A stretch of DNA of 64,000 bases from Watersipora subatra (Eukaryota > Bryozoa > Gymnolaemata > Cheilostomatida > Watersiporidae): the NCBI RefSeq assembly GCF_963576615.1, contig NC_088711.1, positions 12,943,869 to 13,007,868 on the forward strand. Reading direction: 5' to 3'. Shown here one piece after another: positions 1 through 64,000 of the stretch. Made by a program: the position numbers and the translations under genes. Below the pieces are notes generated by a model. It was given only the letters and a program-made list of their open reading frames with translations. It had not been told where the DNA came from and did not search any database. Every line of letters starts with the position of its first letter. The first letter of the stretch is position 1.

Positions 1-524
1 AAAATTGGATTGCGTCATATTTTGCCAAACTTGTGTGAATATTTGTCAAAAACAATATTCTAACAGCTGTTTGCTTTAATAGTTGCTACTGATTTCGATA
101 TGTTAGATTCTACCATGCAAGTAAATTCACTTTCTCATTTTCTTTTTAATTATTGTTGATGTTTAATTTATTTATTTTCCTTTCTTTTCCACACGACCCG
201 ATTTTCTTTTGTTGACACTGGCCGATGAAATGAAGTTAAAATCATATAAATGTGAGACCACCATGCTTAATTTATAATGAATTTTTTCTTAATGAGCTGT
301 TGTGAGGAAGCTGTGACTTCTTATTTACTTAGCTAACTACCACTGATCTCTATGCAAAGCTTAAATTAAATTCAAGTAAAAAATACTTTTGATCTGAATC
401 ACCTTTTAGCCAGAACCTAATTTTATAAGTTAGAGCAAATATAATTGCCTTCATCTTAGCAAATAGTTTACTTGACGAAATACGAGGAATAAAATGTACC
501 TGTTACTGGAGATGGTTGCAGTTT
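1..524. other. AT-rich flank, no gene seen
   Basis: No coding exon was recognised here. It is either the 3' flank of the membrane-protein gene or the start of an intron leading to further exons left of the window. A good minus-strand donor context (ACAG|GTACAT) lies at about 496, but all frames of the preceding exon close before it. Confidence 0.4.
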
Positions 525-3500
525 TTATACGTTATTCCGACTACGATCAAAGCATCCGTTCCTTTGTAAGACAACAACAGCGAGCCCGATGAGTGCGAGC
601 CCTACCACAGCTCCACCAATTGTCATAGCAGTGACACTAACTTTTGATGAAGCTTTTACGCCTGCTCCCAGAGCGGCCATAATGTCCTCCTTTGCCGTAG
701 CTGTCTTGGTACCGTCACCACGGGGTGTTGCATCATACTCAATTCTTCTTTGAACTGGCATTGATCCAGTCTTCTGCGCTGTGCTTTGCGTCGTACCCTG
801 CGCTCCAGCATTGTATGATGTACTCTGTGCAACCGTAACACGTGCTTTACTCCGCACTCTGCACCGTAGTTTACGTCGCCTTGCACTCGGTGTTGTACTT
901 TGCACTCTACTCTGTGCTGTACTCCGTACTGTGCTCTTCATTGTATTTTTCACCGTGTTTTGCACAGTAGTTAAGAGTGTAGTTTGCATCGCAGTTGGCA
1001 CTGTAGCTTGCAATGTATTCTTCACAGTACTCTGCTTGTTGTTGCTTGGTTGGCTAACGATAGACTCATCAAGAAACATTGCGATGTATCCAATATGTGT
1101 GTTCAGATTACCCACTTGCACCTGCAGATACAATGATGTGACAGAGGCAATTAATACTGTTTAAACAACATTCAGCTGTAGCTTTCATTAAACTGAAGCA
1201 AAATCAAAGACTTCTCTTTGTGAATAGTAGTACTTTTTTTCAAGCACTTTAAACTTTGAGCTGCTCAGACTTTGCACAGAAAATTTGAAACTTTTGTTTC
1301 TGATGCCAAACTCAAAACCTGAGCAGCCCCAAGATAAACCCAAGATGACGCAGCATGGTTGCCAACTGAGGATCTTTTGTGTCTTTACTTTTCAATTGAC
1401 GTATGCAGGCATGCTCATTTTAGTTAGCGAAATACTGACCGTACTTCATGCTTTGTTATTATGTTATTTTCATCTTATATTAAAATAAAACACTAATAAC
1501 GATTTTTACACTTTTATTCTATAAAAAGTAGGAGAAACTAAAGGCAGAGTAAAACTAACTGCAGATATGGTAGTAGATTACTCAGCCTAAGTTTTCTATT
1601 TTCTATTGGTGAAATATACATTGTATATGAAAATTTGATGTATTCAATATATTACCTGCTCTCTTATTGTATGGCCTACAGTTAAAAATAGGGTGATGAT
1701 ACTTGAAAAAATGGTGCTCTAGTCTAGGAACAAATGTCAATCATTCATATTAGTTATATTGAGAAAAATTGTTTCGCGATTTGAAAAAATAGTAAGTATA
1801 TTATATATTCTCCTGAAATGAACTGTTATAGAAAACTAATTTATTACTGTATTACTGTAAATTATTTGAGTATATCAAAAAGATACAACTAGAAAGGCGA
1901 AGTTCTCGCATTTTGTGACAAATAAACTGAAATTAAAGAGCCAGTTGAGCTTTTCAGACTGGTCACTAATTATAATTGACTTTAATAGTTTTTAATAGAC
2001 AGTATAGATATACTATAGATTACCATAAGTCGATGAGACAACACAAACATCACTGAAGTATCAGAATGCAGCTGATATATCGGCCTGTCACACTAGGAAA
2101 TACTCACTGTGACTGCAGGTATGCTAACGCTGGGGTTGTCAGGGTGTGGACGACTATCTCCTTCGGGCTCTGGTATAGTTGCTGGTAAGACACACACTAG
2201 TTTATTATGATGTACTGTTGTTGAGTCACAACCTCCTTGTCCTATAGTTATTATATAGTCAGCAGCTCCAGCACCTGCAGCACCCATTTATATGGTGTCA
2301 ATCAGACCCTACCACACTGTGTCTACACAGTATCACTACTACACTGTGTCTACACAGTATCATTGCTACACTGTGTCTACACAGTATCACTACTACACTG
2401 TGTCTACACAGTATCACTGCTACACGGTGTCTACACAGTATCACTGCTACACGGTGTTTACACAGTATCACTGCTACACTGTATCTACACAGTCTCACTA
2501 CTACACAGTGTCTACACAGTATCACTACTACACTGTTTCTACACAGTATCACTGCTACACTGTATCTACACAGTCTCACTACTAATCTGTGTCTAAACAG
2601 TACACTGTTACACTGTGTCTACACAGTATCCCTGCTACACTGTGTCTACACAGTATCACTGTTACACTGTGTCTACACAGTATCACTGCTACACTGTGTC
2701 TACACAGTATCACTACTACACTGTGTCTACACAATATCATTGCTACCCTGTGTCTACACAATATCATTGCTACACTGTGTCTACACAGTATCACTGCTAC
2801 ACTGTGTCTACACAGTATCGCTGCTACACTCTGTCTACACAGTATCACTGCTACACTGTGTATACACAGTGTCACTACTACCCTGTGTCTACACAATATC
2901 ATTGCTACCCTGTGTCTACACAATATCATTGCTACACTGTGTCTACACAGTATCACTGCTACACTGTGTCTACACAGTATCACTGCTACACTGTGTATAC
3001 AGTATTACTACTACACTATGTATACACAGTACCACTGCTACACCGTGTCTACACAGTATCACTGCTACACTGTGTCTACACAGTGTAGCAGTGAAGCTAT
3101 ACTTTGAAGTTACTCTTGAACCGTGATCAGGTAAAACAATCTGTCAACGCCTCAATATGCACAAAGTTTTACATATGTTATACATACTATATAACCAGTA
3201 AATTTCAGGTCAATTCAGAAACAGTCATTTTCTAACTAGCTAAAATTAAAAACATGAATGACCACATTTCAAAAAACATTTACTATTTAAATCACCCAGC
3301 TTACGTGTATATACCATTGTGGGCTAATGTTTATGATGGTTGAGAAATAAACACGTAGCTTGCCAACTTGAGTATAGAATGATCGTGTAGGACTGATACA
3401 GCCAAACATAAAGTCAGCGTTCTAAGTTATCTGTTTCAAGATTTTCTTCATGTGCTAAAGTCATTGCATGTCAGAGCAAACATTCTCACCAGAAAATTTT

Positions 3501-6500
3501 AGAAAAGTATACAAAAGTTTGAAGCTTTGGGGCAAATAGTAATAGTGATCATTTCTGGATGTTCGTTGAGACCGTAAAGTAATGCTAACTGAATGAAGTA
3601 CCTCACGAAATGACTAGTGGCAATAATCTATAGCCATATATTTCCTGTAAGACAACTTTATTGACAGAAATTAAACTAAATATTTAGGCTAAAAAAGGAT
3701 CATGAAACATGTTTTACACTCACCACTTGTTAGATGCCTGCCAGTGATTTCTATGAATGTATCATTTTTGGCTAGTCGTCTTATTTCGCTCGCCTCACTA
3801 AATACATCCAATTGTGGGTCGGGCTGTACTATTAGAAAAGAATCATTCTTCAGCCAAGGTACATTTGAAGCTTGTTTAAACTCTTTGAATCCATCCAGAG
3901 CAAAACCTACGGCGAAGTCGTATTTATCGTTGGCGTCAGTCTCCCTCTTTTTTCTAGCAGACTCAACACATTGGATATCCGCTCTCTCCAGAGCTTTCGT
4001 AAAATCGGGACAGCGGCAACGCATGTTTTCTGCGCTCACTACCAGACAGTCCTATGACATAAGAACAAACAGAAAATGAACCATACAATTTAAGTAAAAG
4101 ATTTCTAACCACTCATCTTCTGTCACGACTTATCTACAGAGTCACATTTTTCTTTAAAAATAGAATATGGCTGATCTATTTTGTTGAAATCATGTTCTCG
4201 AGTTAATCGTTCATCGACTTACACTATGGAGAGACGCAATGACTTCATAGACTTACTCCATAGAGAGACTCAATGACCTCATTGACTTATCCCATAGAAA
4301 GACTCAATGATCTCATAGACTTACCCCATAGAGAGACTCAATGACTTCATTGACATATGCCATGAAGAGAATCAATGACTTCATAGACATACACCATAGA
4401 GACTCAATGACCTCATAGACAGACACCATAGAGAGTTTGAATGACCTCATAAACTTAAACCATAGAGAGAATCAATGACCTCATTGACTTACCCCATAGA
4501 GAGACTCAATGAGTTCATTGACTTACCCCAAAGAGAAGCTCAATGACCTGATAGACTTACAGCATAGAGCAGCTATGGCCAAATGGCGGATCTACATGTA
4601 GATCCGGATTCGGATCTTTGCGGTGTTTTTTGTGTATCTTTCAAGTTAGCTGTCGGAAGAGTTTTTTGAAGTATTTTCTTTAATTTGTTTTTAAAATGAT
4701 TTTTGTAAACTTATATCAGAATTTTTGTGAATTCCTTGCTTTCAGCAATGAATTTTGTAAAAAGTAATTCATTCATAAAAAGTAAAGTATTCATCTTCGT
4801 AAACTTTAAGAGTCGCTGTAAGTAGCAAAAAACTGCGTTCTGATAGTAATGTGAAGTCAAAGCCCACTCCTCATTTTTCTCACTAATATCAGACATATTT
4901 ACTGCAGCACATATATTCACTGATTTGTAGTCATTATGTATACAAGCAAAATTTTGTAAAATCGTATTTGAGGCCTTGTTTAAGATGTACATAACTACTT
5001 GCATGTTTATGTATGATAAAAACGAAAAATACACATCTTCAGCTTGTTGTGGATCTTTCATTTGCCAGACTTGTCTGTAATGGATCATGGCCAAAATCAT
5101 TTGGCCATCCCTGCCATAGAGAGACTCAATGACCTCATAGACTTACCCCATAGAGAGACTCAATGACCTCATTGTTGCTCTTGCAAAACACAGTTACTAT
5201 GATCATTGGATTAGCGATGGACTGTAAGTTTGTTCCTGTTATAGGAATTACCAAACCACCTCTGCAAAATTATAAAAAGAAAACAAACTTTTTTAAAAAA
5301 GCATACTAATTTATCATTTTATTTTCATGAAACCGAAATAAAATCTTTATAAAATAATAGTTCTTGAAACAGTGTCAACTGGCTTCAAAGAAAAAGTCTA
5401 AAATTGTTTCTTTTTTTAAAGAATTCTTCACAGGCCCTACCAGTGCTTAAAAAACTACAGGTAAAAGAAGTACACCTATCTTTTGTACACTACTAGAGAT
5501 GATAGATCTGAGCAAGAGCATCACTAAATGGTAGAATATACTGTATAAATTCATGGCTTTAAAATGATACAATTTTAGGATTCCTAGTTGACTTGTTTAA
5601 AACACCATATGCATGTGTATTTCCTTGAAAAACTTTGAACAGAACTAGAAAAAGCCCAAAAAATCATGTTCATCATCTGTAGAGAACATAAACTTTACTG
5701 TAACAGGAAGTGAAAGAGTTTGTTGTAGCAAAGGAGCCATTCGAGTTCAAACTTGCTAAAAGGTTATAAACATTAATATGGGTAGAGACTTATACTTTAT
5801 AAGTATATACAAATTCACAACATTTGTATTCCTCATTTGTGTTCTCTAGATATCAGATTGGTACAAAACGAAACCATTTCACACTGTTGGTAACAAATCA
5901 CATCGTAGATTGTGGAAGGCAACCTCTATTGTGTTCATGCAAGCTAAGGAGCGGTGGTTTTGTTGCAGTAGTTATTGTATTACTTTAATACTATGGTTAT
6001 TTATACGTAGAGTTACTGGATCATGACTATTTATAAAATAGGCAAATATTTAAAGATTGTGTACTTCTTAGCAAGACTGTATCAAGAAAATAAAAACCAT
6101 CAGGTACGCTGCAGGTTACTTTGTAAATGATTATGGGGTGGAACAGCTTTTTGCTTAGTCAGCCTAATTTCTAACCTAGTAAACACATTGATTCTTCCAA
6201 TTCCTGTGATATTAGGGTTAGGAAGATAACTGAAGTTACGTAATGGGATAGTCTCATCAGTGTAGATAGGAGTTGTCATCTCAATGTCACTGTACAACCT
6301 CGGAGTATGGCAGTAGAAGTGTGTTTCATTGTGAGTCCTGAAACACAAATACATGTATTTGTACTCAACTTTGCAAAAAAGCAAGCTCTGTTTGAATTAG
6401 ACAGATGTCAAGGTCAACTTACTGATTAAGGAGCTTGTAGCACTTGTTAGAGCCCAGATTGACATACTCAATGGAACTCAGCCATGCACCTTCTACTAGT

Positions 6501-9500
6501 AAGAGAGTTCCACCAGCTATAGGACCAAAGGTTGGATCTATCGTGTGCACGTAGGGGCGCTGCAAGGACATATATGAATAGCTATTACCATTGTAAGTGA
6601 GTATAAATTTCATATGTAAGTTGTAACATTCTAGTAAAAGTATACAAATTCAACAAGCTTGCTGGTATTCAATATCTGCCTTAAGAGGGTTAATAAAGAT
6701 AAATGGTGAAACTAACAAGGTGCAATAATATGGTTTATTGTAAACTCGAAAGGTATCTTAGTTGTTTTCAAAGTGAAAATATGTAAATTATGTAAAATAT
6801 GAAAATTTCTCAACGTAATGATTATGAACTAATCATAATCGCAAATGATAAAATAGATATGGATGGAAGATATACATGTGTATACAGAGAACTTCTACAT
6901 AAATTATAGTACGTAGTTTCATTTACCCTACTCCAGCTAAACAATGGTTAGTCAGTTCAAACCTTTTGACCCCGAGTTACTACTATAACTTGAAATTTCT
7001 GGTGTCAACTAGTGCAAGACATATATCTATGTTATTACATCAAGACTTATATTTCAAATAATATTATTTGAAGTTGTGTTCTCATATTGATAATGGGTGA
7101 ATCCTGCGAAGCAATCTCCATTAAAATTCTGCTCAGCTAAAACTTTAATATTCAGTAATGTGTTGAAGCGCACACTGTTAAACAATAATAAATATGATAG
7201 TAAATATAAATATGTAATAGTAAAATATGGTAAAAATATATAGTAAATATGTTAGAAACTGATTAATGGTAATTTCCTGTTGGCTAATCTTAAGAATGTT
7301 ACAAGCAAGCAACAAGGGTAATGCTTATTGATTTATTGATTGTTAATTGATCTTTTTCAACTATAAATAGCTGACAACTCTTTGTCTAATTCTATAAGTA
7401 TATACATGTCCAGCAGAATTAAAATAGTACATACACATTTGTCATCAGCTAGTTGAGGCTTTATACCAGCACCTTCAGTGTTGCACTCACACCGACCCTC
7501 AGTGCAAGTTTCAGCCTTAGCACCAGCTCCACAGTTACAGGGCATGCAAGTACCCATCATCTCATAGGTTCCATATCCACAATCAGTACAATGGTTTCCT
7601 TCATAGCCTCCTGGACACAAACACCTGTGGCAAATAGTCAACCCTTACTGTCACCCTGCTAGAAGTAAATGCATATATAGTATTAGTAAATGTAATTATA
7701 AACTCAGTAGGTTAAACATCTTAAGTTTATAATGAGATGCTTGCCTGCTCAACATTTATGGATTCATAATCTTGAAAATCTTTTCTCTAAGCCAAGTGTA
7801 TACAACTACAATATTTTATTCAATCCACATATATATATATATAAATCTCAGTGTTTGTCTGTCATCTGTTGTTTGTTTGTCCGGTTATAGCGATAAAATT
7901 TCAGATATGGAAAATGTGCCCTGCAGAGAATTTGAGCTTGAAACCTCCTGGTCTGCAGACATGCAAGCTAACCCTGTAGAGTGTAGACTATGTGTCCAAC
8001 TGGCCATAGTGATTAATAATAGTGCACATACTTATTACATCGGTGACAATAGGCATGCTTTAAGCGCTTGGGAAAAGACTTGGTTATTAACTAGCACACT
8101 TGATCATTACGTGTAGCTTAACGTCTATTAAGCTGGCTTCTGACGCGGCTCTTACTATAGTAAACATTTTACTAGCTCAAGTTACTAGCTCACCAGGTGA
8201 GTCACTCAAATTCATCGGATAATTATTTTATTACCCATGCACCACTGAGCATTAAGCTAGTGAACAATAAAAACAGATTGTCAATGTTATGCAGATCATT
8301 GATCCATTTATATCGTAATACCAATTGTCAGTTTATATAAAAAAAAACCTAGCAAATGTAGCAAACCACTTGAATGAACCTAAACTATCGGTACAGGTTT
8401 AACTTACGTGTACCATGATGGTTGATCAAATTCAAATGAGTTAAGTCCTTCACCTCTCTCAGCTTCATCAGCCTCACTTGGTGAACTTATGCTACACTCA
8501 CCTCCATTCTTACATAGGCAACTACACAAAGCACCAATGTTAAAATAGCTTTGCAAATCAAATCAGATAGATCGATATATCTCTATGCTATGTGTTACAT
8601 GGGTATTCTTTAATATCGACATGGGTCTTATTTAGCTCACGCTACATGAAAATGTTACAGGCTAATGTAATATTTTGTTGAGAAATTTCAAACCTCATGA
8701 ATATGATTTGTTAGCAGCTGTATCCACCCCCTTGACCTACCTGCCAAAAACAGCTATTTCATTGATGGAAAATCGTTCAACAACTTCAATCTGGAAGTCA
8801 TAAAGATAGAATGAGATGGTTTGAGCCTCAAAGACCCCGTCCCGCACTGATTCATCAAAAGCAGTTTGATTTTTGGTAAGTCTATCAGGGTATAGGATAG
8901 TCTCAGTCCAGTCCAGATACATAATCCTTGCATCTTTATGAAATGGCTCGCTATTAAACAGTTATGGTAAGCGTTGTAGCGGTACAATGCATTGATATAT
9001 AGACTATGCAAAGCTAACTGATATAGCAAATACATACTTTTACAAGTCTATGAGTCATTCCATCTACTGTAACAGATACCCACGTTTATCTTATTCTTCA
9101 TTTTCGCTCGCCATCGGTGAAAGCTTTTCCTACTGTTTCTCATCTCAGCATTCCAACAGCTTATACCTTTTATGTACTCATATTGATACAGCTAGATAAA
9201 CCCTCTTATCTATCAGAGCTGATAAGTTGTAAGTACACAGTCCAGCCTTCACACTCTCAACAAGAGTAAATAAGATTATTGCGGTAATCAGTCAGCATAA
9301 AGCCAATCATTGATTTTCCTTTTAGTTGTTGGATGAGACATAAATCACACATTTTAGATACTATATTTAAAAATTCTTAATTGCCGAGTTATGTTTTTTA
9401 TTGCGGTAAAGAGACTACTCACTGATGGTAGAACGTTACCTGTTAAAGAGTCTGGTAAAATCTTGACAATGGAGAGAAGCACCCTGTGGTAAATTTTCTG

Positions 9501-12500
9501 GTAATGGAAGAGAACAATCAGGAGAGATGACAAAAAGGGTCTCCTCTTGTGCATTCTCATCACGTTTTTTTGTTACAACCAAATATTTTGACAAGGATTG
9601 TACTGCCAAGGTTGCATAGAATATCTACAATAACATACATGTGTATAAACGTAGCATACATAAGTATATGTTGTATCAATATCAACTAGCAAGACTCGTA
9701 AAAATTTTATGGTTGTGTATTCTTTGTTTATGTACCACTCTTCAACTCAGGCAGTTGACTGCTCGTATTATTCTTTTGCTGATCATTAACAAAGCCAAGA
9801 GAAACCCATGTTTTCACTCATTAATACTTCACCGCCGTGTTTACTTTTCATGTGTTAGTGTCCCCTTTTTTACTTTTCGTCACGTTTTTTACACTTGTAA
9901 ATTGCATGTCGGGGTATATTCAATAAAAGCTATCTTGTTCTCAAACTATACACGCTTGTATTGAAAGTGATAAGGTTTGATTTACAATACAATATTTAAT
10001 TTAAATTATGAACAGTAGCTACATGAAACAATATTTACTAAACTTAATTATATAAAATATTTCTAATAAAGGTGGCTTCTCGGCTTCAGCCATGAGTAAA
10101 ATCATTCTGAAGACAAGTTTTAACTTTTACACTGCTCATTGACCGTGCTGTGATATCATAATTTCCTGAAATGTAACAAACGCTTTGAAAGAATACAAAT
10201 ATTTAGAACATACAAAAACTTAAGCATTTTTTTAGCTGTCCCTGTTATCTTCATTGATGTTCTCTGGCTGCCTCTCTTCGCAGCCCTCTTCGTTTAATTA
10301 ATCGGATTGTGGGTAAACAATTAAGGATATATACTAACGACAATACATTATTTAATTTTAAATTTTGAGGGCTAGTTTGAACTCTTACACTGCTCATTGA
10401 CCGTGCAGTAATACCATAATTTTCTGAAGCGTAACGAGTGATTTAAAATAATATAAATATTCCCCTCTGAGCTGTTCCCATCTCCTTCTTTGTCGTTTTC
10501 TGGCTGCCTTTTTTGCTGCCTTTTTCGTTCATTCATATTGAGAGTAAACAATTAAAGACATATACTCACAGTAATGTGTTTTTGATATTTTTAATCAAGA
10601 CTTTGGTAAAACTCTTCAAGCATTTTTTGAACACCAAAAAATAGGAACATCCTTGTTTGCGAAAAAGAGAAATTATATTTGTGCAAAACTATATAGAGCC
10701 TTTGTATCCGTGATACTATAATTTCCTGATGCGTGACAAACACTTTGAAAAAATACAAACACATGCACGTGTATTAAACAGTGTTGAGATGCTTCTAATT
10801 TATTCTTATCATATTACTGAAGACATGACACGGCGACCAACTAATAGACACATTAGTATCCTGGCAGTCAGTGTGTTATGGGTGATCATCAGGTGTAACG
10901 CTATTAGTTAAAAATTTGTGCAGTTACATTGATACACCCAAAACTGGTCGATCGGCACAGGTAGCAGATTATCAGTCTACCAATCTGGGTGTTGAGAGTT
11001 CAAATCTCACTTGTAGAAATCTTTTATTAAACTGTAACTGTCGCTTTAGGCAGACAAACGGAAGGACAGACATGGCTTTTATTATAGTAAAGATTTTTTA
11101 AAAGTGTGACACACGGCGAACAAACACGTATTAGAAGTATTATTAAATTATTAACGTATTATCAAATTAGTATATAGAAGACAAGTTATATATATATATA
11201 TAATGTTGTATAATCAAAGTATATACGGTATATTTATGTACAAAATAATATTGTGTGTAGCTCTAAACTTCTTTTTTAATGTATATGACAATAGAAAATG
11301 AATTCAACATAAAATTACCTGATAGGATGTACCAAGATCTACTGTTATTTTTGTTTGATTGATCAAACCAGATGTTATCCAGTAGGTAGTCAGGTCTCCA
11401 TCAGTTATTTGCTGTGCCAGGAATGACTCGTCATTGAATCGCCGAACAGTTTCATGACCACTAACAGACTGACAAAAAACTCCTGCATAATTCACATCGT
11501 CGAACGACGGCCATTTTTGAAATATTGGAAAGTTCTGGTTACAGCTGCATTCAGGTGATGGATAGACTGATGGCTGGGAACCAGTTCTCATCATGTACAG
11601 TTGTCTGTAATTTTACAAAATTCAATGGAATCACTCTAAGAAGGAAGACACAACTCTACATGATTGTTAAAAAATCACTCTATTTTAGAGTATTACTCCA
11701 TTAAGTTAAACACAAACACTGCAAACAAGTTAAATACAGTATATCATGTCTGTCATAAACATGAATTTTTTCTATAAAATAGGAAACTTCAATACTCACT
11801 CAGTGGTGACAGTTCCATTGAATATCTTCCAGTCATCAATATTGTATCTAAATGAGTCAGTAGGAAGCGCTAGAGTGAGACCAGTTAGCGTTATGTTTGC
11901 TTCAGAATAGATGACTGTTCCATTCAAAAGGAAGGCAACTCCCTTGTTGTTACCTGACTGCAAATGAATATCATAGAGCAATGGAGAATAATCTACAACT
12001 TCTGTTATAGACACTTTCAGTACCTTATATATCTTCTATTAAAATGTAAGACGTAGTAACATGAACAGTTGTTACCATTATGGCTAGCTGGTTAGTTCCA
12101 TTGACTTTGAACTTGTCAAAAACCATTCTCTACAACAAAACAACATATGCATTTATATGAATTAAATTTTGCTAAAAGTGAATAAAAATAATACATGTAC
12201 AATGTAAACACAATATATGTATGTATGTATAAGCTGTTATGGAAGTAGCACTACTGCATAAACAAAAAACCTGGTCAGTCTGCAAGCCATCTGCCAAATT
12301 CTTTGTTACTATTAAAGAGAGAACACTGAACTTTCCATCATGTGATGCATTGACTTTCATCTGAATATTACCACTGTAGTCTGAGAGGGTAGCAGTGAGG
12401 AAAAGACTTTCCCAAATCGAGACACTGTAATACAAGAATGTTCTTCTCTCTGTCACAGCAGTAGCTGACATCATTTTTATTATTCTAATTGACTTCTGAG

Positions 12501-13484
12501 CACATTTAGTTTGTACTAATTGAGCAACTGCCAAGCACTCCACTGATAGAACTTTAATTATTTAAACTAACAAGTTAACTTAAGTTAACTTAGGTTAATT
12601 TGTTAGTTAACTTAAGTTAACTTAGGTTAATTTGTTAGTTAACTTAAGTTAACTTAAGTTAACTTGTTAGTTAACTTAAGTTAACTTAAGTTAACCTAAC
12701 TTAAGTTAGGTTAAGTTAACTTAAGGTTAACTTAAGTTAACCTAACTTAGGTTAACTTAAGTTAACTTAAGTTAACCTAAGTTAACTTGATTTACTAAGT
12801 AAACTAGTTAGTTGGTTTTGATAAATATAAACAATCAGACATACATGTACAATGTAAAATGATCCTTCTTGTGATACAAAAACTTAATGTCTACAAAAAC
12901 TTATTGTAATACCTAATTTTGTAGCTGCATTATATCACGGCAGACATTGAATTGCTAATAAGTGTTACTTAAAACTGAAATCTAACCTTAGTTCATCTTT
13001 TCTATTTATACTCTACGTAGTTAACAAATTTCTAAACACTGCTTTTTACAAACCTGGAGACTGAGAGAGACAGCACATAGGTTCTAGCTACGCTCAAGTC
13101 AGATTCAACCTCGTTCTCTCCTAACAACAAGTTGCTTTGGCTGTTTGCTGGTGTAATTTGTTGGATATCTGGAGGACTGTCAAGACTGTCAAAAGTACAC
13201 ACTTCTAAGCATTGAATAATCTTGAACCTTTGTCCATTAGAATCCTTTCCAAGAGGATCGCCAACAGCAAAGCTTCCAATTGCAAAAATGCCTGAGTAGC
13301 CCAAATCACAGTGATCACTGGGAGATGCCGTTATCCTTTTGAATAATGCAGCATTGAGCAGAGGGCTGCCAACGGCGCGAGAGTAATCCTGATTGGCGGG
13401 AGATGTTATATTAGAGCCAGTAAGTATATAATACTGGTCAGTGAGACTTACGAAGGAGGCAACAATTAGCAAGATGGGGAGCAT
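525..13484 (-). CDS. Usherin-like N-terminus plus plexin-type IPT domains, single-pass membrane protein
   Basis: Multi-exon gene read on the minus strand. Exons I could place: 13484-13054 (ATG, signal peptide MLPILLIVASFVSL), 12449-12271, 12129-12076, 12023-11800, 11604-11319, 9602-9440, 8926-8741, 8521-8408, 7624-7435, 6559-6423, 6337-6108 or 6120, 5259-5147, 4051-3724, 2274-2108 and 1121-525; together roughly 1,150 aa. The first five exons match the usherin N-terminus and LamG-like region. Exons 11604-8741 make a laminin N-terminal domain (TDGDLTTYWITSG; ends FSINEIAVFG). 8521-7435 are Cys-rich EGF/laminin-EGF modules. From 6559 on there are three plexin-type IPT domains (IDPTFGPIAGGTLLLVEG; IPITGTNL; IEITGRHLTSG), ending PAVTVQVGNLNTHIG as plexin stalks do. 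The last exon adds a Thr/Ser-rich stalk and a membrane segment (TIGGAVVGLALIGLAVVVL) with a short basic tail. Splice phases agree except at 13054/12449 and 11319/9602, where a short exon is probably missing. A further cytoplasmic exon beyond the left edge cannot be excluded. Role (adhesion or receptor) is inferred. Confidence 0.8.
2311..3088. repeat. 27-bp minisatellite, about 29 copies
   Basis: Tandem copies of a 27-bp unit of the form ctacacagtatcactactac plus actgtgt, with scattered substitutions (for example gctac or acaatatcat variants). 27 is a multiple of three, so long spurious frames of repeated HCVYTVSLL or TVSTQYHCY type run through it; they are not genes. The array sits in the intron between exons 4051-3724 and 2274-2108 of the membrane-protein gene and ends about 37 bp before the acceptor of the latter exon. 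Confidence 0.9.
4215..5180. repeat. 34-bp minisatellite derived from an exon/intron junction, split by an insertion
   Basis: About 10-11 degenerate copies at 4215-4575 and about 2 at 5108-5180. The consensus on the plus strand is ctcatagacttaccccatag followed by agagactcaatgac. Read on the minus strand each unit holds the last 24 or so bases of exon 5259-5147 (coding NEVIESLYG) followed by its donor GTAAGTCTAT. The functional exon end is itself the rightmost part of the array. 4573-5110 is a non-repetitive insertion. Confidence 0.85.
4573..5110. mobile_element. Candidate short inverted-repeat insertion, about 0.54 kb
   Basis: The tract that interrupts the 34-bp array begins ATGGCCAAATGG (4577) and ends with the inverted copy CATTTGGCCAT (about 5097-5108), an 11-bp terminal inverted repeat. 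It contains a minus-strand open frame of 129 codons (5100-4711) with no motif I recognise. The match to a transposable element rests only on the inverted termini and the clean interruption of the array; no target-site duplication is clear. Confidence 0.45.
7836..8010 (-). mobile_element. tRNA-derived SINE, degraded
   Basis: On the minus strand a tRNA-like head is visible: a box-A-like segment (GGGTTAGCTTGCATGTCTGC) and a box-B-like segment (GGTTTCAAGCTCAAATTC). It ends in a conserved tail ACACTGAGATTTATATATAT. The same order and tail are seen at 13632-13812 and, on the plus strand, at 36712-36875. The adjoining 8010-8170 contains a second shared motif (GCGGCTCTTACTATAGTAAA) found in other repeats of the window. 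Confidence 0.55.
10110..10745. repeat. Three diverged tandem duplicates of about 260-290 bp
   Basis: The block cactgctcattgaccgtg at 10131 recurs at 10388, each followed by a diverged copy of cataatttcctgaa and a run ending in ggctgcct and cagccctctt-like text. A third partial copy starts at about 10693 (gtgatactataatttcctga, tgacaaacactttgaaaaaa). All lie in the intron between exons 11604-11319 and 9602-9440 of the membrane-protein gene. Confidence 0.6.
10925..11100 (+). mobile_element. tRNA-derived SINE
   Basis: A tRNA-like head (box A like CAGGTAGCAGATTATCAGTC, box B like GAGAGTTCAAATCTCAC) is followed by a body ending in ACATGGCTTTTATTATAGTA and an A/T tail. The 3' motif (gacagac.tggcttttattatagtaaagat) is shared with repeats near 8140, 14120 (inverted) and 29540, which marks an interspersed family. 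It is not a functional tRNA, since no full cloverleaf can be drawn. Confidence 0.6.
12560..12800. repeat. GTTAAC palindromic satellite
   Basis: About 240 bp made almost wholly of GTTAACTTAA-type units with occasional GTTAACCTAA or GTTAGTTAAC variants. Both the core (GTTAAC) and the linker (TTAA) are self-complementary, so the array can fold on itself in many registers. It lies in the first intron of the membrane-protein gene. Confidence 0.9.
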
Positions 13485-13546
13485 GTCGAAAGTTGTCTAT
13501 ACTCTCAACAAATGCCACTCTAAAACAATCCGATGACAGATCTTAC

Positions 13547-13612
13547 ATTACCTAAATCAATAAATCATTACCTAAATCAATAAATCATTACCTAAATCAA
13601 TAACTTAAACAA
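13547..13612. repeat. 21-bp tandem repeat, 3 copies
   Basis: The unit cattacctaaatcaataaat is repeated three times just upstream of the start codon (13484) of the membrane-protein gene, within about 130 bp of it. Confidence 0.85.
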
Positions 13613-13631
13613 TATTTACATTACAATAATC

Positions 13632-13812
13632 ATAATCTATATATATGAATCTCAGTGTTGGCTGTTTGTTGATCTTTCAGCAGTTTTTACAGCATTAGTT
13701 ACAGCATTAGAGTTATAAGAAGAAAAAGCCACCTCGCACTGGAATTGAACTCAGAACCTTCGATTATGCAGACCAGCAAGCTAACCACTAAGCCGCACGG
13801 GCTACTTGCAAT
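13632..13812 (-). mobile_element. tRNA-derived SINE
   Basis: The minus strand reads GGCTTAGTGGTTAGCTTGCT (box A region), then GGTTCTGAGTTCAATTCCAG (box B region), then a body ending in ACACTGAGATTCATATATAT. This is the clearest member of the family also seen at 7836-8010 and 36712-36875. The tRNA-like head is long enough to show pol III box A and box B spacing. Confidence 0.7.
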
Positions 13813-14339
13813 ACAATGTATAAATTGTGCACATACTTATTACACCTGCCAACCTTTAATGGGGAATGGGTTAAAATACCTATGCTTCACGTTTAGCTAG
13901 CATGCTTGAACTAATTTATTACATGTAAAAGAAAGGTTTTACTGGAAGAAAATATGTGCCTAAACTTCCTCAAAATGCTATAAATATACGTATCTGTAGC
14001 ATAAACTTAATTAAAATTATAGCACATACAGAACTAAACAAGAGAAGAACTAAACATTTAAAAGATAGATAGTAAATAAATGTTGATTTTTCCTGCGAAA
14101 ACCCGTAGAAAGCCTGGCATTTATCTAGTCTTTACTATGATAAGAGCCGTGTTCGTTCGTCGCTCTGAGACCATGCTTAAAGCGTTAGGGAAAAATGTAT
14201 TGGAATTGAATCACTCATGTGTGATGCTAATCTTGATATTATTGACAAATACAACAAACCCGGTAATTAAAGGGGAGGAATCGGTTTTACGGCCTGGTCG
14301 CTTGATCATCTTACTCGAAGATATAGAAACATAAAATAA

Positions 14340-16376
14340 AATTCATGCTGTATGAATAAAACCCTTTATAGCACCTTTCCACAGTGTAAATTAGATTCCA
14401 CATCAATTAGATTGAATAAAAACAATGATAAGACAACTACTTGATACACTAACATTGAAGATGCACGCAAACACATTATGAGCAGTTATTACACCTCAGG
14501 TAAAAATTATTAATGTTATCTTATTCCTTTATCTGCATACTTATTAAATTTCCATCGACTTGTTATACCAGTCTCACGTGCTAGCTACTCTTCTCATATA
14601 TACCAACTCTGGCCATGTGCATGTTTATGAGTGTGAATATTTGTGAGCAAGTGGCCTGATGTTTTAGTATCACAAGTATTCCTAGTATTATTATTCCTCT
14701 GGTTTATTTAGAGTTTTTTGAGGAACCTTCATGGAGAATGGCGACTTCGGGCGACTTCATGGATAATGGAATAAAACACAGGTTTATTAAATTACACCAA
14801 ACTGGTTATTGTACCAGGGTAAACTGTTCTGCCAATGATTTTGCAATAACAGATCTAATACACTTTGCATTATACACACATGTATGGTAAGGAAGCAGTC
14901 ACTACTTCTTGCACAGACCGATACATGTACTTGTTTGAACAATCTTTACCACATCCAGGAAGTCAATACTCTCTTTTATACATGACATCCATCTGTATAC
15001 CTAACCACTTACTTCATAGCTATATTCCACCAAATAAAACCACTGAGCACACCAGACATAAACAACTTATCTGTATCTAGAACATCCTTATATCACTAAC
15101 ATTTTCTTAAATACTATTGAATACATTACATACTTTAATTACAGTAATACATTATTAATTTATTTGTTTTTTTACACATTGTCTTTTTTGTCATTTGCGT
15201 TTATTGGCATTGGCTGGTGGAATAAAATTAGAATCAAATCAAAGTCCATTGCAGGTTTCTTGTAGATTGAGACCTAATTTAACATAAATAAAAATTTGTT
15301 CGCGGATTAAAACTCTTGCTTGGAAAGCTGACTAACAACATTTAGCTCACTTTGTTCAACTGTGTTGTAGGTTACGTCTACATTAAATACATTGCAGAGG
15401 GGATGGGCTAAAAGTAGAAGGAATCAAAGGGTCTCTTATAGCTTAAACAACAAAATGATCAAGTATATTGCCGGTACAAAGTCAAATGTGAAAGTAAAAT
15501 TACTTCACTGCAGATAAATAAGTCTTTTAGAAACTGTGGAGTCGACTAAATAAGTGAGTCGGTTATACAAATGTATTTTTAGATTTGGTTTTCAATTTAG
15601 CCATAAATGGTGATAAATAACATTGAGGAATAGAATACCTACAATTGAGGAGCTGGTTAGTAAGAGATTGGTGCAAATCATTACATGATGATCATTTGCA
15701 TCTCCATACCCATGGAATTTAAAAAATGAATCTTAAATTCCAGGAGAAGTAACATTTTAAATGCAGCATAACTTTGCAATCATAGATTATTTGTTAGTCA
15801 ATACAAATAACACACTGCCAATAGATGTACACATTTCAAAGATTGTTGAAACGTATACATGTATTAGTCGGTGCAAAAAATGGTCACTGCTTTCTTACCA
15901 TACATGTCTACTGACTAGATGAATGCCCAGCATTGTACTAAGGCGCTATATACACTAGCCAATAACAACTGAGTTACTTAACCAAAGCAAGATATTCAGG
16001 CAAGAGTTGATTTGCTCACCTGACAAGTGCTGAGAAACGCGGCTTTGTAACACCAACTTGATCGTGCCTAGTGTAACTACAATTCTTTGTTTGGTTGTAA
16101 TATCAGTGAGTCACTAGCACTGACTGAATAAAAATAATTTATTAGTACTGGCTGTAACTTAGTGATTTACTCACGCCTTGCTATAACTAACAGGGATTTA
16201 CTGTCACCAAAACCCAACTATAACAACTTACTCGAGTGTAACCAACAGTGATTTACCAGCAGATAGTGAGTGGCAGTGATTTACTAATATTGACTGACTA
16301 ACAGTGGTTTGCTAGAGCTTTCTGTAGTTATAGCCGAGAAGTTTTTTTGCCAGTTGTGTCAACTGCAATTAATAGT
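14340..16376. other. Intergenic, no gene recognised
   Basis: Low-complexity AT-rich DNA between the divergent start of the membrane-protein gene (13484) and the 30-bp array. I see no coding exon. A piece of a dispersed repeat (inverted copy of the tatagtaaagat motif) is at about 14110-14160, and loosely repeated agtgatttactg text at 16100-16330 leads into the array. Confidence 0.5.
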
Positions 16377-17036
16377 GCATAGCTTGTGTCGCCTGTTATT
16401 GGCAGTGTTTATTTGTCCCGACTGTAATAGGCAGACGTGTTACTTGTGTCCTCTGTAATTGGCAGTGTGTTACTTGTGCCGACTGTAATTGGCAGTGTGT
16501 TACTTATGTCGACTGTAATTGGAAGTGTAATACTTGAGTCGTCTGTAATTGGCAGCGTGTTACTTGTGTTGACTGTAACTGACAGTATGTTACTTGTGTT
16601 GACTGCATTGGCATTGTGTTGCTTGTGTCGACTGTAATCGGCAGTGTGTTGCTTGTGTCGACTGTAATTAGCAGTGTGTTACTTCTGTTGATTGTAATTG
16701 GCAGTGTGTTGCTTGTGTCAACTGTAATTGGCAGTGTGTTGCTTGTGTCGACTGTAATTGGCAGTGTTCAACTTGTGTCGCCTGTAATTGGCAGTGTGTT
16801 ATTTGTGTCGACTGTAATTGGCAGTTTGTTACTTGCATTGACTGTAATTGGCAGTGTGTTACTTGTGTCGACTGTAATTGGCAGTGTGTTACTTGTGTTG
16901 ACTACTGTAACTGGAAGTATGTTACTTGTGTTGACTGAAATTGGCAATGTGTTGCTTGTGTCGACTGTAATTGGCAGTGTGTTGCTTGTGTCGACTGTAA
17001 TTGGCAGTGTATTACTTGTATTGACTGCACTTATAC
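16377..17036. repeat. 30-bp minisatellite, about 22 copies
   Basis: The unit is tgtgttacttgtgtcgactg plus taattggcag, with frequent single-base changes. It stays open on the plus strand because 30 is a multiple of three (VLLVSTVIGS repeated), giving frames of 66 and 141 codons that are satellite artefacts. Its right end directly abuts a TTAA-bounded inverted-repeat element at 17038. Confidence 0.9.
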
Positions 17037-17037
17037 C

Positions 17038-17918
17038 TTAAAGGTTGACTTGCAACAAAATTCACATTAGTTATTTGATATGAAAAAATTCACCATGTCT
17101 TACTCTAGTGTTGTAGATGCAAAATATGTGGGAATGTGATTACAAGCTCTTAAAAGCTCAAAAATGAACAGTTAATCACAGCCACACGAGACCGCCGTAG
17201 TTTGGATTCTCTTTCCAAAACGGCTCAAATGTGACGTAGTTGTGGTAGATGGTTTCTGTTTACACTTTCTTGCAACCTTATTCGTCTAAATATTTTCACA
17301 AATATACTTCACGCATTCAATAAAACCATGTCTATTGTTCTTATGCGTCTATTTTATTGTCATTGTAATGCTGTTACTTTTAGCACTGATATCTTATAAC
17401 TTACCGTAAAAAGTCGTTAAACTTTTTAACCTTAGCTTGAAGGAGTGCATATCATTGTCTGATAATCATGACGAGCCTGTTGGTCACCTGTGATAATCGA
17501 AAAGTGCTGCAAAAATTATTTTCGAAGTATTGGGTCACATGATCAGATTACGACTTGACGATTAGTTCAAGCCGAAAGAAAACTGTAAAGTAGCGAGCAT
17601 CTATATTTGATACGGGGTCTTCGGTAAAACCCGAAGTGTTTGTCAAAAACTAGTGCTACAATAAGTTTATATTGAGCTTTTTATTGGCCTTTCAACTCAT
17701 GTGAGAACATCACGTGACAAGACAATAACCAAACTATCATGACTATGTCAGAAAAATAAACAGATTCCAATCTACGGCAGCTTTTCGTTTTTGAGCTTTT
17801 AAAAGCTTGTAATCGCATTTCCACATATTTGGCACCTACAACACAACAGAGTAAGACATGGTGAATCTTTTGATACCAAATAACTGTAATGAGAATTTTG
17901 TTGCAAGTCAACTTTTAA
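17038..17918 (+). mobile_element. TTAA-bounded long-inverted-repeat element, copy 1
   Basis: An 881-bp element beginning TTAAAGGTTGACTTGCAACA and ending with the inverted equivalent TTGCAAGTCAACTTTTAA. Inverted arms extend at least 130 bp inward (TTCACCATGTCTTACTCT against AGTAAGACATGGTGAA). Two further copies lie at 41339-42229 (inner part inverted) and 49754-50666. No transposase frame is present, so it is non-autonomous. TTAA at both ends would fit a TTAA-targeting superfamily such as piggyBac, but the termini do not show a typical piggyBac start. Confidence 0.75.
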
Positions 17919-18424
17919 TAATTATAGTTTAGCTGATGAAGTGCTAGTGGTAAACAGAATGCTTCAGCTTTATTACTCAGACACCAACTATAAATGTAAA
18001 AGATTTATTCTGTAAAGATTAAATAAACAACTTCGTTCAGATTAAAATACAAGATCAATAAAAATAGAGAGGCATTAGTCTGAGCTCTCGAAAAGGCGGC
18101 CCAATCAATAAAGCAGCGTGTTAAACCATTGTAAATGGAAGAGCTAAAGCTGAATAATTGTTTTAATTTTATTCACAGGAAGCAGGAGAAAATCTTGGAA
18201 GATGACTTAATCTTACTGCTAAGTGCTAAGAGCGCTTAGCAGCAATATTCAGGCATTGCTAAAAAATTTATCAAAAATCACTTTGTAACACAGCATTTCA
18301 GGTTGACCTTCTCTTTATCCTTAGTAAACCCTGCATTGTGCCCATAATAACAACAAGCTCAGTAAGAAGTCCCAATAAGGAACACAAGATTAAAAACATT
18401 TGCTAGCTCATAAGAGAGGTGAGC

Positions 18425-21400
18425 TCAGGTTTTTTGAGCAATGATAGCAATAGAACGAGGAGAAATCTTGTCGTCGAATAAGGAGACCAGCTGACACAAA
18501 TATCCTTTCTCTCTCAGATACTGTTGACGATCCCTCAAAATGACAAACTCGAGCAGTTCTTGTAGCATAACTTGAAGGGCGTCATACCACCTGTATATGC
18601 ATGTACACATTGCTACTTATGCATAACAATAGGAATGAAAGAGATGTATCCATAGCACTTGCATGACTTGATGAAATAACCAGACCAACAAATATGAACT
18701 CAGAAAGCTGCTTCTTAAACAAGTACTAACTAACAACTAAGCTACAAGTTATTCATACTGGCCGTCATACAATCCGATACATGACTACATACCAAAAAAC
18801 TTAACAACTGAAAACTAAAATTGTTGGAATACTAGAAAATAGATAATGATAATCGAAACAGACAATAGATAATTGTGATAATAGATAACAAAAACTCACC
18901 GAATATATGAGAAAAACTCCTTGCACTCGGTATATGTGTCAGATAGTGCAGTTTTGACCATACTAATGCTCAGACCTTCCACATCACCAACACGCTCCAA
19001 TACTGCATCAATGTATGTTTCAAATGAACTGAAGGCTGATAAGCCAACCAGACGCCTGTGTTTCTTGTGCCAGTTAAAGCCTAGAATTACAAATACTATT
19101 TAATGTGAGCCGCAATGGAAAATGAGCTGTATTTTAAATTGAGCAGTTACAGAAGAAGATAAATCTGAAATTCACTAAGAGAACCCAAATAAAAAGGTTG
19201 GCTCAGCTGCTGCACATACTGTGCGCAACAAAAAAATATAACCATTCCTTAACTCTGTACCAATCAGAAAACTTGTGAGCTGTTCCCCAGACACTTGGTA
19301 ATGCATCTTAAGCAGATTTAGGAAACAATTTTTGAAAATGGATTGTGATTATACCACAAACAACTTTATGTACTAATGAAACACAAAATTAAGAATTGTT
19401 GTTACTTTCATGTTGTATGCTCTTCATAACAATATGAAGAGCGCACAACTCCTGTTGTATCTTATTGAAGGTTATCAAACCCATGCAAACACCTGCCCAA
19501 ACCGGTATTCTAGTAACTATTCAGTGAACAGTTTGACTGATGACAAATGGTTAATTTAAAAATATTTTAAAGTTTACAATTTACACCAGAACATATATAC
19601 TGGTATATATGTTTTATTGTTATAAATAAATATTTATCTTATGCAGAGGGCAACTCATAAAGATACAATGTAAAATCATAACAGAGATCTTCCTGACACT
19701 TGTACTAAGATTGCTTGAGTACTAACTCTCTCACTAACACCTGTGAATATTATGCAGCTTTTATATTACAGTAGCCTTTCCAACAGGTACAATCTTCAAA
19801 CTACTACAGGTCATGACCACTGTCATATAATACCTCTGTATAAACACTGCAAATGCTGTAACTCAATCCTCCATCCCACAATATTTGCACAATAGTAAGC
19901 ATATTCTAACTTACCCTTTCTGTGACTGTACAGTTCCAAGACTGCTCGGAAAGCTACATGCTCACAATGCTTTTCCATTTCTCCATCTGTTCTTGCGAGC
20001 TAGGTGAAAGAATGTAAGCAGGCCATTTTCAAATTTCTCAACATCTATAGAGCAGAACATAAAACGATGAAGTGTCTAAAACATGACTATAATTCTTGAG
20101 AACTATTATTACTACTGACTATCAACTATTATTACTACCAACTATCAACTATTATTACTACCAACTATTATTACCTCCGACTATCAACTATCCATCGTTT
20201 TTTTGACGTCATCACCCTGTTTGCACATACGCCCGTTCACGAAAAAGCTGCCATCTTTGCAGAAAACGATCATCATTCTCTTGATTAATAATATTTTTCG
20301 GTGATGTTTTGATACTAAAATGAAAAATTTGCAAACAAAAGCATTGTTTGCAATAATTAATTGCAGAAACTTCGTATTTTTAACGATAAAAGTTGTCCAT
20401 AAAGATGGCGGACAACGATAGAATGACATCACGAAAAAACGAAGGATTATTACTACCAACAATTAACTATTATTACTTCCAACTATCAACTATTATTACT
20501 ACCAACTATTAACTATTATTACTTACGACTAGTAACTATTATTACTACTGACTAGTAACTATTATTACTACTAACTATTAACTATTATTACTTACGACTA
20601 GTAACTATTATTACTACTAACTATTAACTATGATTACTACTAACTGTAGCGAATCCCCTGGTTCATAGTTATATTGTCACATACAGGTGATGAGGCATAG
20701 TGTATATTCTATTACAAATTTATTATGTATGCTTGTCAACACCTCAAAACTACAATAAAACAATATCTTGATTGTCGATAAAGGTTATTGAAAGTATGCT
20801 AATTATACAGGTAGTTATCTGCAAAGCCATTTGGTAACATATAAAATAAAACACATAAAATGAAAGATATAGTATTTACACATCCAGGAGATTGCTAAAT
20901 AGCATGTGATTCTCCTTCTGTTTAATTCTTGATTATATATGTATGCGATAGATATAGGCGTAATGAAGAAACTTAATACAGATAAAAGAAAGTATCAGCA
21001 TCGAAAAATAAAGCTGAAAAACTACATGTTGTTGGCTCAAAGGCTGACAAAACAATGACTTTAAGCACACCTAATCAAACGTATGGCAAGTTAGACAGAC
21101 CACACAGGACCATTAGACCACCCAAGATCAACAGATCAACTGGCATTTATTCTGGGCAGGAGCAGTGAATCATACAGGGTGACTAGATATTGCAGTGCAC
21201 TATCAAATTAGGAAATTTAACAGAGACAGCAGAACTTTACACTAACTATTACTACTACTGACTAGTAACTATTATTACTACTGACTATTAACTATTATTA
21301 CTACTAACTGCTAACTATTACTATTACTGACTAATAACTATTATTACTTCCGACTATTAACTATTATTACTACTAAAGATTAACTTTTATTGCTACTATT

Positions 21401-23002
21401 AATTATTATTACTACCAACAAGAAACCTAAAGAAAAAGAAGCTAGAGCATGACAGTTGCTCACCCATCTTGATTTAGGCTCCTGACAGGCCAGCCGGAGG
21501 GCCAAGTGATTTATAGAGCATCCATGTTGAGATGCAGAGTCTTGATACCAGCTTTTAAACTGACTGCTCATGGGAAAGTTACCAAAATGAGCGTCTAAAC
21601 TGAGTCTGTGGTAACAACAGCCGAGGCAGACCAGTGTCTTGCACTCTTCAATCGTATGAAACTGGTGAAGAGTTGCTGGTGTAAGGTCACCACAGCAATG
21701 CAGGCCTACCATACAGACCCTGCACTCATCAGTCTCGCGAAAACTACTGGAAGAAGAGGGCGTAAAGTTTTCACCTGCCTGCTCTGAGAAACTTCCTTGC
21801 TGCACTTTAGAGTCTGCACAAATATCAGTAGCGCTAACGGAGCTGTGGTGTTGCCTAAAGGAGTCTCGGAGTATCTGAGTGCATTCTGAGGAGGTATCCA
21901 CACGCAAACATCTTGTCTGTAAATTGTTAGAGGTAGCTCGCTGCATTCGCCAATTTTGACAGTTACCATCCTCGAGCTCAAATCCAAGCACATTTAATTT
22001 AAAAGTAGACATCAAAGTTTGTCCGAGATAACCTAGTCCAGCACCGATATCTCCAATTAGATTACAGCCATCCTCTTTGCACAGTTCACCAACTAGTGAA
22101 GCCATTCGTCTCACTTCGTGTCGCTTTTTTTCACTCATACCTTTCTAAGCAAAAGTGTAGACTAAAGTATGGATAACACTAATTAAATAAAATTATTTAT
22201 GCTGTTTGTGTAATAGTAATAATGACGCATAAGAAAATTGCCTACTAAAAATCTGCTTACCTGCAGAGAAGGGCTGAGAGTGATGGAACTATCCCACTGC
22301 TTGGTAAGACAGCCCCGAGTTTGACTCAAGGATTTAGAAAAAGCCTGTAGTGTAACTGGCCACTCGCTATGTACTTTGCCTTTCACAAGATCTCTAAGTT
22401 CTGCAAGTCAAGAAAGTTTAGTAACCATAGCAACTAATAAACTATTATATTTCTTAGCCTCACATGGTTATATAGCTATACAAGTTATACTAGTCCTACA
22501 AAGCTAAATAATAGCTTTTACGAAGGGTTTTTGTGAGGTGGATTGACTTACTACAATATAGCAAAACTGTACATTGGCAAAGCAGAATTTAAAAATGACT
22601 CGGTGTAAGCCGGACCCTGATGTCCGAGATCGCGTTCATATTTAGTCAGATAGTTCGTTGATGGGTGTTCAAGAGGCTGGTTCTCGGACATCTGATGGAG
22701 TATTGAAACTAAACATTTTGAGCGACATGGCGGTAGGCACTGAGCATATACGTGTGAAATTTGGATGAAATCTACCATAAAATGTGGAAACGCACAGCAT
22801 TTACGCAGACTAACAGACAGACGCAATGATAAAGTGGGATTTGTTAATATAGATATAGTAACCAACCTATATACGACATGGCGCAGAGAATATCAGTCCA
22901 GTCATGCGGAGCTTTCTCCCATGGTCTTCTTATAAAGATATCAGTCATCTTACAGTCAAACAGCCACGAATATGTTAAGCATAGGTCTAATGCTAGATCC
23001 AT
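18425..23002 (-). CDS. METTL25/METTL25B-type methyltransferase-like protein
   Basis: Six exons with matching phases: 23002-22867, 22400-22261, 22144-21464, 19999-19915, 19080-18900 and 18590-18425, giving about 462 aa, close to human METTL25B (RRNAD1). The start is chosen because an in-frame TAA lies one codon upstream of the ATG. N-terminus resembles the family (YSWLFDCKMTDIF, then WPVTLQAF). KKRHEV at about 98-103 precedes the glycine-rich motif GDIGAGLGYLGQ (123-134), the expected SAM-binding loop. The signature GLHCCGDLTPATL (about 239) and CLGCCYHRLS (about 265) follow. The end, REKGYLCQLVSLFD then SPRSIAIIAQK, matches the family C-terminus. A poorly conserved Ser-rich loop (QQGSFSEQAGENFTPSSSSS) lies between motif I and the GLHCCGD motif. 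Introns hold satellite arrays and a MITE. In other organisms these proteins are putative Rossmann-fold methyltransferases; the substrate is not inferred here. Confidence 0.92.
20095..21420. repeat. ACTATTATTACTAC-type satellite, two blocks
   Basis: Blocks at 20095-20650 and 21235-21420 consist of imperfect units of about 23 bp built on aactattattactactaact. They are in the intron of the METTL25-like gene between exons 22144-21464 and 19999-19915; the second block runs to within about 45 bp of the upstream exon's donor. The first block is interrupted by an inverted-repeat insertion at 20191-20446. Confidence 0.8.
20191..20446. mobile_element. MITE-like insertion of about 256 bp
   Basis: The insertion starts TCCATCGTTTTTTTGACGTC and ends with the imperfect inverted copy GATGTC-type text (TGACATCACGAAAAAACGAA). 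It cleanly divides a satellite block. There is no coding capacity; a short spurious frame runs across it. The inverted termini of about 20 bp and the interruption support a non-autonomous DNA transposon. Confidence 0.6.
22697..22855. repeat. Dispersed repeat, copy 1
   Basis: About 150 bp similar to 47113-47290, with shared text gagcatata.gtgtgaa.tt, gatgaaatctacca and aatgtggaaacg, then gcagcattt and cagac. It lies in intron 1 of the METTL25-like gene. The parent element is unknown. Confidence 0.6.
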
Positions 23003-24120
23003 CTCTTAGGCACTGTCAAAAAAAGACGTTATCTTACAAACTACTAATCAACTTCAAATGTTCACAGCCAATCACAGAAACTGGCAACAAAGTCTTGCAT
23101 CTACTGCATTACGGTGGAAGGGCCTAAACTGTTTACAGTAATATTATGCTTTGGCAAAACATGTTTAAATTAAAAATGGAAAGATAATGCATGAGACACT
23201 AAAATAATTCTGAATATTCATGCTATTTTATTTTATGCAAAATTCAAAAGATTCATAGATGACCAGTGTAATACTATAAATTCTCTTGAGATTTTGCATT
23301 AATCTAATTGTATGTAATGCTCTAAGATAATCATAAAACCTTTACTGTTTTATAACCGATACATATTGAATATTATAAGATTGAAGCCATCAGTTAGTTC
23401 GAGTGAGATGAGGTCCAGTTGTACGTTAGGTATCAACATAAACAAGAACATATTGAGAGTGAGAGTGGCCTAGAGACCTCATAACAGAGACCAGTTGCTG
23501 TTGGTTTGAATCTCCAAAAAAGCTATGCAACTACTATCCAGGTTTTTAAAAAATTGTAGTCATCTACTTTATGGCATTGACTGGCCATAACACTAGGAAT
23601 TCCTTATTGCTAGCCCTTACTCCTGTGAAGATTTGTATATAATATGGTAGAGCTTCTAGTGAGAAAATTTCCAAGGTACAAAATGTCTTTTTGTAGAAAT
23701 ACTGCTCCAACTTACGAAAAATGTTTCTAGATATGAAAGGCCAGTTTGTTCCATCTGTTGAAAAAACAAAACAAAAAAGTAAATAAAGAAATTTCAATTG
23801 TGTGTTTAATTACTGTGTGCGTTCATTTTGAATTTACTGTTAATGTTTTGAATTTAGTGTATGTGTGTATTTTCATATATTGCGCTTCTGTCAGCTGTCA
23901 ACCATTTGCCACCTTCACCCACTGTTGTATAATTTAGAGATATAAAATATCACTTAGAGAGTAGGACAACTGTAGCTCCTTGCATTTGAAGTTCGGTGTT
24001 TTTGTATGAAGGCATACAGTTTTTCAATTCAATCTGATATCGATAAAAATCTGACCATTCTGAGCAAAACAAAAACAAGGCAACAATACAATACCCGATT
24101 CCTCTGACTGTCATCCTTCT
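23003..24120. other. Intergenic, no gene assigned
   Basis: Upstream of the METTL25-like start. A minus-strand open frame at 23797-23564 (77 codons) has an acceptor-like sequence before ATGGAACAAAC but no recognisable similarity. A tRNA-like stretch with a box-B-like GGTTTGAATCTCC at 23455-23520 on the plus strand may be a SINE relic. Confidence 0.4.
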
Positions 24121-24124
24121 ACTG

Positions 24125-24214
24125 GGTCTTCGCTTAAACCACTACTGGCGGTTTAAGTGAAGACCAAGTGGTATTCGCTTAGCTTTCTTACTTAATGAAA
24201 GCTAAGCGAAGACC
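24125..24214. other. Twin inverted repeats
   Basis: First hairpin: GGTCTTCGCTTAAACC (24125-24140) pairs with GGTTTAAGTGAAGACC (24150-24165), one G-T type mismatch, 9-base loop. Second hairpin: about GGTATTCGCTTAGCTTTC (24170-24187) pairs with GAAAGCTAAGCGAAGACC (24197-24214). The outer arms (GGTCTTCGCTTA and TAAGCGAAGACC) are also complementary to each other, so the 90 bp can form one long or two short stems. Confidence 0.8.
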
Positions 24215-24429
24215 ACTCCTGACAATCTCCGCCTAGTTTCCTCAAGACAAGCCAAGGCAGAAGGTAAACAAACAAACAAACAAACCGTTTGTAGTTTTTA
24301 TTCTTTATTTCTCTATTTTATCCTTTTCCCATGTGTACTTTCTCTATTTATTATGCAGTAATTTCACTCTAAGATGTGTTTGTAACTGATAGAATTGTAA
24401 CAGATAAGTTTTTCATGTAAACATTTTTA

Positions 24430-25200
24430 TAACATGCAAACGTTATGTCCGAGTTTTTGGCTTGAAATGGATTAGGACATTCATATGAAGGAGCCTATAT
24501 CCAAACAAGACAGAATGCCAAACTCTTTAGAGTATCAGTTTAAATCCAAATCACACATAACTAAGTTTCTTGTCAGAGAGATGTTGTTTGCGGATGACAG
24601 AGCTCAAGTTGCCTGCCCAGCTGAGGACATGGAACTGCTTAGAGATCGATTTGCCAGAATAGCATCAAAGTTCAGCCTAAAGATAAACATAAGGGAAACC
24701 GAATATATCTGTATCAACCTGTAAAGCTTGCATCCATCACCAGATCCTACTGATATCCTAATAACAAGTCATTCACTCTCTGTACAGATATCTGATACCT
24801 AGGTAGTAATGTATCCAGTATTGCCAGTAGCTTAGTCATAGACTTGGAACTGCCAGTGCTTCCTTTGAAAAACCTCAATCGCTTGTGAAAGAACAAGCAT
24901 GTAACCATCCGAGCTAATTGTAACATGTACAGAGCTGTAGTCCTAACAGCCTCGCAGCTAATCACTCATGACCCATCCAAGCAGGATGGGTCATGAGCGA
25001 TTACCAATACAACTGTTGTATTCATGACTTAACGAAGGAAAGAGGAATCTGGGTAGATCCAGACTGAGATACAAAGATGCAGCAAAGGGTAATATGAAGT
25101 TGATAGAACTAGATGAAAACAGATGTCAAAATAAGGCAGAAAACAGAGCCGCGTGGAAGTCAGTGATAAAGCCAAAACCATATGACAGTCAGTGCTGAAA
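24430..25200 (+). pseudogene. Degenerate non-LTR retrotransposon, 3' part of reverse transcriptase
   Basis: The frame at 24485-24724 reads through an RT core: FADD box (EMLFADDRAQVA), then DRFARIASKFSLKINIRETE. After a stop, other frames continue with YLGSNVSS, then TIRANCNMYRAVVLTA, and at about 25050 LRYKDAAKGNMKLIELDEN and AENRAAWKSVIKPK. This is the usual order of the RT thumb and downstream region of LINE-type elements. Frameshifts and stops show it is dead. It lies between the METTL25-like and STK32 genes. Confidence 0.8.
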
Positions 25201-25249
25201 TGCCCGATTGCAAGAGATTGATTCACATCAATTATCATGTGGTGTTACC

Positions 25250-27120
25250 TTATTTTTTATGTGATTGACTGTTTAAACAATCAGCCCATTAAATGGAAAT
25301 GTCGGCAATGCTATGCAGAAGGTTGGTTTAGGCTTGTAATATAAGAGGTGTAGGCCTACTTTGTTTATACAAAACCTAAAAAACTATAACCGTTCACTTT
25401 AGTACAATAGTACAATACACTTATAGTATCCTGCTATAAGTATTTTTCTCTTGGTATAAAACCTCAGCTTCATTATTTTAATTGAAATAGAACTTCAAAG
25501 TAAATTATAACAAAAATCCTAGAGACATATACATATTTGAGATCATTTGATTTTTTTGATCCGTGTAATAGCACAATGCTATTAAGAATGTTGTGCATTT
25601 TTTGTACATGTTACCCACAACCAGAAGTAACATAAAGAGTTGCTCGTTATTGCAGTGCATTGTAAACATTTAGCAAATATTTGATAACAGCATAAGCATT
25701 CACCAGCTAATTCAAAGAGCAACAGATACACTGCTCAAACCTACAAGTCTTCTTTTGGACGACTTTAACTTGCTGTGCTGACAATTAGACTGGATTTCGA
25801 TTAGTGATAACACCAAATTGAGTAAGTATTGATGCTTTTAAAAATTGACGTCGACAAACCAAGCGAAGTCAATGTTTTTGGTGAATTCTAATCGATGGCA
25901 TTCTAATATTGGCAATGATAGGTTTGATTTAAGAGAAATGTTAGAGAAATGATTCGCATGATATGCTTTTTCAACGGGATTCGCCAGAAAAGCCTGTTTT
26001 CTATTACAAACCACAACGACGTGTTTTTGGCAAATGTATGACAAATTTCGTGATGGTTGTCACCGTTGATGTGCCGAAGCTTAGGTGAAGGTCTGCTCTG
26101 CAAAACAATTACATGTTCTTGTATAAGTCGTTCTTCACCAATGTTTGAGAGCAACGCAGTTGTTGAGCTTTAAAATAAGAACTTTGGATTATTTGTATCA
26201 AGGGCTTATTATTATTGCTATGTATAGAGAGTTCAATGTTGATAGATTATCTAAGCTCTGCTATAGAGTGTAAATGTTATATTGCATCGTGTTATTATTA
26301 TGAGCAATCTTTATTTTGTGATTGCTTTTGTAGTTTTTACAGCCTAGATGTCTTTCACTGTGTGCTGTTTTGTTTTAGTTGTTGCCAAATTTTTAAAGTT
26401 GCTATTTTTATTTGTTTCAGTAATAAATTAATTTAGCATATCAAACACTGGTAGCACGTTTGTTTAATTTTAAAACGTTGTTGCTGCCATTTTATGACAA
26501 CGATAGGCTTTTAAGCCAATTAGTATTTTTCGGTAATGTGAAAAATGCTCTTTTTGTATATGTTTTTTTAATTTACGGTCATTAAATATCTTTGTTAGTT
26601 ACAAGATTACTGCCGGAGGTTTCTACTAACACGTAGTCGCATAGTTTTCAGGTGTTTATTTAATTTTATTCGCTCAAATCTAAGAATCAATTTTTTATAA
26701 ATTTCATCTTATGAGGCAACCCTTTAACATAAATATGCAACATTTGGCATCATTTGATTGACTAATATGGTAATTATTCCAGTTATAGTCTTACATTGTT
26801 GCTCATCCATAAATAAAAGCTTCTTAAAAATGTCATGTCAGCTTTAAAACTCTGGTGATGCTACCTTTCAATATATTTTTACCAAGTTTGATGTTGTTAT
26901 ATTTATTAGTTTTAAATTATTCATGTATTTTATGTAATTATAAGCCTAAGCATTCTCAAACAGAACTGGCTTACTCGTTTGGTGTTTTAAAATAAATATG
27001 ATTATCAAAGAAAGCAAATGAGCTTTTGAAGGTATTGGACATAAAACTGATTGTGAGCCTAAAATAAATTTATTGAATTGGATAATTATTGGAAAACGAT
27101 TGTCATGAATGTATGAAAAA
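25250..27120. other. Intergenic, no gene recognised
   Basis: AT-rich DNA. Overlapping minus-strand frames at 25838-26154 have no recognisable similarity or splice context, and I could not assign any feature. Confidence 0.5.
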
Positions 27121-27620
27121 CAGTCCCAACATCGACAAGTCCGAACCTAGACAAGTCCCAATCTCGACAGAGGTTGGTCCGAATCTAGATAAAGATTGGT
27201 CCGAACATCGACAAAGGCTGATGCAGTTTTACAATAATTTAATCTTCAACAAATAATAAACGTCTTTTTGCAGTTCTATCCTCACTTCAAAAAATAAAAA
27301 TCAAAGCTACTCACTGAAGTTTAGATTTCAAATAAAACATTTTGCTAGCTTAACAGTCAACCATATTTATGATTGGTACTTGTTTTAGCATTCGTTCTAT
27401 ATTTAGGTTGGGCAAAATATTGTTAGGCCTACATAAGCTGGGGAGTGCTGCATCAAATGGATCACAAGATATTTTTGCGCAAATAAATATTTTACATATA
27501 AATCGCTCATTTATTATGAAAATAGTAGATGGTAAAATAGTAAAACTGCTGTCGAGATTGGACCAACCGTTGTCGATATACAAACTCGTCGAGTTTCAAA
27601 CCAGTCGAGGTTCGGACTAT
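27121..27620. mobile_element. Candidate MITE with about 75-bp imperfect inverted arms
   Basis: The left arm (27121-27210: AAGTCCGAACCTAGACAAGT, then TCTCGACAGAGGTTGGTCCG) is matched by the reverse complement of the right arm (27543-27620: CTGTCGAGATTGGACCAACC, then CAGTCGAGGTTCGGACT). The interior is AT-rich and non-coding. Confidence 0.6.
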
Positions 27621-28615
27621 AAACCGAATGTATGGATTATACCATAATCCATGTAATTTTTTGATCTTTTTTTATAAAAAAATATCCTTTTTTGGCACCA
27701 TTTGCCTAAAAGTTTGTCGCATATATAAATTGTTAGTCCTTCTTGACCAGCTTGAGGTTAGGTGTACTAGGTCAGCTGGTGCAGATTTTCAGTAGCATGA
27801 CTCATTATGAACTTGTTAAATGGGAAGGTAGATTGATACAAATGCAATAGCCTACACCCAAGTGAAATTTGTGCTTTAAATCCTATGTTATAGGATATTA
27901 TTAGAATCTCATGTTTAGTGAGAGTTGATTGGGCTAGCAGTAGTAGTTAGACACTTACTTCTTCAAACTGCTAACATCATATGTTGTTTGTCTATCTATT
28001 TAAATGTTTGTTATGACCGTTCAAAAGTGACTATACAAGTATTTGGAAGACATGATTACATTGAAAAATGGGGTAGGAGAATATATGTACCGAGGTTTAA
28101 GCGCGTTTCATCAATTAAAGGCATAAAAACAGTTATTCAAATGGTTTAGTAATTAGGACTTTTCTCATACAAAATTTGTTTGTTTCTAGGTTGCTAGCAG
28201 TATGTTTGTATTTACCTAAAATTTGAAATATTGATTTAATTATAATGTGTTATATCTGTGTGTGATTTACCTCGATTTTACAATATCCACAAGGACTAAT
28301 TATACAGTGTGTATTGTTTTACCAGGCATATGTCTACATTTGCATTTGTTAATAGTGCCTATATGTGTTGATTGTAGGCTTTGCAATAGGGAAAATTTAT
28401 GATATGCCACTAGAACAAGTAATATTGGGTTGCATGGACGAAGCCAAATTTCATTTATTCTGCAGCCAAACTGCCACAACTATATATCACAAGTTAATGT
28501 TAAAGATAAGTTGGATTTATAAATCTAAAATACGATGGATAACAAAGTGTATGGCTGTCAACTAAACACATTTTGTATTGTGTTTGTAAGCAGTGTTTTA
28601 TAATTTTATAGAATT

Positions 28616-28669
28616 AAAAAGGCACATCCCTAAAAGTACATTTATGTACTTTTAGGGATGTGCCTTTTT
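28616..28669. other. Perfect 26-bp inverted repeat with 2-base loop
   Basis: AAAAAGGCACATCCCTAAAA continues to GTACAT (28616-28641), followed by TT and the exact reverse complement (28644-28669). It lies about 560 bp upstream of the STK32 start codon. It could be a minimal foldback element or a hairpin-RNA source; the sequence alone does not decide. Confidence 0.95.
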
Positions 28670-29225
28670 TTTTATCTGCCTAACATTTGCCACAATTCTA
28701 GCAACTTCATGTTAGTAAGAAGTGAATATTTAAATTAAAAGCATTTTCCTGCTTTGTAGCCAAAATATCGAGAAATAATTATACTAGTTTTTAAAACTTG
28801 CATGGCTTTTATCTTCACTGCTCATAAGGATATGTATCACTTTTTTCAGTTTTATTAAAATTTAAAAATTTACAGATTGAAAGTTTAGTGGATCCTTGAG
28901 AAGATTTGATATTTTTGTACTGTTGTCATGTTGGCATCATGCCAAGGTAGTTAGAATATTTGTGGCTCGTCTGATTATGAATGAAAATATCTGTAAATTA
29001 TATTATGTTGATATTATTATAAAGGGCAATTTTACTTATTACTTTAAAAAACTTCATGCATTCGAAGCATGCAACCAGATGATCTTAAATATTTCTATTC
29101 GGCAAACTTATTAAAGGATTTCTAACAAAACTTTAAAAAAACTAGTTTTTCATTCCGACAGGTTATCTTCAGGTTAAAGTATACATTTTAGGAAATTGTT
29201 GTTTGGGCATGGCTGCCATATGAGA

Positions 29226-42870
<13,645 letters not shown>

Positions 42871-43634
42871 GTTAAGGATTAGTAGGTTCTTTTTGATGGA
42901 CTTGTTATTGTTATTTTGTCGCCCAAATTCTCACAATTATTATTTGCTGTATTTCTAATCATTAAACGAAAGACAGAGTTTGTCAAGAAAAACATTTTAT
43001 GCAATGAAAAGGTCGACCATCAATTCATTCTTATTTATGTGAATCTCACAGGTACCCAATATTTTATACACCGATTTGCTAGCTGGTGTGCGATGTATGC
43101 GTTTTTATGCTCGCTATTTTTTCATTTGCTTTATTCTTTTCTAGTCATTTTCAATCAATGCTTACCCTATAAATATGGCTTTTTAACATAGTTTTGGAGC
43201 ATCGCTGCTTGAATGTTCAAATATATCAGTTTGTTTGATGAGGTAACTAGACCGGAAACACAACTTTGTAAATAAATTAGTAAATTTCCAATAGACAGAA
43301 AGCTATTGCATCATCTGTGTATTAAGCGTATAGCAGTGTATTAAGTATATAGCAGTGTATAACAGTGTATAACAGTGTATTAAGTAGCAGATTTTGGGAA
43401 TTGTCTTATCATTATTTGCACAGAAAATGCTGGACTATGGTTCCTAAAATAAATATAAAAAATATTGCACATAGATTCATGAATAGGTTTAACAAATGGC
43501 CTAAATTCATAAAAAGAAAAACTCAGCTGATACGCGAGAACACAAACCATGAGCAATGAATCTACCAAGTGCCGAGGAATGACAAGTCTGATAAGTTGTA
43601 ACAGTGAGTCTGGTAGAAGTTGATGCGCTGTGTG

Positions 43635-46600
43635 CTATGTGGCGTATAGGGCTTGGTAGATTCCTTGCAAAACTATGTCAGGAGATACTTCTAAAATAAA
43701 TAAATATATAACATTGATTTCAGTGTGTTGCTAGTTTTTATCACAGCTGGCAAGAGCGTGTATGCCACTAAAGTTATGTTTTGAGAACGTTACGTTCACT
43801 GCATGAAAATGAGAGCAAACAGCAACATGCTCGAATAAAGGAAGACAGTCTAGCAGAGGTTACAACGCAAGTCATCAATAAATGCTATGGAAGGTGGAGA
43901 CAATTATTGTCATTAGTGCCAAGCCTATGTGAAATGTTTGGCTTTATTTTGGCAGACTGAAACTGATATTGTTTTAGGTTTGACGTTATCAATAGAAGAG
44001 TCTCCTATTTGAGCATTGCAAAGGAAACTAATTAATGTCATTGCATTTAATTCAATTTATGCGATCTGTTGATTCTGTGCTAGAGTAGTGAGCAGCTTTG
44101 GTGTAGTTTTATGGCCTACAACCTCGACTTTTCAGTTAAGCAGAACAACCTATCCTAGCAAACAAAACTGAAGAATGAACTATATTCATACCTCGAGAGT
44201 GAAAGTTTTCGTCACATGAGTCTGAAGACTTTGAAAATGGACACATACTTAGTTGGACATCCGTTTGAGGAGAAGGTGATTCAGTTCTGTATAAGAGAAA
44301 ATGACAAACACTGGCTTAATCAGCGCTGAAAAATGTGCTACGTATGCCGATGATATAAATAACAGCTCAGCAATTATGCAGCAATAAAAGATGATGTAAT
44401 AATGCAAAGAGCTGTCAAACTATGTACCGAGGAACAACGAACTGAAGATTATGTTTCTCGGCCAATCAGGCAGCAGAAACAAAGCAATAGAGTAAAATTT
44501 AGAGTAAATAGCAAAGCAGAGATATAGCACCTTGAATTGGTATCATTAGCGGAATCGGCAATACAGCTGGCTGATGAAACAGAATCGGACAGACCCAAGA
44601 ACTTAGCGAGTTCACTCATGTGTTCGGCTGAGAACAAAATGTCCTAAAAATTAAACCATCATTGATGCATGCGAGTTGTTGATTAAAAGGTGATAACTAT
44701 ACTCTGTAGTGAGTCTGATAACTATATTCTGTAATGAGTCTGATAACTATACTCTGTAATGAGTCTGATAACTATATTCTGTAGTGAGTCTGATAACTAT
44801 ATTCTGTAGTGAGTCTGATAACTATATTCTGTAGTGAGTCTGATAACTTTACTCTGTAGTGAGTCTGATAACTATATTCTGTAGTGAGTCTGATAACTAT
44901 ACTCTGTAGTGAGTCTGATAACTATACTCTGTAGTGAGTCTGATAACTATACTCTGTAGTGAGTCTGATAACTATATTCTGTAATGAGTCTGATAACTAT
45001 ACTCTGTAGTGAGTCTGATAACTATATTCTGTAATGAGTCTGATAACTATACTCTGTAATGAGTCTGATAACTATACTCTGTAGTGAGTCTGATAACTAT
45101 ATTCTGTAATGAGTCTGATAACTATACTCTGTAATGAGTCTGATAACTATACTCTGTAGTGAGTCTGATAACTATATTCTGTAATGAGTCTGATAACTAT
45201 ACTCTGTAATGAGTCTGATAACTATACTCTGTAGTGAGTCTGATAACTATATTCTGTAATGAGTCTGATAACTATACTCTGTAGTGAGTCTGATAACTAT
45301 ATTCTGTAATGAGTCTGATAACTATACTCTGTAATGAGTCTGATAACTATACTCTGTAGTGAGTCTGATAACTATATTCTGTAGTGAGTCTGATAACTAT
45401 ACTCTGTAGTGAGTCTGATAACTATACTCTGTAGTGAGTCTGATAACTATATTCTGTAGTGAGTCTGATAACTATACTCTGTAGTGAGTCTGATAACTAT
45501 ACTCTGTAGTGAGTCTGATAACTATACTCTGTAGTGAGTCTGATAACTATACGCTGTAGTGAGTCTGAACTAAATACTGTAGATAGATGAAACAGACCTC
45601 ATCTACACTTCAACCAGTTATGCGTAAAATACTGGATGAAAGCAAGGTATAACAATAAAGGAAAAAGATAACCAGAAACGCCGGAAAATTGTTTAAATGA
45701 TGAAAGAGAATTTGCATTGGTAAATCAAATAAATCAACATTTTCAATGACTATTTTGATATCAGTTTACAACAAGTTAATACAACAGTTTATAACAAGCA
45801 TTAATAATAAAACTATTTAGCCTGCATCTACTGGACAGTTCTACACACGCGCCCTTGAATGAATTTATCATTCCACTTTCCGATTTGAAGATAGTGTTAC
45901 TTGTTGATGCTCGTCCACTCATTTGGTAGAAGCTCTTGACTACTACTCATGTCAGTATATGTCAGTACATGTCATATCAATCATGTTACTGTACTAATGA
46001 CTGCTATCAATTCAACGTCACTTTTAATTTTTGCTCAATTTATTCACAAATGAAAAAATTGAACTGATAATTGACTAAGTAGACAAGCTAGCTTACGTGC
46101 AGGACTTTCAGATTATGCAACGGAAAATAATAGTTTAGTTATTATTACTACCCAACTATCACTGTCGCTACAGTGAAGTGTGGGAAGCGACTAGCAATAG
46201 ATTTGTATTCTAGTTGCCCTGAGTTTTAAAAAAATGATAATTTATGAATGGTTCCAACCTTGTGATGCAGACTACAAAGCAATCTGAGCAAAACTTAACT
46301 GAGAAATTAAAAACTGGACAATAAGATAATTGCCTTGATTATGCTTAGAATAGTCCACATAAAATAATGTTTGCTGGGTTCACAAATAAACTTACGTAAC
46401 CTTACGAAAGACACATGGCACTCGGAGTAAAATATCTCATCAGCATTAAAACTTAAAAAATATCTTAGCGCTAATATGTTGTGCAGAAAATCATACTATA
46501 ATAAAGGAGAAGCAAAATAGTAATGCTTCAGGTTCTTGTCCTTCTCCCTTCCAACAGAGAGTGTGATGCAGCAGTAGATGGTAGTTACCTGGATATAGGC

Positions 46601-47998
46601 CTCAAGCTGTATCCGACGTTCTTCGATAAATTTAGAGCTTTTATTTAGTAATTTCTTGGGGGGAAATATGGGCACAGTCATCTGCTTCTTTAACTGTTTG
46701 TAAAAGAAAAGACAAAGAATGCAACAGGTTTGCAGGAGAACTCGCTGATTCTATGTTGAGATCCATATGGCTGGTACTAATAACTGTCACCATCACCAGT
46801 AAAACCTAAGCTTGACTGAAACACACTGCTGGACACCATTAAAGCAGATTGTATTTCATATAAATGAACTGAACAAATTTGTGAATACAGTATTTACATA
46901 CTGCTAGTTGAGTATTTTCAAGCTTAGCCTAAAACCAACATACATAAAGCTATACGTTTCAGAATAAATCTTCAAAATATAAATTCGACACAGAGAAAGG
47001 GACGATGGACAATTCTGCTCCACATCTACATCTGCCTATATTTGTATATACATGCTAGCAGTAAGCCTACAGGGGGTGTTTAAAAGGCGGGTTCACAGGA
47101 ACCGGATGGCGTTATGAAACCAAATATTTTAGCGGTTTGGCAGAAGGCATGGAGCATATATGTGTGAAGTTTAGATGAGATCTACCAAATAATGTGGAAA
47201 CGTGCAGCATTTCCACAGATAACACGGACACAAACGCACAATGAGTACAGCATGATGAGAGGAAAGATAGGATTTTTGAAACCATCAGAAGCTGCAAGCT
47301 ACATACAAACTATCCTTCATACTAATTTTATATTCGACCCAACACTTGCCTTGTGCAATCTGTTCACGACTGCAAAAATTTTCCCTGTAGTGGGCAGTTG
47401 GCTTTTACGTGACAGTTGCAAGAATTTACTGGTGAATTTTTTCCGATAGATTCTTTGTGTTTTATCTAAAGTTATAGTCAGTTTTACTGATTTTAACTTG
47501 CTATGATTTTATCATTGAGCACTCTGCTCGGATTTTACGCTTTTACTCATGTGTATATTCCAACATATAGCATATATATATATATATATATATATATGCT
47601 ATGTAGACCATGCTGGTTTAGCGCTCCTATTTGCAGCCCTGTTGGGTCAGAGTTCATATCCAGTGCGAGGCATATTTTTCATTTGTAAAACTTTATCGCA
47701 AAAACTGAACACATGGCAAACCAACAGAAAAACATTGAGGTTTATAGAGAGGGAAAGAGTTGGAGAGAATAAGTTTGATAAGGTGAAACTCGCCCGGGCA
47801 AAGTGGCGAGTTTCCCCTTCCGCCAGTCAGTCATTCAATAAACCATGAAAATAAACAGCTTGTCCAGCTAATAACAATATGAACTTTTAAATAGTCTTCT
47901 AAATGAATGCTCACAATTTTATGGAGATCTTCAAATTCACTATATCTTCTTTCTACTACATGCTTCAGTCCGTCAACGTAGACATCGATGACAAATAC
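43635..47998 (-). CDS. SNX22/SNX24-like PX-domain sorting nexin (5' exon not found)
   Basis: Five exons with perfect phase agreement: 47998-47915 (VFVIDVYVDGLKHVVERRYS, EFEDLHKI), 46693-46589 (LKKQMTVPIFPPKKLL, FIEERRIQLEAYIQ), 44643-44531 (DILFSAEHMSELAKFLGLS), 44286-44192 (Ser-rich linker) and 43690-43635 (VSPDIVLQGIYQALYAT, stop). The RRYSEF motif holds the Arg and Tyr that bind the phosphoinositide in PX domains, and EERRIQLEAYIQ is the second conserved PX block, followed by the short helical end typical of small PX-only nexins. The end resembles the SNX24 terminus. The first exon, with the start codon and the first PX strand, must lie right of 47998 and I could not identify it. Expected role: binding endosomal phosphoinositides. 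A large satellite fills the intron between 46589 and 44643. The gene is convergent with STK32, whose stop is 765 bp away. Confidence 0.85.
44691..45568. repeat. 25-bp satellite, about 35 copies, with 75-bp higher-order units
   Basis: The unit is tgataactatactctgtagt plus gagtc. Nearly all variation is at two positions: tactct or tattct, and gtagtg or gtaatg. In the middle of the array the variants cycle in threes (tattct-gtaatg, tactct-gtaatg, tactct-gtagtg), giving 75-bp higher-order repeats; the flanks are more uniform. It lies only 48 bp from the acceptor of PX-gene exon 44643-44531. Confidence 0.95.
45580..46588. other. Intronic, no other feature seen
   Basis: Remainder of the PX-gene intron between the 25-bp satellite and exon 46693-46589. 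AT-rich; I see no coding or repeated structure in it. Confidence 0.5.
47113..47290. repeat. Dispersed repeat, copy 2
   Basis: Similar to 22697-22855 in the same orientation (gagcatatatgtgtgaagtt, gatgagatctacca, aatgtggaaacg, gcagcatttccacagat). It lies in the intron of the PX gene. Confidence 0.6.
47570..47750 (+). mobile_element. tRNA-derived SINE next to an AT microsatellite
   Basis: A (TA)n run at 47570-47596 is flanked by inverted gcatat/atatgc, then a tRNA-like head (GGTTTAGCGCTCCTATTTGC, GGTCAGAGTTCATATCC) and a body ending AACATTGAGGTTTATAGAG, close to the tail of the SINE family at 36712-36875. Confidence 0.55.
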
Positions 47999-48740
47999 CT
48001 ACAAAAGTAACTAGTATGGCTTTCATCGCAGAAGTGACCCGCTAATATACAAAATAAACATTTCTAGCATCTAGCTTTTGATAGCAATGCAAGTTAAAGT
48101 AACTGATGACCTAGTTGTTATACAATTATTGTAGATGCAAAAAGATGCAAAAACTCAAATATGTGAACAAATACTGCTAGTTGAGTATTTGTAAACTTGA
48201 TCATAAGAGAACTTCGCATAAAACATCCAAAAATTCATCTTTTTGGCATTGGTAAGTACCGGTATGCAAGTTCTTGAATTATTTAGCATAGATTTTAAAT
48301 CATTTTCTGTATCCATTAATTACTCGCTATCTGGCAAAAGGGTTCTGTAATGATCATTTATCTCAATATTCAATATTGAATATTCGTTGTCTGACCCTAA
48401 CGCTGCAATAACAATCATAAATTGCAAAAACAATCTCACAGAAGCTAAAGGCAACCTAATTGGTTAAGAAACTTAAGATACAGCATGTATCTCTATATGA
48501 TGAGCTTCATTTAGTTTAGTTAGAATTTCCTTTAGTTAACTTGGTTACATTTCCTTAACTAGCACTACATCTTAATATCATGCTCAGGTTAACCTTAACA
48601 AAAAGTTTAAATTTTAAACATCTTCAAACAACTGTTGTCTCCTATGAACAGAGGACGGTAAGAAATATTGTTTTTACATTTAGCAGTATATTTGGTTTGG
48701 AATGAAATCCAGATGTCTTGTGTCAAAAGTGATCGCAAAG

Positions 48741-49484
48741 GAAACAGTATTTACACAGAAAAAGGAAACAGTATTTACACAGAAAAAGGAAACAGTAATT
48801 ACACAGAATAAGGAAACAGTATTTACACAGAAAAAGGAAACAGTATTTACACAGAAAAAGGAAACAGTATTTACACAGAAAAAGGAAACAGTATTTACAC
48901 AGAAAAAGGAAACAGTATTTACACAGAAAAAGGAAACAGTATTTACACAGAAAAAGGAAACAGTAATTACACAGAATAAGGAAACAGTATTTACACAGAA
49001 AAAGGAAACAGTATTTACACAGAAAAAGGAAACAGTATTTACACAGAAAAAGGAAACAGTATTTACACAGAAAAAGGAAACAGTAATTACACAGAATAAG
49101 GAAACAGTATTTACACAGAAAAAGGAAACAGTATTTACACAGAAAAAGGAAACAGTATTTACACAGAAAAAGGAAACAGTATTTACACAGAAAAAGGAAA
49201 CAGTATTTACACAGAAAAAGGAAACAGTATTTACACAGAAAAAGGAAACAGTAATTACACAGAATAAGGAAACAGTATTTACACAGAAAAAGGAAACAGT
49301 ATTTACACAGAAAAAGGAAACAGTATTTACACAGAAAAAGGAAACAGTATTTACACAGAAAAAGGAAACAGTAATTACACAGAAAAAGGAAACAGTAATT
49401 ACACAGAAAAAGGAAACAGTATTTACACAGAAAAAGGAAACAGTAATTACACAGAAAAAGGAAACAATAATTACACAGAATAAA
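48741..49484. repeat. 24-bp satellite, 31 copies, open in frame
   Basis: The unit is gaaacagtatttacacagaa plus aaag, translating as ETVFTQKK on the plus strand. A variant unit (gaaacagtaattacacagaa plus taag, ETVITQNK) recurs at intervals. The 263-codon open frame (48702-49493) exists because 24 is a multiple of three and the unit lacks stops. The minus strand is also open over the array, all changes between units are non-synonymous, and no splice or domain context supports a protein. It lies upstream of PX-gene exon 47998-47915 and may be in that gene's first intron. Confidence 0.9.
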
Positions 49485-49609
49485 GGGTTATGAGTCAGAG
49501 AAAGTGATGATAGCTAAAAACTACTATTTTAAAACAGCCCTAAAAACCAATATAGCCAAAAAAGTATTTTTACAACTTACAATCTAACAAAAGAATTTCT
49601 TAGTTGAAA

Positions 49610-49678
49610 AAGGCTTTAAATATCATCACAAAGGCTTTAAATATCATCACAAAGGCTTTAAATATCATCACAAAGGCA
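49610..49678. repeat. 23-bp tandem repeat, 3 copies
   Basis: The unit aaggctttaaatatcatcac plus aaa occurs three times in a row between the 24-bp satellite and the TTAA-bounded element. Confidence 0.9.
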
Positions 49679-49753
49679 AACAGTGTTGAAAAGAAATTCT
49701 TAAGTAGTATTGCAACATAAAAAGTTTGGTTGCAGTTTTAACATGAAGCTTCA

Positions 49754-50666
49754 TTAAAGATTGACTTGCAACAAAATTCACATTGCAGTTATTTGGTATC
49801 AAAAGATTCACCATGTCTTACTCTACTGTGTTGTAGGTGCAAAATATGTGGAAATGTGATTACAAGCCCTTAAAAGCCAAAAAACGAACAGTTAATCGCA
49901 GCCATCACAAAAACGCCGTAGTTTGGAAAAACTTTTCAAAACGGCTCAAATGGGAAGTAGTTGAACACGATGGCTTTTGTTTACACTTTCATGCAACCTC
50001 ATTCGTCGAAATATTTTCACAAATATACTTCATGCATTCAATAAAACCATGTCTATTGTCATTTCGCGTCTATTTCATCATCATTGTAATGCTGTCACTT
50101 TGAGCACTGATATTTCAAAACCTACCGTAAAAATTTGTTTAATCTTTTAACCTTAGCTCAAAAGAGTGTATATCATCCTCTGATAAATACGACGAGCCTG
50201 TTGGTCACCTGTGATAGTCGAAAAATGCTGCAGAAATCGTTCGTACTACTTGGCAAGAAGCATGAGTCACATGATCAGATTACGATTAGATGATTAGACT
50301 AAACTGAACTGCAAAGTAGCGAGCGTCCATATTTAATAAGGGTTTTCCGGTAAAACCTGAAGTGTTTGTCATAAACTAGTGCTAAGAAAAGTTTTATATT
50401 GAGCCTTTCATTGGCCTTTAATTTCACTCGATAACATCACGTGTCAAAACAATAACTACGTCGAGTTGAGTACGTCATCAAAATAAAAGAATTCCAAACA
50501 ATGGTGTTTTCGTGATGACTGCGATTAACTGTTTGTTTTTTAGCTGTTAAGAGCTTGTAATCACATTTCCACATATTTTGCACCTACAACGCAGCAGAGT
50601 AAAACATGGTGAATCTTTTGGTACCAAATGACTGTCATGTAAATCTTGTTGCAAATACACTTTTAA
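49754..50666 (+). mobile_element. TTAA-bounded long-inverted-repeat element, copy 3
   Basis: A 913-bp copy from TTAAAGATTGACTTGCAACA to CTTGTTGCAAATACACTTTTAA. The interior is collinear with copy 1 (for example ACGAGCCTGTTGGTCACCTG). It is somewhat more diverged than copies 1 and 2. An 88-codon frame across its left half (49837-50103) is not conserved in the other copies. Confidence 0.8.
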
Positions 50667-51369
50667 AACAGATTATTTAACACTGCTATACTGAAAAAGG
50701 AAAATCATGAGTTGCCTACTTTTGGTAAGGTAAAACAACTTCTGGTATAACTAAGTTAGGCTCGGGTACACAAGAGAAGTTTTTAACTTAATATCAGGGG
50801 ATACCAGCTGAAAAATAGAAAGAAAATAATTCATCGCTTTCTTTATACTCTTGAACAAACAATTATGTAGTATTGGAATCTATTACAATAATACAAATGT
50901 CCCAATAGGGCTATAGAAGATTTTAATCTATATATATTTCTCCAAGTATGTGTGTATGTGTGTCCTTCCAGCTATAGCTATTATTAGAATAGCTTAGTTG
51001 CACAATGCTTACGCAATGTCATGGCTTACCGTCATTAGAAGCCTTAGCGCTTATTAACTAGCTTACTGGAATTTTCCATTGGCAATGTGACAGGCTAATA
51101 GCAAGATGCAGGTAACTCTCATCACTTCTCATTGTTTATAAGCTGATTTTTAATACCTGGGCAACACCGAGAGGCTCAGCTAGTAGAATAACATAAGAGA
51201 GTTCAACGAAATAGTTATCAGAGTCTGTCAGTGTGACAGTTTTCAGTGAGGTCAAATCCAATACCTCCAACCTGCTCTATTTCGAGTCAGCCTTTGTCTA
51301 TATTATTGTCCATAAACACTTTTTTTGATAGATTTTTGAAATCTAATCTAGGACTCCCTAATGACGCAA

Positions 51370-52770
51370 CTTTCATTAATTTATTAATTGAGAGTGCAAG
51401 CTTTTGAGGTATTGAGGCAGGAGATCATGCTCAATCCTCTCAACATATCCAACATATTTTAAAATCAATTAGATAAGGATGCTCTGAGTGATGACTTTCC
51501 TGCTCTTCTCAATACCTCAGGATTAGTCATTTTATCCCTGCATGAGATACTCAGGAGTGATCATAAATGCCTATCACATATGATTGCAGTCTGTAAGTCT
51601 GCATGTTGTAGACAGTCCATGTTTCGGCACCATACGGTAAAGTCGTCAACGCTAAACAGACTATACTGAGACTTCGCTTTGATTAAAACAGAGTGGTTGC
51701 TCTAGCTATAAAGTTTCCATACACTACACTAACATTTCTCATCTTTAGTAAGATTTTATTATGCAGCTTGGCAGTGTCATCTATGGTACGTACTCCAGGA
51801 ATATTTAGATATTTAGCATTGTTTCAATAGATTTGCATTGGTGATGATTTTACATGTTGGAGAGACACTGCTCAGAACTTTTACGGTCATGAAAGCATTC
51901 TGTTTTGCTTTTAATAAAGATATTGTGACAGAGATTTTACTAGGTGTTGAATGTCACGGGGTCTGTTTGTTACTAAACCAACATGACCCGTAAAAAGAAA
52001 ATTTTCCACTAAATTAGTAGCTGTTATACTTTTCAACAAGAATCGAGCTAAATTAAACAAATCCGCAATTTTTGTAGTCTAGACGTAAACTTGGGCTATC
52101 TTTGAAAGTAATTACAAACTTGTCAAAAAAAAAGAGTGAGAAGAGCGTCAGTACAAGCAAACACCCTTAACTAAATTGCTTACAAAAAACACACTTGACA
52201 CAAATGACTCATAGCCACATTTGCCTGCATACTATTATGATAAGCTTCAATGATGCTCACAAACTTCTTTGTATAAGCACACCTTTGGAGCACCTGCTAT
52301 AAAGCAATTCTAGACACCTAGTCAACCGCTTTGCTAAAATTAATGATGCAACATACAATGGCACATTTTGTTCAGCTCACGTTTTTTGTGGCTGTCTTAG
52401 GCAGAAAGCCTTGTCTATCAATACTATCATACTCCGTGCACTCTTAAAACCAGACTGAGATGAGTAGTACTTTTGAGATATGCGCATTCAAACCAATCCA
52501 TAGCACCTCAGAGAGAATCTTGCCTACAATGGATAAGATTAATATGCCTTGCTAATTACTGAATCCTTTCCTCCTGTTGCTTCTTGGAATACCAGTGCAA
52601 TGCTTGCATTCTTCCAATTTTTATGTACTTGCGGAACGTTCCAAATAAGCTGCACCATTACATACAAAATACCTGTTAACCTTTGACAGGCAACTTTTTC
52701 AGGGCTCTTGGTGTCAGGCCACAAATCTTCTGTAGTGCAGTATAAAATTTTCTCACGTCTTCTGCTATAG
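51370..52770 (-). pseudogene. Degenerate non-LTR retrotransposon, reverse transcriptase region
   Basis: Minus-strand frames give, in order, QLIWNVPQVHKNWKNASIAL (52650), ILSIVGKILSEVLWIGLNAH (52540), a broken core with F-S-KAVD then VSRIAL (about 52340), FVSIIEAYHNSMQANVAMS (about 52260) and, further on, text like the YGAETWTVY block near 51620. This is the RT order of LINE-type elements. Stops and frameshifts are frequent. It is plausibly the same kind of element as at 24430-25200. Confidence 0.8.
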
Positions 52771-52799
52771 TTTAAAGCTCCTAAACTTTTTCACACCAT

Positions 52800-55700
52800 T
52801 GCGCCTTCTCTCGAGTACATTTAAAGCTACCTTTGAGTATTCGAATATATTTCCCTTTTTAATCCGGTGCATATGAAAAAAAAGCCAGTCTTGTCTCACT
52901 AAACTGACACATACCTATCAGGTAAACTAAACAAGTCCTGGTACTTACTATTCTACTTTCTAAGCAAATTGCAGGTGTTAGATCATAGGTGCAGCCATAC
53001 TTCTATGGGCTTCCTTGTTCAAGATTCCTTATTACAATGTTATATACTTTTTCCTACTCCTAGCATACTTCTCATTGATAAATAATTAGTATTTACCCTT
53101 TTCATGGTGTCTGTCCATAATACTGATTGACATAGTTCTCCTTAAATGGTTAACATGAAATTACGCTAAGATGTCCAATCTCACCGTCCAAACGCCAAAG
53201 AGCAAAGGAATTAGATTTTTAGCCAATTGTTTGACTCAAAAAAATATGGATAACCAAAACATTGATATATCGATTAGAGCTTAATGAAAGATGTCGAGCT
53301 AGGTTGACCGACGTAGGGAAAAGGCCAAACTGCAACAGCTGAGCAAAAACAATGCACTGTTCAAAAGATACAAAAGACAGAAAAGCTACCTCTACATTGA
53401 AACTAATCACACGTTAGCTAATAAAAAACATTGAATACAACCATAGCAATATGGTGGAAGGACCCAATATTTTGTTAAAACTTGGCCTTGCACACATACA
53501 TACATACAGTGTAGCTCATGCTTCCAATGTCATCGTGTACTGTCCTATATCCTGCTAAAAAGGCTTTTACAAGCATTGTTTTAATTCTTAAAAATAGTAG
53601 CTTCAGTCTCAGATTGGTCTACAGGTTCGCCTTTAATAACTGAAACAGAAAAACTGAGCCGACATCTCAAACGGCAACAGCATTTAGCTTCTGAATTACA
53701 GACTTATGGCAGTGATGTATTCAATTCAGAAAATCCGAACAACGTTTATTGGATAAAGAAAAAATATTTCTATTATGACGCTTTTATGGTTAGATTTTCA
53801 GCTATTCTACGATCACGCATTCGTTCGTGACCTTGCCGAACGTGCTCCTCTTCCCAAACTTAGGTGCATAACACACGGTTAGCAACTTAGATGTCTTTGA
53901 TAATAGCTTTATCATTTGTGTAATTTTGACCTATATGTACACACATGCAACTATTATATATGAGATGAAAAGTAAGCGCATGCGCGTTACTTGCAATTTC
54001 CTTTCAAATTTGCTCGTTCTGTGACTTGTTACTAAGCTGAAGCAGAAGGAACATTTGATAGGTAAGCCTGTCTGCAATGAATTGTGCGTAGAGATAAACT
54101 GAATGCGCGTTTGCATTTATGATGTGCGCCCTTACTAGTCAGTACAAAATATATTTTTTCAGCTATAGTAAGCTATTTCAAGATATGTCGGCGCAATGAG
54201 CATAGTCAAGCTGTTCTAATCAAAACAAGAAAGATGTTGGAGGGATGGCTTGATCCAACCAACAACAATTTATAAGCAAGGATTACAAATTATTTCGGTT
54301 ATACTTGTGAATTATTATTCTGGCTCAAGACAAACTGTCGGATAACTATATTCAATAATTACGCGGAAAGTTCCTTGGATACATTCCTGAGTGGCTCGAG
54401 AAGCTGGAGCCTGTGAAAAACTGCAGAATTTGGATCATTTGAAATAATTTTTGCTTATGTTCCCACCTGGATCAGCATGTAGTACAAGTCAACAGCAGTA
54501 TGGAAGCGGTTGTGGATTGCACCAAAGTGAAAGCAATATTGCTATGTTACATGGCTTGGGCATTAACTGCTACACTGCACATCACCAGCTGCAAAATAAG
54601 GCTGTGCTAGACAGTGAGGCTGGATGTTTATGTGGCAGATTTGTAAAAGTTAGTAAAAGTTATGTGACTGTGTGTTGTCGAGTTACTGCTAAATGCACTT
54701 TCGTGGCAGGTTTACCCGCAAATGTATGTATTCAATAGAAAAGCCTAAAGAACCTGAAACTCAATAGGATGATAACAAAAGCTAGCAACAACATGCAAAA
54801 AAGACTTGCTTTGCATGTAGTTTATCATACCATTTGACTGGGAACGTCCCCAATACCCAAAGAAATTCTTAGTCTGCCAAAAAACAACTCAAATGATACA
54901 CTACCTTCAGTGCCACAACACACAGCAAGAAACTGCTCAAAATGATGGGAAATGGGTCAGTAGGATTATAATCATCAGCTGTTTTTCAAAAGTAACAGTG
55001 ACTAATGAAGTGCTTTTATTCCTATACATTTATTCAAACAGTTCATAATGCATTTGCCAATTTAGGACTTGAGCGGACTCTGATTGCGAGCCAGTCGATG
55101 CTTTCAATGAAAAGATCAGAGAACAGCTGGTGGAACCTAGACAAATAGTGATAATGTGAACGGGAAAGAACAAAATGCCATGACAATTAGCTTTGTTAAT
55201 TTACAAATTTTAATTAAATTAATTTTTAACAACTTAATGAGGGTCAGACTAACAGGCCAAAAAGTATGTCCAGTTTTAAACCATGGGAAGGGTTGACCTG
55301 AGTATGACACTTCAGTGTACTAAAAAAATATGTGGTAGTGGAAAAAGTGGGGAATAGTGACATGTTTTCTTTTATCCTAGAAAATCATCTATGAAATCTA
55401 TGTCAGTCAGAGGTTACTGCAGTTTTAGACAGTGACATGCATACAACAGTTTTGTGTTATGACACGGATGGGGTTTAGGCTGCATGTTGCTCCAAGGAAA
55501 TGTCAAGGATAATAAGCAGTTTTTCAACTGGATCTGCCAGTACCAGAAGAGACCAACCATTATATTGATGATATATGTGTCAATTGGCCAGTAATTGTTG
55601 TCCAAGTGTGCAAGATATGGAAGCTGTTGTACAGAAAAAACGAAATCAGTTAAAACTTTAGTGATGCTTGGTGTTGTGGGTTGAGAGTAAAAAACGACAC

Positions 55701-56574
55701 AGAGAGGAAGTTTATGTGCGTTTACTTTGCCTCGTAAATATTAGGATAAATAACAACACAATCGCAAATGTAATTGTTAAAGAGTATCACAAAAACATTT
55801 AAAAATTGCTGTGAATGATGACTGAGTGCAATGAAACTGCAGATAGTTGGGGCACAAGGTCCAAGTTAGCAAATATAAGCTATACATATGATAGTAATTT
55901 TTAAAAAAATTGAATGGCAAGATTTGTGTTCTTTTATTTGTTTATCATAATTTCTCTATATTTAATTATTTTGTAAAAGTGACCATATGCCAAAAATCTG
56001 GTTTTGAAAATCACTAATTTTTGGACAAGTGCTTCTTTACACCAGATTAAAAATCACTAATTCTTTTGACCCAAATTGAATTTAATAAGGTGAAACTACA
56101 AAATAAAGCAGCTCAAAATTCAATCTGAAACAGTATAAAAAGCATTGAGGCATAGAAATGTAGCAAAAAGATGTAAGTGTGACACCGTTATCACACGATA
56201 TTACAAAAAATTAGTTGTTCTCCCTATGTAATGAGCTGAGAGGCCATTACCCAATCAGGAGATGCCTGCGGACAGTGAGCAGCCCTATTAAGAAACAAAT
56301 CTGCGACAAATATTGGTTTAAGCCAATCCCAGTTTATGTGTAGCAGATGATTTACCCTCTGAATACTAATTTATCTTCAAAGTTGCCCTATCTGTGTGCC
56401 AATAAATTTAAAAAACTTTATGTTTAATGTTCCCACGACCAAATGAGCTGATGCGAAGTTTGGGAATTTTTATGATAAATGCATGTGCACACAACTTACG
56501 AAAATTATTCATCAACAATGAGACGAACCCTTGTAATAAAATTTCATCAACAAATTTAACCATCGTTTTGTAGA
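52800..56574. other. Gene-poor tract, nothing assigned
   Basis: No exon, satellite or element was recognised with confidence. An open frame of 95 codons at 54451-54738 on the plus strand has no known motif. The missing first exon of the PX gene could lie here or in 48000-51000. Confidence 0.4.
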
Positions 56575-57985
56575 TTAGTTAAAGTATAATAACGATACAA
56601 AACACATATAGGCCTATTTAAATATGTTACCAAGTATTTGTATATTCTCGAAAATCTCTTAAAACTTACCCATCTGATCGGATTATACACAAATAGACAG
56701 ATTTATTAGGACGAAAATCGTCACAAAACGCTTGAAAAGCTTGGTTTAATAAAAGTTGAGACTGGAAATTGAAACGGCGGGCGACAGAGAATAGAACGAT
56801 TAAGTCGTGCGCATTTCGCAAAAAAATAGTGTGCACATTTCACCAGTCTATGGCATTGTTTACTTGTAATCGAATTTATTCGAAGGTTTCTGTAATAAAC
56901 GTAGACCGTTTGAGGCGTTGACCGATTTATAGGTACGAAATTGTGGTACACAGTTTATCAGCCTATGTTTTTTGTCCAATCATCGAAGGTTTCATTTTTT
57001 AAAACGTTAACCAAAATTCTTTACAACTTATGTACAAGCTAGGGTCGAACTACAACGCCCCTTTATGACGAGAACATTTTTTATTTTGCTGCAGTTTGCA
57101 TGAAACTTTCAGACGTGTGAATGCTCATACTCGCTTTCTGTTAAAGATCGCTATCAAAACCATTCTACATTCAACGCAACCAACTTTCAAACTGTGTATA
57201 GTACACAGTAGCTTGCCATTTTACTTCTAATTTTGCATTTCAGAGTTATAATAAACATATTTCTTTATTGTTGATGAATTACATACATTACAGTAGATTA
57301 GGCCTACAGCTTTATAACACTTCTATAACAGCTTTTATTTTGCTGCAGTTTGCAGAAATCTTCCAGATGCGTGAACGCTCGTAGGTTTTCTATTATTGCT
57401 GTATTACTATATTAACAATATTGGTTATTCTAATAATATCAGTGCATTTTACTTCTAATATTGGCCAATATTGCATTTCTCCTATTGCAGGGGAGAGATT
57501 ATAATAGACATATAATATTTTCCTTTCATTATTGCTGTTTGTCATGGCCAAACACTTTTTAAATAAATTTTCTAAAAATCTATATAAATACCACAACTTC
57601 TCGATATTGATAGCTATGACGTTTTGAAATGTAAACAAAATTGTGCATTGGTTTTCTATTAATTGGTTTTCTATTAATTGGTTTACTATATTAATAATAT
57701 TGGTTATTCTAATAATGTCAGTGCATTTTACTTCTAATATTGGCCAATATTGCATTTCTCCTATTGCAGGGGAAAAATATAAACATCTTTTCCTTTCTTT
57801 ATTGCTGTTTGTTGTATATAATAACACCCACACCCAGTACATTACAGCTACCATTGCAGTTATCCTGTTGCGCTGCAGTGCCATTTGACTGCTAATATTG
57901 CATTTCTCAACCATCAGTACCCTTTCTTTTTTTCTAATATCACTTTGGTCGTGGGCTGTATGACAGTGGAATTTCTAGTCATAAA
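56575..57985 (+). repeat. Long dispersed repeat, copy B, with internal duplication
   Basis: The second copy of the 39680-41165 repeat, starting TAAAGTATAATAACGATACA and ending TTTGGTCGTGGGCTGTATGA. Copy B has its own internal duplication: TGGTTATTCTAATAATATCA with tgcattttacttctaatatt at 57420-57490 recurs at 57700-57770. It ends about 230 bp before the start codon of the zinc-finger gene, so it may form part of that gene's upstream region. Confidence 0.7.
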
Positions 57986-58211
57986 TATAGTCATAACACA
58001 GAAGTGGATTGTTTAGTATTTATGAACCCGTATTAAAAAGTTATCAGCCAAATATCTACAAAATGATACTAATAATGACTAGATTGAATATTACAATATC
58101 CATGAATTCTTTCATTGTTGTTACCATTGTTTTAGTGGCTTTTGCTTGTTTAGCTTATTTCTTCAACCTTTTTAGAGAAGAAGCTGTTGAAGTTGAAATC
58201 CGGCACGGTCA

Positions 58212-61200
58212 ATGGATTCATCTTCTATTATAGTAGGTGTAGCCTATTGATATACTTTTATCAAAATATTCTATAATTGGTTATAGAATGAATTCCAATC
58301 ATTTCCTTCAAGTTTTTCTTGTATTTTTAGACTTGTTATAACTGTGGATGTTTGATAAAACAGAATGGACAACCTTGTGGAGGCTGCGGTAAGTTACTTC
58401 AATGTTATAGGTACCATTGTAAGTTTTGGTAATTCTAAGTTTTGACTTCTTTTATCTCTCTATCGGTAATGACAGGAAGTCCGAGTCATCTATTGGTAGT
58501 TAGTACATGGCGTGCAATGCTTACTATTCATATAAAATATAGGTGAAAGTATATCTACTTTGAAGGTGCTATAAATGTCCAAGTTCTAACAGAAAGCACA
58601 GCGTCATCCAAAGGAACAAGAATAGTTTTTCAAGCAACAGATAATGGCGAAACTATCACTGAGGATGATTTCACTTTTCCAGAAGTGGAAATAACTCCGC
58701 CTTCTCTTGAGGACCTTTTACAGACCTATGTCACTACGGTATATTTCTTGTTCTTATGTGAGATAGCTGTATAGGTGAATATGCTCAGTTGCAATGCTAG
58801 CGATTATATCCAGAGATGTTCATTTTACTTCTAAATGCAGCTGGAGCAGTTGAGAAGTGAGGGATGTCTCTTCTACAGCATCATGCACAACCCTAAAACC
58901 GGTGAAAATGATGTGAATTCTGCCGGCTTACCAGAGGAGGTGGTTGTGAGTGTGAATGCTGTGGTTAAAGTACATTTTCCATTGAGTAAGTACAAAGGTA
59001 CTAAAATGCTTTCCAGTTTTGAAGTGTTCAATAAGCTCAGAGATACATGACCTGTTTATGTGAAGTTACGCTTAATCTCTGCAATAACGCATGGTCATTA
59101 GCCCCATATAATCACATATGTCTTTGCATTTGTAAATTAAAGGCAAATAGTAAAATATGTGTCAACGGCATATATCTGAAGAGATCTATCTACTGTTTAT
59201 TTCGTGATGTTTCCTGTATTTTTGGCAGGAAAAAAGCGGAAAGCTAAAGTAATTTCAAAGGATGATATATTTGAACGCAAATACTGTTGCCCAGAGCTCG
59301 GGTGTGATTACAGAACAAAGTACTCATGGCAAGTCAAAAACCATATGAGGCAACACACTGGTGAGAAGCCGTATGCTTGTACTCGCTGTAACTTTCGCAC
59401 AGCGGATAGCTCCAGATTGCTGAAGCACAATCGTGCGCATGACCTAGTAACATCTCAGCGTTGTAAGATTTGTGGTGTAGGATTTGCTAAAGCTCGAGGT
59501 CTCATCTGTCACATGAGACTTAGTCATGGCGTGGCCGAGTATGAGGTGGAACAGCCCGATGCTGACTGCCCTTTTCCTAAGGTCAAGGTTTTACAGTCTA
59601 CAAAGGCCAAGCCTGATCAAGTATGGAAGTGTGATGTATGTGGGCTAGTGAGTCAGTCAAGAGTGAGTCATATGGTACATAGCCGAGTTCACACGGGTGA
59701 GAGGCCATACCCTTGCGATAAGTGCGCGTACCGTGCTAGGCAGAAGGAATCTCTCAAATTCCACATGAAGAGTCATGCAGATATGGAGTCAAAGTCTATG
59801 GGATGTGAAAAATGCAGTTTTCGCACAGATCACTATGCCGCACTTGTGCGCCACTGCAAGCTTTTTCATGTGACCCAAGATGCTAGTGGTGACCTTGATG
59901 GCAGTGCTGTGAATCATGAGAAGAAGCTGTCATCTCGTAAAGTAACAAAGGTCGGTCCATGGAAATGTGCAAAGTGTAGTTTTGAAAGTCCAACTAGGCT
60001 AAAGCTAGAAAGTCACCGAAAGGAAGTTCATCCAAAAACACCTGCCAGCAGCTTTGTAACATTTAAAGATGGTGAAATCCTAACATTTCGCTGTAAAAAG
60101 TGTAGCTTTACATGCCTTGAGAAAGCTGAGATGCTATGCCATACAAAGACTCATATAGCTAAGATGCATCACTGCGATCTGTGTGACTTCAAGTCACCAT
60201 CCAGAACTGGCCTGAGCAGGCACCAAGTGGCCATACATAACATATCCCATCCCAACAACTGTCCGTTGTGCAATTTTAAGTCTGTTACATATAAAGAGCT
60301 GGTTCAACATCGTAAATCATTGCATTCCAGTTTGCCCAGTTCTCGGTGTCGCCAGTGCTCCTTCACATCGAATGATCGTAAGGCAATGCGAATTCATGAA
60401 GATATGCATAATGAAAGTTCTGTAGCGTTTATATGCCTCAAATGCAGCTATACCTGTTACAGCAAGTTTGAGTCTAAGGTACACCAGAGTACTCATATTA
60501 AAGCAGCAACCGCAATAGTGAAGCCAGGTTAGTTAATCCTTCCTTGCACCTCGGTGGTCCATCAATATTCATCTGCATCTTTTTGTAACTCACTTGCCAT
60601 CAAACAATAAAAAACATAGCAACCTGATTACTGTAGTTTGGAGTTATTCTTTTTTCAGTTTCCTGTAAAAAGTTTTAAATGTAGTAATTTATCATTGGCC
60701 AAGTACAGGTGTAGTTAGCAGTAGGCAGGTGTACAGTCAATTTGTATTTCAGGTAGGAAATACAGACAAAAGAAGCGTGCGCTTTCATTATCTAGCTCCT
60801 CTGTACCAACGACATTAGCGGGAAAATATTCACAAATAGCTACACGGCTGCTCCTTCGAGTGTCTCCAAACAAGTCTAAACCACCAACAGTTGGAGATTC
60901 TGTGGCCAATCTGCTGAAAAAACTGGATGACAAGAAATCTGAGCCGCAGTCGAAAGACATGCCAAATGATGAGTGTGCTCCCTTAAGCTGGTCAGCGATG
61001 CCTAAACTATTAAATCTACTCCAGTCCCAGGACTCTGCAACTGCAAGTTCAGAGGCAGCAGCATCAGCTAGTCCAGATTCAGAGCGCAGCTCAGAGCCAG
61101 TTGCCACAGCGAAACAACCGAGTTCAGCTGTTGCAGAGACAGTTTTTAGTCACAGCAAGCTGCCAGACAGGAAAGAAAAGATGGTTTCATTGCTCAAAGC

Positions 61201-62164
61201 AAGTTTGTTGGAAAAAGGTATTGTAATCATACATGTACCATTTGCGATGCTAAAAGAGGCATTATGTGAGAATGACTGAATTTAGAAAGCAGCTGCTTTT
61301 ATCCATTATCATGTGTGAAAACCAATTGTGAAGTCGTCTCCCTTACCATGTCATATGTTTGAAACCCATCAATTCGTATACAGAATATCATTTACAGTAA
61401 TTTATTAAAGCCTCTAAGGAGAGCAAACCAGTCCTCTTGAATCAAACTTTAATGCTAAACTATGTCACTGCATTTTTTGTAATATTTTGTAATAATAACA
61501 TTTTGTTGGCTTGTATCTCACATCACCACCACGGTTGCCACTTCCCAAGCTTGCAGATGGTGATTGGTTAAAATAAGTTATGCTTTGCAAACTCCAAACC
61601 AAATGTAGCAAAATGTCTTTTTTACTGCCACATTAGATGCTAATTGAATTCAGGTGATGCATTGTAAGAGATTCATATGCTAGTCAAGGCTTCTATTAAT
61701 TACAATATATATGCATGAAGCTTGCCTTGCCGATTTTCAAAGTTTGTCAAAAAATTGTGATTATTAACATATTGATAACAAACACAATATGCGAGGTTGA
61801 TGAAAGGTTGGTGCACTATATGAGCCGAATATGTTTGCTCACATTCGGTATTTGTGCACACTCATAGTTATTTCTGAAAAAGTAACCTTGAGAACGAGAC
61901 AACAAAAAAGAGAATGGCTGACCACCAGCTTCCAGTAATGGCAATGTCTCCATTTTAATTAGATTGTTCATTGATCCATCTGGCACATATGATTGGTTTA
62001 TTCATATATCTTGACTACTAAACCTATGGCAAATTAAAATCACAGGAAATAACCTCTTACTGTTGTCAGTGAAAGATCCCGTTGGCCATCCAGACAATGT
62101 CACAAAAGACCAGAACAGGAGCTGTGTTACCATTCAACCAATAGACACAGAAGAGGATTTGTAA
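58212..62164 (+). CDS. C2H2 zinc-finger protein with 12 fingers
   Basis: Seven exons with matching phases: 58212-58232 (MDSSSII, with an in-frame TGA nine codons upstream of the ATG), 58331-58388, 58566-58738, 58841-58985, 59229-60527, 60753-61217 and 62046-62164; about 759 aa. Exon 2 has a compact Cys cluster (CYNCGCLIKQNGQPCGGCG), possibly a zinc-binding knuckle. A basic stretch RKKRKAK at about 132-138 looks like a nuclear localisation signal. Twelve C2H2 fingers, almost all in exon 59229-60527, cover about residues 151-560, starting CCPELGCDYRTKYSWQVKNH and including two HTGEKPY/HTGERPY linkers. Several fingers have the KCSF.S pattern. The C-terminus (RKYRQKKRALSLSSSSV, then Ser/Ala-rich) is probably disordered. 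If the 61217 donor is skipped the frame ends at 61279 instead. Expected role: nuclear DNA-binding regulator; no orthologue name is claimed. Confidence 0.88.
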
Positions 62165-62359
62165 AGATCGTAATGGTAGTTGCCTAGAGTTGGCCATACA
62201 TGCTTACGCACATATTCTTGTACATGTTAAGCTGATTCTGTGTGATTGATCCTAAACAAATATCGCAATGACAGACTATTTTAACTCATTTCATGGCCAT
62301 TCCTTCTATATTTGATCAATCATCCAATGAAATCTTCAAGCAAATTGTGTTTATATTTT

Positions 62360-62365
62360 AATAAA
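62360..62365 (+). promoter_or_regulatory. Candidate polyadenylation signal
   Basis: AATAAA about 195 bp after the zinc-finger gene stop codon (62164) and about 95 bp short of the convergent NOC4L stop (62458). It is the first canonical hexamer after the stop on this strand that I see. Confidence 0.45.
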
Positions 62366-62457
62366 CCAGTTTTATACCCGCTGTGCTATCCCGATAATAT
62401 TTTGCTAGTTTAGGACATAGCATTGTTGTAATTGTTAAAATTGGAGCATCCAATATC

Positions 62458-64000
62458 TCACACTTCATTTGTAATCCATAAAGTCTCCAGGTCAGCATCA
62501 TCGAATGAAAATAGCTTTGTTCGTTGTACATGTGTTATAGGCACATTGACTTGGCCATTAGCTTCTTTGGCCTTGTCCTTCTTTGATTTTTTCACTTCCT
62601 TTCCCATCAGCTGTATAAAACATTTTTAAACTTGTATCGACTATAAAACAATATTAAAGCTATAACTTCGAAGGTCAAGAATAACTGAAAGCTCCATAAA
62701 CTACCTGACGCAACGATACATATGTGATATTTATGGCTAGGATTATTGCATGTGATTAGTCGAATATATGTGCATGTATTATATCTACAGTCGCTTGTGT
62801 ATATAGAATGTATTACGTAAGAGTAAAAGCAAATTACTTTGCTGAGTTTTATAAAATATTGCTCTTAAACGTAACTCTGTATTAAATCTTACTATTATTA
62901 AAAATAATGTACCTCATCGTAGCCCACTTCTAATACATCTACAAATGGAGTCTCTATATGTGGCAAAGGTTTTTCGATTCTGAGGGCTTGTGAGGCAATC
63001 TGATGGTGCCAATGTTTTTGCAAACTCTGAAATAGAGAATTAACATATGCTATAACATGGACATCGCTACACAAATTTTCAACACAAGTGCCAACGGTGG
63101 AAAAGGTTGAGATTAAATTTTAATCATAAACTTTCCATAGTAGGTTCCTTTCCATGTTTCGCCTTTTTGTAGTGGCAAAAACATTTACCACAGAAAAGTA
63201 TGTTTTTGGCAATCTAGCAATAATTAAAGAACGATATATACATAGAGCTAGTTATATATACATAGATCCAAGTATTTATGAGCTGCTGAACCAGAGATCG
63301 GGCTCAACATATAAAATATCTAACAGAAAGTTTGGATTTAGATCTTAGATTGTAATGCTATAGTTTTTGAGCATATATTATATCAAATATAATACATGCA
63401 GGTTACAAATGTGATATGGTTACAAATATAATGCATGCAGCTTAAATATTTGTAAGCTACTAACATACACGCTCATAGATAATAATGGGAAGTTAAAAGG
63501 ATTGATCAAAGAATATAACACCAAAATAGTGTCTTCATCTCAACACTAGTTTCTCAGATATGACTACACCACAGAATTACAATTTGATTCCCTTGGTTGC
63601 TTTGGTTCAGCAACAACTAAATATAGTAGCGAGAGCCTTTGAAGACGATGTTAGAACGAGAACGCCATCGTTTAATTCTTCAAAAAATTTGAGCAGTAAT
63701 CTTTTATTTTGACCAAAGAATGTACCTAGTTTATAAAACTAGTGTGAAAAGCATAGGATAACCAACCTTGATCTCCCAGAGGGAGCTGTCAACAGCATTA
63801 CACTTGTTGATATCGGACTCATCAGGTATATAGGGATCAGTATCGAAGCTGCAAGAGGTGTCACGATGGACCAGGGTTCTACATGTGTCGTGGCGGACTA
63901 GCAGGTTAGTAACGAGTTCAAGTATGAGGAGAATGCCATGAGGTGGAGCTGTCAACGCCATTCTTGATAGTTTCTTAATAAACGCAGCAATTGTCGTAGT
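62458..64000 (-). CDS. NOC4L: NOC4L (nucleolar complex protein 4 homologue), C-terminal exons, cut by window edge
   Basis: Three exons: 64000-63767 (continues beyond the window), 63026-62913 and 62610-62458, all phase 0. The first reads KKLSRMALTAPPHGILLILE, then NLLVRHDTCRTLVHR and DPYIPDESD and SSLWEIK; the second SLQKHWHHQIASQALRIEKP; the third carries a basic stretch (KEVKKSKKDKAKEA) and ends SFDDADLETLWITNEV. This order, ALTAPP, RHP/D-TC-LVHR, DPY, ESSLWE, LQ-HWHP, matches the C-terminal part of NOC4L, a member of the CBF/Mak21 family that works in small-subunit ribosome biogenesis in the nucleolus. Residues 78, 38 and 50 are encoded by the three exons; the N-terminal part lies right of the window. 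The gene converges on the zinc-finger gene, with 293 bp between stop codons. Confidence 0.92.

Follow-up and report, generated by a model that had tools for sequence, protein, structure and literature searches.

Does the window studied here, a stretch of 64,000 nucleotides from Watersipora subatra, encode one membrane protein in which an usherin-like head is joined to a plexin-like stalk, as proposed in the original prediction, and to which kind of receptor would such a protein belong? Our analysis indicates that the gene probably forms a tandem pair with an LN-IPT receptor tyrosine kinase and is the partner that lacks the kinase, a reading that includes the history and the decoy role proposed below. 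In our refined predicted model, the gene lies on the minus strand, runs from an ATG at 13484 to a stop codon at 527-525 and consists of 15 exons encoding 1,095 aa, with GT-AG boundaries in all 14 introns and no internal stop codon. The encoded protein begins with a signal peptide and an N-terminal region, which lead into a divergent laminin N-terminal (LN) domain. One laminin-EGF (LE) module and one EGF module follow, then three IPT domains, and a Thr/Ser stalk connects these to a single membrane helix. The features are listed here with aa identities to a tandem paralog, which lies ~19 kb (18.8 kb) downstream on the same strand and was detected by searching the same genome at the protein level.

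13054..13484, minus strand: exon 1, signal peptide and N-terminal region; donor CAG/GTTTGT, phase 2; 79% aa identity with paralog exon 1
12271..12424, minus strand: exon 2, N-terminal region, diverged from the paralog (25% aa identity); acceptor placed via the paralog
12076..12129, minus strand: exon 3, N-terminal region; 50% aa identity with the paralog over 18 codons
11800..11957, minus strand: exon 4, end of the pre-LN region; 89% aa identity with the paralog; acceptor placed via the paralog
11319..11604, minus strand: exon 5, start of the LN domain (gene model, Pfam fragment scan, usherin BLASTP)
9440..9624, minus strand: exon 6, LN domain; 94% aa identity with the paralog
8741..8950, minus strand: exon 7, end of the LN domain; 84% aa identity with the paralog
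8408..8521, minus strand: exon 8, first part of the LE module, diverged (42% aa identity with the paralog)
7435..7624, minus strand: exon 9, remainder of the 8-cysteine LE and the 6-cysteine EGF, closing exactly at the donor (cysteine list)
6423..6559, minus strand: exon 10, start of IPT 1; 96% aa identity with the paralog
6176..6337, minus strand: exon 11, end of IPT 1 (gene model, MET/plexin-A1 alignment)
5147..5261, minus strand: exon 12, start of IPT 2 (gene model, MET/plexin-A1 alignment)
3724..4051, minus strand: exon 13, end of IPT 2 and start of IPT 3 (gene model, MET/plexin-A1 alignment)
3944..3955, minus strand: RKKR in exon 13, which we take to be a furin-type site; the paralog has RRKR at the equivalent position
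2108..2274, minus strand: exon 14, IPT 3 (gene model, MET/plexin-A1 alignment)
525..1121, minus strand: exon 15, end of the IPT region (homologous to the paralog), Thr/Ser-rich stalk, membrane helix, tail and stop (527-525)
564..626, minus strand: membrane helix, ends approximate (hydropathy)

The donor of exon 1 and the acceptors of exons 2 and 4 were reset to 13054, 12424 and 11957, respectively, with the paralog as guide. Previous acceptors at 12537 or 12484 for exon 2, and at 12023 or 12035 for exon 4, were dropped because the paralog pointed to better sites. Exons 2-4 are the least secure stretch of the model, and a codon-usage test of exons 1-4, which used the older starts of exons 2 and 4, gave a weak signal (12, 20, 23 and 42 of 169 null frames score equally high).

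The prediction that EGF and IPT exons belong to one gene across 7435-6559 proved sound. The junction between exons 9 and 10 is in phase 0 on both sides and is kept in the paralog, whose exons 9 (12917749-12917560, contig numbering) and 10 (12917341-12917205) are separated by ~220 bases. That two adjacent genes, one for an LN-EGF protein and one for an IPT protein lacking Sema, had been joined into one by eye is very hard to sustain, even if the structure was predicted from sequence and the donor of exon 9 is of middling quality, ranking in the top 22% of GT sites under a rough matrix. Against this, the paralog shows identical order, phase and domain set, the 8- and 6-cysteine modules close precisely at the junction, and, by eye, no signal peptide is present in the open frame that precedes exon 10. 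Since EGF exons are followed by IPT exons in one gene in the paralog, the two-gene reading was rejected.

The paralog clarifies the nature of the family. Its model comprises 21 exons encoding 1,427 aa, with AG at 20 of 20 acceptors, and GT at 19 and GC at one of the 20 donors. The encoded protein displays a signal peptide, N-terminal region, LN, LE, EGF, three IPT domains and a membrane helix, followed by a tyrosine kinase and a tyrosine-containing tail; its first EGF-type module is missing two of eight cysteines (two of the three in exon 8). The first 14 exons are common to both genes and collinear, with identical intron phases in all 14 cases. Agreement at 13 of these introns was already evident from the first model, which was built without the paralog; intron 1 was placed using the latter. 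Exon lengths are equal in 10 of these 14 exons, exon 4 again with the paralog's help. As for the kinase, it matches Pfam PK_Tyr_Ser-Thr with an E value of 1.9e-90 and, among the best 60 of 741 PDB chains, MET (5.7e-82), MER (1.9e-79), UFO/AXL (2.7e-73), TYRO3 (4.2e-73) and RON (3.3e-72). MET is the top kinase by name in this set, one long EGFR-labelled chain aside, but its score is nearly equal to that of MER (278.6 vs 270.3 bits), and the kinase alone therefore gives no verdict for the MET family. Since a paralog with the same 14 exons runs into a tyrosine kinase, the family is one of receptor tyrosine kinases with an IPT stalk, in which a usherin-type LN head replaces Sema. Consequently, the gene is not the stand-alone shuffled adhesion protein originally envisaged; it is a kinase-less twin of the adjacent receptor tyrosine kinase, with a similar ectodomain.

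No kinase exon for the window gene was found when the last 522 residues of the paralog were searched by tblastn against the 18.8-kb interval and the whole window. At E<=10, this search returned two matches, one at the beginning of exon 15 (0.43) and one at 30412-30480 (2.3), in an STK32-like kinase. It could be argued that alternative splicing or read-through links the gene to the kinase exons of the paralog, or to unrecognised exons, so that its present end is an alternative 3' end within one receptor system that also yields a second kinase receptor; the gene is indeed upstream of the paralog, on the same strand and 19 kb away, and a possible donor (CAG/GTACAT) immediately follows its stop codon. 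We consider this improbable, in view of the in-frame stop past the membrane helix, the AATAAA motifs downstream of it at 176 and 172, and the failure of tblastn to find a kinase-like exon between the genes.

The head of the protein is usherin-like, as predicted. The LN-LE part aligns with human usherin over 352 positions (BLASTP, 7e-08), using a reference sequence checked by Pfam only, and none of 1,000 shuffles reaches this score. The same part is nearer usherin (z 12.0) than laminin alpha-5 (6.4), gamma-1 (5.1) or netrin-1 (1.3). The LN domain is divergent: Laminin_N is unlisted at E<=1 in the full-length Pfam scan of the window protein and matches the LN fragment with an E value of 0.0061, under its curated cut-off, and two F5/8-type-C models match that fragment equally well (0.0043 and 0.0066). 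As in usherin, LN is directly followed by LE. Usherin comprises 10 LE, 2 LamG, 32 FN3 and a PDZ-binding tail, according to an extract of PMC7317166. In contrast, the window gene has one LE and one EGF by cysteine count, then IPT, and neither the window gene nor the paralog shows the run of ten LE modules, two LamG domains and FN3 repeats seen after LN in usherin, as judged from Pfam scans and gene models. The LamG-like segment proposed before LN is not supported: LamG has no Pfam match in the window protein (full-length and fragment scans) or the paralog, and the score against usherin is no better than that of shuffles, 223 of 1,000 of which reach it in the first model, 524 in the refined model and 715 in the paralog.

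The three-IPT stalk had been described as plexin-like, which is half the picture. Pfam TIG matches three stretches (5.7e-14, first full window model), and in comparisons with structural chains the IPT region matches plexin-A1 (3.8e-7) but equally well MET (5.5e-8). It aligns with MET 657-788, presumably the second and third IPT domains of MET. Taken by itself, the third IPT gives a weak match (plexin-A2, 0.0078), and the ending described as plexin-like, PAVTVQVGNL, lies outside every alignment. The three domains align collinearly with the last three of plexin-A1, IPT4-6 in the numbering found in an extract of PMC4980550. By these alignments, the stalk is as near MET as plexin. Plexin A shares its membrane-proximal IPT domains with the window gene, whose stalk is shorter than that of plexin A. 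No Sema, PSI or RasGAP was found by Pfam scans of the window protein or the paralog; in place of the cytoplasmic RasGAP of plexins, the former has a ~12-residue tail and the latter a kinase.

Downstream of the IPT domains, hydropathy bears out the expected single membrane helix, and this helix, the Thr/Ser-rich stalk and the tail are without clear counterpart in the paralog. The stalk is basic, and this, together with RKKR in the window copy and RRKR at the matching place in the paralog, would be in keeping with a soluble ligand trap, in which the ectodomain is freed at RKKR or in the stalk and acts at a distance. We regard this as possible but rather doubtful, because the site is inside the IPT region and, as in MET-type receptors, the cut chains may stay attached.

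The two parts of the ectodomain have diverged to very different extents. For exons 11-15, dS between the genes is 1.63, near saturation by the method used, with a dN/dS of 0.25 that is pairwise and not specific to the window branch. For exons 1-10 pooled, dS is 0.288 and dN/dS 0.50, and seven of these ten head exons (1, 4-7, 9 and 10) show a dS of 0.08-0.34. Five tracts display 88-96% DNA identity between the genes, two of which cross introns 4 and 6. Exons 2, 3 and 8 are poorly conserved, and the heads are therefore not identical throughout. On this divergence, the IPT exons duplicated long ago and have evolved under constraint, and the low dS of the seven head exons is apparently the pattern that gene conversion would leave. 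Decay of a receptor kinase gene into a pseudogene that has lost its 3' half would account for the missing kinase exons and for diverged exons 2, 3 and 8, including a dN/dS of 1.9 on the 18 codons of exon 3. This is unlikely, considering 1,095 codons without a stop, intact splice sites, a stalk and membrane helix newly gained in frame, and the low pairwise dN/dS of exons 11-15.

For a kinase-less twin of a receptor kinase, we propose the following history. An ancestral MET-like IPT-stalk receptor kinase would have had a usherin-type head instead of Sema-PSI. After duplication of its gene, the kinase would have disappeared from one copy, which would have acquired a new Thr/Ser stalk and membrane anchor; gene conversion would hold the heads alike, both binding the same ligand. 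Since the same ectodomain is present on the neighbor's kinase receptor, the window copy resembles a kinase-free decoy version. Most likely, the window protein is a membrane-anchored decoy, modulator or dominant-negative partner that shares its neighbor's ligand; it would bind this ligand, or pair with the kinase receptor via the IPT stalk, without signaling. Known kinase-less or decoy receptor forms include soluble VEGFR1 and kinase-free Trk forms, which like the window gene present a ligand-binding ectodomain without a kinase. Unlike these forms, the window protein is encoded by a distinct gene in tandem with its sibling and carries a membrane anchor of its own, its head alike apparently through gene conversion.

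A Sema head is the hallmark of MET and plexin receptors. TAM kinases have ectodomains of Ig and FN3, neither of which was found by a Pfam scan of the paralog; with respect to its kinase, MER scores nearly as well as MET, and UFO and TYRO3 slightly above RON, among the best 60 of 741 chains. MET/RON and Met-LP (lophotrochozoans, echinoderms) share the IPT stalk with the window gene and the tyrosine kinase with the paralog. An extract of PMC6374515 gives MET and Met-LP a Sema-PSI head; both bryozoan copies have an LN-LE-EGF head in that position, and the window copy has no kinase. The domain combination was expected to be unusual, and indeed no receptor with both LN and IPT appears in the titles and abstract openings of the literature matches listed. 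We are evenly divided on the broader proposal that this is a novel receptor class, with a MET/TAM-type kinase, an IPT stalk, an LN-EGF head replacing Sema-PSI and a tandem twin without the kinase, in which conversion maintains a matching head, together forming a signal/decoy pair for matrix or netrin-like ligands. If true, the stalk-kinase unit would have been re-aimed at another ligand class, probably matrix proteins. Neighboring genes with closely matching heads, with and without a kinase, would provide a natural test of how a decoy receptor originates and is kept in step with its partner. Going by its headings, the survey in PMC6374515 began from Sema-containing proteins, an approach likely to overlook an LN-headed receptor kinase.

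A TIG family search of the same genome gave 38 matches, none on the contig of the window, and single exons of the window gene therefore score too low for this search. A scan of viral contigs with the IPT region gave two pattern matches and no relative. In a tblastn search of plasmids, 11 bacterial records matched, with matches confined to the first IPT and a best E value of 7e-6.

A search of the animal's own assembly (783.7 Mb, with the window at C4:12943869-13007868) with 973 residues of the window protein returned at least 31 matches. At least 25 of these lie on C4, the window's contig, and comprise the window gene itself and a second collinear exon set, which lies on the same strand 19 kb further downstream; at least six others are weak matches to the IPT part on contig C2 (E 4.7e-4 to 0.0079). 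The second set makes up a paralog:

C4:12925046-12904308, same strand as the window gene, paralog gene of 21 exons and 1,427 residues

Past its membrane helix, the paralog continues with a juxtamembrane segment and a kinase, followed by a tail in which several tyrosines occur. The kinase contains HRDLAARNC and DFG, which we take to be kinase motifs, and matches Pfam PK_Tyr_Ser-Thr (E 1.9e-90). The best 60 of 741 PDB matches include MET (5.7e-82), MER (1.9e-79), UFO/AXL (2.7e-73), TYRO3 (4.2e-73) and RON (3.3e-72), with a chain labelled EGFR (678 residues, two matched stretches) ranking above all of these. Since MET and MER are nearly level, the label of this predicted kinase is MET/TAM-type and no narrower. 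The paralog's intron 8 is apparently a GC-AG intron (donor C4:12918815) where the window copy has GT, and its exon 8 retains, in the alignment, one of the three cysteines of window exon 8.

The window gene has an open frame on the minus strand from an ATG at 13484 to a stop at 527-525, its exons joined by GT-AG signals. Its weakest splice places, by rough scores, were mainly the donor of exon 1 and the acceptors of exons 2 and 4, which we fixed by comparison with the paralog:

13054, minus strand, exon 1 end
12424, minus strand, exon 2 start
11957, minus strand, exon 4 start

With these changes, the window protein is 1,095 residues long. The exon order of the paralog indicates that EGF exons followed by IPT exons form one unit in two gene copies; together with the phase 0 junction at 7435-6559, already in the initial model, this upholds the original prediction that they belong to one gene. 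Exon 15 begins like its paralog counterpart, then diverges: the Thr/Ser-rich stalk follows, with a new membrane helix and a tail about 12 residues long, so that the predicted stalk and single membrane segment are both found there. When the paralog's last 522 residues were compared by tblastn with the 18.8-kb intergenic region and the whole window, no kinase exons were found for the window gene, the only matches being the start of exon 15 and a chance-level match in another kinase gene. The window gene thus appears kinase-less, and we hold its anatomy as a kinase-less twin to be highly probable. Two of its introns carry minisatellites. In intron 12 (4211-4569), 34-base units resemble the end of exon 12 and its splice donor (ATTGAGTCTCTCTATGGGGTAAGT), creating many decoy donors close to the true one; in intron 13 (2314-3084), 28.7 copies of a 27-base unit, by eye partly self-complementary, lie immediately upstream of exon 14.

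The two genes have not diverged evenly. By the Nei-Gojobori method, dS is 1.63 and dN 0.41 in exons 11-15, vs 0.288 and 0.144 (ratio 0.50) in exons 1-10, the head. Individually, exons 1, 4, 5, 6, 7, 9 and 10 have a dS of 0.08-0.34, exon 2 of 1.18 and exon 8 of 0.74, while exon 3, of 18 codons only, has a dS of 0.20 and a dN of 0.39. The heads are thus not identical, differing at exons 2, 3 and 8. At the DNA level, five separate tracts are 88-96% identical (blastn, E<=1e-8):

13043-13471, high-identity tract 1
11256-11969, high-identity tract 2
8670-9681, high-identity tract 3
7428-7662, high-identity tract 4
6398-6565, high-identity tract 5

Introns 4 and 6 fall inside these tracts, the other introns outside, save short flanks. 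This pattern would best be explained by an old duplication, after which patches of the head underwent gene conversion.

As for the head, the laminin N-terminal (LN) domain is, as far as its sequence tells, divergent. It is absent from the list of the full-length Pfam scan; on the LN fragment, Laminin_N reaches E 0.0061, under the curated cut-off, with F5/8-type-C models scoring similarly, and in the paralog F5/8-C is ahead (E 0.00019 vs 0.0028). Three facts nevertheless favour the LN reading over F5/8-type-C. An eight-cysteine laminin-EGF (LE)-like module and then a six-cysteine EGF-like module, recognized by eye from their spacing, directly follow it. BLASTP against a sequence that we take to be human usherin (Pfam Laminin_N 2.3e-30, Laminin_G_3 1.3e-15) gives E 7e-08, with 21% identity across 352 aligned positions. 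Finally, none of 1,000 shuffles reaches the alignment score of the whole region or of LN alone (four do for LE alone). LN-LE fits usherin (z 12.0, 0/500 shuffles) better than laminin alpha-5 (z 6.4, 0/500), gamma-1 (z 5.1, 1/500) or netrin-1 (z 1.3, 48/500). With a small LN profile, the spliced window protein ranks first among 1,537 sequences (E 0.003), across 68 residues only. The proposed usherin-like LN segment and EGF modules are retained, while the LamG-like segment with usherin spacing, scoring no higher than shuffles, is not supported.

The prediction of three plexin-like IPT domains also holds: Pfam TIG matches three stretches (E 5.7e-14), and plexin-A1 is collinear across all three (E 8e-9), the third being a weak match on its own. 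The IPT region matches MET as well (MET 657-788, E 8.3e-10). In plexin-A1 chain 5l7n, the match begins at residue 102, past a first domain. This we take as IPT3 because PMC4980550 describes a plexin-A1 construct spanning domains 7-10, of which domain 7 is IPT3; the window IPTs would therefore correspond to plexin-A1 IPT4-6, the three nearest the membrane.

The window gene, judged by its predicted domains, is neither usherin nor plexin. Nor is this copy a MET receptor, since a MET head and a MET kinase were looked for and neither was found; it reads as the duplicate of a receptor kinase that has an IPT stalk but another kind of head. In MET and Met-LP receptors the head is of the Sema type (PMC6374515), unlike in the window gene and its paralog. 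Judging from its section headings, that survey took Sema-domain proteins, plexins, semaphorins and Met-like kinases as its starting point; it would be likely to miss an LN-headed form. A tyrosine-kinome study (PMC8662651) uses none of the words laminin, IPT and TIG in its main text, and among the literature matches listed no title or abstract start joins LN and IPT.

Window gene and paralog have a common ectodomain plan, a conserved reading frame and similar heads. The window protein and the kinase receptor could share a ligand, perhaps a matrix protein or a netrin-like one, a proposal made because usherin's LE region binds fibronectin and collagen in vitro (PMC7317166). By competing for ligand, or by pairing with the kinase receptor, the window protein would damp it. 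We give such a decoy or modulator role slightly better than even chances. Our estimates for anatomy and role are independent of the MET/TAM label, since they rest on the shared exons. Processing may occur at RKKR in the window protein and RRKR in the paralog.

Elsewhere in the window, we recognized four genes (domains by Pfam, gene names by eye):

21380-22144, minus strand, METTL25-like gene, Methyltransf_32
29178-33651, plus strand, STK32-like kinase
59180-60532, plus strand, C2H2 zinc-finger protein
63731-64000, minus strand, NOC4-like gene, CBF/Mak21

A dispersed element, roughly 900 bases long, occurs in three copies 79-91% alike (17038-17931, 41323-42229 and 49754-50676); its inverted ends of about 138 bases make it resemble a non-autonomous DNA transposon. 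By eye, similar sequence is also present in three other stretches (L009, L031 and L033). On contig C2, a stretch at 43751000-43760999 contains, by eye, another IPT protein: at its positions 4202-5430 on the minus strand, open frames encode the end of an IPT domain, then a hydrophobic helix and a short tail. This could be a further receptor without obvious cytoplasmic domain. Among the 38 matches listed for the TIG family in this genome, dense clusters of TIG-domain exons lie on contigs C11 (38.79-38.93 Mb), C9 (42.57-42.75 Mb) and C199, the C11 cluster having, by eye, a mirror-like order.
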